A stretch of DNA of 64,000 nt, taken from the NCBI GenBank assembly GCA_026419785.1, contig JAODTK010005915.1:155001-219000 (forward strand), written 5' to 3'. Numbering within the stretch: position 1 is the first letter of the stretch; every line of letters begins with the position of its first letter. The stretch comes from Sclerodactyla briareus (lineage: Eukaryota > Echinodermata > Holothuroidea > Dendrochirotida > Sclerodactylidae). Below, piece by piece: positions 1 to 64,000 of this stretch. Under the pieces are notes generated by a model. The model searched no databases. It was not told where the DNA came from and saw only the letters and a program-made list of their open reading frames with translations. Position numbers and translations under genes: made by a program.

Positions 1-1065
1 TATATTGCAAATGAACCTGTGGTCGTTGTGGAGCAGTGTTGTTGAGCATAAACTGATAAATAACTTATATTGTGAACACCGTTCTAACATCACATACATT
101 CGTCGCTCATACTGCAGGGCTTTTTCCTTCCGCATATTCCACATCTGTTATTAACGTCCAGGGATGAAGGTCTGGTTCCTCTTTTTACGACTCAATTGGA
201 GCTTGCTCAGTATATGTGGAAAATAACCCAGTCGGGAAACATACGGACTGTAGATATGGGGAAGTTTAAAAGATCCAATTCCATCAGGAGCAATCACCAC
301 TTCCGCTTCTGCATCAGGGAGTGTGCTTCAATCCCATTATACTTTGCTCCCTGATCGATGGGCGGGGCCTGTGGGGAGTCTTACCACCGTCGTGCAAAAC
401 CACCTCACCACGCCATTAGTAGAGTCGATGCACTGCTGTAGTCTCAGGCGTGAACCTGGAAAATGACCTGTAAACTCCAGATTTTGATTGGATTATTTCA
501 ATGTAAAATCATCGTTTCCATCATCATCAACCATGCAAGGAACGGAGAAGAAACTCTTTGGTGCCAACCACATTTTGACAGGGAAATATGTAGGAGAACG
601 AATCTGTTGTGTGAAATAACGTGAAGACCCACTCAAGGGTCAGCTGGCCATTCCACGAGGGGCGTCGATGAAACGACTACATCAATAAGGAACGAGTCAG
701 AGTGTTTCATTTCCAACTAGTGGACGTTTTCCTCTGGTTTTGACGAGTCGACACCAATTAACTGTTATTTGGTTTAGAGAGTCGAGGGCAGTTTCTGAGC
801 GATAACCTTCTTGAGTAGTCAACGCAGGGCATTTCTATTTTACGACAAATTTTACTGGACTTTTTGAATAGTGTAAATATCGTCTATGGTATGGACGTAC
901 GTTTCGAAATTTTATATGCAGTGTGTCCTCATTCAAGAGGAAGCACAATGCTTTTGGTTCGTCTTCATGTGATCTCTCTTGATCGTATGCTGCTCTTGCA
1001 TTGAACACATAGTGGCGAACGCTTGAATACCCATCCCCCTCTGAGTATTGGTCGCTTCCCGCGAA
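1..1065. other. No gene recognised
   Basis: No coding stretch with recognisable similarity was found on either strand. The only structure seen is a 9-base inverted repeat (313-321 against 347-355, ATCAGGGAG/CTCCCTGAT) with a 25-base loop. This is probably intergenic or intronic sequence. Confidence 0.5.
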
Positions 1066-1230
1066 TTAATATAAAAATAAATAATAAATACTAAAATAAT
1101 ACTAAGATAATAATAATATAATAATAATTAATAATAATAATAATCTAATAATATAATATATAATAAACGCGCCACAAAGGCAGCACTACTTGGCAGTGCA
1201 CATATACTCAGACGGTGCTCGACCTCCCAG
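1066..1230 (-). repeat. ATT-tailed retroelement 3' end (minus) with (TAA)n microsatellite
   Basis: Degenerate TAA/ATAA repeats (about 1066-1165) directly adjoin GC-richer sequence at 1166-1205. Read on the minus strand this gives a short structured stretch ending GGCGCGTTTATTAT and then (ATT)n. The other ATT-tailed LINE ends in this window (7100-7230 plus, 30500-30560 minus) have the same layout. It is inferred to be the 3' end of a minus-strand LINE or SINE; its body (towards 1230 and above) was not recognised. Confidence 0.4.
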
Positions 1231-2445
1231 CGTCCGGGAAGGACATATCATTCATATACTTTTCAAAGTAGTAACTTATAGTAGTACTTATTACCCATAA
1301 CATAGTTGATGCTGAACCAGAAACAATCAAAGATGAACATCGTGTGCAATAAATGTTCATACAGCTTTAAATAGGCAAAGTAACGCTCATTTTTTCTTTT
1401 CTTCTTAGATATCCGTTTTTCTCGACTTCGATTGAAAACCTAAATTTATGACTCAAAATCAATAATGTTTGGGATCCCTTGTTATCCTGCTTGCACTGGA
1501 AGATATAAAATTACAATGTACATTAAATAGTTGTGTATATGTGTTTCTCACTGTTTAATAAAAGAATAAGTGTCTTCTCTACTGACAAGAAACATTCCCA
1601 TGACTTTATTTCAGCAATCTAACAAAAAAGGACCCATAAGAACATTCCAAATAAAAGGTTTTCAATTGTTCCTACTTGAATTTTACAAAAAATGCACAAG
1701 GACATAGCAGCGATATGCATAATGTTCTAAGCGTCATTTGTGCCTAAATCATGTAGAACCTGAATTGAGAGTAATGCGCTTGAGTCTCTTGCGAATACCA
1801 AAACATTTGGGAGAATATTGTTGCCCACTTACTCTCATCAAATCGCAGTTTCATTTCTCTCGTGATGTAAGCATCTTGCAAATCTTCTTGATCTATCTCC
1901 TATATCCATTATGAGTGTTTACCGTGTGGTCCAGTTTATTAATTAAATTTTCCTTAAAGTTTTTGCCTGATCAATACTTCCACTCCGAAGATTTTGTTCT
2001 CCACACTATAGGGACTCGCTGAGATTAGCCCATTGTACAATGTAAATTGTAAAACTGTAAATTTGTAATCTTCGAGAAAATCATTATACAATCGCGCGTA
2101 CCGTCCTGATGGAAGAATTATACCGGATTTGATATCATTTGAATATCGAAACCTAAAAAAGACAGGCTTTCACGGCAATTCTGATGAGCGATTATCCAAA
2201 CAAAGGTCAGTCCCAAATCGAATATTAGTCACGATACGTAAATGTTGACCGGCTTCACCCAGAGACCGTAATAAAATCATTATGAACTCGGATGTCAGCA
2301 AGAGTAATTACACTTAAGTAAAAGTGCCTTACCAAACGTCTTTAAGTGATAGTCCATAAAGGTATTCCAAACAGTAATATTCCAATCAAATATCACTAAT
2401 CCAAGTAATCGTTCAAGCTATCAATACAAGGTCAAGTAATGCAGT
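1231..2445. other. No gene recognised
   Basis: AT-rich sequence with stops in all frames. It may include the decayed 3' part of the minus-strand L1-like element that begins at about 3780, but no motif supports that. Confidence 0.4.
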
Positions 2446-2449
2446 ACAT

Positions 2450-3780
2450 TCAAACCACAAGACGGATAGGATTTAATAATGCCTGACGCTTTTACCTTAT
2501 CAGGCTCATTGTGAAATGAAAATGAAATAGACATAATAGTATTGAGTCAGAAATAAACTATTTTGGAAGATTTGGAAGAATCGGAACAGGTAAACTAATT
2601 GGATAGTGCGAAAGTTGAACACCAAATTCCCGCCAATTGGCGTAATGTCTCGGTACGACCATGAATTTAAAGTTGGTTAAGACGAGATAACTGTGGAGGG
2701 GAAGTTTCAAATGGAAAAGATCCTTCCTATTGCAAGTGAGGTAATACCCAAGAGAGTAACTGGACCAGTAGGCCATGTAAAAGGGTATTATTAACGAAAT
2801 AGTTTGGAATTAGCGAAAGGGCCAAGCGGAAAAATTATTGTTTTTCTAGATCAACCTTTGAACCAGATGCGCTGTAAAAACATTTCATTAGGATCAAAAT
2901 CTCGAAAATGACTGCGGGTTGTCTCACCGTAAAGCGTGGTGTCGTCTGCATACTGGGTATTTTTATTCAGTATGCAAAAACAGTGGAGCCCTGATGATTA
3001 CTCTGAAAAAATTTTCGGAGCTAGAATTTCAACGGCAAGTTAACAAGTATGGGTAAGGGGCACCTTGTTCTCACCCTCTCTCCAAACCCATAAATTTTTT
3101 ACGGGAAGAATAGTTCATGTAATAACGAGGCAGAACTGTTCCTGTAACGAATCCCAATTTCTTTAAACAATGATGAAGAAAATTCCACTCGAGAGTGTCA
3201 AACGCTTTTCGAATCCAATAAAACCATCAAACGGGATATCTTCTCATGACAATAGTGATCAAATCAAGTTGGAATCTCACATTTTCCCCTATAAATCTAT
3301 TTTTAACGAAACCGTGTATGAGTGTGGCTAAAAGTTTGGCAGTGACGTTTTAAGTATTGGCAAGGCTTTAGTAGCACTTTTTACATCTGATTAAGAAGGA
3401 GAAATCGGCAGGCGATTCTTATTTCTGTCGGCTCTTTATCGGCCGTCGGTATTACAGTAATAACGCCGCGTGACTGCCCAGGGGATAACCTCACAATTTT
3501 CAGGCCATAATTAAAAGATTCAAAACCAAAGGACCAATTAGTCTCAAAAAAGGCTGAAGAAAGTTTGTGGTGAAGCCCATCTTTCATCAGTGAACCGAAT
3601 GTATTCGGTCGCTCTCAGAAAAGCAAAGTTCTTACCTACATGATGATGCCGAAGAGTTGGCCAATGTTCGAACCGTTCTTCGTCGACAAAATTGAGCGAG
3701 TTCAGGGTTACACTGGACAATGGATCAACCCTACAAGCATCTTCCGTGCCGCCCATGCCCATCCATGGACTCAAGTCTGT
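2450..3780 (-). pseudogene. L1/Tx1-like LINE ORF2 reverse transcriptase fragment
   Basis: On the minus strand, successive frames give the diagnostic blocks of an L1/Tx1-type reverse transcriptase in the right order. These are a region before the RT core (MKDGLHHKL, 3580s), the block GQSRGVITVIPTADKEPTEI (about 3420-3480), an FDTLEWNFL-like block (about 3160-3225) and the catalytic box QYADDTTLYGE (YADD at 2941-2952). The C-terminal part continues to about 2558 (MAYWSSYSLGYYL). The blocks lie in different frames, so several indels and stops break the gene. No endonuclease domain was found upstream, so this is a 5'-truncated, dead copy. The L1/Tx1 assignment rests on the ITVIPK...DP and LEWNFL style motifs; the exact clade is inference. 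Confidence 0.75.
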
Positions 3781-4119
3781 TGCCCGTATCAGTGAGGTCT
3801 TGCTGAACCGTTCGCCAGATCTTCATGAATAGTCATCGTCAACATACTCTCTCAACCAATTTCTAATGGGCTCCTCAAAGAGGTCTGTCTTCCTCGAAGC
3901 TTCTCCAAACATCACAAGAATAGTGAACCTTCGCTCGTCATCAGGTACTCGTTGGTAAAGACGCAAGGACTCAATGCAATACCCTGCCTGAACCCAATAG
4001 TAGACCTATTCAAAAATTGAAGTCGTTCTAAGGGATTTGAGATGGGCAGCTACATCCAGTTAAAGAGCACAGGACCAGAATGGACTAAATGGGAAACGCA
4101 CCCAAAACAAAGCGCTTCT

Positions 4120-5080
4120 GGCAAACATTTCATTACCGAAACTGCCCTCACCGGTGTCCAAGTGACATAATGCATGCTGTTGACAGCGTTCCGGGTGTGC
4201 TGGGTTCTCTTGACCTATCATCATCAAGAGTTTATAGGTTGACCATAGTGACTCATCTGTCATCGACGGAGCGGAATCGATATGGTGTCCGTGGGCAACG
4301 CTCTTTGTGTGCTCCAGTTATCGTCGGGGCGTCAAAGAGACAGTTGTATTGGTTGACAGTACATCTGTCAACACACAACTACCGTGCTCTGTTCACCAAG
4401 GATCCGTCGCGGGGCGACCTCATGTCTTACCCATCGATGCCGCGCCACTCGAGGAACTGCTAGAATCTTACGGTGCTGTCCAGACAATGATGTACGCTGA
4501 TGATACCAGCTGTACTTAGTCTCAGTCCTTCTGCGAAATCTACATCAGTTAAGCCTGCATCCGAGGTGTGAAGGCGTTGGAATGCCAGAACCGGTTACTG
4601 CTAACGACAGCGAAGGCGAGGTCATCCGTTTTACATTCGTTTTGAAGAATCCACTACAATTTCATTCGGGTCGGTGACACGGAAGTTGATGTCGTACAAA
4701 GGCAAGGAATCTTGGTGTTCTAATGGATATGCATTTAAATATTCGTCCACATGTCAACTGAATGTCGCTCCGCTCTTTTGCGATCCACTATCGGTAGGAA
4801 TGCGTAATAACATCGACCGCCCCACACAAAGCGACTTGTCAAATGCACTACGTCACACCCCAATTTGACGCTAACAACCGCCTACATCTAGGCCTTCCTA
4901 TCCGAACTCTCCAAGATTCAACGCATACAGAACAGAACAGCGCAGCCCGACTTGTCCTTGGTGTGAAGAGCCACACGTCAACAGAATCACTTGCGACGTG
5001 ACCAGCTTCATTGGCTTCACGAGAAAGGACCATATTATTTTCAAGATCCTTCTACTATGTTTCAAATCGCTCGACGCACC
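4120..5080 (+). pseudogene. CR1/L2-like reverse transcriptase, main part
   Basis: In order on the plus strand are: an ITETAL block (about 4132-4150); a degenerate D-L-S-x-AFD-like block (about 4210); NRYGVRGQ (about 4275); a PQGS-type block seen as CSVHQGSVAG (about 4386); the catalytic box MMYADDTS (about 4488-4512); and a thumb/C-terminal region with IQNRTARLV-like and LHWLP-like blocks (4914-5020) ending ILLLCFKSLDA (5045-5079). This is the normal RT order of CR1/L2/Rex-type LINEs. At least five frameshifts are needed to connect the blocks. Endonuclease and ORF1 are absent. Confidence 0.8.
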
Positions 5081-5084
5081 ATAA

Positions 5085-5300
5085 AAGGTGCGTTTACACT
5101 CAACCCCGCGCCGGGGTTCACCCCTCGCTCGTTGGTTCACGTCGGTGGAAACGTAGTGTAAACGCTCCTTCACACGGTTGAACCCGTGTCCACCCGGTCA
5201 ACCCCGTGTCACCACCGAACCATCCGCCTATAGACCCGGGTGAACCCCCGAGCGCGAGGTTCACTTCGGTATTGTAAAACCAACGCGGGGTGACCGGGGT
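5085..5300 (+). repeat. Harbinger left TIR and subterminal GGGTGAACCC-type repeats
   Basis: The TIR begins at about 5085 (GGTGCGTTTACACTCA). About 200 bases of G/C-rich sequence follow, in which short motifs of the GGGTTCACCC / GGTTGACC type recur in both orientations (5104, 5165, 5180, 5240, 5285). Subterminal clusters like these commonly serve as transposase-binding sites; that role is inferred here. Confidence 0.6.
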
Positions 5301-5710
5301 TTGCCGAAGCTCTTGACCTGCTTCCGCCCGCAACTCCGCGGGAACATTCACACTGTCAGCATGTCTTGTGGCCGCACTGGACTAGAAATTACAAACTGAT
5401 TTATGGTATACTGTGTGTCGGCCGTGTGGTGTTGTGGGGGGGGGGGTGGGGGATGGGCGGGGTTTTTTTCGCTATAGTATTGTACGTACGTGTAATCGCG
5501 CATATACGTTGCATATTTCGCTCTCGTCCGTTGTGCTGCTACATGGTTTCGGCTGTTCTCATCAGTTTATTCATCTGTTCTGGAGACATTTCGTAGTATA
5601 AATCTACATTTACCGTGTTTATTTTGCCGTTAATTTTTTCTCATGAATTAACTTTCGCCCGACATTTCGTGGTCTCTCTACTCCAGCTTTTCGTCACCTT
5701 TGATATTGAT

Positions 5711-6320
5711 ATGTCAATTAAATGTAAACCTCCTGTATTTGTAGTCGACAACTGCTTGCATATTAATGCTATGGAATCCTTTACGGTTGTAAAAGTCCAT
5801 TGGAAATTCGGCTGGAGCAACGATAGGTAAGTGAGTGCCATCAATCGCCCCGCTACCTGGGGGCCCCCATTTAAGTTCAAAGCCCTTGACGACATCCACA
5901 ATTTCGTTTTCGCTGGGATTGGAGGAACTGCTGTTTGAGTAGTTCAATAGCTTGTACAACCTCTGTGTTAAAACGCAGCTGTGGCCCCTGGCAACAGCCG
6001 ACATCGACGCGATTGATCTGAACTTTGAGATGTGTTGCCAGCCGCCACAATGCAATTGCCACTCGTGTTTCTGCAGTACCCTTTGTCTCAATCTAGTGTT
6101 CTGTTTCCCCAAGGAACCATCGAAGCCGATCACAAATGAATTGATAGGTCCCTCGCGACATCCGGAAATGTTCTCTCCAGCAGCATACCCACGTTTTTTG
6201 GTGCATTGTTCCCAACAAGTGCACTGGTCGCGTGCCTCATCCATAGGTGTCGCACAGCACGGTCGTGCTGATCTAGGTTAGTTGCCACAGCCAGCAATTT
6301 CATGAACAGTTGGTCCATGC
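5711..6320 (-). pseudogene. HARBI1-like (PIF/Harbinger) DDE transposase, truncated
   Basis: The N-terminal part has the family's IALWRLAT block (about 6035-6060), where a CGG-rich helix-turn-helix-like region normally follows. The DDE core is seen as GAIDGTHLPIVAP (about 5838-5876, first catalytic Asp in AIDGTH) and FYNRKGFHSINMQAVVDYKY (about 5726-5785). The expected next block with the second catalytic Asp (after RRFTFN, 5714) is missing and the frame stops, so the protein cannot be catalytic. At least two frameshifts occur. The normal family length is about 350 residues; only about 200 residues' worth is present. Confidence 0.85.
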
Positions 6321-6639
6321 AACTTTGAACCCGACGGCGGAGTCTACCCCGTTGTACGAAAACCGTTTTCCTTCTCCTTAAGAACTCACACGCCCATTAT
6401 TCGCCTCCGGTGCATGATCTGCATTACCATCACACACCATCCGAAAAAGGCCCAGTTCCGTCCATCTGATGAATGTGTTACTGTGAGCCTACGAAACACG
6501 GGTCTAACCTACAAACCTGTGACTACCTCGCTATATCCCCAGTACAGTAGCCTTCACTGCAATTTACCGTCGCTCGCACTGCCTCCAATTGAGTTTCGCG
6601 CGTTTGGCCAGAGTAAACAAGGCCATTCTGGTCTGTGAA

Positions 6640-6758
6640 AACCTCGCGCGAAGGGGTGAACCCCGTGCGCGAGGCCAGTGTAACAGCAGAGGATCTTCAG
6701 CCGATGGGCCCTTGGGAGAATAACCCCGTGCCGTGTGTTCTGAGGTAAACGCGGCTGC
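6640..6758 (-). repeat. Harbinger right TIR and subterminal repeats
   Basis: Read on the minus strand the end starts GCAGCCGCGTTTACCTCA and continues into GGCACGGGGTTATTCTCCC. This matches the left end with short gaps. A further GGGGTGAACCCCGTGCGCGA motif lies at 6654-6673, mirroring the left subterminal cluster. Confidence 0.6.
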
Positions 6759-6955
6759 TTACTGGCGACCTCCTCTCCATATATCAACCGACCCGGTCAC
6801 ATCGATATCTCGCAGTCACTTCTGATGTCCAGGGACTGTGTCAACCAACAATACGGGAAAGTGCATTTGTCAGTTTCTGCACCCAAGCTCGGAAGCTTGC
6901 CCCATATATCAGATGTGCTCAGTCCCTTGCCAGTTTAAGAACTCCTAAAAAAATC
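6759..6955 (+). pseudogene. LINE family B, C-terminal RT region beyond the Harbinger insert
   Basis: In one frame from about 6772 the sequence reads DLLSIYQPTRSHRYL, then RESAFVSFCTQARKLAPYI and AQSLASLR. These are the usual last blocks of CR1/L2 RT proteins (SLRSS…, GERAFSV…PKLWN…LP, SLxxFKxxLK). One missing base is needed at 6766-6768 to join it to the upstream block. The coding part ends near 6955 and passes into the LINE's 3' UTR. Confidence 0.75.
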
Positions 6956-7154
6956 TTTTAGAAATCCTTCCATATAGTTTTTGTACTATATCCTTTTATA
7001 TGTGTATTTTCCTATCTCCTGCTTTTATTCGTTGTTACCGTTTTATCTTGAACTTTCATTCCTAGTATTTTATTCTGTATTCTCTTTTCCCTTGTTCACT
7101 TTGTAAAGCGGCTGAGACTGCTTCAGCGGTATTGGGCGCATAATTAAGCGTTTT

Positions 7155-7252
7155 TGTATATTATTATTATTATTATTATTATATTATTATTTTATTATTG
7201 TATATTATTATTATATTATTCTTTTATTTTTTTTTTTTTTTTTTTTTTTTCC
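7155..7252 (+). repeat. LINE (ATT)n tail followed by a T run
   Basis: TAT/ATT trinucleotide repeats (7157-7222) directly follow the LINE 3' UTR, then about 23 T residues. This marks the 3' boundary of LINE family B. Confidence 0.8.
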
Positions 7253-7331
7253 GACAGTTTTAGTCCTTTCTCTCGTCTCGAATATGAGGATATATACAAA
7301 CATTCTAAAGTTAAACAGTGATTTATCAACA

Positions 7332-7467
7332 ATGGTGCGTAAACTGGTGAATGGAGTGCTAAATGAAAGAGACAGATTAGTATTGGAGAGAGTTTCCTCA
7401 ATTCGGAGGTCATTGTACTTTTGGCGCTTCCCTTTAAACTATGCCACGTCGCCATCGAGGAGGAACT
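7332..7467 (+). other. Possible short first exon
   Basis: An ATG in good context (CAACAATGG, 7332) opens a 45-codon stretch without stops (MVRKLVNGVLNERDRLVLER…). It runs into GAACT|GTAAGT, a strong splice-donor match at 7467/7468. No family was recognised. The A/T-rich surroundings and the lack of a supporting second exon keep this speculative. Confidence 0.2.
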
Positions 7468-7677
7468 GTAAGTTTATATTTAAGCGTTTCGTAAGTTGGA
7501 ATTGCATTGTTAACTCTACCAAGTAAGAAATAAAAATTACGGAGAAGAATGCAATGCCTTATACCAATGAATCTCGTTCTCGTAGATATCCGAAACAACA
7601 CATTTTCAAAATACATTAACTTTCGACACGAAAGAACTCAGAAAATGTCGGTACCAGATAATCCCTACCGATTGCCA

Positions 7678-7953
7678 AACTGAGTGGTCTCATGTTCTTC
7701 TGATCAAAGAGAAAAGTGCAAACGGTTGTGTATCATGTTATTTCAATGAGAAAATTGTTCGTAGGAATAATCCTATAGATAAACTGTTACAGAAAGAATA
7801 CGAACTTCCGCAATGTTTTTTTCCAAAATGAGGTGGTCTAATGTGGCTGATTCAAAGCAGAAAGTGCAAAACGGGGTTGGTTATCATGTGTCTATTTCAC
7901 TGAGAAAATTGTTCGTAGGAATAATCCTATAGATAAACTTACAGAAAGAAACG
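7678..7953. repeat. Two-copy tandem duplication, period about 150 bp
   Basis: Positions 7678-7802 and 7827-7953 share a segment of about 125 bases, including GAGAAAATTGTTCGTAGGAA and the ATAATCCTATAGATAAACT that follows. Differences include several single-base indels (for example CTGTTACAG against CTTACAG). No coding potential. Confidence 0.8.
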
Positions 7954-8679
7954 CAAAGTTAGTGTCTCTTTACATGCATGACCAAAAAATTTTGGGCCGA
8001 TCGAGACTTCCGCCTTGTAAAATATTTTCCTCAGTTTTCACAGCCAGCGCTTGTGATATCGCGGTTAATGAAATTTGATAACTTATGTAACGAAGATTTT
8101 TACTTTTATTTACCAAAACTGAGCAAGCCATTATGTCTTGGCTAGACCGGCGAGTAGGTAATTCTATTTATGCCTGGACGGTCGCGGGCAACTGGAATCC
8201 GCGTTGCAATAAGCCGTTTAACGTGGGAATGGCGAAATTGCCGACAAGTGGAATTTAGCTTATTATATGAGATGTGCCGTGGTGGTCATCTGCGTCCGCT
8301 TCGTTAAACAAATCCCTACAGAAAAGATATTGCGAATAATAGCACTTTCCATACCAGATTTACGTGTTATTGATCTTGATACGAACTATTGTTCAGATAA
8401 TCTATCGCCAGTAGTAATTTGCAGTTGGTCTTCACAGTGAGAATCACTCCTGACAAACAACAGCAATTTAAAATGATTCATTCTTCATTTTGTCAGTAGA
8501 TCTTCCCCCTTAAAATTGCAGCTGAAATAAATTGTTTTGCCACATTTTCAAAAAGTAGTCAAAACGTCCTTTACAATTCCCTTCAGTATGATCAGAGTAC
8601 CTCTTAACCCAGGCAATTTTGTACTCTCTATAAATGCGAACACATCAACCATATTAAGAATTTTCAATGTTAATTGCCA

Positions 8680-8975
8680 AATAGAGGGCCACTGTATCAA
8701 GCCTCGTGGCAAACGCTGCAGAATGGACATTCGTAAATATTTCTTCTCGCAGAGAGTGACAATGAATTGGAATTGTCTCTGAAAATGTTGTTGCTCTAGG
8801 AGTGTGAAATGCGTTCAAGAACAGTCTGATTTATTTTCAGGAATCCACGGGCGAAGGGGCGAATTATTTAGTTCAAGTTTTGGTCATTTTTCTTTCATGG
8901 GAGGTTTTGGACCTTCGAGGTCGTTTATGAGGATTTGTCCTTCCGGCCTGTATGCACTAAACTAGGACCCCACTC
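8680..8975 (+). pseudogene. LINE family A, 3' terminal fragment (copy 1)
   Basis: The stretch GHCIKPRGKRCRMDIRKYFF followed by SQR and W-N-L (8688-8782), and the following CTCTAGGAGTGTGAAATGCGTTCA, match the C-terminus and 3' UTR of the larger copies at 29880-30160 and 44160-44440. It ends in GCACTAAACTA at about 8965, matching the CACTAAACTAAACTAAA tail of the other copies. Only about 290 bases remain, a typical heavily 5'-truncated LINE insertion. Confidence 0.75.
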
Positions 8976-9249
8976 GATTGGTGACTGTGTGAATACGTAT
9001 TTATCTTAATCCCTTCCCATGACAAATAAATTCAAACAGCAAGCTATTTAGTTCCCTGAAAAAGGATCCTGGGGGATTAGGTAACATTGAAAATAGGGAC
9101 AGTAGTGTGACAAGCAAAAACTTTTCCTATTGTAATTTTACCGATGGGAGTAGAGTAAGTTTGGGGGTTTCTCGTGAAGACCCACATATTCAAAAGGCCT
9201 TCACGTCGAGATAAATGAAGATAATAGGAAGACTATCCTATTCATTGGT

Positions 9250-10330
9250 AAATGTGAAACCTAGGGCCCGAGCGAACAGTTGCCACGTGAACTAGATATG
9301 TTATACCGAGAACGTAGTTGTAAATGCGGAAGAGTGACATCCCAATGCAAATGGACTTGATTTATTTTAAAATTGACTTTCAAGTCGGCCAAATACCTAA
9401 AAATCTCACAAAATCGAATAACCTTTGGAACGCTTGGTCATCATTGTCAGGAAACATGGAGGGTCACCTCTGCATAATTGATAGTTTTATGTAACACTCA
9501 ACAGGTACCGGTACCTCTGAAAATAAGATGTTACGGGAAGTTAATGCTAAATTGCGCACAATAAAAAATAAAACATATGGTTCAGGAGGCAGCTGTGCCG
9601 CAACCCCATTGTCAATTGGAAACATCCAGAAGACACGCCGTTGTTCAAAACACAGCCCGAGCTATAGTATAGAGCGCCTAACCCAGCGAATGACGTCGTC
9701 ATAAAATTAAAAGAATACAATACAGGTGATTTGAAAGGATTCCCAGTTTACACGATCAAAGGCTTCTCGGAATCGATGAAAAAAATTTAAAACCACGTAA
9801 GTAGGTGATTATCTCCTGCAATATTGTTAGTATCTAGAATTAGTCGGAGATTTTTCACCTATAACTGTTTTAGGAAACCTGTTTGTTCAGAATGAATAAT
9901 TTTGTGCAATAGGGCCTTAATTCTCATGGCCAGGCCAAGATGAGGCAGCATTTTGTAGTCAACATTCAACAAGAATATGGCCTCCAATTGGAATATACTT
10001 GGGTTTTCCTTCCTTAGAAGTAGTAAAGGAATGTACCTCTAGTGTGTTCCGGGAACTCCTTCCAATGACATAACCGGAAATGTTAAGGCCATAACAACTA
10101 AATGTTTAATTCCTTGCCAAAATATTTATAAAATCAGTGGCACCCGTCACTGCCAGGAACCTTGCCAGTTGGCACTTCTGTAACGGACCACACTTCATTA
10201 CTCTCAAAAGACCACGTCGTTTGATTCTCTAACACTCTTCGCTAATCGTTGGGGATTTCTAAAGTTGGCAGTAAAGCTAACATCACACGGAGTTGTTGCT
10301 GCGAGAAAAAAATTTTGATGGAATTTTTCG
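9250..10330 (-). pseudogene. Second L1/Tx1-like LINE reverse transcriptase fragment
   Basis: Minus-strand blocks in order: LLNVDYKMLPHL-like (about 9930-9965); KIIHSEQTGFLKQ (about 9870-9910), the IHxDQTGF block of L1-type RT; N-LRLILDTNN (about 9820); a degenerate IDFxKAFDRVNW-like block (9745-9780); and a degenerate YADD box seen as YAEVTLHVS (about 9455-9480). Frames change several times. It is in the same orientation and of the same broad type as 2450-3780, but the retained motifs differ enough that it may be another family. Confidence 0.7.
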
Positions 10331-10339
10331 GCTCATTTA

Positions 10340-13300
10340 ATAAAGTAGCACCGGGATCATTGATATCTATACCGTAGTCATTCGTCAATAATTTAATAGC
10401 TCTCTTTCATAATAATTTAGTTTTTTAAAATAAGGATAACTGGGTATTCCTCTCGCCAAGGCACCCACCCCGATTATTATATTGAAAATCGACGTTATCC
10501 AGTCCCGGGAGATCCTTAGAACTGGACAATCCGGTTCGATCCTTCCACTGACAATTTGTGTATTGTGACGTACACAGGCCTTAGCCTGTGTTTGCTTATT
10601 GTAGATCATTCCCTCGCACTCATTAATTAAAGAACTGAGGGAAGTATCTTATATGTAATTAATGCAGTAATTAGTTAACGTATTAGTTGTGTAGAGAAGC
10701 TAAAGAGACACTTCGGGTTACAACCTATCCACTATGCTGATTTAGTCCGTATCATAATGACTGCCCTACCGTACGGAATGTGATCCTCAACTGAATGAAA
10801 CGACTGACGAAAGTCTCATTAAGAATCCTTCTCGTTTATGCTCGACTAATTAAAAAACAAACTGCATGGTGAACATACTTTTTTGGAACTCGGGTTTTGT
10901 TTTCAATATGAAATACCTTATGGTATGCAGGTTCTACGATTTCAGGCGCATGTCAGTTTTTCCAAGAGGGTTTTTTGTTTTTTTAAACACGGTACACAGC
11001 GGCGATAGGGAACGTGGGTAATATTTACAAGCTGGCGGCGCCCATGGTAAACGAAATCGTTAGAAGGGATGATTATGACGATTGTTAGAATTGAGGACTT
11101 CTCCCTAATGGTTATAGCGTGGAAAAGATGACTGAATGAGAATTTCGTCTTCAATCGTGCCACCCAAATGACAGCACTATTCAGAGAAACATAGATCAAG
11201 GGAATTTTCCATTGAAGGACATGCTAAAGGCTGAAAAAAGATACCTGCGTCTTCTTCTAGATCAATGTATTCAGCAAAAGAACATTCATGTGCTAATTGT
11301 GAGAACTGTGTGGTGTCGGTTTGAAGAGAGTTGCCTGTCACGATCTATGAGGATCTTCGTGGGAGCGATGTTACATCGCAAGGAGAGATGCGGCGCTTCT
11401 AACCAGACCGGTCGTTAAGTCAAGTTTATTTCTTCCGGACTAGAGGTTATAAACACGGAGAAGAGACAAGGATCGGCGTTATAAATACAATTTCTAAACC
11501 ACCAAACTTAATGGTTGGGTTACCACGGTCGGAATTGAAATAATACACTTGTTTTAGGGTTCTCGAAATGGACAAAGCGATGACATATATAACTAATAGA
11601 TGTTCAGTTTTTGCGGTTCCGTATAGATTGATAGGTGCAGTTCATCATTTTTTAGATTTTAGTAGTGTAATTTGTGTAAATTTAGTTAGTTTAGATTGCT
11701 TTAGCATAGTTCAGACGGGATTCCATCTCCCAATGTTTAACCTTTCGGATTACCTCGCAGTTTTCATTGCCCGCCGGGTTGTTTCCCTACTCAAACCATT
11801 TATCTCAAGTTCAACACAAGGAATGGTAGGTTGTGTTCCATTATTTTATTTTAAGTTTGGCTTGGAAATTTGCCAACTTGTTGAGAGCATTATCTCCCTT
11901 CTGCCGGCAATTTGCTCGACGGAAACCTTTCCCTCACATGCAAAAAAAGAGGAGAAAACCTCACTCAGATCCTCCCGTCTGGGAAATATGCAGCTTGCTA
12001 CTCTCAAAACTAATTGAGGCTATATTTACCTTAGTCTTTCAGCAAAAGTTCCGATCACTAGATCACAGGAAGGGTTTCTTTTCTTCGGAGAGTGTGCATG
12101 AGGTGGCCATCCTATATCAGGGCTGGTCAAGAAGGCCAGAGTGAGGAGGAAATGACCCATAAGTGATTTGAGCATATCGGATTGGGTAAGGTTTCTTGAA
12201 TAATTGTTTTCTATCAGTTTGTTTCTATCAGTTGTTTTTTCGTTTGGGCAAGCAGGCCCTCCGGTCATAGGAATGTCCCTTATGTTTGCTTGTCCTGACC
12301 CTTTGTCCCTGCTCCCTCTTCTTGTATTTTGTGTACGTTGTAATTATTTTGATGTTCAAATAAATAATTAATATTGAAGTTGGCACATAACAAGACTGCC
12401 AATGGCACAGTAGCTCACTTAGTCTGCTTTTTTTAGTTGTTTGAATTGTATACTCAAGTTGAATAACTTGAATAACTTGTACGATTGTATGTCAAGCGTG
12501 GCTATTTGGTACTATTCCTCAAGCTATCCCCAAAGCAGGTTGGAAATGGCTACGGCATTTCTTGGAGGGCTAATGGGAGCGCTTGAGCATAACGTGGGAC
12601 GCAAACCACTGACAGCCATGGATTTAGATTCAGCGAATTAATATCAGAAGTAATCTGGGATGAGAACCACTATTTCCACAAAATGACCGCTATTGATCCA
12701 ATGTTTGGTTAGGTTAATACTGACCAACAGTCCTAACAAAATGGGAGAACTGGCCCCTCATGACCTTTGGACCTCCAAATTCCTGAATATCCTCCAAAAC
12801 TATTGATCATTAATAATACTGACCATACTTCATGATCATCTATCTATTCTCTAGCGAGACGTTATTTTGACGGTTCGAACGAAATGGGGACGCATTCGAC
12901 TCTTTGACCCAAATGTGACCAGACTAATAGGTAGATAGCTTCTCAATCACAATGGATCACCCAGCGGTGTTTGCCGAGGTGACATTACTGGTGTTATTTA
13001 ATCTACCAACGCTCCTCCTCCAACTGATCGAAAAAACAGAGACTGATTATGTTTGCTTCATTGCTGGAAATATTTGCATCATTGAATTATGGACTTTGTG
13101 ACAGAGGGATCTAGGGGATTCGAGATATCTTGTGGCATAAAAAAAAAACAGTTGAACATCGAATGAAGATTTTATTCAGTGTTTTTTTTTTTTTTTAATA
13201 AGGCTGAAGAATTGCGTTTTTTCATATTTCCTGCATGGCAAGAATGAGACTTTCGAACTCTTCGGCATGGACAAACATCTAAGTGAGGAAGTACGACATC

Positions 13301-14340
13301 AAGACAAGGAACTTTGCATCCCAGTTTTGCACAGCAAACTTGATCCCAGTCATGTTCATTATGTACATAATGAATGAATTTAAAAACACTCCTAATGTAC
13401 GTACGATCTCTACAATCCACGAGCTACCGCTGAGGATCCTAGACACGAATTGTATGGTACAGTAAGGGTCATTTTCATTTGATCAAACCTAATACTCTGT
13501 TCGCGTGGCTGTTGTTCATTCCGTTAGTATAACTTGAATGGCGCCACGAACACAACTCGAGACCCGCGAGCTACCCATCATTCGTCACTATACTAACAAT
13601 AATATTTTCACAGTCAAACAATTTCATTCCCCTGACCTTGCGTCATGGGTATTTTAATTTTACATTATCTTTTCACCCTTCCCCAATTTTGAAGTTGTTT
13701 ATATCCAGATCATCGCACGGGGAATTTTCTTGATTTAATATCCTGGATTCTACGCACACGGACATAAAACCGGTAACCTCTAATTATTACAACCTGATGG
13801 TACAGAGTGAACTGATGTGGATGTTTGACACTGGGTGGGTCTTGTTTTAGACTATCAAAGCATCCTCATCGGTGTTTAGGTACTTAGGTGTTAGAACTAC
13901 ACTGTTATATTATTGTTCCTAAATAACTGTATTGTTCTTGCAGTTGCGCCCGTGACTGCAGATAGGTTGGCCGTTATCTATATAATTGAATGTAAATTGC
14001 CCAATTTATCGTAAACTTACACTGTAATTCACATTAATTCTGTTAACTCACTAAGAGTCACTGAACGAATGTTTGTTGAGTAATTGATTTTTACTTATGT
14101 TGCATACAGGCTTTATCCGAGTTATCTTATCTACAAACACCGACCTGCCAAATATAATTTTTCTATTTTTACTAACTGCTTTTCGGAGAAACAACAAAAA
14201 CAGAATACTTCAAATTGACCACAAACATTAGGGTTAACGTCCTCACTACGACAAGTCATATGAAAATGAGTGTTATTTTGTCAAGCCTGTATCCGTTTTC
14301 AAATTGGATGATTCATCAACAAACGAGAAAGCAACTATGC
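10340..14340. other. No gene recognised; A/T-rich
   Basis: Apart from the 11568-12017 ORF (listed separately), I see no supported gene. A 3'-UTR-like end with overlapping AATAAA signals occurs at about 12358-12372, and A and T runs at 13139-13150 and 13181-13197. The phrase CTCATGACCTTTGGACCTCC (12756-12775) resembles a degenerate repeat common in invertebrate genomes, but I could not define its unit. Confidence 0.4.
11568..12017 (+). other. 149-codon ORF, function unknown
   Basis: This is the longest uninterrupted plus-strand frame in the region. It starts with ATG and is rich in hydrophobic residues in the first 90 codons, then turns basic and charged (AKKEEKTSLRSSRLG). A second overlapping open frame (11833-12144) contains basic KKRRKPHSD. 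No domain was recognised. It could be a fragment of an element or chance; its length is unusual only relative to the surroundings. Confidence 0.2.
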
Positions 14341-14341
14341 G

Positions 14342-14941
14342 GTGGCGGCACAGCTCTATATAGGAGCCGTTCTCGGCAGCCTACTGCCAAGTATCGATGT
14401 TCACGTGCGACCGAGAGGAGGTCGGGGCATCTCGCGTACGCGCTAAGGGAGTCGTCGTGCGTACAGGCAGTCCCAAAGCAGCCAGCTTACACAGAGTCAG
14501 TACAGGCACTCCCAAAGCAGCCAGCTTACACAGAGTCAGTACAGGCACTCCCAAAGCAGCCAGTATACACAGAGTCAGTACAGGCACTCCCAAAGCAGCC
14601 AGCTTACATAGAGTCAGTACAGGCCCTCCCAAAGCAGCCAGCTTACACAGAGTCAGTACAGGCACTCCCAAAGCAGCCAGCTTACACAGAGTCAGTACAG
14701 GCACTCCCAAAGCAGCCAGCTTACACAGAGTCAGTACGGGGCATACGCACGGTCGAAGCGGTAAGGAGCCGGGTAAGCAAAAGTACTTGTTTTCGCTAGG
14801 GGAAACGCAGCACCGAGACGACGCCCGCGGAGCGCCTGCAGCACGTGCGCCTCGGGGCGTGGCGGCACAGCTCTATATAGGAGCCATTCGCGGAAGCCTA
14901 CTGCCAAGTATCGATGTTCCCGTGCGACCGAGATGAGGTCG
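14342..14941. repeat. 83-bp direct repeats with TATA box flanking a VNTR (TRIM-like or composite repeat)
   Basis: The sequence beginning GTGGCGGCACAGCTCTATAT at 14342-14423 recurs at 14859-14941 with only about six substitutions. Similarity stops abruptly at both sides of each copy. Each repeat contains CTCTATATAGGAGCC, a good TATA-box match, and TACTGCCAAGTATCGATGTT. Between them lie seven 39-bp units and G/C-rich linker. Short direct repeats bearing a TATA box around a small non-coding interior fit a terminal-repeat retrotransposon in miniature. No primer-binding site, polypurine tract or TG…CA end is evident, so a locally duplicated satellite is equally possible. Confidence 0.5.
14461..14733. 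repeat. 39-bp minisatellite, 7 copies
   Basis: Seven head-to-tail units of exactly 39 bases (GTACAGGCACTCCCAAAGCA + 19 more), with one to three substitutions and no indels between copies. Because 39 is divisible by 3, several frames stay open on both strands. The apparent long repeat proteins here (for example PKAASLHRVSTGT units) are therefore a by-product. Uniform unit length suggests recent expansion. Confidence 0.95.
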
Positions 14942-14959
14942 CCCAGCATTATTCGAGGA

Positions 14960-17900
14960 TGTTTTTTTATGGTAAACATTATGATGTTATCGAAGATTAT
15001 TCAAGGCCACCTATGGGGAAGGAACTGCTGTATAACGCTTGTCTTTATATAACTTCAAGTGTTCCTCTGATGTTGTTGGATTTCAGAACAGGGAGTACAT
15101 CACAGAGGGGGATATCTTTTTTTTATATATATCATAGACAACCACATGTCATCAACAGTCATCCAAGGTCAGTCGCAAGCAAGAAGCTAGTAAATTGCAC
15201 TACAATTACCAGTGACAGTGCCGATAGGGTGGTTGAATTCCTGGGAAAGGATGTATATCATTGAGGGAACATATTTCATGGAACCGTCATGTCATTGAAG
15301 GTTTATTCAATCAGTCTAAATGACAATGACAAACCTTCCGACGTTGACAGACCAGTTGTTTTCATGTTACGCCCCCCGCCCCCCCCCCCCCCTCAAACGA
15401 AACGGCAAAAATACCATCAAGCAGGAAGTGATGTGCCTTTGGGCTTTTATCTTCAGCTAATCCTTCATCTTTTATCTTCACTAACAGTTGCTTTGTGTTC
15501 TTATACACTCTCCGTATATTTAACAACCTAAAATTACCACCTATCCTCATACTGTATTGTTGCTACATTGTTAGTCAAGTGCTTTATTGATTGAAAGTCT
15601 TCTACTTCATATTGCCTAAATTACTAAAATCATGTAGTAACCCTCAGTCACCAAAAGTCTTGTCTCGAAATTGTAGATGTTTTTGCCTTTTGAAATATGT
15701 GTTATTCTCCAGAGTAATTGAGACTGAAATATCCTGTGAAATGCAAATTGCAGAAATTCATCAAAATAAGTATGAAAACAGCCGTTTTCCCTCAAAAAAA
15801 TCATATCCATAGCACTTTCAGAAATGTTGTTACATTGTACTCTGTACATTGTCTAATTTTTGAAACATTGCCCTTCCACTGTCTAAATATATTCGAGAGA
15901 GAACATATTTGGGGAATTCTAAATCCACATTTTTTGTACTTTTCGACTGGTTGAATGGAGAAAAAAGGTAATTTGTGCTTCCTTAACTCGCTAAAAAATC
16001 ATCCAGCCATCGAAACCTGCAATTATCTTGGAAAATAGTGAAAATGTGTGAAATGTAAAATGTTTTTTCCCCCAAAAATTTTTGCTTGATGATTTAGAGT
16101 GAAGTTTGAGCAAATTATTAAAGAGAGTGTGAATTTTTTATAACGTTAGGCCACGACTAACTGGACATATCTGCGGAAACCATAGACATAAACGATACTC
16201 ACAACGCTCACCAGTCCACGAGTTCACTACCACACTGCAGGCCTCGACCAACACACCAACACATGAACACACAACACACACACACACACACACGCACACG
16301 CAACACACTAACGTCCACTTTTCGAGCGCGCTCCATTGCTGGACCTCCCAGCACCCATAGGTACCCGTATAGGGGACCCCTCAGTGGATGGTTCTCAACA
16401 ACCACAATTGCTACCATAGCAACCAGCCAGCAATAGTGAATATAGGTGAAATGTGCCCACTGACTAATCTAATATCTAATCTGACCAATGATTGGTTGAG
16501 GCCTCATTGGGCTCTAATATAGAGGTTCCCGTATCACATAACATGCATTGATGGCATCAGTCGTGGGACACTATCCTCGCCCCCCTCCCCTCCCTCCGTC
16601 GCCACCCATTGCCGTTAATTCCCATTAGGGATCTACATTAACAAGCATCAGGAGTTCCAATGAAACTGAAATAAGAGCAGTCTTCGGTAAGAGAGTCAAG
16701 GGGGGCAAGAGGTGTAGGCTACAATCCTGCACAAGCTGCAGCCCTATACGCATGGACTTCTTTTTTACTATAGGTGAATCCCCATGAAACAGTGACATAT
16801 CTACACGAAATCTTAGCCTCATTTGAAAGTGTTGTATTTTGGTCGCAGTTGCACACGCCGAGGAATTATCCCCATCCTGAATAGTATTTACGTCAAGAAC
16901 GATCAAACTCCCTCAATAGGCCTATCGCCTCTTTTGAACTGTTAGATAAAAGTTTGCCTCGAGTCAGCGGCGGTGCCGTACAGTAGCCTAGGCCGATAAT
17001 TGTGTTCTTTCTTCGCACATATTTTTTACAAATATTTTTTCCGCATTTATTGTTTAGGTTAGAGAATGACTGCTCACCAGTAGTCAGGTTGTTTGCTATT
17101 GTGTGGAAGCGGTCGATCCTTCATCTAGTGACAGTTCAACATTTTCACCTCTGGGAGACAGGCAACAGCGCGCAACTCTCTGAGGTGCGGCCGCGTAGCT
17201 CCCAAGTCGGTAACAGTCAATGCAGCCATCATACATCACTAACCATGTACCCTTTTGGTTAACATGTGCATTGGGTTCTTGGACACCCAAGCCAAGCGCT
17301 CATCGTGCTAGCTCTCAGCTGATGTACATCGCTGCAGCTCTAACAAAGGAATATTTCATGACTGTTTGAGTGACAAATACATTAAATCCACTCGTTCCAT
17401 TTACCGTATGTAGGAACTAGCAAGTGATCAACCTGGCAATGTTCAGAAGTTGTTCCACATTCATATGATTTCAATCGTGTCATGGTCAGGCAGTATAATT
17501 TTTCATCCTGACTCGTGCCGTCTCCCTAACCTCTGATTGAGCGTCGATATACGATGCCCAGTGATTACAAGCCTTCTTAGGTCCATAGGTGGTGATCGAT
17601 TGGGTAAATCTGTCCAATTAAGTGATATCAGGTCTGCTCTTACGTGTAAGCGTGGTGAATTGCCACAAAACACTCTTAAGGAACAAGCCATCACTTACTA
17701 TCAATTTTCAATTGCTCCTGTTCAGGAGACTTATATTACAGGATAGTATTAGTACTATTCACATATTTATAGTTGTTTAGCAAGTATTTGACCTAATCTG
17801 TGCTATTATATGTTTGCAAGGTTTCCAAACCTCTGTGGGTATGACCTCCATGATAGGGATCATCGAATCTATGTCGGATAAATGAATATGGCCTCCATAG

Positions 17901-18310
17901 GGGTCTTAGACAGACCTCATGTTGTAAACTTTTGAACATGGCCCAATAATGAGAATAATGTGCCCCAACCAAAATAGGGAGTATGGGTCCTCTACATCCT
18001 TGCACCTAAGACTGTGCACGTTTGACCTGAAAGGGACACAAATTATTATCTACTAATGGCCAACGGACATAACCTCGTATTTTCGTGTTGCACTAGTTAT
18101 CGTTTCAACGTGCATTTCAAATGAACACTTGGAATTATATTTATATATTAAGTGGCCGGTCCAGAATTTGAAAAAAAAAATCACACATTAACAATAATAC
18201 AACCTTCGATACATACGCAATGTAACCGAGGTGTATTTTCTTATCAGTACGGTTAGCGTGTTGACCACCATGGCACTATTTATAGACTCTTCATTTTTTT
18301 ATTCCTTGCA
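14960..18310. other. No gene recognised; simple repeats
   Basis: Contains a C run (15374-15391) and a (CA)n tract at 16268-16306. A 69-codon ORF at 17537-17746 (VDIRCPVITSLLRSIGG…) is open but unrecognised. Nothing else could be supported. Confidence 0.4.
16268..16306. repeat. (CA)n microsatellite
   Basis: Alternating CA with occasional CG and AA interruptions. Confidence 0.9.
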
Positions 18311-18317
18311 AAAGGAT

Positions 18318-18440
18318 CTATGTGTCTATGTTGTATGTGTGTATGTAAGTTTGTGTGTGTTCGTGTCAGTGTGTGTTTGTGGTGTGTGTGCGTGTGTGCG
18401 GTGTGCGTGTTGTGTGTGTTGTGTGTGTGTGTGTGTGGGG
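18318..18440. repeat. (TG)n microsatellite
   Basis: Interrupted TG repeat about 120 bases long, ending immediately before the 148-bp tandem array. The array may have grown from, or be anchored by, this tract. Confidence 0.9.
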
Positions 18441-18445
18441 TAAAT

Positions 18446-18925
18446 GTTCGTTCGGGATTCGTATTCGAGCAAATTCGAAAACCGTAAATGACGTAAGTGT
18501 CATATTTGGGATGTAGCCTTGTCATGTTGTTTTGGGGGTAGATCACCCCTATTTTTATGTAATGGGTCAAGTCAGCGAAAGGTAATGTTAGGGCCCAAAT
18601 CGATTCGGAATTCTTGGTCAATCGATCAAACTCGGAACCCTGTAAATGACATGTGACGTCATATATGGCATGTAGCTCCGTCATGTGGAGTAGATAACCC
18701 CTCTTTTTATGAATGTGTCAAGTTCACGAAAGGTAATGTAGGCCCAAATTCGTTCGGATTCTGTAATCGAGCAAACTCGGAAACCTAAATGACATGTGCG
18801 TCATATAGGGCATGTACCTTCGTCATGTGGAGTAGATAAACCCCTATTTTTTATGAAATGGTCCATGTCACGAAAGGTCATGAAGGGCCCAAAACGTTCG
18901 GAATCTTGTTATCGAGCAAACTCGG
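18446..18925. repeat. Tandem repeat, unit about 148 bp, just over 3 copies
   Basis: A recognisable landmark (GTTCGG…TCGAGCAAACTCGGAAAC) recurs at about 18447, 18600, 18751 and 18894. Each is followed by CTAAATGACATGTG…GTCATAT, GTCATGTGGAGTAGATAA and a CCCCTATTTTTATGAA block. Copies differ by many small indels, so the array is old. No coding frame persists. Confidence 0.85.
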
Positions 18926-18929
18926 ATAC

Positions 18930-20210
18930 AGTCCCTATAGCTTGTCAATTGCATCCCCCCACTTCCCTGGACAGGTTAGTCATTGTAGGGACATTGTCCC
19001 TACATGGTATCCTCACATGCTGGTCATTGTACCATATGTCCGTAATCACTAATGTGACTGGAGGGGTAAGTCTTTGCAAGCCATCGTTTAAATTGTCCAG
19101 CAGAGTAGTCTGTGGTCTATTAAAATGAAAGTAACGGAGGGGTGCATCATTTTGTTGACCCACCTAATTGCAATGACCCCTTGTCTGGAGTACTAGGGGT
19201 TTGTCCCTGACAATTGACAAGGCATAATTGTTTAAAAATACCTTGTATCAATAGCTATTTTACTAGTCCATCAAACATGTTTCTGCCATTTCTAGGTAAA
19301 CTTTTCACAAAGGATTTTTCAATCACATTTTTTCTCCTACATTGTGGGGTTGGGAATTTCTCTTATATGGCCCACCCCATGTAGCACCACCCATAACAAA
19401 TATATCTGGGCTGTATGATCATATAACCCATATCTAGGCCCCATAGATCTATAATAGAACAGACACGAATCTTTGCAATATTCTAGTGTGGAACATGACA
19501 TAAAGCCCTGTGAGACCTTTCTGAATGATGTGGGCTCATTTACAGTAATATTGCTCCAGTATGACTTTCTGGCCAATTGTTTACAATGTGATTAGTCCCT
19601 GGCAACCAATTTCCCCAAATAGTCCCATCATGTGACTGTCAAACCATGATAGAGAGGCACTGGGGAGGAGAAACCTCCTACCCATCTCTGCCTGGGGTAC
19701 AGGTTGAGTCTCACTTTTTGTTCAATGCGAAAAATGCCACAATAACTGTGCCCTTCCCCACTTTCAGAAGCTTACTGGACCCTTCTTTCCTTCTTCTCCC
19801 TTCCAACCCACCCCCTCGCCACTGTTTTTACACACACCACAGTTAATCTCCTTATTATTTCTTGTCACTACTAACACGATGTACCCAATTGGTCAATCTG
19901 CCTGTCCCAATTATTTTACATCCTGGAGTGTGCTTTTTTGCTGGTTCTAGGAAGTTTGGACTTTAGATGTAAACAATCCGATAATCGTAACCTAAGTGCA
20001 CACAGAACTATTTGGATTACACACTCTCAATCCTCTTATCCTTGCCAGTCTAGGCACTATTTCCACACTGAATGTCTGACAGCAGTTAAGTTTGCTTGTG
20101 CGTTTACCTCACAGCTCACACCCAACTTGAGCGATTTAATCCTTTGGGATTGGGACCGATGGTTGACCAGCAAATTGGCTTATAATAGTAAAAACACAAT
20201 GTGGGTTGAA
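18930..20210. other. No gene recognised
   Basis: Short phrases such as CATTGTAGGGACATTGTCCC (18983-19002, an inverted repeat) and CCCTACATGG suggest repeat-derived sequence. No frame has recognisable similarity. Confidence 0.4.
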
Positions 20211-20215
20211 AGTTT

Positions 20216-20590
20216 GTGGGCGGGGGAGTTCGAAGCGAAGAGGATTATGCTGGGCCAATTTTTATAGGTGTTTCTCGGACGTTCGCCTCGACCCGGCGTT
20301 CATGGAACCAAACACGTTGGTGTAGCACACAGCCTGTAATAGCTGGGCAGGCTAAGAGCGCGAAACCAGGAGTCACCCATCTCGTCGAACCTTCAGTTGC
20401 CATCTCCAGTGGAGATACTACCTCCCGGAAGAGCGCCCGGAAATCTGAGACTACGATGCCGTCGCAATCCTCCTACGTCCGAAAGTCACCCTCTTCGGTC
20501 GAAGATTCTGGACTCGTCTGGCCAGAGACGTGGTCACCTGCTCATTCCGGCCGGGAAAGTCGGCTGGGGTTAGCAAATCCAATCGATTGA
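20216..20590 (+). CDS. 124-codon G/C-richer ORF, Ser/Arg-rich, unknown
   Basis: The ORF stands out because its G+C content is clearly higher than the flanks. Its composition (Ser, Thr, Arg, Pro) looks like disordered coding sequence: SSGDTTSRKSARKSETTMPS and QSSYVRKSPSSVEDSGLVWP, ending LGLANPID. The first ~25 codons may not belong to it. There is no recognised domain. It could be a host exon, the ORF1 or gag of a retroelement, or chance. A splice donor was not evident at its end. Confidence 0.3.
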   Translation: MGGGVRSEEDYAGPIFIGVSRTFASTRRSWNQTRWCSTQPVIAGQAKSAKPGVTHLVEPSVAISSGDTTSRKSARKSETTMPSQSSYVRKSPSSVEDSGLVWPETWSPAHSGRESRLGLANPID

Positions 20591-21010
20591 CCATTTACAT
20601 CCCATGTCTGACGTTGACAGGACTTGTGAGAAATACTGGAGGTAATATCGCTATCTTCTAACCAACGATGCTTGAAACCATTTATACAACTGGACAGAAA
20701 AAAAACAAATCTTCATTAGCCATTAGGTTATCGATTCCAAAAGTAGTTCATGATGCGATAATTTTGAAGGAGGTGATATCAAACACCTGATGGAACCCTC
20801 GCGCTCTCACACACCAAATCGATTGGATCGCCTGAGAACCACTTTTTGCCAACACGAAACTCTGAAGTGTTTTATAGAAAAAAAATCCGCCTGACTGACT
20901 AAGGTTTTTAGGTACCATATATATATCACTTTCACTATTCAATTATGAAAATGGCGCCAGGCCGAAGAGTGGATGATTGTGGTATCGCGTGTGTATGGGT
21001 GTTTATTACC

Positions 21011-21012
<2 letters not shown>

Positions 21013-21049
<37 letters not shown>

Positions 21050-21063
21050 TATATATATATATA

Positions 21064-21128
<65 letters not shown>

Positions 21129-21200
21129 ATATAATATATATAATATATATATATATCTATATATATATATAATATATATATATATATAGATATATGTATA
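21013..21200. repeat. (TA)n microsatellite
   Basis: About 185 bases of alternating TA with scattered ATAG/ATTATAT interruptions. It produces spurious Tyr/Ile-rich ORFs on both strands. Confidence 0.95.
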
Positions 21201-21469
21201 CAATTCGAACCATGTTGAAAAGTAGGCGATGTAATAATATATTTATAGCGCAGCACGCTGCTATATCGAAGCACGCTGGTGTTGCTCCCACGTGAATGAT
21301 TTGCAATTGTCGCAATTGAGTTGCTTAGAGAACTTCTTCCTAGTTTTAAAAAGGCGCAGAAGGCGGGTCTCTGTCGCCTGTCATAGCCAATTCTGAAACC
21401 ACTCATTAGGCCGTGCCCTGAAGTGTGCGAGAAGACAACTGAAGAGTTTGAGATCTAAGTTTCGGTTGG

Positions 21470-22270
21470 TACAATCGAACGCCCAAAGTGGTCACTGGGT
21501 TGCAGCATGGAGACGTCTCACTATACCCATCAATCGATGTAGAATATGCGATTGAACAGCTGAAGGATGTTGTAATCTTCTTAAGGAGTGCGACCTGGAG
21601 TCCCACATTGTTCATCAAAAATAGGAATAGAATCTAAAAACGACATTGATACCAAAAGGAGTTACAAGGTCAGCATGCCCATCCAGGAAAAGGAAAGGAA
21701 GGACCCAACGATAACAGCATTGGGTCGAGCAGTGATAGGTTACACAAGTGGGATCCTTGGCACAAATCCGAGAGAGAACCTTATGAAGCGACGACCAAGC
21801 GATAATTCACAATAGCCATCAAAGCAACTCTAAAAGGAAAATCCTACACAACCAGTGTGCGTGTTCGATGGTGACGTGTTGAACAGAAGGGGGAGCAGCA
21901 TTGGGTGGGTCTTGCCGAGAATTGGAAAACCGGTTCAGCCTTGGGGCAAGAGAAGTTTCACAAGAATACGTTGATGACATGGCCCTGTTAGTGAAGCATG
22001 AAGCACACAGACGGAGAGGTGGGAGAGAGGTTCATTACTTGGTAAACACATATTACACATCTATTAATACTAAGTGACTACGATCATCCTAGCAATAACG
22101 GAAAGGGTAGGATGCCATACTGGATATCAATGTGTGAATGGTGAGGTCGACAGCAACATTAAGCCAATGGCAACAAAGATATGTGATTCAATCAAGATTC
22201 TGCATTTCAGCTGAAGACAGACATGTTGAAGAGTTGCAAAGAAGGAAAGTTATTGAGAAGGCAGTACGTC
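21470..22270 (+). pseudogene. Non-LTR reverse transcriptase fragment (unassigned clade)
   Basis: A GLRQGD-type block is seen as VVTGLQHGDVSLYPSIDVEY with AIEQLKDVV following (21485-21570). The catalytic box is seen as SQEYVDDMALLV (about 21957-21995, YVDD). Downstream blocks TKxxM-like and NGEVDSNIKPMATKICDSIK (about 22135-22195) follow in the order expected of an RT palm and thumb. A divergent or duplicated piece with a second basic stretch lies between the two boxes. Broken by several frameshifts; the RTE/jockey-like assignment is a guess. Confidence 0.5.
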
Positions 22271-22279
22271 ACTGAAGAG

Positions 22280-23465
22280 TATGTTGGTGAACTCAAAATC
22301 TTTTATGGGAGGAGGATGACAAGAAGGAAGTGTGTGAGGAGACTGGCGGGAAAGTTAGTTGTAAGAAGAGGGATTTGTCTATGGAATAAAATGTAGAGCC
22401 TGTAATGGTAAAGAGGGAAAATGCATGAGGGGACAGTGAGCAGTTCTGCAAGAGAAATATACACAACATGAAGAGAAGCTCATGCAAGGAAGGAATGCGG
22501 TATTGGGCAAAAACATGAAAGAAACACGGAGAGATATAACGACAGATGTAGGATCATAGGATTTTTTCCTCCAGATGCAACCCTACGCCAAATCGCGAAG
22601 CTGGGTCAATGACGGAATTAATCCTGATTTGGAAACATAGAGAAGAGTACGGAACCAATATACAAGACCACGAACTCTTAATTGACGTAATTCCGTCCCC
22701 TTTTGGGGGGCTCATCCGCGTGTGTAATTTAAAATTGGGCCTGTCTATGCTCTCCTACCTTTGTCTGTATTGTTAGCTTTGGGCCTTTTGTTAGTAGTGG
22801 AATGTGTAAATCCCTTTCAGCTTGATGCTCCACGGTCGGTTGGTTGACTACTATTTGGTGTTATTAGCAAACGTTGTTATACCATGCTAGGCTTTAAGAA
22901 TAAGGCATAGACCAGCCATAAATTGTATATGCGGCATTGTAATATGCGCCTAAAACTCACAAATTAACAAGTCAATCGTAAACGTCTTGGTAGCTGACGA
23001 ACGAATACTGGTGCTATAAATAGGACGAGGATTTACTAAATTGGTTCCCAACTGATTACAGCACCAGACAAGCTCAGAGTGAATATGTCATTTGATCTTT
23101 GTATGACCTGGAGCAATTTGGGTACTGGTCAGTAACTAGGGTAAAGGTTTTATTTCAAACCAGAAGGCGCATAATTGACCTGTGATCTGTAATCTGACCA
23201 GTGACTTATGGTGAATATGGAACCTTGGACATTTCCCCCATTTTCTGATTAGTTAAAATGTTTACATCAGTTAATGATTTTACCCGGCGACCACTGGCCT
23301 ACTTATTGCGTTACCAGCACACTCACCCAAATAGCAATTTACCGGACTCATTCCAATACACCCTCTTGGCCTGCAACAGTTAACAATGGAAACACACAAG
23401 TTGTAATTGCCTGCCTCAATTGCCTAGTGTGCCGACTTGTACCGCAGCCAAAAAACGAGAAAGGA
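22280..23465. other. No gene recognised
   Basis: Purine-rich sequence at 22280-22550 may be the decayed tail of the RT element just upstream. The remainder shows no motif on either strand. Confidence 0.35.
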
Positions 23466-23469
23466 TGAC

Positions 23470-23950
23470 CCAGCACCCCCTTGTGTCCACAGGGCTACCG
23501 GGCAGAAGCTAATTATGAGAAAGTGGATGACAGATTCCCCCTTCTGTCTGCATAGCTTTTGTGAAGGTTGGGCACAAATGTAAAGAAAATTATCTGACAG
23601 AGCGCCTATGAAAATGACTGGGGATGACTAATTGGGTTAATTAATGAGATTTAATTGACATCTAATCACAGTATGCAAAAAAACTTAAACCTCGCCTGCC
23701 AGGGACGAGCTGCACCCTCCCTCAAGTTTAAACCCTGATCGCATGCAAGGTGTGATGACCAGTATCCCCCTCTTCCCCGAGCTTTTTGTGAAGGTTGGGC
23801 ATAAATGTAAAGAAAATTATCTGACAGAGCCTATGAAAATGACTGTGGAAGACTAATTGGGTTAATTAATGAGATTTAATTGACATCTAATCACAGTATG
23901 CAAAAAAACGAGCTGTACCCTCCCGTTTCATCCTGATCGCATTGTACGGG
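23470..23950. repeat. Tandem duplication, period about 227 bp
   Basis: Positions 23554-23684 and 23780-23909 are nearly identical (starting AGCTTTTGTGAAGGTTGGGC, ending CAGTATGCAAAAAAAC). They differ by a few single-base changes and small indels. GAGCTG-ACCCTCCC and CCTGATCGCAT recur after each copy, so the duplicated unit is larger than the conserved core. Confidence 0.85.
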
Positions 23951-24663
23951 TTGTAGGAATCATGAGTGAATGTGACGAACAGATCGGCCAATCGAAAGAA
24001 CGAACGGGGAAACGAACGAGACATGATGACTTGTAGACTGGTTTACGTCTCTGCAGATGAAAATCTAAGACGTAAAATGGGCATCAAGTGATTGGATAAC
24101 ATCCGACCACGAGGTATCAGCTTTACCAGCATGTATATGCTAGTCTAACGCAATGTCTCTTTGATTCTCTAAAGACTTGCTAACAGCTTGCATTAGGCAA
24201 GAAAGTAGGTCTTTATCAGCTCCGCTTTTGGGATGTGGAAGTCATTGTCAGGAATATTGATGGCTGGGAAGAATCGGCCTCTAAATTATAGGACAGGCTA
24301 GTAGTCCTTGGATCTATTAGCCATATTTCGTTTGGTATCGGATATCTCGTCGCGTAGGCTGTTTTGTGGAGATAGGATATCGATTAAAGTGGATCTGAAA
24401 TATCTTCATCTCTAGTACTTGAATTTTTACCTAAAAAATAGGGATAATGATAACACTCGTTGTTGTTGTTTTTCAGCCTAATCAAAGCTTGGCGATATTG
24501 AGAACAGTCCCACTTCGTTTGCGAGGCGAGCAATCTCTGTCAGTCTGTTATCAGACGATAATCCCGTTTCACGTAATAGGGAGTCTTTCTGGTTTGTAAA
24601 TTTCAGTGACCCAATTATGAGGAATCAAAAGTAATTGATTCGGAGGAACTGATAGATACGTAG

Positions 24664-24948
24664 CGACCGCAACGTCTCTATGTCTACAATAACAATGACT
24701 GCTCCAATGAGGCAGAGTACGACGGATATGTAAGTGAGGATAACGAATTTGACATTGAAAAGGCAGACATGAGAACAAATGAAAGCAGCGATGAGTTCAA
24801 TTTTGTTTCCGAAGTACAACTTCCGTCTGCCAATACTTTTGGCTGTGCTGAAAATCATTCATCTTTGCTGATATACAATTGTTTTTGCGGGGAGTATATC
24901 ATGGGACGAATCAGCGAATCTTTGAACGCTTTCTCGTGTGAACGATGA
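24664..24948 (+). CDS. Acidic ORF, possible exon or transposase N-terminus
   Basis: A plus-strand frame stays open for about 95 codons without an ATG near its start. The composition is strongly acidic and Ser/Asn-rich: NDCSNEAEYDGYVSEDNEFD, then EKADMRTNESSDEFNF, then a less acidic end FCGEYIMGRISESLNAFSCE before TGA. Such D/E/S-rich stretches occur at the N-terminus of piggyBac-like transposases and in nuclear host proteins. No diagnostic motif was found, so neither is claimed. Confidence 0.3.
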   Translation, partial: RPQRLYVYNNNDCSNEAEYDGYVSEDNEFDIEKADMRTNESSDEFNFVSEVQLPSANTFGCAENHSSLLIYNCFCGEYIMGRISESLNAFSCER

Positions 24949-24949
24949 G

Positions 24950-26680
24950 AAAACAATAATTCTTTCACTGTCGATGTTCAACATCGATGGAGGCAACAGT
25001 GAGTTATTCCGCAAACTTTTAGGAAAGTTTGGTTTGCGCTGGTGATCGGAAGGCTACACGCGACGCGTGGAACCCTGTCCAAAAAGAGCGACAGTGAGAC
25101 CCCGAACCAATTAATTATTTACCGGGTATATGATAAAATCTGAAATGCCATACCGTTGTCTTAGAGCTCCTCCGTCTGGATTTTTACGGCCATCCGCAGT
25201 GACCAGTTAAAAATATTATTACTATGATTATTTACCGCGACTGAACAGAAGGCAGTTTTGGGCGTAAGAATAGCGATTGTGTTCCTCTGGGTGTTATGAT
25301 AATTTATATGTGAAAAACAGATATGAAGCTAGTGAGAAAGAAAGGGCCATTGGCTGACAGAATTTCTTTAAATTCCCTGTGTTGATGCACATTTTAAATC
25401 CTAGCAATCCATGTATCAGTCAATAATAAAATAATTATAAGTTCGCGGAAACAAGCAAGAAAGCTACTGGTTTAAGTTTAGGTGAATCTGTGATATGATC
25501 GGAGGAGTCATCCAATACGTCATCTGTAGAAAACTTCAAAGTGTGTTTCACGCCTTAGCTTCCTGTAGCATTTCATACACTATGGGATTTGTCACAGTGC
25601 ACAATCAATGTCTTCTACGACGCATCACTCACAGTCAAGCAAGTACTCAGTTTATGTCGATTAATCAGTGAATGAACTACAATAATGAAATATTGAAAAT
25701 ATATTATAATCGAATATAATGTATTGATTGTCGATTGAATTTATTGGTGTTCACTTGTATATTGATTACGATTACAGATATATACAAATATAGGCCTACG
25801 AATATCCATCATCTATTACGAACTCCATCCGCACTAATTGGAGGTCTGAATCAATACGAGTAGTAGTTTCACATTGTGAAGTACCTGTTGATATGGGTCA
25901 AGAGTGGCGTCATAGCACTCGACTTCTCGGTTGATAGAGACATTCTACTGGCATCATGGACACATATTCTTCCTGCACGATTTTAATTGACTGACAAGTG
26001 AGTTCTTTTTTATTCCCATGACTACCGCAGTAAGTGCCTAATGAACTGCCATCTCACAATATCTTAAGTATACCTCGGGGAGATTCCTGCAAGTGGCAGA
26101 TCGGTAGCTATCCTTTAGGAAGAGGGATCGAGCGTATATATGGAAATATCGGGGGAACCACATCTCAAGCCTTTTCTGGATGGAATTATGTTTTCATGTT
26201 TTTACTCATGCAGTATTGAGTCGAAAACTTGCATGAAGTCACAATTCATATTAAACCAATTCACATCACGGTTCTTAAATGAATCATTGTACAGAGTCTG
26301 TGGGAGCGGTGCGACCGTGGTGTACACACTCTTTCAGTAAATGACCAGTAGTATAAATATCTGAAATGTTGTTTCTACCCTGCGGAACCAAAACGATTCT
26401 GTCGAAAATATTTTCTTAACGGGTGAAGTTCAAATTAGTTTTCAGAGTTGGTAACGCTTGCTTCCAATTTGAAGTGGTAGCCATAAATTCTGAACGTATG
26501 ATGCCAGGGAACATCAAACATAGGGAGAGTGGACGCAATAACAGTTAAAAAGGAAGGTACTGATTTTCGATAAGGTGTTCACGTATACGTCCAGGGATTT
26601 CCTTCAACAGAGGTAATTCATGGTCTCTAATCAAAGTGTTAGTATGGAACGGTTTTGTGACTTTCTGGTTCTATACGAAA
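24950..26680. other. No gene recognised
   Basis: Only short chance ORFs are present; the longest two (26034-26219 and 26140-26340) overlap in different frames without recognisable content. Confidence 0.4.
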
Positions 26681-26683
26681 AAT

Positions 26684-26912
26684 AGTTTTTTTTTTGTTTT
26701 TTTACATACGTGGTAGCCTACCTGCGGTTTAACGTCCGGATGAAGGGATCAGTGTGCGAACACTGTGGGCGCCTAACTGAGCTCCGGGCTCCCGGGCCGT
26801 CGATTTGATTTTCCTGTGTGGAAAATCAACTAACCCGCCTAGTCTAAGATACGAACCCACAAATATTTAGTTCCAAGTAATTCACCAGACCACTGCACCA
26901 CGCTGGCTCGAG
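26684..26912 (-). mobile_element. tRNA-derived SINE
   Basis: On the minus strand the head reads AGCCAGCGTGGTGCAGTGGT (A-box region, 26889-26908), and about 30 bases later GTGGGTTCGTATCTTAG (B box close to GGTTCGAATCC, 26844-26860). A non-tRNA body follows with a CCGGACGTTAAACCG phrase (26725-26739), and then an A-rich tail (T run on the plus strand, 26684-26704). Box spacing, orientation and tail position are all as expected for an RNA polymerase III SINE. The family was not identified. Confidence 0.7.
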
Positions 26913-27020
26913 AACAAAAATTAGCCGAGCTGTTTGCATAGAAGCAATTATCGCTTCAACATCCATTTAAACTTTTCGCCTAAGAGTAATTCACCTAGTT
27001 ACCCTGGAAATTTACGCAAA

Positions 27021-27172
27021 ATATGAAAAATACTTCATTTACATGTCGCAATATATGCATTCAAAATAACGGGTAGTATTTGAAGCCATTTCAAAATATT
27101 GAAAAAATACTTAATTTACATGTCGCAATATATGCATTCAAAATAACGGGTAGTATTTGAAGCCATTCCAAA
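27021..27172. repeat. Perfect-register tandem duplication, 76-bp unit, 2 copies
   Basis: Units 27021-27095 and 27096-27172 are nearly identical (each contains ACATGTCGCAATATATGCAT and ATAACGGGTAGTATTTGAAG). Only about four differences suggest a recent duplication. Confidence 0.9.
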
Positions 27173-27179
27173 ATCAAGG

Positions 27180-29180
27180 CGTAAGCAGGGAAATGGAAAA
27201 AAAACTTTTATAAGAGGAAAATCTCGGTCGATCAAATTGTTTGAGCAATGTTTGAATCATCATATCAGTGCCGTCACATCTGTATCATTTTATGCTTCGT
27301 CTTTATATATATCTTTCCTTCCAAACTGACCAACAAGCCTCTATTAGGGGTTTTCAACCAATGAATTGGCAATATAAGTTGAACCATTCATACTACGGTA
27401 TGATAAGAATCAACAACAACGTGCTATAATTTTAGATCTACATTAGTCCATCCCCATGTGACTCAAGTCATCACATGATGTATATATAGCCAGTCTCGAA
27501 TTTTGTTGCCCTCAAAACACACCCCAGTGTAAGCCCAGCCCCGCATCATAATACTTTAGATTAAAGGATTACGGGAGCAAGTCGGATCAGTTCAAACCTA
27601 TTCAAAAAAAATATCCTCAGTATATTGAAAGTCAATAAGATACCGAAATGTGTCATTTTGGTTAGGAGATAATTGATGGACGTTCCCCTCCAAAAAAGTT
27701 TATACACATCTTCAAATACCGTGCGTAGATTATTGCAATTAATTTAAGACTTTCGAGTGATGTCGAATGAAAGCCTGTGGCGAAAACATTGGACAACCTG
27801 CAGCTATGATTATATGAAACAACAGTGTGGAGCAAGGACTAATAAAATGATAGTGATGAAATGAAAGAATCAGTATGTAACAATACTAAATAACCGGTAG
27901 ATGTCAGCGTCCGTTGTTAGAGCATACACGTGTCGGAAGAATATACATACTATATATATATACTATCTATAAGCAGTCGTACTGCCAGACTGCACGCGCG
28001 AGAGGTTACAATAATATTATGCCGTGACCTAAGGCAATGTGTTATCAGAGTATCGGAACAAGACGAACCGGCGATATGCTACAAAATAGTCTACCAGTAC
28101 GTTAATGATTTGATAAACGAACGAAAACTATTAATCGTGTATTGCTGGCTAGTATCCTTGCCAAAATGTCTCGATCAGCATCCATTTTGAGAACTTCTCA
28201 AAATTAGCCAATATATAATACATTCCAGGCCAATATCGAGATTATTCGAATTTGTATTCCCCTTGTCCCGCACCACTGTCTACATCCAACTGATTGGCCG
28301 TAAGGAATGGGGTAAGAGGGGAGAGTGGGGGAACCTGGACACAACTCATGCTCAATTTTTTCGCAGTTCAATGACCGTCCCTGATGACTACTGTTATTTT
28401 GTTGTATGTTGCAGGCTAGCTACGAGAGATCTCCTGGTGACAGATACTCTCAAGAGGGCAGCATCGTCTGTGGTGAACACTTATGACAACAGTCATGAGA
28501 TCGAGCAACAGCTCTATCGTCAGTCAATAAAAATCGTACATTAGAGAATATTTGTAGATGAGCTCAGTGATTTCAGTAACTTTGTTTCTTATAACGCCGC
28601 TCGTGACCTTCATGATGAGTTGATTTTCCTCAGTCAGGCCGTAGAGGTGGGGATCGCAATGCAGAAAGGATGAGCAACAGAGAACCCCAGTCAATTTGTC
28701 TGTTTTCATTGAGTTATCTATACTATTAATTCGTCAAAATGCAAATAGCTTACCTGGTTTATTCTGAGGTGGGCGGTTTGGTTTGCTGTCTGGGACATCT
28801 TCTCGCCTAATGACAATGCCCATTCACCAATTAGATCTACACATGTTTTCCATAGAATCGAAAGGAATGATATTATTCAAGCTATAAACAGAAACTAACA
28901 TTTCCGAGTCGGAAAGCTCCGATGAATTCGAGTCCTGTTCAGAATACCCCGTCTTTTCCGTCTTTACTGAGTCTCTCTCAGTGCGTTGAACAGACTTGTC
29001 TATGTTAGAATTGTCTCAGTTACCTAAGTTTATACGTGAGCCCTCTACGAATGACTTAAAGTTGAATGTCATCATGTGAGAACCCTATTGAGAAGGCCCC
29101 GGAGGGACAAACTATTGAGTGGCACATTGAAACAGTGTGGCGGTAGCGATCAGCAACTTTTTTTTATATCTATCCTAGTA
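27180..29180. other. Mostly unrecognised; one exon-like ORF
   Basis: A stop-free plus-strand stretch at 27960-28187 (SRTARLHAREVTIILCRDLR…) reads plausibly as protein but has no recognised domain or clear splice sites. The exon candidate at 28413-28544 is listed separately. Confidence 0.35.
28413..28544 (+). CDS. Possible terminal exon, unknown gene
   Basis: A pyrimidine-rich tract ending TGTATGTTGCAG (about 28400-28411) is a good splice acceptor. The following frame (LATRDLLVTDTLKRAASSVV…YRQSIKIVH) runs 43 codons to TAG. AATAAA overlaps the last codons (28528). No family was recognised and upstream exons were not identified, so this is a weak candidate. Confidence 0.25.
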   Translation, partial: RLATRDLLVTDTLKRAASSVVNTYDNSHEIEQQLYRQSIKIVH

Positions 29181-29189
29181 CGTGTTTGG

Positions 29190-30160
29190 TATACTGCGCC
29201 TTCTATCTTTTTTCTAGCACCGTATATTGACGATCGGAGATTCGTGCATTCCAGAGTTGAAAGATGCAGACGATACCAAGTTGTATCGGGATCTTGATAT
29301 ATTCTCCAAATGGTCTCTCGATTGGCAAATGTTTTCAATGCCGATAAGTGTCAAGTTTATGCAATGTTGGTAATCCCACAATGATACGCGTCTTCAAGTT
29401 AAATAGGCAAATTATTCATCAGGTGAATTCAGTGAAAGGATCGCGGTGTTCATTTTTATTCTTCTTTGAAACCTTCTAAGCAGTTGCTGAAGCTGCGAGG
29501 AAAGGTAACTGGATTCTTCTTGTCTTGATTCGACGTCAATTCAGTTTCCTTGATAAGATATTGTTGTCAGGTTCTAAAAAAAAAAAAAAAAAATAGCATC
29601 TGTGGACCTCACCTTGAGTATTCTGCCCAAAATTAAGTATGGGATCCATATTTCTCGAAAGACAAGCAGGTAATTGAAAACGTTCAGCGGAGGGGCCCTA
29701 GATAATTCATCCGTAGAGATTTACCTTACGAGAAGATTAATGCGTCTCGTCTAACTTCGATGGAACTGAGAAGAATTCGTGGTGATTTGATTCGGGTTTT
29801 AAAAAAATTAGGTGTCGAAGGCCCTTTCCTTCCCTATATTCTTGAGTTTTTCAAAGTACCACCATCCATCAGGGTCATTTGACTCAAGCTTCGTTGTAAA
29901 CGCTGTAGAATTGGACATTCGGCATATTTCTTTCTTCTCCCAGAGAGTTTATTGAATGAGTGGAAAGCTTTCCTGAGATGTTGTTCTGTCTAAGAGTGTG
30001 AATGCATTCAAGAACAGATCTTGATTTATTTTCAAGGATTGTGGGCGAACTTTTCAGGCATCTGGGTTGTTCTTCTGCTTTGGGATGTTGTGGCTTCGGG
30101 TCGTCTCATGATGATTTTGTCCTTCCTGACCCTGTTTTTCACTAAACTAAACTAAATAAC
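29190..30160 (+). pseudogene. LINE family A, RT 3' half (copy 2)
   Basis: Starts near the block upstream of the catalytic box (LAPYIDD, about 29215-29236), then ADDTKLYRDLDIFS (29261-29300) and WSLDWQM (29311-29330). The thumb region follows, and after it the C-terminal blocks PYFSKDKQVIENVQRR (29647-29690), DLPYEKI (29720-29740) and KRCRIGHSAYFFLLPES (29900-29950). It closes with the 3' end CACTAAACTAAACTAAA (30148-30164). It aligns block by block with 42870-44440. Many frameshifts and an internal A run (29577-29593) are present. It is a 5'-truncated insertion. Confidence 0.8.
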
Positions 30161-30182
30161 AGTCCGGGTCCTTATCCTCAAT

Positions 30183-30275
30183 CATTATTATTATTATTAA
30201 TTATTATTATTATTATTATGATTATTATTATTATTATTAATTATTATTATTATTATTACTATTCTAATAATATTG
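30183..30275. repeat. (ATT)n microsatellite
   Basis: About 90 bases of ATT/TTA repeats 20 bases beyond the end of LINE family A copy 2. Confidence 0.9.
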
Positions 30276-30499
30276 CCTCGCAGACAGAACCATATTTTCG
30301 CGCGTGGAGCTCCAAATTTCGAGGTTATTGCTTCCCACCTATTTACCTACCATATTACATGTCTCACTACATAGTCGGTCGGAGTCGCTAATTGCGAAGC
30401 GTCTGACGGTGAGTGTATCATATTCCACATAATTACTTATCCTCCACTTGGCTCCGTGACGTGCACTGGGAACTAAAACCCCGGAAAGTCAACGAAGGA

Positions 30500-30950
30500 A
30501 ATTATAATAATCATAATAATAAATAAACATTTCTAAAGCGCTGCTACTCCGAGAACGTAGAGCTGAACACAAGAGAGCGCTAACACCCAGAATAAAAGTA
30601 AGTCTTGAGCTTACACTTTTAAATGTAGCCAAGGGAACTGACTTCCCCCAACATCACGGGGCAACCTATTCCACCCGCGGGGAGAAATACATGAGGAAAC
30701 CCCTACCCATACATCATCAGATTTAAGGGTTCCACGTATGCTTTGCTCTGTGAGACGGAGGAGGGTTTCGGAAGCAAACGTAAGATGTATGTCATTAGGA
30801 CAGCATAGTGTGTCATATACCGTCCAATAATTAATTTGGAGTACGGTCCAAGCTCTCTTCTATCGTTGTCGCCTATCACAATAAAGGTAGTGTGATGGGC
30901 GTCAATCTGGCCAAATGAAAAATATTCGCTGGCCATTCTAAAAGTTCACT
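30500..30950 (-). mobile_element. ATT-tailed retroelement 3' end, minus strand
   Basis: On the minus strand the sequence runs through a 77-codon open frame (30703-30936) into a structured 3' end (CGGAGTAGCAGCGCTTTAGA, about 30535-30554) and then TTATTTATTATTATG. The AGCGCTTTA plus ATT-repeat arrangement is like that of LINE family B, although the body differs. Its family was not recognised; it may be non-autonomous. Confidence 0.45.
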
Positions 30951-30964
30951 GGAACTTGCGTTGA

Positions 30965-31120
30965 ATAATCACTAAGCGTTCACGCTGCAGACGACCTGTG
31001 GATGGCGTGGTGTTCGAATTCCAAGATGGGTAAAATTTGAAAGTAAAAATCATTGTGAATAGTGTGCTTGTCGAAATTTTTAGGACTACAGGGTTTTAGG
31101 ATAAGTCAAGAGACCGGGTG
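30965..31120 (+). mobile_element. Possible tRNA-derived SINE
   Basis: TAAGCGTTCACGCTGCAGAC (30974-30993) looks like the D-arm to anticodon-arm part of a tRNA. GGTGTTCGAATTCC (31009-31022) is a close B-box match. The A box is poorly preserved and the 3' tail was not located. Confidence 0.4.
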
Positions 31121-31129
31121 CTGATGCGG

Positions 31130-33430
31130 TTAATAGGATGTCAGATATCAATGGGTGGACTATCCCAGGAATCTTCATATATGCTGAAATATTAGTTTCA
31201 CTGTTACGCATAACACCCACAATTAATTTAAATTCTTCAGGGATGTTTGACAAATCATGACATTTTTTTACTTCAAAGTTATATTAGGTAGATCATAGAG
31301 GCACTGTGAAGAATCGGTTTTACGAAGCCGCTTTCTCACTGTATCATAGCGGGAATGATTCAGTGTGAAATTCTAAACACCTTCCACCATCCCACATTTC
31401 GTCATTCAAGCATGAGAACAGGAACAGAAAGCTCTAGGATCAGTAGTTGTTGTTGTTTTGTTTTTGTTTGTTTTCATTTGCTGAAAAAAAATTATCGTCC
31501 CAGGTACGTTGTCAGAAAAAATTTGCAGGCCACCTAACCTCAGTTTCAACTATATTCCACGCAAATGAAACAACGGCTAATACAAGATATCGTGTACGAA
31601 GGCATTTTATCGCAGGCAGTGGTGCAGTAATTGGCCTCTCCCTTAACTGTTTTCATCTATTTGTCATATCTTCTTGATTAATAGCAAAACAATTTCTGAA
31701 TACGTGCAATAAAATATTAGCATTAGCACTAAAAAATAGCTATGCTTTATATTGATACTGTGTAATCATTATTCTGGTAATGAAGGACGGACGCGTATTA
31801 TGCCAACGTCTTTCTCTCGCCCAGCAACCATACCTGTGCGGAATGACCCGTGGAGGATGAATTAAATATGATTAATTTGGTAGTGATTTTAAAACTACTT
31901 TTGCGAAGATAGGAAGAAGTAACATAAGTAAATTTAAGTTATTTAGGAGTCAGGCAGTAGATCCACAAATAATTCGATGAAGTTTATGGGAGACCAAATG
32001 ATTCCATCACCTGATAAAGTCAAAGCGTTTGCAGAAGATACAATCAGTCCAATTTCTTATATATTGGCCAGAAAAAGTTTACATTTTTTTTACTTTTGTC
32101 AAAGCTTGAGGGTCAGAATTGATCGGGAATATTATGTGTATTCGCCGGAACCAGCATCACTTTGGACCACGGCTCACAGTTGTTTACTATTGTCATCTGG
32201 ACATCCCATAAAATGTCTCTATTCCACCCGAATTGAAATTCGCAATTGAGTTCGCATTTTCTCATCTTTTTAGGTTGCTCCACAAACAATTGGAGTGTTT
32301 TTCTTCTTTTTTTACATTGCCTGTCATCAGACGATGACGAAAGGGGTAAAGCCTAAACCATATTCAAAATTGAAAGATTGGAAGATTATATATGGCACAC
32401 ATGTGTCGAAGTTTGTTAAGCGTTGTCGACCTACCTACCAAACCAACCTACTGACTCACCATATTGACAGGAGCAACCGCATCACTCCATGACGTATCAG
32501 TTTTCCGTGTCGTGATGCATCCTCTCCTGTCGATAGGACTTTCCGGGTTCTTTAGTTCCATGATCCGTTTGATCAGACAGGGTTCAGAGGGAGATTAATG
32601 ACGTGGAATATGATACACGACCGAAGCTTTCTCGCCGAAACCGTCACAATTATCGATTCGACCTGCTGTGGTGTTCATTGGAAGGTAAATAGGTGGGGAG
32701 CAATGACCTATGATAATATAGCGCCCTCAGCGGGAGAGGTTGATTTTGTCTAAGGAGAAAAAGTAATGATAACAATATTAATTACCAGATGCCAAATGTC
32801 ATATTACCGCGTTTAGTATCGTATAAGTACAATCTACTCTAATGCACCCGCCAACTAAACAGATGATACACACAAGACAAATAGTAAACACTGTGCTATC
32901 ACTCAAGGTGTTATATATTCTTCATAAATCAAAGGTACATGAAAGATAGTGGTTCGGAGCATGAAGCCAGCCTATTAGGGTTGAAAGCTCTCTTTAGGAC
33001 CAATCAGTTTGATGAAAATAGTCGGTGCGAGATGTGTATTTGTCCAGTTTCTCGAAATGCACATAACGAGATGGAGTTTGCAAGGGGATTGTTGTCTAGT
33101 ATACTGCGTATACGGGAACAATTGTTAGTCATCCCCCCCAAGTTACTCAACCATTCTGAAGTATGCATATGGAGCCTAAACATATATACAACAGGACTGA
33201 CAATCCAACAGCTCGGCAACTTCTAAAAATTACGTACACAAGTGCCTCACAACTTCCGGAAGCACGACAGCTTTGCCTGTTTGCCTACAGGATTAGGGAT
33301 TATTAAAACCAGACTCTCAAAAAAGTAATAGTTGTGACATGACGAATAATTAATGATTAATAAGATAACAATAATAATATCACGTACTTTTTTCTTTTTT
33401 GTCGGAAACTGTTGCTTTTTTTTTGAGGAG
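31130..33430. other. No gene recognised
   Basis: ORFs at 31447-31677, 31977-32249 and 32939-33226 are open but show no convincing domain; the one at 31977 is discussed among the rejected calls. Also present are A/T-rich spacer and short T runs. Confidence 0.4.
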
Positions 33431-33529
33431 GGGGGGGGGGCACTGGGAGCAGTATACAACAACGTAGATGGGCACCTGGAAGAGATTCCTGGACAACACG
33501 GAGTACGCCCCAACAAAGACATCAGCGGG

Positions 33530-33860
33530 CGGAAGAAGGTAGAGTGGCACCAGGACACAACCAAAATATTCGGGTTCGAATTCCAGCGGTGACAGCCGAT
33601 TTCCCTAGGTGGCTGGCACTTTCAGTTGCGATGGGCGAGGTCTTGGTCGTCATTCATGGGTTCCCGCGGATACAGTGGATTTTCGGGTACTGGGATTTGT
33701 TGCTCGACCTCCCATGCGAGTCCGGTAGGACTTCGAGGTCTGAGGGGACAGACATTACAAGTACCAACCAAGGAGAACGGTGTGGAACAACACAAGATAA
33801 TAATACTAATAAAATACTTCATAACGGAATAATATTAATAACAAAAGGATGTGGATGTGG
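33530..33860 (+). mobile_element. Probable tRNA-derived SINE
   Basis: GGTAGAGTGGCACCAG (33538-33553) is in the place of an A box. CGGGTTCGAATTCC (33571-33584) is an almost perfect B box about 30 bases later, followed by AGCGGTGACAGCCG. The body is G/C-richer than the flanks. It ends in an A/T-rich stretch with ATA/ATAAT repeats (33797-33850), which may be the tail. The ORFs drawn across it are chance. Confidence 0.5.
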
Positions 33861-33869
33861 AAAGGATGT

Positions 33870-36800
33870 GGTCTAAAAAAAACCCTTTGGGCCTATCGAG
33901 TAGTCCACTCCCTTGAGCAATGATCAGATACGAGAAGGGAACAACAAGACAATAGAGTACAGTCCACTCTGGACTGGCACCGGCACATCATTCATAGAAA
34001 GTATGTGTAGGTGTGTGCACTGAAAACCATATTATTTGTTTTGTCTTAGTAATGAACAATCTTTTGAAATCAACAATCAGTAGTGGAAATCACCATTCCT
34101 TCACATACCAAGTTTCCCAAGTTGGTCAGCGGTCACTGACCGAGGAGAAAATATGTCGGTATCGTCAAAACATGACCAATGGAGCAACCTTGGAAACATT
34201 AGCACTGTCTTCATGTATATTACGAACAGCCGATGAAGCAGAATCATAAGATGTGTGATGATGTGTCGGACGTCTGATGAACTCTTTTCTCGAGAAGGTC
34301 ATGTGGTAATCTCAAAGTAGATAAACAGAATTTCTAACTAGGCACTTTTCCAAGAGTACCCACAATATAACTATTAAAGTATTCAATATCACCTCTCGTG
34401 GAGGGGGGGGGGGGCGATTATATTACTCCACAACATGCTTGATTTAACATTGGGACTGTTATTTCTAGAGAAGAGTCCAATGGAGCGATCAGCTGTGGTT
34501 AAGTCTCCCTTCGGTAATGAAATTGAAAATAATTAAGTTGATTTCCACTCCACCTCTTTTCTGTTTGGCCCGGTGGCCACATGAGCTATAACCCGGTAAA
34601 TGTATGAGGGGGGAACATGACTTGTCGCTCGAGCAGGTGTCAGTGAATGAAACAGATAGGCGGAGTTATAATTCAGTAGGGAGAGAGAAATTTTTACTGG
34701 CATAAAAGAACTGTCTGAAGAACTGAGAGTGTCAGTTTCTCTGGCATGAAATTTTTGTTCAGCTCCGCTGTTGTGATGGAGCAAAATGCAAAGGCTGATC
34801 TTCGAGCTTCATCAATTTCATTGACATTCATCTATACTGTAGTATTACCGTGTTGTGGATCATCACAACCATTATCATCAGAATCCTCGATGATCATATT
34901 GCAAAAGGATTTTTTTTACGTTAAGCTTAACTCCGGGGCAACTAGCTGAAAGATGTGGTTATACATTCTCTATCATGATTGAAAAGACGGACGGCACTGA
35001 AATCCTCATTACTCCCGACGAAAAATTTGTTTCTCTCAACATGAATGTCACTACCAGATTGCGTGATACTACTACTACCTACTACTAACTACTACTACTA
35101 CTACTACTATAATACTACTATACTAAAAGAAAAACACCAAAACAAGAATAATAATAATATAATAATAATAATAATAATAATAACTCATCTTCATCTGATT
35201 TGAGACGGAAAATGTATGTTTCTTCGTCTCGTTCTGAATTTCCCAAAGCAATATTCCATCACCTTTTGTTTATGGTTGTTGATATAGCAATTGTCAATGC
35301 CATGAATCATTCGTTTCAACAATTGTTGTCCCTTGAGTTTAAGAGGAAAGTTCTTTGGCTATATTAATTTATCTGGATTTATTGGAAGGTACAAAACGAA
35401 GCCATCCCTCTAATTCAATGATTTCATATCCCCTTGAACTTCTTCGTGAAAAACAAAACGATCTAACAATAACCATGGTTAGTTCTCTGAGAGTTATATT
35501 GAGCACGTTTAACTCAGTAACTCACTGGGGAAACTCTTTCATATCATACTAATATAACAGAACGAACATTGCGCGAGTTTTGTCATATACATTGTACTAA
35601 AAACCCTTCGTATGTTTTTCCTAAGCCTTAAGTAACTAGTATAGTATTATTGTATCCTCGTGCACGTGTCGTATGAATCCTTATTATCTCATATCGACTC
35701 ATGTATAGTTTTTACGTTGGAATTTGAAATCGTCGTTTCGTACGGTAACTGCTCAATCACATTAAATATTTTTGCTCACTATCACTCTAATTCTTCCTTG
35801 CTCCAGACGTTGATTCATGTAATCTTAGCTGCAGGTTGTAGAATTTTTCCTCGCCACCGCCTCATCATTAATCGCCCCAAGTTTCAAATTCAATTGGAAT
35901 TATTCTGCGCGCCGGTGTATGAAAGGATGTGTTCAAAACGATTCAGGGTTGGGGAACTTTCAGAACCGCTCGAACCAGATTTGAACGTTTTGCCATTATG
36001 CTGGGCCCCCTTCATTGTTTTCAATTAATTCGGTCGTCGAATGTACGAGAGCTGACTCGCTCCAGTTACCTTCGAATGTATTGGTCGCTAAACTTGGGCT
36101 ATATTTGAGATGTGATTTTAAGGGAATCCAGACTGGCTATATACATCTGATGCAATGATTTGGGTCACATATGGCTGCCAATATAGAACTCGGGCACAGT
36201 ACTCGTCGATCCTATATAAAACAGGTAAAAACGGCGATATCCTCCATCTGACAGATTTTGCAGAAACTAAGGTTGAAACGAGACGACCGTACATCAGCAC
36301 AGGAGTGATGGAAACAACGAAAGACGAAAATATAATCACTCCAAGCGGGGACAGATCTAGAGAGTGAATAAGGCGATGCCTTTCGAGTGTCGGGGGCCTG
36401 AACGCGCACAGGCTGAATCTCCTCGCATTGTTTTCGCAATTTGAAACGAAATATTGATGCAACAAATGAATATGTCTTAACCGGCAGCATCACCACATCT
36501 CCTGGATTCTTCCTGCCGACAATAAGTAAATTCAGTGGGTTTTCTTGTCCAAGATCTTATTGTCATTTCTTTCTCTTTCTTCGTCAGTTTGATTTGAAGT
36601 ATGCTACCTCGTTACGATTTTTTTTTCTTTTTTTTTCTTTTTAAAACCTTTTTTTCACATGTCAAATAAATGGAAAAATAATGGGAATCAATTTGAACTT
36701 TGTTTCAGTGTACTATGAATGTCAAACGCTATTACCTTTGACATATTCTCATTGGAGAGCGGAGGGGGAGCAACACATCTGAGCAGGCCAAATAATGGCA

Positions 36801-39125
36801 AATGTAATGTGATGAAAAATTATTTATTAAGCTTAGTGGATTACTCTACGCGAAGTGTTGCTGCTCTTCCGGCTACGGAAGATCGCGGCCAGGAAGTTTC
36901 GGTTCCATGTATTCCCTGTGTCTTTAATAAGTGTTTCGAAGATGAATTGTCGTCCTCCCTAAATCTCCGTCGCCGTTGCTTGCAATGACGTCACGTGAAT
37001 TTCGTTGGGTGATTCGGTCGGACTTAGAATGAATGTGAGACCCTACATAGAATTTATAATGTGCTATTTCAAAGTGATGGACAAGAATCGGGTGCACATA
37101 AAAAGTTTCTGGATCGTGACGAGTGATGCAATACTGTGACGGTAGTGTCTCTTCAATATAATAGTCCTCAAGTTTACAATAACGGATGGTGGTCAGTGTC
37201 ATTATCTTGAACTATGGTTCAGCTGAATAGCTTTGAAATTGGTAAGGAAACAGGATAGTGGCTTAGGTGATGAGGGATGCAAATTATAGTATCACATTTT
37301 GAAAGTTAGCGATATTTAATGTACATTTACGATTAAATGAAACAATGATTTTCTATGAAAAAATAGCAGCTCTACAACACAGTGCGCATTTTGCTAGGAT
37401 AGCGGCCAATCGGAAGGCGTATGTAGCAAAACATGACCTATCTAATATTCCTATTCAATGCCGCTCATATATTGAAAGAGCTTGTACGTGTGTTCTGTAT
37501 TCAGTAAGTCGGGGTGGACAGGGACTTCAAAGTACACGAAAGCGTTAAAACGATTGAAACATAATTTGCCCTCAACACGTTAGGAAAATATTTTTGATAG
37601 TCTTTTTGATTCCGCGTGGTTGTTTTATTGGAGGATTAAAATAAAATCGGTTTGAATCCAGCAGTTGTTTCTCTGTAACTCGGCTGATATGATATACATA
37701 AAGCAATATCGCGTCGAGTATTTTCCACATTTATTAAACTGAGCGAAGTTTCCAGGATGGGACCTTGAATCCCTTATAGCCCACCCAGTCTTACGAAAAG
37801 CATTGCCTTAACGCACCGAGGCTTAAGGGTAACACTACCATTTTAGCTTAATATATAGAAAATAAAAACATTATGATTTCCGTCTCAAACCTTGTTCGTG
37901 GGAGATGAAAATGTTTCCGGGCTCTTCCTCAGTACTTAGCCTCACATGACAGCTCCAATAGAGAAGATTTCTATATCACTTTTGCTTCTTGAAGAGAGGT
38001 AATAAATTACCAGTACCTTAGGGATTAAGTCCCACAACTTTGAATAACATTTTTGAAGGCTGCGATTGGCTGGAATGCTATTATTCAGGGTTGCCATTTT
38101 GGTATTCATACATGTTCTGCTTTTAATACCATTCATTATCAATTGCGTGGCATATATTAAGGTGGAATCGACAGGCTCGTTGGCTACGTATGCATACACT
38201 GCCAACTGTTGAATTTAATAATTAGGCTATTGATAAACCGTAACATAAATAAATAACAAATTGACCAGAAAGGTCTGACGATTTTGGCAACCTTTATTCA
38301 AATTCAGTCTGGCAAGTAGCTTGAGAACTAAATTCTACCTAGCTGCGAACTTGGGTCATTGATTTGAGGGACATTTTCAAAATGCGAGGTATAATCGCAC
38401 TGGAAATAATCAATAGTTGCACCGTTTGTCAATAGGAAATTAACATTATTCCTTTAGGTATTTCGATTTTTTTTTTCCAGGAATTTCTTGAAATTTGGTG
38501 GATTGGAGTTATGTATATATATATACACATTTCACCAAATAAGCCCATACGCACGGTCCTGTACATTACAACTGAGGGCAATTGTGGCTAAACCAGATCC
38601 GGGGGTCACACGTTTGTTCCAGTTGGGGGGCTAACACAGGCGGCACACATTAACAACCACACAGCACCAGGGGGTAGTTTAGCGGGTGCGTGCCACCAGT
38701 GTGTGTTTCACTGAATCAAAAGTTAGGGGTTTTTTTCCAAGTCAATCGTCCATTCTTTGGGCCTCTGGGCTGCACTTGCGCTTCAAGTTTTCCTACAGAT
38801 CCGATAGAAAATTCTGTGATCGTATAGATGATTATCTTTCACATTTCCTTCAGCCAGTATCCGGCGATAAAGCACATTATTTTCGAGCGTATATTCGATC
38901 TTTGCCCAAGCCTACCGGTTGTTTGCCTTAGCACACATTAAACCATTTAGTGAAAGAATACGGGCGCTCGATGACAGCCGACGTTACGTATCGTCCCGAA
39001 AGGATCGACCACAGAGCCACAAACTTTTCCTGGGATAAAACAGTACACGGGAAATCTTAGACGACACAAATCTCACAGTGGCCCTAATCGTACGTCTGAA
39101 ATATTCGGGTCTTTATGATCCATGA
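33870..39125. other. No gene recognised; simple repeats
   Basis: Contains a G run (34402-34413), the trinucleotide array at 35066-35185 and T/C-rich tracts at 36618-36650. ORFs such as 35660-36028 (122 codons) and 36118-36465 minus (115 codons, overlapped on the other strand by 36155-36367) have no recognisable domain. Confidence 0.4.
35066..35185. repeat. (TAC)n then (ATA)n microsatellites
   Basis: ACT/TAC trinucleotides (35066-35125), a 25-base A-rich break, then AAT/ATA trinucleotides (35149-35182). Confidence 0.9.
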
Positions 39126-39129
39126 CAAG

Positions 39130-39420
39130 TGGTCCTGTAGAGATTCATAAAAAACTCTCCGGGGATTCCCTAGAATTCCAATAAAGAAAAAATATTTAAA
39201 ATCCTGTTTTGGACTCTCTGTAGAGATGCTATGTTTTCTTCGGACATTCTTTTAACATATTTAGTTTCTTGAGAACTCTACAGAGTTCCTTACAAGTCCT
39301 CTATAGTTTTTATATTATTTTGATATTGTTGAAATTTAAAGAAATTACAATAGAGTTGTTTTCAAAAATCGTATAGTTTCTAGAGATTTTTCATCGAATT
39401 CTATAGATCGTTTTTGCGTA
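39130..39420. repeat. Cluster of CTCTANAGA-type palindromic motifs
   Basis: Short near-palindromes of the CTGTAGAGATT / CTCTACAGAG / CCTCTATAG / TCTATAGA type recur roughly every 20-60 bases (39134, 39219, 39278, 39299, 39377, 39400). This gives a loosely periodic region. There is no clear fixed unit, so it is either an old decayed satellite or coincidence. Confidence 0.4.
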
Positions 39421-40039
39421 AGTCTTCTGTGCAAAAAAAATCCACCAAAAAGCAACAAAAGGCACAAAACCAACAATATTAGAATATTCATACTGACTGT
39501 TTCAATCCACAGTGAGAGCATACACCGCAGGCACAAATCTCTGAGAGAGCACTCTTGGACAATTCTTCAATGTTAAACTGTGATGTGATTTCGTTTTCTT
39601 AGTATTGTGACCTTCGTTCTGCATGGTTTGAAAAAACCTCTCTCTTTCATCCCATTTTTTTTTTCTCTCTTTACTGTTTAGTGGTTCTGTTACTTGTTCG
39701 ACACTAATTGAGGTTTTTTCTTGTCTCTTTCGTGATTTAGTGCGTTTGCTGCTGTAGTGTAGTTTCATCTGCTTTCGGGTTTTCAGTGTAGGCCTATTTT
39801 AGTTGTCTCTTACAATTTTGACCTTTTAGTTGTATTCTTGTTTTTGAAAGTGCGATTGAGGTCGAATAACAGTTAGATAAACTGATACTTGTGTGAGCAT
39901 TGTTTTTCCTTCTCATCTTCTGCTGTTAGCTCGTTCGGTTGATTCCGTTTGCTCACCATGGATTGGCAAGTGGGTGTAATGCTGTTACTGCGAAAGTGGG
40001 GCGATTAGTTCCGGTCGGGTTAATAGCTTCAAAGGGGTA

Positions 40040-40470
40040 GATTTCAGGATACTATCAAGGGATGAGTTTGTGTATACGTACAGGAAGTGTAAATCAGTTT
40101 TAGCGGAATGGAGCGGGTACTGGAAAGTTTGGGAAGGAGAGTCTGGGTGGGTAAGGCAACGGCGGGCGTTTATCCCAGTTCTTGCTACTAGGAAGAGTTT
40201 TTTTTTAGGTGTGTTGTGGGTTGAGGAAGCCGTGCAGGGTGGTCAGTCGGATGGCGTACCGGCGGGTGGGAGTGTAGGAATAAGATGCAGGAGGTTCAAG
40301 CTGAGTGGTTGCAGTGAAGGTGTCTGTGGGAGAGGATATGAATTAAGGAAGTGTTTTTGCTGGTTGGGGACTCGATTTTCCGGTCTGCTGACATAAACGG
40401 GCGTTTAGTCGTGTTGATAGCCGAAGCGGTCCGCGTGTCTGCCCGCCGGGTGCAAGTGTGAGGCCATAAG
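40040..40470 (+). pseudogene. LINE family A ORF1-like, with GDSL/SGNH-type block
   Basis: The region encodes basic and Gly-rich protein (WVRQRRAFIPVLATRKSFF…GGSVGIRCRRFKL) followed in another frame by LLVGDSIFRSADINGR (about 40358-40402). GDS followed by a hydrophobic context is the block I signature of the SGNH-hydrolase (esterase) domain carried by ORF1 of many CR1/L2 elements. Later SGNH blocks could not be traced through the frameshifts. It would act in the LINE ribonucleoprotein; the catalytic role in such ORF1 proteins is not established. Confidence 0.5.
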
Positions 40471-40974
40471 TGGAGGGTTTAAGGATTTGTCGGGACGAAG
40501 AAAGTGGTGTTGTTGAAATAGGACAAATACCCTACGGGGGAACTGCCAAGGATGTCCTTAAATCCCGTTTTAAAGTTGTTTGTGCCTGCTGAAGTCTACT
40601 AGTCTAAAGTCGCGATTCGTGGTATCTCCCCAGGTTTGCCGGTCGGGTTGCTGATAGAAACATAGCGGGCCTAAAGCAGGTGTTGGAGTGGAGTGCGCTG
40701 GGCTGGGAATGAAGTTTGTGGACGTGTCGTTTTTCTGAGACGAGGAATCTTTTCCTAAGATGGTCCCTTCACTTATGGTCTGGGGCCCATCGGTGTTTAG
40801 GGAAGTTGGGTAATTCCTTGTGGACGGGTTGTTAAACTAGATTCCGGGGGCGAAGGGTATCAGGTTCCACTACGGCCAGGTTGTAAAAGTCGTGTCCCCG
40901 GCGACGGTGGTTGAACTAGGCCGGGCAAGCTATGTACTATTTGCGATAGGCAGATTAGCAAGCTGCATTTTTTC

Positions 40975-41690
40975 TCCGCTAATGTTCAATTATCAGGGAT
41001 AAATTTGATGAGTTCCGAATTTTGGTCCAGGAACGGAAGCCTGACGTAGTTTGGAATAACAGTCTTGTCTGAACAGTGAATTTTCTCAGGCGAAGTTAAC
41101 GTTTCCCGGTTAGGTTTGCTTATGGCATATCGGACAGATACTCTTCCTGTGGCCATTGGGGTGGAATTTTCGTGGATGTGATTCTGACTTCATAGCAGTG
41201 AGAGATCAGATATTTGTGTTAGTTATGTCCAATTCTGGTTTTGGTGTGAAATTCCGTCCAAAGCTTCAAGAATTCCCAATCCTTTATAGTCGGTTGTGTA
41301 TATCTCCCAACAGCTCTGAGAGCAATAACTCCTTTCTTTTTTCAAGTTCGGTACGCATTATTATGGTTTTCAATTATCCCAGTATTCCGTGGTCAGATGG
41401 TAGTAGTGTATGCCGGTTCCTGCTTTTTTGTAAATGTCCACCAAGATTGTTTCCTTTTCGCCGCATGTACATTTTCCTACTAGGAAGAATAATATCTTGA
41501 TTTAGTTCTAGTAGTGATCCAGGTTCCGTGGAATAATGTAGAAGAGTTTTGGTAAGCTTGGTGCAAGTGTATCACTTATATTATCGCTGTCGATGTGTCT
41601 TGTTCTTGCAATATTCCACAGAGCGTTGAGCTCGTTTCCTTGTGTCCGAGGAGGGCCGATCCTGGATGGCATTTCGGGTTTTTGAGTAAT
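40975..41690 (+). pseudogene. LINE family A ORF2: AP-endonuclease-like domain
   Basis: KFDEFRILVQERKPDVV (about 41003-41056) matches the region after the N-terminal catalytic Asn. SSCGHWGGIFV (about 41142-41175) fits the GGGVAIFV-type block. KFRPKLQEFPIL (41251-41290) and SPNSSESNNSF (41307-41340) match the YRPP-type region. The downstream GDFN-type and SDH blocks are heavily degraded (about 41360-41600). The domain would nick target DNA for target-primed reverse transcription; this copy cannot. Confidence 0.6.
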
Positions 41691-42254
41691 TTAGATTGGT
41701 CTCATTTTTCTAAGGAAAATTTGAATGCCGAGGACTCCTGAAAGGTTCATTGGCAAAGTTTAACGATTAATGGAAATTTACGTTCTTGCAGTCTTCCGCA
41801 CTAATAACAAATGGCCTTCTTGTATGGAAATGGAGGTGTTTCTGCCGTTAAACGTCAGAGACATCTTTTGGCGACTTTATCGTCTACTGTTTCTTCGTCT
41901 GGGGGGGGGGGGGAAAAAAAAAAAAAAAATTTTTAGATCAATTTTTTTTCAAAGTTCTCAGAGGCTTGTCAACCGTTTAGTTTCTGGTGCTTAGCTCGAT
42001 TTCGAGAGGCCGATTGCCTCTAATATAAAGGATAATCCTCGTGCATTTTTTCTCTTATGTTAGGGGTAAGCAGTAAATTGAAGACAGCATGGTCCCCCGT
42101 TCGTGTGTGATTCAGGTAATACAACCACAATAGTCATGAGATTGCTTAGCGTTCTTAATACCTATTTCTCGTCGTATTGACTGAGGAAAACTTGGATATT
42201 TCCAATGACCTTGTGGTAGTGTGCTCAATAAAACAATGGTAATTTAATAATTTC

Positions 42255-44330
42255 ACCCTGATGTGATAAAGGAGAAACTGCAGAAGCTCAAAAGTGGTGA
42301 GGCTCCTGGTCCCTATGGCTTTGCCCCCCTGTTGAAATCTTTCGCCGACCAGTTGTCTGTTCCATTAGCAATTATTTTCAATAACACCTTGCAAGAAGGT
42401 GTTGTTCCGGAAGAGTTGGAGAAGAGCAAATTTTTCTACAATTTTCAAGAGGCAACCGTTCTCTTCCTTGTAATTACGACCAGTGAGTCTTACGAGTGTG
42501 TCTGCAAGGTGTCAGATCCATCATTCGTGATCATATTGTCCGATTTCTTCATGAGTATAGTCAATTCGGGGTTCTCAGCATGTTTCAGGAAAAATGTTCG
42601 TGTTTGACTATCTCTTAGAATTTATGGAAGATGTTACTATGCAGTTGACAACGCAGTGCTGCTGATCCAATTTTCCTGACTCCAAAAAGCTTTTTACAAT
42701 GTTCCTCATGAGCCTCTCTTGCTTAAATGAAAAGTTTGGCATTACGGGGAATGTCCGTGACTCTGGAGTCGTCAGTGGCTTCTCAATAGGGAATGAGTTG
42801 TCATCAATGGGGCGTTCGTCTCACTTTGCAAAAAGTCCCATGGTGTTTCCCAGAATCGGGTTCATGGGCCTTACTTTTTTTTCTGGCGTATATTGACGAT
42901 CTGCAGACATTACAGACTCGCCCCTTGAACCGATGACATAGCTAATGACCTCCTTAACGACAGATGCCACCTTCTTGTGGTTTCTACCGCGGACTGGAAG
43001 TGGTTTTTTAATCAAATGAATGATTTAAATATTCGCTTCTCTCATTCTCATTGTCACATTCGGATCGCTGGCAAATGGTAGACTGAAATAAACGTTTCAA
43101 TGATCAAAATCTGTCAATTTTGCGCCTGAAACGATAGAATCCGAGTTTATCTGAATCCGTTCGAAAAGTGGATCTGTTGAAAATATTTTCATTTTCGGCC
43201 GTCTCCGTATTTTACGTTTCCTGTTGATTTTTTCTGAGAAAAATATATGTATCCCATACGATTTCCTCCAGACCATTTCATGTTTTCAGGTTTATCCTCC
43301 TCCACGTCGTTTTTTCGCGTTTCACGTTCAAAAGTCCGTTCCCAGTACAATTGAAACCACTTCAAGGTCAAATCCCAACTGGTCCAAGAAATGCTTCCTT
43401 GGGGGCAGCTGCTTGATATTTTTGTCCGTGAACCGGCCGATCGGCCGTTCACTTTGCCACCGTTCAAGGGGCTGGAAATTCTAATGGATTCGGTGCATTC
43501 CAGATTAAAAAGATTGCAGACGATACCAGTTGCATCCGGGTTTGCTTCGAAGGATGTTGCAATTGTCCAAAGGATCTTGTTGAAAAAAAAAAAAAAATTA
43601 TAATTCTCCACTGGTCTTTCGATTGGCAAATGTTTTCATTGCCATGCAAAGTGCAAAGTTATGCATGATTGTTTCCCAATCGCAACGCTTCTTCAGTTGA
43701 ATGTCAAAATATTCAACAGGTGAATTCAGAAGAGAATCTCGTGTTCATTTTTATTCTTCTTTGAAACCTTCTAAGCAGTGTGCTGAGCTTCGAGTAAAGG
43801 TAACTGAATTCTGGCTTTGATTTAGACCGTCACTACCTTCAGTTTTCCTCGATAAATATATTGTTGTCAGGTTGGTTAAGCAGCTTGTGAGACCTACTTG
43901 GAGTATGCTGTGCCAAGTCTGAATCCATATTTCTCGAAAGACCAGCAATTAATTGAAAACGTTAAGCAGAGGGCTACTAGAATATTTAGCTGTCTGAGAG
44001 ATTTACCATACGAGCAAAGATTAAGGCGTCTCATTCAACCCGATGGACAGGGGAACGAATTCGTGTGATTTGATTTCAGATTTTTCAAATTGTTCACGGT
44101 TTCGAGGGCCTTTCCTTCCACTATTTCTTTGAGGTTCCCAAAAGTTAACCACCAATAGGGGTCATTGTCTCAAGCTTCGTGGCAAAAACGCTGAGAGTGG
44201 ACATCGGAATATTTCTTTTCTCCTAAGAGTTATTAATGAGTGGAATAGCCTCTGAAATGCCTGTTCTGTTCCTAAGAGTGTGAAGCATTCAAAAACAGTT
44301 TCTTGATTTATTTTTCAGAACTGTGGGCGA
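42255..44330 (+). pseudogene. LINE family A ORF2: reverse transcriptase
   Basis: The RT opens with IKEKLQKLKSGEAPGPYGFA (42266-42325) and LSVPLAIIFNNTLQEGVVPE (42350-42410), the classic start of a jockey-superfamily RT. Further on are GFRKK-like and PQGSVLG-like remnants, FLAYIDDL (about 42880-42903), a degenerate ADDT box (43511-43522) and WSFDWQM (43612-43632). Then come thumb blocks, PYFSKDQQLIENV (43926-43965), DLPYEQRLRRL (44000-44030) and the C-terminal NEWNSL-like block (44236-44255). Over ten frame changes are needed. The catalytic Asp pair can be seen, but not in a continuous frame. Confidence 0.8.
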
Positions 44331-44444
44331 ATTCTTTTAGCATCTGGGTTGTTCTACTCTTTTGGGATGTGTTTGTGCTTTTGGGGTCTCTCAGTAGGAT
44401 TTTGTCCCTTCCTGCCCTTTTTCACTAAACTTAAACTACAGATA

Positions 44445-45195
44445 TGAGAACCACTCAGTTCTACCCGGTAAATGGCCTAATGTGTGGTATCCCGCCCGCC
44501 TGCGCAAAAAAAAAAAAAAAAAAAAGAATTGCGAATTACGGTCGATAGCACTTGTTGGGCTTCATTGAAACTTGTCAGTAAATTGAAAACGAGTACAGAA
44601 GAGTAATGCCAAATAATACTCGATGACAACAAGACGGTCCCTTTCTTAACTGGAAAACTGGAGCACTAAAACGCATTCTGGTCCATTACAACAGTACTCC
44701 AAAATGTAAGAGTACTTCACGTTTTAGTTTAAACCTCCAATTAAGTGTGATTGGCTCTTATGGAGAGATACTGGATGTTCTTTTGTATTGAAGAATTGCG
44801 GTGTTCGCCATTGCGTTGATATATTTTCGGTATTCCTGTAGCTCGAAAATGGTGTCGGTCATTTCTTAAAAAACTGTAGGTGCGGTTGAATCCAGGTGAA
44901 ATCAGTACATTATAACATATAGTTATACTTTCTTTTCGCGTTTATTTTATATTGTTGTCTATTCACTGATAATTCGACACAACTGCTCGAACTGTGGTAG
45001 GGGGTTCCGTTCCAGGGTTGGGCGTGGTGGTCGTGGGTGTGGGTGTGGTGGTGGGGTTGTGAGGGTTGAAGCGACTACATTACTTTTTTTCTAACACCTT
45101 TCATTTGAGCGATGAAAAAATCCATCGTGTTGAAAAGTAAAGAGCTTGAGGGCGCGGTGTGGGGGGGGGGGGGGGGGGAAACACGTTTTGAAGCT
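44445..45195. other. No gene; A run and G-rich tracts
   Basis: A run of 20-odd A at 44504-44525, a G/T-rich stretch (45000-45068, repeated GTGGTGG/GGGTGTGG) and a run of about 17 G at 45162-45178. No coding similarity. Confidence 0.5.
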
Positions 45196-45231
45196 TTCTA
45201 CATGGGATGTTACTCCTTCCTATACAAACAT

Positions 45232-45475
45232 ACCCATATTGTTCGAAGGTTAACTTCGTCAAACCGCTTCGTTCTATAATCATTCTGTACTTCTTGAGCC
45301 GCATTTCCCCATTGCCAGCTCGTATTGGATGCGGATGTGATGTTTTCTTCTCTAGTCAAGGTAGAGTGGGAATTGGCAGAACCTGTGGTCTCCCTGATAG
45401 CTACGGTGCCTAGGTCATTGGCAGTAGAGGAATCGCCGAGTTTCACAATAGCTTCGATAATGAGGTTAAGGTCAG
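45232..45475 (-). CDS. Exon-like ORF on minus strand, unknown
   Basis: A minus-strand frame of about 80 codons begins after AACCAG (possible acceptor, about 45480) and reads like ordinary protein: IIEAIVKLGDSSTANDLGTV, then REENITSASNTSWQWGNAAQ, then YRTKRFDEVNLRTIW. It then meets GG|GTATGT (about 45232), a usable splice donor. Low repetitiveness and balanced composition set it apart from the surrounding chance ORFs. There is no recognised domain. It could be an internal exon of the same minus-strand gene as 48191-48539. Confidence 0.3.
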
Positions 45476-45689
45476 CTGGTTGAAGTTTCTAATTAGCGAT
45501 GTTCAACATAGTCCGTGGCGTTAAGTGGTAGAAGGCGATTTTCAAAATTTTCAGAATTGGCAATAGCAGTGGTGAGTGTTTGGAGTATGCTTGAAAGTTA
45601 TTTCCAGGATATGCTTCTCAATAGATAGATAGACGTATTTTATGAATATCAGACAATACAAGTTGGCTGATTCCCCAAAATATTGATTT

Positions 45690-46720
45690 TTTCGATATCG
45701 AAGGCAAATTTTTTTTCTGATATCCAGAATTAAATTGTGTATATCAAGCATTCAATTTGTGATATCCAGATCAAATTTGGATATCCAAAATTCAATTTCT
45801 GATATCGAGAATTCAAGTGTTTTAATTTCGTGATATCCAATTCAATTCGTGATACCCACAATTAAATTTCTGATATCAAGAATTTGAGTGTTGATCATCC
45901 ATAAGAACCAAAAGGAAATTTTGATATCAAGTCAGCAAATTTCAGTATTCAGATGATTATCAATATCCAAATAACATCCCATACGTGATTTCAGATATCA
46001 AGAACTCGATATTTTATTCGTGATACCCAATTGTTTTTGTTTTTTTTGTTTTTTCTATATCCCAATTAGAATTTTGATATCCCAAAATCATTTGGAACTC
46101 CCAAAATTCGCTGCACAGCTTTCACAGCATTGGGCTATCCTTAGTTACTTACAGCGCATAAGATGTGTACATACGTGGAGTGCAGTCCAACGGCATTATG
46201 CAGTGCATGCCTGCACTGCTAGGCAATTCCATGCACGTGCCATGTGTTGTTCGCGTGTGTTGAGACACTGCCGCATGTGTCGAGCGACGTTCATTTTCCG
46301 ATATCACGACTTGAATTTCTGATATCAAGAATGAATTTGTGATATCAAGGATTCAATTTCGTTCTCCTGACTTGAATTCCCGATATCACGAATTAAATTT
46401 CTAATATCACGAATACAATTTCTGCTATCCAGAATTTTATTTCGGATATCAAAAATTGTCATCTGGATGTTCAGAAATTGCTTCGCGACATCTGAAATTC
46501 AGAGTGAAATTTGCTTAGCGCTCTTTGACTTCGAGTACAAAATGTTTTGTGTTGGTTCCCAATAGAATTGAGGATTCACGAATTGTGCTACTTCAGATTC
46601 TGATTGGAAGGTGGTTTTCGATATCTCAAATAAATTTTGGATATCAAAATTTGATTTATTGATATTCGAAAATCAAATCCATTTTTCCATATCAAAAATT
46701 TGATTCGAATATCTGTTATC
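45690..46720. repeat. GATATC/GAATTC satellite-like block, ~21-bp period
   Basis: Dozens of near-palindromic units of the type GATATCAAGAATTCAATTTC follow each other, with spacing of about 20-23 bases. Both the GATATC and the (G)AATT(C) parts are self-complementary, so the array can fold or read alike on both strands. Units have drifted (GATACC, TATATC, missing bases). A non-repetitive segment at 46110-46300 interrupts the block. There are no coding signs. Confidence 0.85.
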
Positions 46721-46724
46721 CGAT

Positions 46725-47515
46725 ACCTGTTTAGAAAGCTCTCCACGGGCCGTTCGTTTAATTACGCTGGACCATGAATGACGCTTGTGAGCGAACAGAC
46801 GTCGGCCCCGGATTTGTTCAGCAAGTTCAAGGTTAACGACATCTTTAGAGTCACCGACGCCGTATGGTTATTGTAATTATTTTTGAGAACCCAATCAATG
46901 TGAGAATTTGCTACTGGGAACATTCGAGACATTACAGAATATACAAACTATCATTATATTGTAAATTACCTAATATTTCATCCCTCTCCTTTTCGTGTTT
47001 CTAAAGAAACACGACTCGGAGGTTTGGCAATGTTTTAGGCATAAGTTTACATTTTCCCCGCTAGAAGACGTGTCCTCTCGATCAAACAACCGCAATTCGA
47101 TTAAACTGTCTACTGTCTCCATCCTTTCTGCTCCACGTCACAACGAGTTTCTCCTTTATTTCTCTAATCCGTCAAATAATTTTATCAAAAGTAACACGTT
47201 CGTAAGTACCACCTATCTCCGACAAATCACGTATACCTTCTAATTTCTAAAAGTCTTAAGGCGTGGGAAATTCATCCCAGTTGGTTTCATCTTCCCATAG
47301 CTTCGGAAAACAATAATCAAAGAGAACATCTTATATACGTTGCTTGCGACCGTTGATTCAGTTTAGTTAGCTTCGCGGTTAATTGATTAGGACTCCACCA
47401 CTTTCGTTGTGTATGTTTTGTTCTAGTTACTGTGTAAATTTGACTATATAACGTGACGGTCGTAAAGGGTACACTCCAACGCTAACGTCTCATGCTGAGC
47501 TTGACGTATGTTTGT
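46725..47515. other. No gene recognised
   Basis: An 82-codon ORF at 46995-47243 (FRHKFTFSPLEDVSSRSNNR…) is open but unrecognised. CG dinucleotides become more frequent towards 47450, possibly marking a gene-proximal region. Confidence 0.35.
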
Positions 47516-47520
47516 GTAAA

Positions 47521-47850
47521 ATGGAGTACGCGTCGGTTGTATTGTCTTCAGACGCGCTACCTGAAGTCCTCGAAAGAGTAAACTACAGACAATTTTGTCT
47601 CTTTTTTGGTCCATGAGCTAAGTTAACTGGAGAGATGGCAACGCGTGCAATACTTGGAGCAATCTGAAAATGTCCCCCGCACCCGGACTGTCGCGATTCC
47701 CCCCTCGCGTCGAGGTGTGCTGTAGTGTTTGGCCCTCTACGGTATGAGCTACTCGACCGGGGGACAATTGTGGCAAAGATTTTCCTCTGGACATGGTCTG
47801 ACCAGCCCCGTACGTGCTGTATTGACGCTCCTCTACGAACAAGAAGTCAG
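47521..47850. other. CG-rich stretch with exon-like ORFs on both strands
   Basis: On the plus strand an ATG at 47521 in good context (TAAAATGGAG) opens 31 codons (MEYASVVLSSDALPEVLERV…) to TGA. On the minus strand an ORF from about 47842 to 47618 follows CTTCTTGTTCGTAG, an acceptor-like sequence, and reads EERQYSTYGAGQTMSRGKSL with a Gly/Arg/Ser-rich continuation. The two overlap little. Either could be a host exon; the minus-strand one would fit as a second exon of the 48191-48539 gene. No domain was recognised. Confidence 0.25.
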
Positions 47851-48190
47851 TGTGGAACGTGTTTGCTAAGCTAAAACAGCGCCCTCACTTATAGTATTGT
47901 TGAAATGCCATGTGATTCGGGCGACATAGTTCGCATTCCGTCAGAAGATTAGAAAATGTTTCCGTTTGAAAGCCTCCTCTAATTCAAGCTTAACATTAAT
48001 TGATCTCAGTTTCACTCCGTGATGTTATACTGTTACTCCTAGATAGTGTTTCTGTCAACGCAATCGATTCGTATTCGTGAATTAATTATGATGTTGTTTT
48101 GTTCTGTGCTTTCCGTAATCGATCGTCTGACTTTCCCGCGTTTTCTTAAACAGGGTAACACTCACTGAGAATGTGTTTGCAGAATCTTAC

Positions 48191-48539
48191 CTAATGATAT
48201 TTATCCCTTTACTATGGAGCACAAAGGTATTTTTTTCGGGGGGTCCTATGGTCGAAGAATTCGTCAGATAGAGATGAAACAACTGAATGTGTTTTACGAT
48301 GGTACACACAATAGGGCTCCTCCTCACGTCGAGCTTGTGTTCTCTTACGAAACTTGTGAACAGGCACACAATACGCGCCTCTAATGTCCTCTCCAGTTCA
48401 TATAATAGCTCCATGGGTCTGACGCGCGGATTACATTTTCGTCGTTGAAGTTTGTTCGATCCACTACGGTCTGTGTTACTCTTTCGGGGACTTTTCAGAG
48501 CGCTTCTGCAAGACAATGCAACACCGCGCGTACTGCCAT
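48191..48539 (-). CDS. Candidate first coding exon of a host gene (minus), unknown
   Basis: On the minus strand TTAAAATGGCAG gives a well-placed ATG (48539-48537) followed by about 115 codons of non-repetitive, charge-balanced protein, for example MELLYELERTLEARIVCLFT and REHKLDVRRSPIVCTIV. One frameshift after residue 14 must be allowed. The frame ends at ATTAG|GTAAGA, a strong splice donor with exon end at 48191, phase 2. No domain was recognised. This is the best host-gene candidate in the window. The Polinton's left end lies only about 270 bases upstream of its ATG, that is in its presumed promoter. Confidence 0.45.
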
Positions 48540-48812
48540 TTTAACCTACAACAACGTCAGCTCAGCATAGGACTTACGTTGGATTTCCGGGCCTATGTTT
48601 GTCCGGTCAAAGCGTTCGAACATACCACTTGGTGAAGATCCCTGACGCAGGTAATGACATACGTTGCGGTTCCAGGCAGTCCGATCTCCCCATATAATCC
48701 CAGTAGAATCTTTATGTTAATACAGCATTTAAGACACTGTCTGCAGACCCTAGATACAGAACAGTCGTTTTCCCACTTAATTAAACGCTGCCTGTTAGAG
48801 GTGGCACATGCT

Positions 48813-48880
48813 AGTAGTATGTAAAATGGTGATCTTGCTCATTCACCCCAAATCACCAAGGTCTCTCTGAAAATAAGTAT
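48813..48880 (+). repeat. Polinton left TIR
   Basis: Starts AGTAGTATGTAAAATGG, then ATTCACCC, AAATCACC and GTCTCTCT blocks in the same order and spacing as the reversed right end. Just inside, TTCACC…AAGGTCTCTCTGAAA is repeated once (48843-48902), a local duplication of about 40 bases. Confidence 0.8.
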
Positions 48881-49084
48881 GGTTCACCCAAGGTCTCTCT
48901 GAAATACTTATACGGGAATTGGGACTCAGGTCTAAATCCAATAACAACTCGTGTGAAACACCATCCGTCCTCGTGTATGTACCCTCTTGTGTTCACATGT
49001 GGACTAACGATTAAATGAATCTGGATTAAGGAGGGGGGTTCCCAACTCCATGTCCACCATCTATATCTTTGTTAATAAATCAAC

Positions 49085-49345
49085 CTGACGCTGAATTCAT
49101 ACATTTTGAATACAGCTCCTTTTTTTTGTTTCTCTAGAGCTGCTTGTACTAGTTTATCATTCTCTGTTACAGGATGCTCTTCTAATACTTTCTTTCAATT
49201 TCATGGAACTGCCAGTTCTTTGGTAATAAGTAGAAATCTCTTCTTGACTGATTAGAAAGCACCATCATCCAGATCTCGTTAATAAATTCCACAGTAGTAA
49301 TTTTAGTTTTTGATTCTGCCAAATTCTCATTTCATTATGTTTTTT
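49085..49345 (-). pseudogene. Polinton: small minus-strand protein, unknown
   Basis: Two minus-strand frames read like real protein with one frameshift between them. The first is TTVEFINEIWMMVLSNQSRR (about 49250-49310) with FYLLPKNWQFHEIE following. The second is EEHPVTENDKLVQAALEKQK (about 49120-49190) with GAVFKMYEFSV at its end. The amphipathic, lysine-rich second half could be helical. No family name can be given. It is the leftmost recognised gene of the element and reads toward the left TIR. Confidence 0.45.
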
Positions 49346-49364
49346 AGTTTTAGTTTCATCCAAT

Positions 49365-49520
49365 CAGTTTTTTTATTGAAAACATTTGTTGCCAACACAC
49401 TAACACCACAACAATAGCAACACCTTCCCCGAGCAAATCCCCGTGAAGTCTAACTCACCAATAGCTGCAATACTGAAGGCGCCCGCAACAACTCCCCCAC
49501 CTCTGCGAACTGGTTTTCTA
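49365..49520 (-). pseudogene. Polinton: Gly/Ala-rich membrane-segment fragment
   Basis: Minus-strand ITTPRKPVRRGGGVVAGAFS continues into IAAIG, and in a shifted frame GVAIVVVLVCWQQM. A basic Pro/Arg stretch before glycine- and alanine-rich hydrophobic segments suggests a small membrane-active or capsid-associated protein. Only about 50 codons are readable. Confidence 0.3.
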
Positions 49521-49559
49521 GGTGTAGTTATGTATTAATAATTTGTTACACTCTTTATA

Positions 49560-51300
49560 CAAGGGGAACTCTTTATCTCTTTCAGCTTCTATCAGTTTTC
49601 AATATCATCAATTTTTTTAGTCTGAAGTACCCTCATTCTGCGGTTACTTTGGGAGAAATGTTTTTTGTAGCTCCGTCATTTAATTTATTCGTTTTATTTT
49701 TTAATAGTCGTCTGTTAATTTTGTACTACATACCCAGAATTATCACCTAAAAGGTTGCAATAAACATTCATACCCTCATTGGGGCTACCAAAACACAGAC
49801 CACACCCTATGAACATAACTGTAATACTCCTGAACCATTCATTCGGCTCTATACATTTTTCAGAGAGATAGAATGTGTATTATTTGTAAAATCAATTCGT
49901 GTAGTTATCTCATTGGGTCCTAATTGTTTTTTCCCTATAGAGCCAAACATCTAGCCATTATGATCACTATCACATAACCCTAGGCTGTTTGATGAAAATT
50001 AACCCAATATAGTTATCCCATGAAGTCATTAACAGAATTGTGTTACAACACAAAAATCATTTTGGTACATTTTCCCAATAGATTTCATCATTCACTAATC
50101 ATACTACTCAATACCCATTGATTTTTGAATTCATATTGCATGTTGCTAATTGTATTGGAACTTCCGAATATACTCATTTTATTTAACATTAGTTATTTTT
50201 AAAGTAATTACAATCAGTGGCAAGCAGAGCCCTTTATTATTAATACATTACCATCTGATCTTTGATCCGAATTCATTTCATTAATTTAATGCATTTTCCA
50301 ACGGTTTTTTCAATTTTATGCTCCATTCTGTATGTATCCTACTTCCGTAGTATGGGGGTCATTACCCATGGAATGACACCCAACAATTTAGATGGTTTTC
50401 CGTTATTATATTATTGGTGGAAGAAATTTGATCACAGTGTGAATAATAGCTTGGAATGGTTGCATGTCCACTTTTCAATGTGTTTCACCCCACACAACCA
50501 CTCTGTATTAAGTGCAAAAAGCCTTGCATATCTTCAGAAAATTTAATATCTTATTTTTCTGGAACTGCAAGTTTCAAATTCCCATTGTATGTATTGACCT
50601 TCATCACCACCCAAAAGAATATAATTGTTATCAAACTATTCACCGTCGAATCCACATTGTAAAGGCCAGCCGCAATGGAAAATTCACTTAACAGGCTCAC
50701 TCCGCAACCCTTACATAATTTATTTCCACCTTTAGAAATATTTAATAACCTATCCAAAATATAGCTGATTTCAAGTCATTTTAATTTCCTGCCCTTTGGT
50801 CTATAGTATTGTTTCCAAGTCAAATGACTTTTCAAATGTTTGAATTTCATAAGTATGATTCATTCATTTAGATATTGATTGTTTTTATAAACACAACATC
50901 CACACGCATTACCACCACATTTCAAAGCAATTATTCAAAAAGATACAAGTTAGTAGTATATATCACCACCTGTAATAAAGGGCCTTTGCGCAAAACAGAC
51001 TTTACAAGTCAAACTATACATTTATCAAATACTGACACATTTGACATCGATCTACCAGATTTATGTGAAATTATTATTACCACACTCCATCATGAGGTCT
51101 ATAACGATTGAACTCAAACCCGATGCCATTTTGGCAAAAATCAACTCACTTTGTAATTTGTGTAGCCCTCAGGATGTGGTTCAGCTATGACCACCTCCCC
51201 ATACAGACAATAGAATTAGAAGCTTTTATAGGTTTCAGTCTATTATCTGTGTCTAAGGCTGCTACAGAAATGATTTGTCCCCCACAACCATTCTAATCCT
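49560..51300. other. Polinton interior, decayed, gene content unresolved
   Basis: Short coding-like minus-strand pieces are present: GNKLCKGCGVSLLSEFSIAA (about 50665-50730) and GGQIISVAALDTDNRLKPIK (about 51215-51285). Plus-strand frames at 50262-50546 and 50875-51111 are open too. I could not decide which strand is genuine or match a Polinton family. An integrase or ATPase may be hidden here but no Walker A or DDE signature was seen. Confidence 0.35.
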
Positions 51301-52320
51301 TATACGGCATGGATCATAATATCGACATGTCCGCACATATGAGACATATGTCATCGTTTTCATGTTTCACAGAAACCAAATTGGAAGCAACCGTCAAGAC
51401 CCATATAAGTGTATACATGCCCTGCTTATGCGGGGAATTCAATTGTATTAGACGGTAAATTAGACACTAGTAGTTTACACCACTACCACATTAAGGGTAC
51501 ACAGATGGCAACTGTAATGGCTTTTGGTATAAAAAAAAAAATCACCCCTCGTACAGCTAGATACACCGTTTCTCACCTTCTCAGGTAACAAGTAGAAGTC
51601 GCTTGGAGAGGGTTTGTCCCTCCACAATCAGAAGTTTTAACAGATATGGCACGAAGACACTCAATGATGGCATGAGAACTTTTGTTTTTATTGTATTTTA
51701 GGGGCGACAAACCTCAAACAAAACCGTTTTTTCGACACCTTGGCACATCTCTAGATGCTAAACGACGACGATTTTTGTCTAGATTAAGAGGTTTGGATTA
51801 TTCTCCAGTAGATTTACACAGTAGTTTTAAATCGCTATCAGCTCACTGCAATATGCTCGTTAGCAAAGTAGACTTTGTAGTTGGTCCAAAATGTTTACAT
51901 GAATGCCTACGATCTAAACTTGAGGATTGGTACCCATATAGGTTTTAGAATGAGATTCAAATAGCCCCAGAACACACCGCACTCGGTACTAATGATTTAT
52001 TTTTAAATACTGCGGGTGTTAGAAGCTGCGAGCCACCACCTGTTTAGTGACCCTGTAAGTGCGTTTGATGATATGACTATCGAATGAACCAATTGCAACT
52101 TCCACTCCACCTAACATTTGTATGGATTCAACTAAACCTTGAATCCACAACTACATTAGCAACACCAGCTCACAAATATCCGATCTGCCAGTGAACATGC
52201 AAAAATGACACCCTTGCCATCATCGTTGGGGTTACTGGATTGCAAGTATTTCATATATACTTCATGATGTACTTAAATATCTACTTCCGGATGTTTATTC
52301 AAGTAAATAACTACCGAAGC
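51300..52320. other. Polinton interior, coding-like in places, unresolved
   Basis: An 88-codon plus-strand ORF at 51682-51948 (LDAKRRRFLSRLRGLDYSPV…) and minus-strand pieces such as LLTPAVFKNKSLVPSAVCSG (about 51985-52045) compete. The position, between the membrane protein and the left genes, would fit a minor capsid (penton-like) gene, but no motif proves this. Confidence 0.3.
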
Positions 52321-52329
52321 TTACAACCC

Positions 52330-52756
52330 ATAACAAATGTCCCACACATTTTCTGCCAGCCCTCCAACAGCCCCCATAATTTAATAGCCAGATAAAAACC
52401 TCCGATGATGCCTGGCAGGTGCATTCAGCAGTTTAGAACCTAACTTTCCCAATACATTTGCAACTTTTTTAGAATATCTTTAATCTGTTTTGTTTAATAC
52501 CACCACTCGGGGTTGGACTTGGTTTTGGGTGAGGGGTAGGCACAACACTTTCAAACACCGGCTAGGCTGCTTACAACACCAAGAGGGCTAATACTAATGC
52601 TATAGCCGTTAATATACTACCACGGTTACACCATTGTTCTCTAATAAAATTCTTACTTTTTTCCGATAGTGTCCGTATCTCTTGGGGGTTTAAAATTGAT
52701 TGATATTTCTTTCTTCTGTTAATCTGCCCACGCAGTGCTCGTTCAATGCCTATCAT
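52330..52756 (-). pseudogene. Polinton: membrane/minor-virion-like protein (minus)
   Basis: The minus-strand start is MIGIERALRGQINRRKKYQS, a basic helical N-terminus, then about 25 residues to a strong transmembrane segment GSILTAIALVLALLVL (52571-52620). A Pro/Thr-rich linker (PTPHPKPSPTPSGG, about 52500-52545) follows. Then comes a second part with KVANVLGKLGSKLL and, after a frameshift, a hydrophobic Gly/Ile/Leu segment (about 52385-52430). This layout resembles small membrane proteins found in Polinton-like elements. Function is unknown; at least three frame breaks. Confidence 0.5.
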
Positions 52757-52769
52757 TTATACTTTGCAA

Positions 52770-53547
52770 GCTTCCAATCCTACACCACTTCTTTCATTTC
52801 CAAGTCTTTTATTTCTTGCTTTGATTTCTTTTTCAGCTTCTCCATTTCCTCTCCTCTGTGCTTTGCGCTAGATTATCTTGTTCCAATAATATAACATTTT
52901 GCTAATTCTTTCAGTTTGCCAAATTATTGACAAGCTCACCACGAGATTTTTTGTAGAGTTTCATCGATAGCTAGTCGTTTCTCTCATACTAAGATCGTTT
53001 GGGTATCAACTGTCACATCCCCTGTGCTAGCTAACACATTATCGATAGTGCTTTCATCTCACCTTGTAATGAATTGATCAATCTCAATTTAGCAACTTCT
53101 GGCAGTTTTCTTCCTTTCAATACTCGTAGTCAGAGGCATATGTTATTGCTAACTTTTTGGTGGCTTGTTTGTAGTCAACAAACCCCTTTTTATTTCCGTA
53201 TAGTATTTAACTTCAATTGTTTTAATCATAGGAACTTGCTTTTATCTTTTACCTGAGTTAATGGTTTATATCCTTTATCTGTTTTACTACCAATCACCAC
53301 CCTCAAGTTTAAATTATCATAATTTTAACATTTGGGATTAATCCTATTTTCTAGCAGCTTTAGCATAGAAATCATCTACTTGGTTCTTTTCAACTGTATC
53401 TTGCTCATTCAAAGACAATCCACTACTTCGTCCTAGATTTTCTTATTTGATCATCATTGTCTAAATGTTGTCTCATCAACATATCTTCCAGATGCGGGAT
53501 TTTCTTTCTTCCCTCCTCCATCATCATCCACTTAGAATGTCATCCAT
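52770..53547 (-). pseudogene. Polinton: coiled-coil protein, first gene of the leftward set
   Basis: Begins at ATG 53547 on the minus strand (MDDIL…). It has a charged region (KKIPHLEDMLMRQHLDNDDQ, about 53447-53510) and SSGLSLNEQDTVEKNQVDDF (about 53375-53435). Later it contains YKQATKKLAITYASDYEY (about 53115-53170) and ends in a Lys/Glu coiled coil, EEMEKLKKKSKQEIKDLEMK (about 52795-52855). It is directly divergent from the capsid-like gene, so the two probably share a promoter region. About 255 codons if continuous; six or more breaks. No named family. Confidence 0.5.
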
Positions 53548-53705
53548 TTTTTTTAAAAGTAATGTTGTATTTAAATAAATGGCAAACGCACTACGGCCAC
53601 AAATGTGAATGCCTCCCGAGAAATTACGTCATGCATTGGGTGTGAAGTATTAGAACCAATCTGTTGTGCTCCACGAACAACCCCAGCACAATTGATCAAA
53701 ACCAA
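53548..53705. promoter_or_regulatory. Divergent intergenic region of the Polinton
   Basis: About 160 bases lie between the leftward coiled-coil gene and the rightward capsid-like gene. T/A-rich sequence (GTTGTATTTAAATAAATGG, 53563-53581) could hold TATA-like elements for both directions. No defined promoter motif was proven; the assignment follows from gene orientation. Confidence 0.35.
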
Positions 53706-54839
53706 ATGTTACCGGTTAGATTTCCAAATTTCGGTGTAGATGATGTCATAAAACCCGTACAACCAACTTGCTTTAACATTGATTAGTATTCTACCCGGAT
53801 TGCACAATCAGAACATTGTCCCAATCTTGGTATAGCAATGGTAAAAAAATAAGTGTTCAAATAGAAGGCAATGAACTTATTCCCTAGACGATCAGATGTG
53901 TACAACTGCTATAGCGATTATGGGTTACCCAAGCGCGGCTCAGTAATAGGTATCAGAGTCTTTGTAATGGAAATACATTGAAATTGGGAGTTTGAAGCAT
54001 GCAGGTAGTGATGGCGAGTCGAACGATGGTAAATATAAAGCTATTGCCGATGCTATGGGAAACGATTTTACATTCCTCAGGAATTTGAGCTGCTGACTAA
54101 TCATAGCCCTATTATAGTTTGGCCCTCAATGACCGTCTGAGTTATGATTACCATTTAATGATTATGGTCGAGTGATTAAAAGCACGACCAGGCGCTAGTT
54201 ATAAAATAGTGGAATTCAGTTGAATACGACACTGTTTTGCTATGCAAGCTAGCTAGAATGACATAAACCATATTCAAACAAACTGGCTGTACTTTATGAC
54301 AGAGTAGAGACCCAAACATACCATTAAACGAAAGATATACAACTTGGAATATTAATCTGAACACCCAGCAAAAAGCATGAATGGTATACTCATGGTATTG
54401 AGTACCCCTGAAAGTGGCCTAATTATGCTATAGACACGAGTAAGTTTTACAATCCAAAAATTAATAAAGTAACCATTACTATCAGTGCATTCTAGCAGTT
54501 TATGCGCAAGGCAATGCACAGATATCAAGAACCATTGGTGAAATTGTAAAACATTTTTGCAGGCATAGGCATTGTTAAAGAACTGAACCTTCTGATGTAT
54601 CTCTGTCGGATTATTTGAAAGATAAATACGCTCTTTGGTTTCGACATGAGAAGCCAGTGATGATAATACAAGTCACGGGTAGTTGGTAGAGAATGAATAA
54701 TGGTTCTGGAAGGTATTTTCATTCAACCGGACAAGAGCAAGCAGCGGGAACTCTAAACGCTAGATTTATGTTGTCATGGATCACAGCTCATATTAAGAAT
54801 TGTAGATTTAGTTCAGCACCATTTTTAAAATTAAAATAA
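53706..54839 (+). pseudogene. Polinton major-capsid-like (double jelly-roll) protein
   Basis: The frame from ATG 53706 reads MLPVRFPNFGVDDVIKP, then after breaks: NLGIAMVKK (about 53830-53850); SDGESNDGKYKAIADAMGND (54009-54070); LAVLYDRVETQ-like (about 54285-54315); FTIQKLIKVTITIS-like (about 54445-54485); and SLSDYLKDKYALWF (54599-54640). The end is AAGTLNARFMLSWITAHIKN (54738-54797) and TAA at 54839. These blocks, in this order and in about 375 codons, match the major capsid protein conserved in animal Polintons and adintovirus-like elements. It would form hexon-like trimers in a virion. At least eight frameshifts or stops disable this copy. Confidence 0.75.
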
Positions 54840-54849
54840 ATATAGTTAA

Positions 54850-55390
54850 ATGTTGTTCCCAAAGAATCCTCATTCGGCACTCGTATCGCGGTTCAAACGG
54901 GTGTGAAAACAGAAGTTTGTGGTTCAATCTATTAGACATTATACAGAGATTATTTTGAACACATTCGTACTACATTGTCCCAACCCTAGCATGGAATAAA
55001 GCTTATAACACAGAGAATGGGTCTGGCAGATTCTGACGTTTCATCTCTTGGATCTACCAAACTAACATGGACCTCATCAAGAGCTCTTACGAACGTTCAA
55101 AGGTGATGAAAACGTTATATCATAGATATTGTGCTGCAACTAACTAGGTGTCATTAAAAAACCATAAAATTCTACATGCATGTTCAGCGAATTAGCGTTT
55201 ATTGGTAACAGGCCCATTCACAAAGTTTGTTGATTTTTATCACAAAATGTAATAAGTGTTATGAAGATTTTTATAGAACAGACAAAATGGTTGTGTTTAC
55301 TTTATTCAAAGATCGTGATTCATACGAAAATTGCTTGAAAGAAAATGCTGTCATTACGGATCAAACACTAGGCGCAAAAACTGAATGAAA
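54850..55390 (+). pseudogene. Polinton: small plus-strand gene remnants
   Basis: Two coding-like stretches follow the capsid gene. The first is YRDYFEHIRTTLSQP then MGLADSDVSSLGSTKLTWTS (about 54945-55080). The second is KCNKCYEDFYRTDKMVVFTL then FKDRDSYENCLKENAVITDQ (55250-55370), with a CxxC pair. They may be one gene or two. No family was recognised with confidence. Confidence 0.4.
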
Positions 55391-55469
55391 ATTTTAAATG
55401 CAAAAAAACATTCAAAACTTTATAACTACTTAAAACAGATCAACCTACTAGTTACAAGGTGTTGTAGAT

Positions 55470-55632
55470 GTTAAGAACTTACAAGTTCTTGTAATAAGTA
55501 CTTCCAAGTTAGTGTAATAAGTACTTACCGTTATTGGTAATAAGTACTTACCAGTTATTGTAATAAGTACTTACAAGTTATTGTAATAATACTTACCAAG
55601 TTTTGTTAAGACTTATCAGTTATTGTCATGAT
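55470..55632. repeat. Tandem repeat with AAGTACTT palindrome, ~24-28 bp unit, ~7 copies
   Basis: Units of the type GTAATAAGTACTTACCAGTT recur from 55477 to about 55620 with small indels. The 8-base palindrome AAGTACTT makes each unit a potential small hairpin. It sits between two plus-strand Polinton genes and might serve as a terminator or processing signal, or simply be a minisatellite. Confidence 0.8.
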
Positions 55633-55754
55633 TACCTATTTTTACCCACAATTATCATTATCAGCTTATCATATTTCTAATTTTCAGTAGTATATATATT
55701 AAATAAAACATATCAACTATTCTATATAAATATCTCCCTCTATTAAGTACAACC

Positions 55755-56350
55755 ATGGATGAGTTAGCAACCAATTATACCGAAGATGTGAAGACCAAAA
55801 GCCTGTGTTGATAAGCAGACTTCGCACCGTCATTAATGGTGGTGATTCCGTTAAATTTTTGAGAAAACATTATACCTTGCAAGTTCTCGAACATTGAAAA
55901 TAGAAGAACTTAAAAATTACTTTTAGATACGACGCGAATTTGGTCATGAGATAATCAAGTCAATAGGTCGACTACATTAACAATTTTTGTTAATGCTCTT
56001 GTTATGGATTAGCAGATTAATGAAATGGATGATGTTGAAGCTTTAACTAAAGAATTAGAGAATGTTCCACTAGTCTCAATGCTTTATCACAATTTTTTGT
56101 GTGAGCTTAATTATAAATGTGGAGTAATCTTAGCTCCACTTGCTGCTCGAACTTATAACTGCAAGACAATGTTTCAATTAAAATATAGTGATACTTAATA
56201 TACATTGAACCAAGTGGATCACAGGACAAAGTGATCACATGAACACAAGTGGAGGGGGAGGAACCTCAACAAGTTAAACAACAAGTACTTAAAGTTAAAC
56301 GAAGAGAAAACCCAGTAGAAGTTGCTGCAGGAAAAAAACTTCCCAGAGTA
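55755..56350 (+). pseudogene. Polinton: small basic-tailed protein (plus)
   Basis: ATG at 55755 (MDELATNYTEDVKTK) is followed after breaks by PVLISRLRTVINGGDSVKFL (55807-55862), INEMDDVEALTKELENVPLV with SMLYHNFLCEL following (56015-56115), and APLAARTYNCKTMF (56136-56175). It ends in a charged tail, VEGEEPQQVKQQVLKVKRRE then NPVEVAAGKKLP (56252-56345). The acidic start and strongly basic AAGKKL tail recur in small Polinton-encoded proteins. Role unknown; a DNA-binding or scaffold role is only a guess. Confidence 0.45.
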
Positions 56351-56839
56351 CAATAGAAAAAAAGGAAAAATACTGAACGAATCACAACATACTACAGATG
56401 ACGGTGTGAAGTTTGATTACTTGTCCTACATCGGGGCAGTTGTAGTGGGCGGTTTTTTTTAACAAAGTTAAAAAACTCCTAAAGTGAAACCTTAAGTCAT
56501 GTAGGGTCTGAAGCAGTTGACCCTTTCCATTTCGAATAATCAATTAAAAAAAAAAATAGGAATAATACAAATGTCGATCAGTAATTGATAATATCGTAAA
56601 AACTGTATATCACGGAGCACATGGTTGGTGAGTATAAGTATTGTATATAGCATGCTTGCGAGTTAAATGCTAAAAAATTAAAACCGACGATCTTGGTAAA
56701 CTGGAGGTCAACGATTGGTTTCAAATGACTGTACGTTAGCAGTGCACTAGTAACACAAGGATGATGGTGAATCAGGGTATACTACCCGATAAAATTATAA
56801 AGCCAACCCACTTAAAGAAGAAAAAAGGATAATAAAAAT

Positions 56840-57200
56840 GGCAACAATAGCTAAGCTGGGAGGTAGGTGATGCGATTATAAATGCCGTGGCTTTTAGTGG
56901 TCCAATTTCTATTTTCCAATCTAAAAGATGGGGCAGAGGCGCAGAAGAGAATGTAGAAAAGGCAAACGATTTAGCTTTAGAACAACTCAGCCGAGAGAAG
57001 CAAACAAAATGGACCGAAGAAAGACTCAACAATCTGGATTAATTAATGGAAACTATTGCAAAGAGAAGGTCCTCAAAGCAAACTTTTCGAACCTCGAGTG
57101 CGAACTATGCAAGAAAATACACATCCTGACAGGTCAAATGTATGATTACCTGAAAATTCGAAGCGTGAACCGATGCTGAGTGATTTTTATACACCCAGTA
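56840..57200 (+). pseudogene. Polinton: conserved membrane/coiled-coil protein (plus)
   Basis: NAVAFSGPISIFQSKRWGRG (about 56880-56940) gives a hydrophobic segment. The helical, charged DLALEQLSREKQTKWTEERL (56970-57030) follows, then NLD…METIAKRR and, after a frameshift, LSDFYTPS (57176-57199). The order hydrophobic segment, QL-x-W-x-x-x-R-x-x-x-LD helix and SDFYTP is characteristic of a conserved, functionally unassigned gene seen in animal Polintons. Two or more frameshifts. Confidence 0.6.
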
Positions 57201-57875
57201 GCCACTGCACAGAACACAATAGTGCGCAATTCAGTGGCTAAAAGAGCCCCAGCCTTGTAAAAAGGTTAAACAAAAAGTGAACTCAATTACGGAACAATTG
57301 TGGGCGTGATAATAATCAACAAGCGTTTTATTAATCTCGAGAAAAAATCTGAAAACAACAATACAAAAAAGTATTAAAAGAAAGGTTGGAAAAATTCGGG
57401 AGTAATATTTCTTATCACTGTAAAGAATGATAAAAAAGGTTTAAACAAATGAAAAAGATATACAAGAGGAGGTACCTTATTTTTAAAATTGTCAAGCTTT
57501 TACAGTTTGGAAAGTTGCAGAATTGGCAATCGTATGTTAAACACAATTATGGGCTTTACCAGAGACACCATCTAGGAAGAGAGGATTATTAAAAAAGATT
57601 ACCACAAAGCCATAGTTGGCAACATAAATCTAATCGGAAGCAGTTTCATACATGGGCAATATGCAGACTGAAATAAGTTGAACATAATAATAGGCTTACC
57701 GAGGCACCATCGGGTAAAGGTTTGACACAGAAACTCATATTGATAGAAGGTCCGGAATTGGGTGTGGGGGTTGAGGAGTGGGTAGGAGTTGCCAAACAAC
57801 CATCCACTAAACAGCATAAAAGCTAAAGTAAAAACGAAGACTGATTGAAGAATATGAGAAATTAGGAAGTTTCAA
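57200..57875. other. Polinton interior between small gene and polymerase
   Basis: A phrase GGCTTTACCAGAGACACCAT (57551-57570) recurs in diverged form at 57692-57711 (GGCTTACCGAGGCACCATCG), suggesting a partial duplication of about 140 bases. Readable pieces (SREKI…, LTEAPSGKGLTQKLILIEGP at 57696-57755) are not recognised. Confidence 0.35.
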
Positions 57876-57879
57876 GTTT

Positions 57880-59830
57880 TAACAAATTCTCTTTCTGTTG
57901 AAAATAAATTAAAAAAAGAAAAACCAGATGGAACTGTTGAGGTGCTGAGGGTGTATTTTAGAAATGTCCAAAAAGTGATGTGAACCAGGGTGGAATGGGA
58001 TGCTAAATTACACACAGCAGAATCTGAATACTCGAAATGATTGAAGAATAGACAAATCAAGGTGCGGGGTTTATAGTCGAAAGAGTTCCCTAAATTTGAC
58101 TCTGAACATTGGTCAAATATTAACCATATTCAAAGGTGGGTCTTACATTATTTACCTACAAAATTGAAAAATAAACAAGCTATATTAATGTTGAAAATAA
58201 AGATGATGACTGTTTAAGGAGGGCCTTAAGAAGTTATGTATTTCCAGTATGTAAAAGCTCAGAGAGACAGCAGTTATCCAATAGATGATGGATTAAATTT
58301 TGATGATTATAAGTGCTACAACGTCCTATGTCACAAATACCAAAAGTAGAAAGCCAAAACGATTATCTATTAAGTATTCGTGGGAAGGTGGTGCGGGTGT
58401 GCCATATCAGATTTTGAATCATCAGAGTACAAACGAGATTGATTTTAATGATCATTGAGCAAGATAATAAATAAACATTACACATGGATAAAAAAGTCCC
58501 AAGCGTTATTGAACACTCAAAGCCAAAAACAAGAGCAAATGGTATCCTTGTCGAAAAGGCCTACCACATTTTTCATAGAGGATCTTCTTGAGGGGCACAA
58601 GGAAGACTGTATCGAAATCGGAGACAGAGCATCAAAAAATTGTAATGCTGAGAAATGGCGCGAAAGAAAACTAAGACTCCTGAAGAAAACAAAATGGGTG
58701 GTGGAAAACAATGAGTTAAAATTTAAAATCACGCTGACGGTGACAGGTTCTTGTCATTTTGAATGATTTTGAATGTATTCTAACCGAGATTTCGGGGTGT
58801 TGTGATAATCCCGATAAATCAACTACGCAGAATCCCTCACAAACAGATGTTTCTAGTATTGTACATCTTTGTAAGATGTGATGGAAATGGTAAGCCAAAG
58901 TTTCCAGAGGACCAAAATTTGCGCTGAACATTTTCATAAGAAATCTCTCGAAAAATATACTGAAAAAATTAAGATAGTATTTGAAAAACCGATAAAACCT
59001 CTTTTGTAGACATCGGCATGATAGTGAGACATGAAGTGCAACACCTTGTCATATCTGTAAAAAAGAATTTAAATGGGAATGTTGGAAAAGACCATTGTCA
59101 CATACGGGAGAATATAGAGGTGCAGCTTACGATTACTGAATCTCAAAATTAAAAATACAAACGGATAAAACTGTCATTCCGTCAGTTTCACAATTTAGGG
59201 GCTTGGACTCTCATATGATCATGCAAGCTGTTAGTACGTCATAGGGGAAAATGGTGTATACCTCCAAACCAATAGGGAGCCATATTTGCCTTCAACATGG
59301 GCAAGTAAGGATGTATGAGACCCTCAAATTCCTCAATTCCGTCTATTAGACAATTTGGTAAGGAATATCGCTAAAACAGCCTTGAGGATAAATAGGGAAG
59401 ATGGCATTAGAATTTTTGTTAATTGGAAATGAAAAGGGTGTTATCCATATGAGTACATGATAGTTTGGGAAAGATTTGGCGGAAAAATGCCTTCCCCTCA
59501 AGAAGCATGTTACAGTTCGTTGAATGATAAACACCATCACTTGATGATGGATGACATGCCCAAAAATGTGTGGAATACTCTTGAATGTAAAAAACTTCGG
59601 GTAATATCACGATCCATACCTGAAAAACCTGATGTGTTGTTTATTGGCGGATGTTCGAGGATTTTAAGAAAAAATCTTCAGAAAACTACAGACTTAGATC
59701 GGCCATAACTATACTCTCCCCGGTTTCAGTTGGATGTTCTACTTCAAACATTCTGGAAATTAGAATACGAGTTACTCCAACTGAACGCAAACACGTTTGT
59801 AGTTACAAGTACATTAGAGAGACTGGGTGA
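57880..59830 (+). pseudogene. Polinton DNA polymerase B, N-terminal and exonuclease part only
   Basis: Ordered blocks on the plus strand are: KEKPDGTVEVLRVYFRNVQK (57915-57975); LPTKLKNKQA and DDDCLRRALRSYV (58150-58245); and a zinc-binding-like region EDLLEGHKEDCIEIGDRA (58577-58630). A CHICKKEFKWEC pair of cysteines (59047-59082) and TGEYRGAAYDYC (59103-59138) follow. HNLG…LDSHMIMQAV (59189-59232) is the exonuclease I-type region. Last are YEYMIVWERF (59450-59480), SSLNDKHHHLMMDDMPKNVW (59513-59573) and LDVLLQ (59730-59748). These match the protein-primed family B polymerase of Polinton/adinto-like elements. The palm and thumb motifs (SLYP, YGDTD types) are absent because the gene ends at the right TIR. 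Numerous frameshifts. Confidence 0.75.
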
Positions 59831-59873
59831 TTTTGGGTGAATGAACCCCCGGATCCCCATTTTACATACTACT
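59805..59873 (-). repeat. Polinton right TIR
   Basis: Reverse complement begins AGTAGTATGTAAAATGG (59873 down to 59857), followed by GGGGTTCATTCACCC, AAAATCACCC and GTCTCTCT. Alignment to the left TIR needs a few short gaps. The last recognisable polymerase codons lie at its inner edge. Confidence 0.8.
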
Positions 59874-59906
59874 ACCTTTGACCCTGCCCTTCACAAAGTC
59901 AAGCAT

Positions 59907-61320
59907 GTTCCCAGGGTTCAATTAACATTGTGTCCAAGTTTGGTGACATCCGTCAAAGGAATGGGACTGTCGGGGCCGAGAGGCAATTGTTGAAACACTG
60001 GATAGGAAGAGTGATAGGACGGTTGGGCCAAGTGGGTACTCCGACCAAAATTCTGAAAAGCCTGTAGGTATGGCTGATCCCATCATTATGATGTCGAACA
60101 TCAGCACGGGCACCAATATGTAGAGAGGAGGAAGCATTTTTGCGTTTTGGAACACACTCCAAAATTGCCTAGAAACCCCCCCCCCCCCTGAAGGTGCGGC
60201 TATTAGGCCATCATATGAGAACATCAGCCACTGACCGTGCGTAAAATTTTGTAGAAGCAATTTTGATTTTAACAGGTGATTTTACATGATGGGCCTAGGG
60301 CCCACATGGGCTTTGAGGTCAGAAGTTCGCAAAACCCAACCCCTGATGGACAACTAACAAGGAGCATTACATGTAACTTGAAGAAGGAACTGGGAAGAAG
60401 ATGATTTTCAAGTACCAATGTGTAACAATTCCATGGGAATACTTAATACAATGGGCCACCGGGCCCAAGTGGGACATTGGATCAAAAATCCTGAACACCC
60501 CCAAATACGAATGGTGACCACATTGTCACCGAATGTCAGCCACTGTGCACCAAAACTTGTAAGAGGAGCATTTTGCAATAGAATTCCACAGATGGCCTCG
60601 GGCCACACTCGCATTGGTCCTAAATTCCTGGGCACCTGAAGGTATGGATAGTAGAACATCTTATTACCGAACATCAGCATTAGTGCAACTAAATTGGAGG
60701 AGCTACAATATTTTGCGGTATTTCACATAATGAAGCCATATGGGCCCAAACTGGGCCGGCGGCCCAAAAATTCCTAACAACTCCAATTGGCCCTACACCC
60801 AAGGACCATTACGTGGGACTTTGAAGAAAGAACATCAATGAAGCTGTGGGAGGAGCTGCATTTCAAGCCCGTGTGTGAAAATATCTAGAATGGGCCCTCG
60901 GGCCCAAGTTGGACATCGGGACCAAAATTCCTGAACCACCCCGACCATCATTATGACGAACATCAGCAATGTGCCCCAAAATTGTAGGAGATACATTGTG
61001 AAAAATTTACACATAAGGCATATATTTGCCCCTGTAGTAAACCTTTTGGACCTTAACTCAAAGGTCAGAATGTTCATGGGTCAAGGACACATTGTATGTT
61101 GGTTCGACATCCAGCACGGCATGACCGTTTGGAGGCAAAAAAGGAAATTGTGACAGGACAAGACAGACAGACAGAAAGACGGACAGATAGATAGATAGAT
61201 CGAGTAGGATTTTTAGAGAGATAGATAGAGTGACATGCAGATTCCATTAGCTCAACCAGCATAGCTGGTTTGAGCTAAAAAAAAAAAAAAAAAAAAAAAA
61301 CCGAGCATCGTAGCGGTGTT
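59907..61320 (+). mobile_element. Modular repeat ending in microsatellite and hairpin (non-autonomous element?)
   Basis: A motif GAACATCAGC…CACCAAAATTGTAGGAG recurs in diverged form at about 60087, 60222, 60533, 60669 and 60957. GGGCCCAAGTGGGACATCGG-type motifs occur before several copies (60462, 60755, 60898). The series ends in an (ACAG)n/(GATA)n microsatellite (61158-61205) and the inverted repeat TTAGCTCAACCAG / CTGGTTTGAGCTAA (61249-61278), then an A run. This is typical of invertebrate non-autonomous elements with a tandem core. No ORF is meaningful. Confidence 0.6.
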
Positions 61321-62125
61321 GATGACCCGTCATTTTTTCCGTTACTAATTTGGGCAATGTTCCTAGAGGAAAAAAGTACTATGTTTTGTGTAATTTGCAG
61401 GTGTTGTGTGTTAATCAGCTGCTGAGGCAGCAGATGTTGAGATCTTCACTGATAGATGGATGGGGGTACACTCGGCTTTCATGCTGGTCTTAAGGCAGGA
61501 GTGTTGCTTCTCAGGCTGAAGAACCACCTGTGAAATGATGGACATGTGTAATCTCGATTGATAATTGGAGCGTTTTGAAGGGCGTGAGAGGCGAGAAGGT
61601 CCTCTACCGCCCACTATTGTGTATGAGACGATTAAATTGTGAATGAGTCTCTCTCGTTGTCACTAATCGATTACCTCTTGACCTGAATAGCTGGAGAAAT
61701 TCCATGGAACTGCATCAACAATTTAATATGTACTGTACCGTGAAGTAGTGGAAAGACGGACTTAAGACTAGTTCGTTTTCCTGCAGCAACAGGCGGCCTG
61801 ACCAAACATTGCGAGTTGAAATCCTTTATCCTAATCAGCGTCAGTCAGAGGACGTGTTGTCTAAGTAACGACAAGTGGAGAGTGAAATGTCCATGACCGA
61901 GATAATTGGAATCATTACAGGAACTAAATTCGGTGTTGCGCCAGATAAAACAAAACGCGATCGCTCCAGTGTCTCGGCCTGGGCAGTGATCAGTGTTTTC
62001 GCTATTAGTCACCATGGCGAACAATCACAAGACATTTATTGTGTGGCTTTAAGATTTTAGTATTAGTTTAACAGAAACAGCTTTCTAATCAGTCAGTGAC
62101 CAATCAGAATTCGCCAAGACGGATT
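61321..62125. other. No gene recognised
   Basis: GTCACCATGGCGAACAATCA (62009-62028) holds a near-ideal translation-start context, but the frame closes after 12 codons and no donor was seen. Nothing else could be supported. Confidence 0.35.
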
Positions 62126-62129
62126 ATTG

Positions 62130-62940
62130 ACCATGTTGTCTACAAAAGGAGTAGAAGTTTTGAGGAAATGTGACCAAGATTGCCTAAATTATGAAACTAG
62201 ACACCAATAGTGCAATTTAGGTCCATGGACCAATTTTCTCACTTCAAATATTTCAGGACCATGGTGGACCACACTTTACTTCATGGGGGGGAATTCATCA
62301 AACTTGAACATTTGCATGATAGAAGCAATTAACACACTGCATACCCCCAGTGACCTCCAGTTTTAATGTAACATTTTGGGGGGACTAAAAGGAGACATAA
62401 CCATCTAAGCTTCATGAAAATTGAACGAATTTGAAATTTAGAAGGAACCATGCAAAATAAGACAAACTTGAATGGACATCCCGTGTCCTCCACTATACGT
62501 AAAAAATGTTGGAGGTAAAGGTAATAAGCCCTATCTAACAGGTTTCATGAAAATCATGCCAAACCTTAAAATTACGAATAATTATGCAAATTAGGTCGTT
62601 GAATGACTCCACTGACCCTGAATCTTTGTTTAAAGTTTTGGACTGAAAGGTGAGACAGTATTCACGAAGGTCGTGAAAATCGACGAACTTTGAAATTCGC
62701 ATAAATTATGCCAAAATTAGACGATTTAGCGCATATTTTACGCTTGGAAACTAATCAGTTCATCTACCTTAATCCGATCTTATGTGCCAAACCAATCACC
62801 ATCCATCAAAATTGGTCTTTACGGTTCGGAGACGAAAATACTGCAACGAGGAAGTGCCATTAGGACACACATAAACACACACACACGGGACACGACAAGT
62901 GATCGCTAACAGTCTTCATGAACTTCGTTCAGGCGAGAAA
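62130..62940 (+). mobile_element. Second modular repeat with (CA)n and terminal hairpin
   Basis: Diverged modules of about 130 bases (TTCATGAAAAT…GAA…AAATTATGCAAATTAG…GAC) recur at about 62413, 62545 and 62676, with weaker copies upstream. They end in CGGAGACGAAAATACTGC, a (CA)n tract (62866-62886), GATCGCTAACAGTCTTC and a small hairpin TGAAC-TTC-GTTCA (62920-62932). The architecture parallels 59907-61320. Confidence 0.6.
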
Positions 62941-64000
62941 AGAAGAAAAACGAAGACTGAGGGGAGTGAAACCAAAATTTGAATGAATTTGCCAGATGTA
63001 TGATAGAATCATCGTCAGGGCCGAATACTGAAGATGCAACTAATGCTATTCGAGCACATTGGGAATTCTGTTTCAAAGTGAACCTGCTACCCCATCCCAC
63101 ATCTACTGGTTTGTACTTCAAGTACCACAGTCAGTATTCCATGATAAGAGTTATAGCGGAATGAATAGGCTTTTTTCCGTGGCTTGTTGCAATGTCTAAT
63201 GGTTGAAAAAACAGTCCTTCGATACTCCGGCTCCAGCACATTTATCATGACCATGAAATCCACTGACTAACCATTAGAAGATTAGTGAAGGAATAGTTCT
63301 ACGTTGCGGAAGTCATGCATGGAATGGGAGAGAAAGTTTGGAAAAGAATTGTCTAGTCATTTTTAGATAATCGTTACACGAGTGAGAAATGGCATATCTG
63401 ACAAAATCATGTTTACACCGGGGAGAAAACGGAATATATATGACAAAAACCTGTTACACCGAGTGAGAAAAGAAAACGGCGTATATGATCTCCAATTAGA
63501 GCCCCAGCCACTGCCTCTAATCACATATATCATAGATCTAAGCTGGTCGACAGACAAGCCCTTTTGCTTTTATTGGGTGTTAGCATAAACTGATAAATCA
63601 TTACCCATTTTACAATACAGAAAGTGTTTTATGCCATGAGCGGGGAACTCAAGAGCCAGAAAGAGGAAAGAGCCCTGACGTGGGGTATTCTCGGAAATTG
63701 TATGTAACAAATCTCTGCCGTAAATGAGTTAAATTCACAAGTATAATATGTCACATAAAAAAACATATAAGATACTATCAAAAGATGGAATGAAATAAAA
63801 CTAGAATAAGTACTTGGTTGGCTCTGAGTACATAAAAAGTTGGTCGTACTTGCTCATTTCTTCAGAAATAGTTTACAGGGAGTCTTAATTTGTACAGTTT
63901 TCCCTTACGGCATAAGGAGAGTGACATCCCGATATTCCAAAGGTTCTATATTCAGAAGGTTCCTTTTTCAAGGAACATCACCATCGGTAATATGAATAAC
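62941..64000. other. No gene recognised; short local duplication
   Basis: A phrase of the type GTTACACCGAGTGAGAAA…CATAT…ATGA recurs at about 63373, 63412 and 63451 (three diverged copies of about 38-40 bases, 63370-63490). There is no coding similarity in the remainder. Confidence 0.45.

What the first reader, a model, noticed from the sequence alone, without database searches (positions are those of the whole stretch)
48813..59873. Whole Polinton/Maverick-type element with both ends in place
Inverted terminal repeats beginning with the same 17 bases (AGTAGTATGTAAAATGG) bracket an 11-kb block. Independent coding evidence for a major-capsid-like protein and a protein-primed DNA polymerase B lies inside it. 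Ends of AG…CT type and divergent gene blocks are known for Polintons. Finding capsid and polymerase genes inside one defined pair of ends in an otherwise repeat-rich animal contig makes this a concrete endogenous virus-like element.
Basis: partly seen in the sequence, partly recalled or inferred. Interest (0 to 1): 0.85.

Follow-up and report, generated by a model that had tools for sequence, protein, structure and literature searches.

The report
Fossil, internally deleted Maverick DNA element
This is a decayed and shortened copy of a virus-like mobile DNA element of the Polinton/Maverick kind, one of many dead copies in this genome; it is real but of an ordinary, known kind.

Summary
The inverted ends are real: 48813-48868 and 59816-59873 align far above resampled controls. 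The 17-base tip occurs 20 times in the 319-Mb host genome, its reversed control 0 times. AGTAGT//ACTACT is the commonest tip of vertebrate Mavericks (PMC8097293). A Polinton-type PolB lies inside: 265 of 266 tblastn rows of 121 PolB proteins fall at 57956-59801, E down to about 3e-26. All 17 sibling copies fetched align to parts of the block. "Whole" is wrong. The longest open frame is 110 codons. Siblings carry two segments that this copy lacks: about 1.2-1.3 kb at 57198 and about 1.3 kb at 59802-59815, the latter holding the polymerase half of PolB. The first may have encoded the integrase (weak: rve_3 E 0.0057). A Walker A motif in 5 of 8 siblings marks a P-loop ATPase near 54.9 kb. The capsid claim was not confirmed; the test lacked power. 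No target-site duplication at this copy. Verdict: a fossil, internally deleted Maverick; ordinary.

The parts
48813..48868 (+). left terminal inverted repeat, the part that still pairs with the right end; begins AGTAGT. Right ends of siblings align to 48812-48989, so the family TIR is about 160-177 bp
   Evidence: sibling alignments
59816..59873 (-). right terminal inverted repeat, 58 bp left; its inner part is missing compared with siblings
57956..59801 (+). PolB remnant (N-terminal part and exonuclease region; ends before the polymerase motifs); reads toward the right end; no long open frame
   Evidence: tblastn of 121 PolB proteins, best blocks 58753-59268 and 59346-59765; range and counts; pieces 59433-59705 and 58452-58763 by profile
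59802..59815 (.). deletion junction: siblings carry about 1.3 kb here (C-terminal half of PolB and inner TIR)
   Evidence: 9 of 9 siblings fetched from the PolB end have PolB C-terminal matches ending about 115-310 bp from the tip; segments cut from 3 siblings are 1,296-1,329 bp and have no blastn match in the window
57197..57199 (.). deletion junction: siblings carry about 1.2-1.3 kb here, possibly the integrase
   Evidence: segments cut from 8 siblings align in all 28 pairs, 71-79%; 11 of 17 siblings, the query's own included, hold a 600-bp part; segments of 3 siblings have no match in the window; rve_3 E 0.0057 in L033:4761-5042:+
54850..54990 (+). site of a P-loop ATPase (Walker A) by position in siblings; the motif is not readable in the window copy
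   Evidence: 5 of 8 covering siblings keep G-x4-GK[ST]; 500 base shuffles mean 0.012, maximum 1; translations
48990..54700 (-). left gene block, probably reading toward the left end; products not identified; coding-looking pieces at about 49.0-49.7, 49.7-50.2, 50.25-50.85 and 52.4-53.4 kb
   Evidence: GC and AT skew negative at 48-54 kb and positive at 54-60 kb; pieces from copies judged by eye
55472..55626 (.). 23-bp tandem array (6.9 copies) inside the element

Best explanation
A fossil Polinton/Maverick. A linear virus-like DNA with short inverted ends and two gene blocks (PolB and an ATPase reading to the right, unidentified genes probably to the left) inserted into the host genome, as did many relatives. 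The family would have copied its DNA with its own PolB and integrated with an integrase (inferred from the known family, not shown). This copy then decayed: stops and frameshifts throughout, and two internal losses of about 1.3 kb each that took the polymerase half of PolB and, possibly, the integrase. No intact gene was found. Shown: ends, family, PolB, losses, decay. Inferred: integrase identity, ATPase role, capsid genes, way of replication.
For: TIR alignment; 20 exact 17-mers in the host genome, 0 for the reversed control; 47 matches to the first 101 bp with 40 of 92 candidates scored; 17 of 17 fetched siblings align to the block; PolB; 54 PolB matches in the genome with 45 of 241 candidates scored, 53 of 54 with stops inside; Walker A in 5 of 8 siblings; ends as in vertebrate Mavericks; no significant codon-position periodicity among copies in any of 37 segments of 300 bp (lowest p 0.089); a pair of tips 13.77 kb apart on the same contig, close to the block plus its two missing segments.
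Against: No 6-bp target-site duplication at this copy (1 of 6 bases). No capsid, protease or A32-ATPase family among the families listed (25 of 26 shown in 96), one weak A32 match in the genome, elsewhere. The 30 genome-wide rve matches lie no nearer than about 35 kb to a PolB match. The reference ATPase scored its best piece only at E 1.3. Non-PolB proteins of the two viral relatives match nothing here. Several siblings are rearranged inside.
Confidence: 0.92

Rival explanations
1. The two ends come from two different insertions, or the locus was rearranged after insertion, so the block is a chimaera rather than one element with internal losses.
For: No target-site duplication: CATGCT against ACCTTT, 1 of 6.
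Against: Most siblings follow the window's order and orientation over long stretches. Of 5 other pairings of tips, not proven to be single elements and two sharing one end, flanks agreed at 5 of 6 (C2166), 4 of 6 (C2966), 1 of 6 (C628) and twice at 0 of 6 that become 5 of 5 after a one-base shift (C3158): fossil copies here often lack a clean duplication.
Confidence: 0.1
2. A shortened, non-autonomous derivative that spread in this deleted form, driven by full-length relatives.
For: Both ends survive while the catalytic part of PolB and the possible integrase are gone.
Against: 9 of 9 PolB-end siblings keep C-terminal PolB matches and 11 of 17 keep part of the 57198 segment. The other 6 of 17, fetched only in part, were not tested for the junction, and the genome was not searched for it.
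Confidence: 0.08
3. An endogenous adintovirus or another PolB-bearing virus lineage rather than a Polinton/Maverick in the strict sense.
For: The same PolB kind occurs in viral contigs L069 and L070; L069 also has an A32-type ATPase and an rve integrase.
Against: The ends match the Maverick motif; nothing beyond PolB matched L069 or L070. The line between these groups is partly a matter of naming (recalled).
Confidence: 0.2
4. Chance inverted repeat around unrelated repeats.
For: One of 100 whole-window shuffles had two near-matches to the 17-mer.
Against: TIR score and genome-wide copies with interior similarity.
Confidence: 0.01

Closest known systems
Vertebrate Mavericks (PMC8097293; sections 6 and 7 read, other passages by term search)
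   Same: (AGT)2//(ACT)2 ends; TIR of 58 bp here and about 160-177 bp in siblings, within 46-1,447 bp; expected full length about 13.7 kb, within 12,723-24,620 bp; PolB and ATPase in one block; blocks on different strands; most copies degraded (96% there)
   Different: The blocks seem to point away from each other, which that paper reports for Rhinella marina, whereas most point to the centre; the possible integrase lies next to PolB, on its strand in most siblings, not in the capsid block; this copy is 11.06 kb with two losses and no target-site duplication
Viral contig IMGVR_UViG_3300028392_002905 (L069)
   Same: PolB of the same kind; also a Pox_A32-type ATPase, an rve integrase and a capsid candidate
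   Different: Its genes are open; its non-PolB proteins gave no match to window or siblings
Polinton-like PolB proteins from public contigs (P0112 and others, best 120 of 7,024)
   Same: About 28-38% identical to the window remnant over some 85-185 residues
   Different: Open, most of about 1,250 residues; 3 of 4 scanned carry an Endonuclease_7-like segment

Membership tests
Polinton/Maverick | Terminal inverted repeats with a short repeated tip such as (AGT)2//(ACT)2 | tested here: met
   in 8 of 8 copies similarity ends at or within 6 bases of AGTAGT; motif from PMC8097293
[quoted passage not shown]
   Homology clear, but only the N-terminal part and exonuclease region are left in this copy; siblings retain broken C-terminal parts. 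Protein priming itself not testable
Polinton/Maverick | 6-bp target-site duplication | tested here: not met
   This copy: 1 of 6 bases. At family level inconclusive: 5 pairings gave 5 of 6, 4 of 6, 1 of 6 and twice 0 of 6 with a shifted match of 5
Polinton/Maverick | Retroviral-like integrase | tested here: inconclusive
   Segment absent from this copy; in siblings rve_3 E 0.0057, 16.8 bits against a cut-off of 26.5, in 1 of 145 pieces
Polinton/Maverick | Genome-packaging ATPase | tested here: inconclusive
   Walker A in 5 of 8 siblings; no Pox_A32 hit in the element; 3 Walker A pieces scanned singly gave no Pfam family
Polinton/Maverick | Double jelly-roll major capsid protein | tested here: inconclusive
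   No significant hit; the test lacked power; genome search with the capsid candidate did not complete
Polinton/Maverick | Adenovirus-like protease and minor capsid protein | tested here: inconclusive
   No such family among those listed for 291 pieces (146; 145, 25 of 26 families shown); no dedicated reference searched
Polinton/Maverick | Two gene blocks on different strands | tested here: inconclusive
   Skew reversal near 54 kb and PolB and the ATPase site on +; the left block's strand rests on skew and on pieces judged by eye

The most novel reading that the evidence does not exclude
A Maverick lineage with a rearranged plan: both gene blocks read outward, and the integrase sits between the ATPase and PolB on the PolB strand instead of in the capsid block, suggesting that the integration gene moved between modules; in two siblings (L022, L026) the stretch with it is inverted, so the plan may still have been shifting.
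Probability: 0.33. Interest if true: 0.35.

Novelty: new member of a known kind. Interest (0 to 1): 0.22.

Why it matters
It documents a family of dead Maverick copies in one 319-Mb genome, with defined ends and a measured divergence, useful for repeat annotation and for dating a past wave of insertion. It warns against calling such an element whole because both tips survive. If the gene order holds, it adds a case to the record of module rearrangements in Mavericks.

Tried and rejected
The guess that PolB continues beyond the right end (an L013 match at 60826-60933, E 0.77) was dropped: of 266 PolB rows at E up to 0.01 none lies to the right of the block. Codon periodicity as a gene finder gave no signal. 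The A32 ATPase family over the whole genome gave one weak match, outside the element. The 30 genome-wide rve matches were compared by contig with the PolB places; five contigs are shared and the nearest distance is about 35 kb. Viral-contig searches with the PolB piece, the integrase piece and two patterns gave nothing useful; the 12 contigs were chance matches. A protein search with the 91-residue PolB piece found nothing and the phage collection held no relative of P0112. L080 and L081 ended at contig ends. The whole-genome search with the capsid candidate did not complete, nor was the structure prediction. Identities guessed by eye for left-block pieces rest on recall and are not claimed.
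Full report
What was claimed.

The ends. AGTAGTATGTAAAATGG stands at 48813-48829 (+) and 59857-59873 (-) and nowhere else in the window with up to 3 mismatches; 1 of 100 shuffles had as many matches. The pairing goes on for 56 and 58 bases; its local score is 37 against a mean of 11.4 (sd 2.0, maximum 19) for 300 resampled pairs. In the host genome (319,486,128 bp in 3,171 contigs; the window is C3158:155001-219000) the 17-mer occurs 20 times and its reversed control 0 times. In the 8 copies similarity to the window ends at or within 6 bases of AGTAGT. A search with the first 101 bases gave 47 matches at E up to 10, with 40 of 92 candidates scored, so a lower bound. AGTAGT//ACTACT is the commonest tip of vertebrate Mavericks (PMC8097293, section 7).

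The family. For 17 of the 18 exact tips outside the window's element I fetched up to 10 kb inward (the tip at C2159 was left out because only some 450 bp remain inward). All 17 align to the block, mostly at 71-81% identity over long stretches; several are rearranged or interrupted, for instance L022, L025, L026, L027 and L037. Mean K80 between window and siblings is 0.150 (17 pairs, 0.112-0.176), and 0.196 between siblings (100 of 136 pairs, those with at least 800 shared sites); the latter is measured through the window alignment and is probably inflated. Of 37 segments of 300 bp none shows significant codon-position periodicity among copies (lowest p 0.089), even within PolB, as expected for neutral decay. 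I give no age in years: host and mutation rate are unknown.

PolB. A viral PolB (L013) brought in 120 listed relatives out of 7,024. Against the window, 121 PolB proteins gave 266 tblastn rows at E up to 0.01; 265 lie inside the block, from 95 of the 121 queries, spanning 57956-59801; one lies at 7254-7484, E 0.005. The best blocks are 58753-59268 and 59346-59765, with combined E down to about 3e-26. Two window pieces hit a PolB profile on their own, 8.1e-10 and 2.8e-5, among 61 of 3,324 pieces at E up to 1e-3. Against this: Pfam did not recognise these pieces, a protein-database search with the 91-residue piece found nothing, nor did viral contigs, and solved structures gave only unrelated weak matches. 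PolB reads toward the right end and stops there: by my offset the matches reach about residue 567 of the 1,023 of P0112, before the polymerase motifs at 604-613, 772-777 and 867-871 of the reference alignment.

What this copy has lost. In 9 of 9 siblings fetched from the PolB end, PolB matches run on into the C-terminal region and end about 115-310 bp from the tip. The segment that the window lacks there is 1,296-1,329 bp in the three siblings cut out; the inner TIR is gone too, as right ends of siblings pair over about 160-177 bp with the window's left end. A second segment of about 1.2-1.3 kb stands at position 57198 in siblings. Cut-outs from 8 siblings align in all 28 pairs at 71-79%; 11 of 17 siblings, counting the one the query came from, hold a 600-bp part. 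Neither segment, tested from three siblings, matches anywhere in the window. The block plus both segments is about 13.6-13.7 kb; two tips on the same contig lie 13.77 kb apart, with a further possible partner at 22.5 kb.

Other genes. At 54.85-54.99 kb on the PolB strand 5 of 8 covering siblings keep an exact Walker A motif, against a mean of 0.012 and a maximum of 1 in 500 base shuffles; 6 of 3,324 pieces have the motif at all, 4 of them here. The 8 are those with at least 120 aligned positions in 54800-55000 and no long insert; the window copy is not among them and lacks the motif. I looked there because one piece had caught my eye; the L069 ATPase ranked that same piece first, though only at E 1.3. 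Three pieces with the motif gave no Pfam family. The missing 57198 segment may have held the integrase: one sibling piece has an rve_3 match at E 0.0057, 16.8 bits, below the cut-off of 26.5. In a batch of 145 proteins about one such E-value is expected by chance, so the weight rests on position and on a conserved-looking motif judged by eye. Comparison with the L069 integrase gave E 0.36; solved structures and viral contigs gave nothing. The piece lies on the PolB strand in the 8 PolB-end siblings and in L024, but the stretch with it is inverted relative to the left end in L022 and L026, so its place in the ancestral order is not certain. The left block probably reads on the other strand (skew; pieces); none of its products was identified.

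Capsid. L069 and L070, the two viral contigs with this kind of PolB, carry capsid candidates, so called by me: neither has a Pfam family and they share only a 50-residue match, E 4e-5. None of their non-PolB proteins matched the window or siblings. A profile from 111 relatives of the L069 candidate had its best piece at E 5; tblastn with the 111 gave E 0.022 and 0.031 in two siblings and 0.068 in the window outside the block, which I take as chance. The profile scored the intact L070 candidate only 16 bits, so absence of a hit means little. Structure prediction did not complete, so the capsid identity of the candidate is not shown here.

Target-site duplication. This copy has none: CATGCT against ACCTTT. 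Five other pairings of tips, not proven to be single elements and two of them sharing one end, gave 5 of 6, 4 of 6, 1 of 6 and twice 0 of 6 that become 5 of 5 after a one-base shift.

Conclusion. A fossil Maverick with both tips preserved, the catalytic half of PolB and possibly the integrase lost, and no intact gene found. Its family would have worked as Polintons/Mavericks are thought to (inference). Membership is supported by the ends and PolB; the duplication is not met in this copy; integrase, ATPase, capsid, protease and the strand of the left block are inconclusive. The gene order may differ from most vertebrate Mavericks, which is the one point of mild novelty. Papers: of PMC8097293 I read sections 6 and 7 and passages; of PMC12721341 passages only, not used here; other papers were seen as search listings.

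Noticed in passing
window 48813-59873 against L022-L038: Differences between copies have a transition/transversion ratio of only 0.43 (84,676 sites) and 7.1 gap openings per 100 aligned sites; six other repeat alignments on the same loci give 0.74 (4,053 sites). Cause unknown: host mutation spectrum, alignment or base quality.
   Followed up: partly
L022 and L026: In these two siblings the stretch matching window 55.4-57.2 kb, with the possible integrase, is inverted relative to the left end; in L026 the order resumes at 57198, the place of the window's own deletion.
   Followed up: partly
G000:C3158:5336-19104 and 27819: Another copy of the same family on the same contig, ending about 185 kb before the window's copy; two possible left ends, both preceded by ACATG.
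   Followed up: partly
window 55472-55626: 23-bp tandem array (6.9 copies) inside the element.
   Followed up: no
window 41357-44246: Another dispersed repeat, shared with L032 and, at 40943-42048, with L025; a 118-codon frame at 42251-42604 looks like a reverse-transcriptase stretch by eye (recalled, not tested).
   Followed up: no
window 14461-14737: 39-bp tandem array, 7.1 copies at 96% match, within open frames of 163-207 codons in three frames.
   Followed up: no
window 5717-6277: 187-codon frame that looks like a Harbinger-type nuclease by eye (recalled, not tested).
   Followed up: no
window 18923-20198 and 20364-20557: Further dispersed repeats, found in L027 and beside the L021 copy.
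   Followed up: no
P0122-P0241: Most of the 120 listed relatives of the L069 capsid candidate come from contigs of about 1-5 kb, short for Polinton-like viruses.
   Followed up: no
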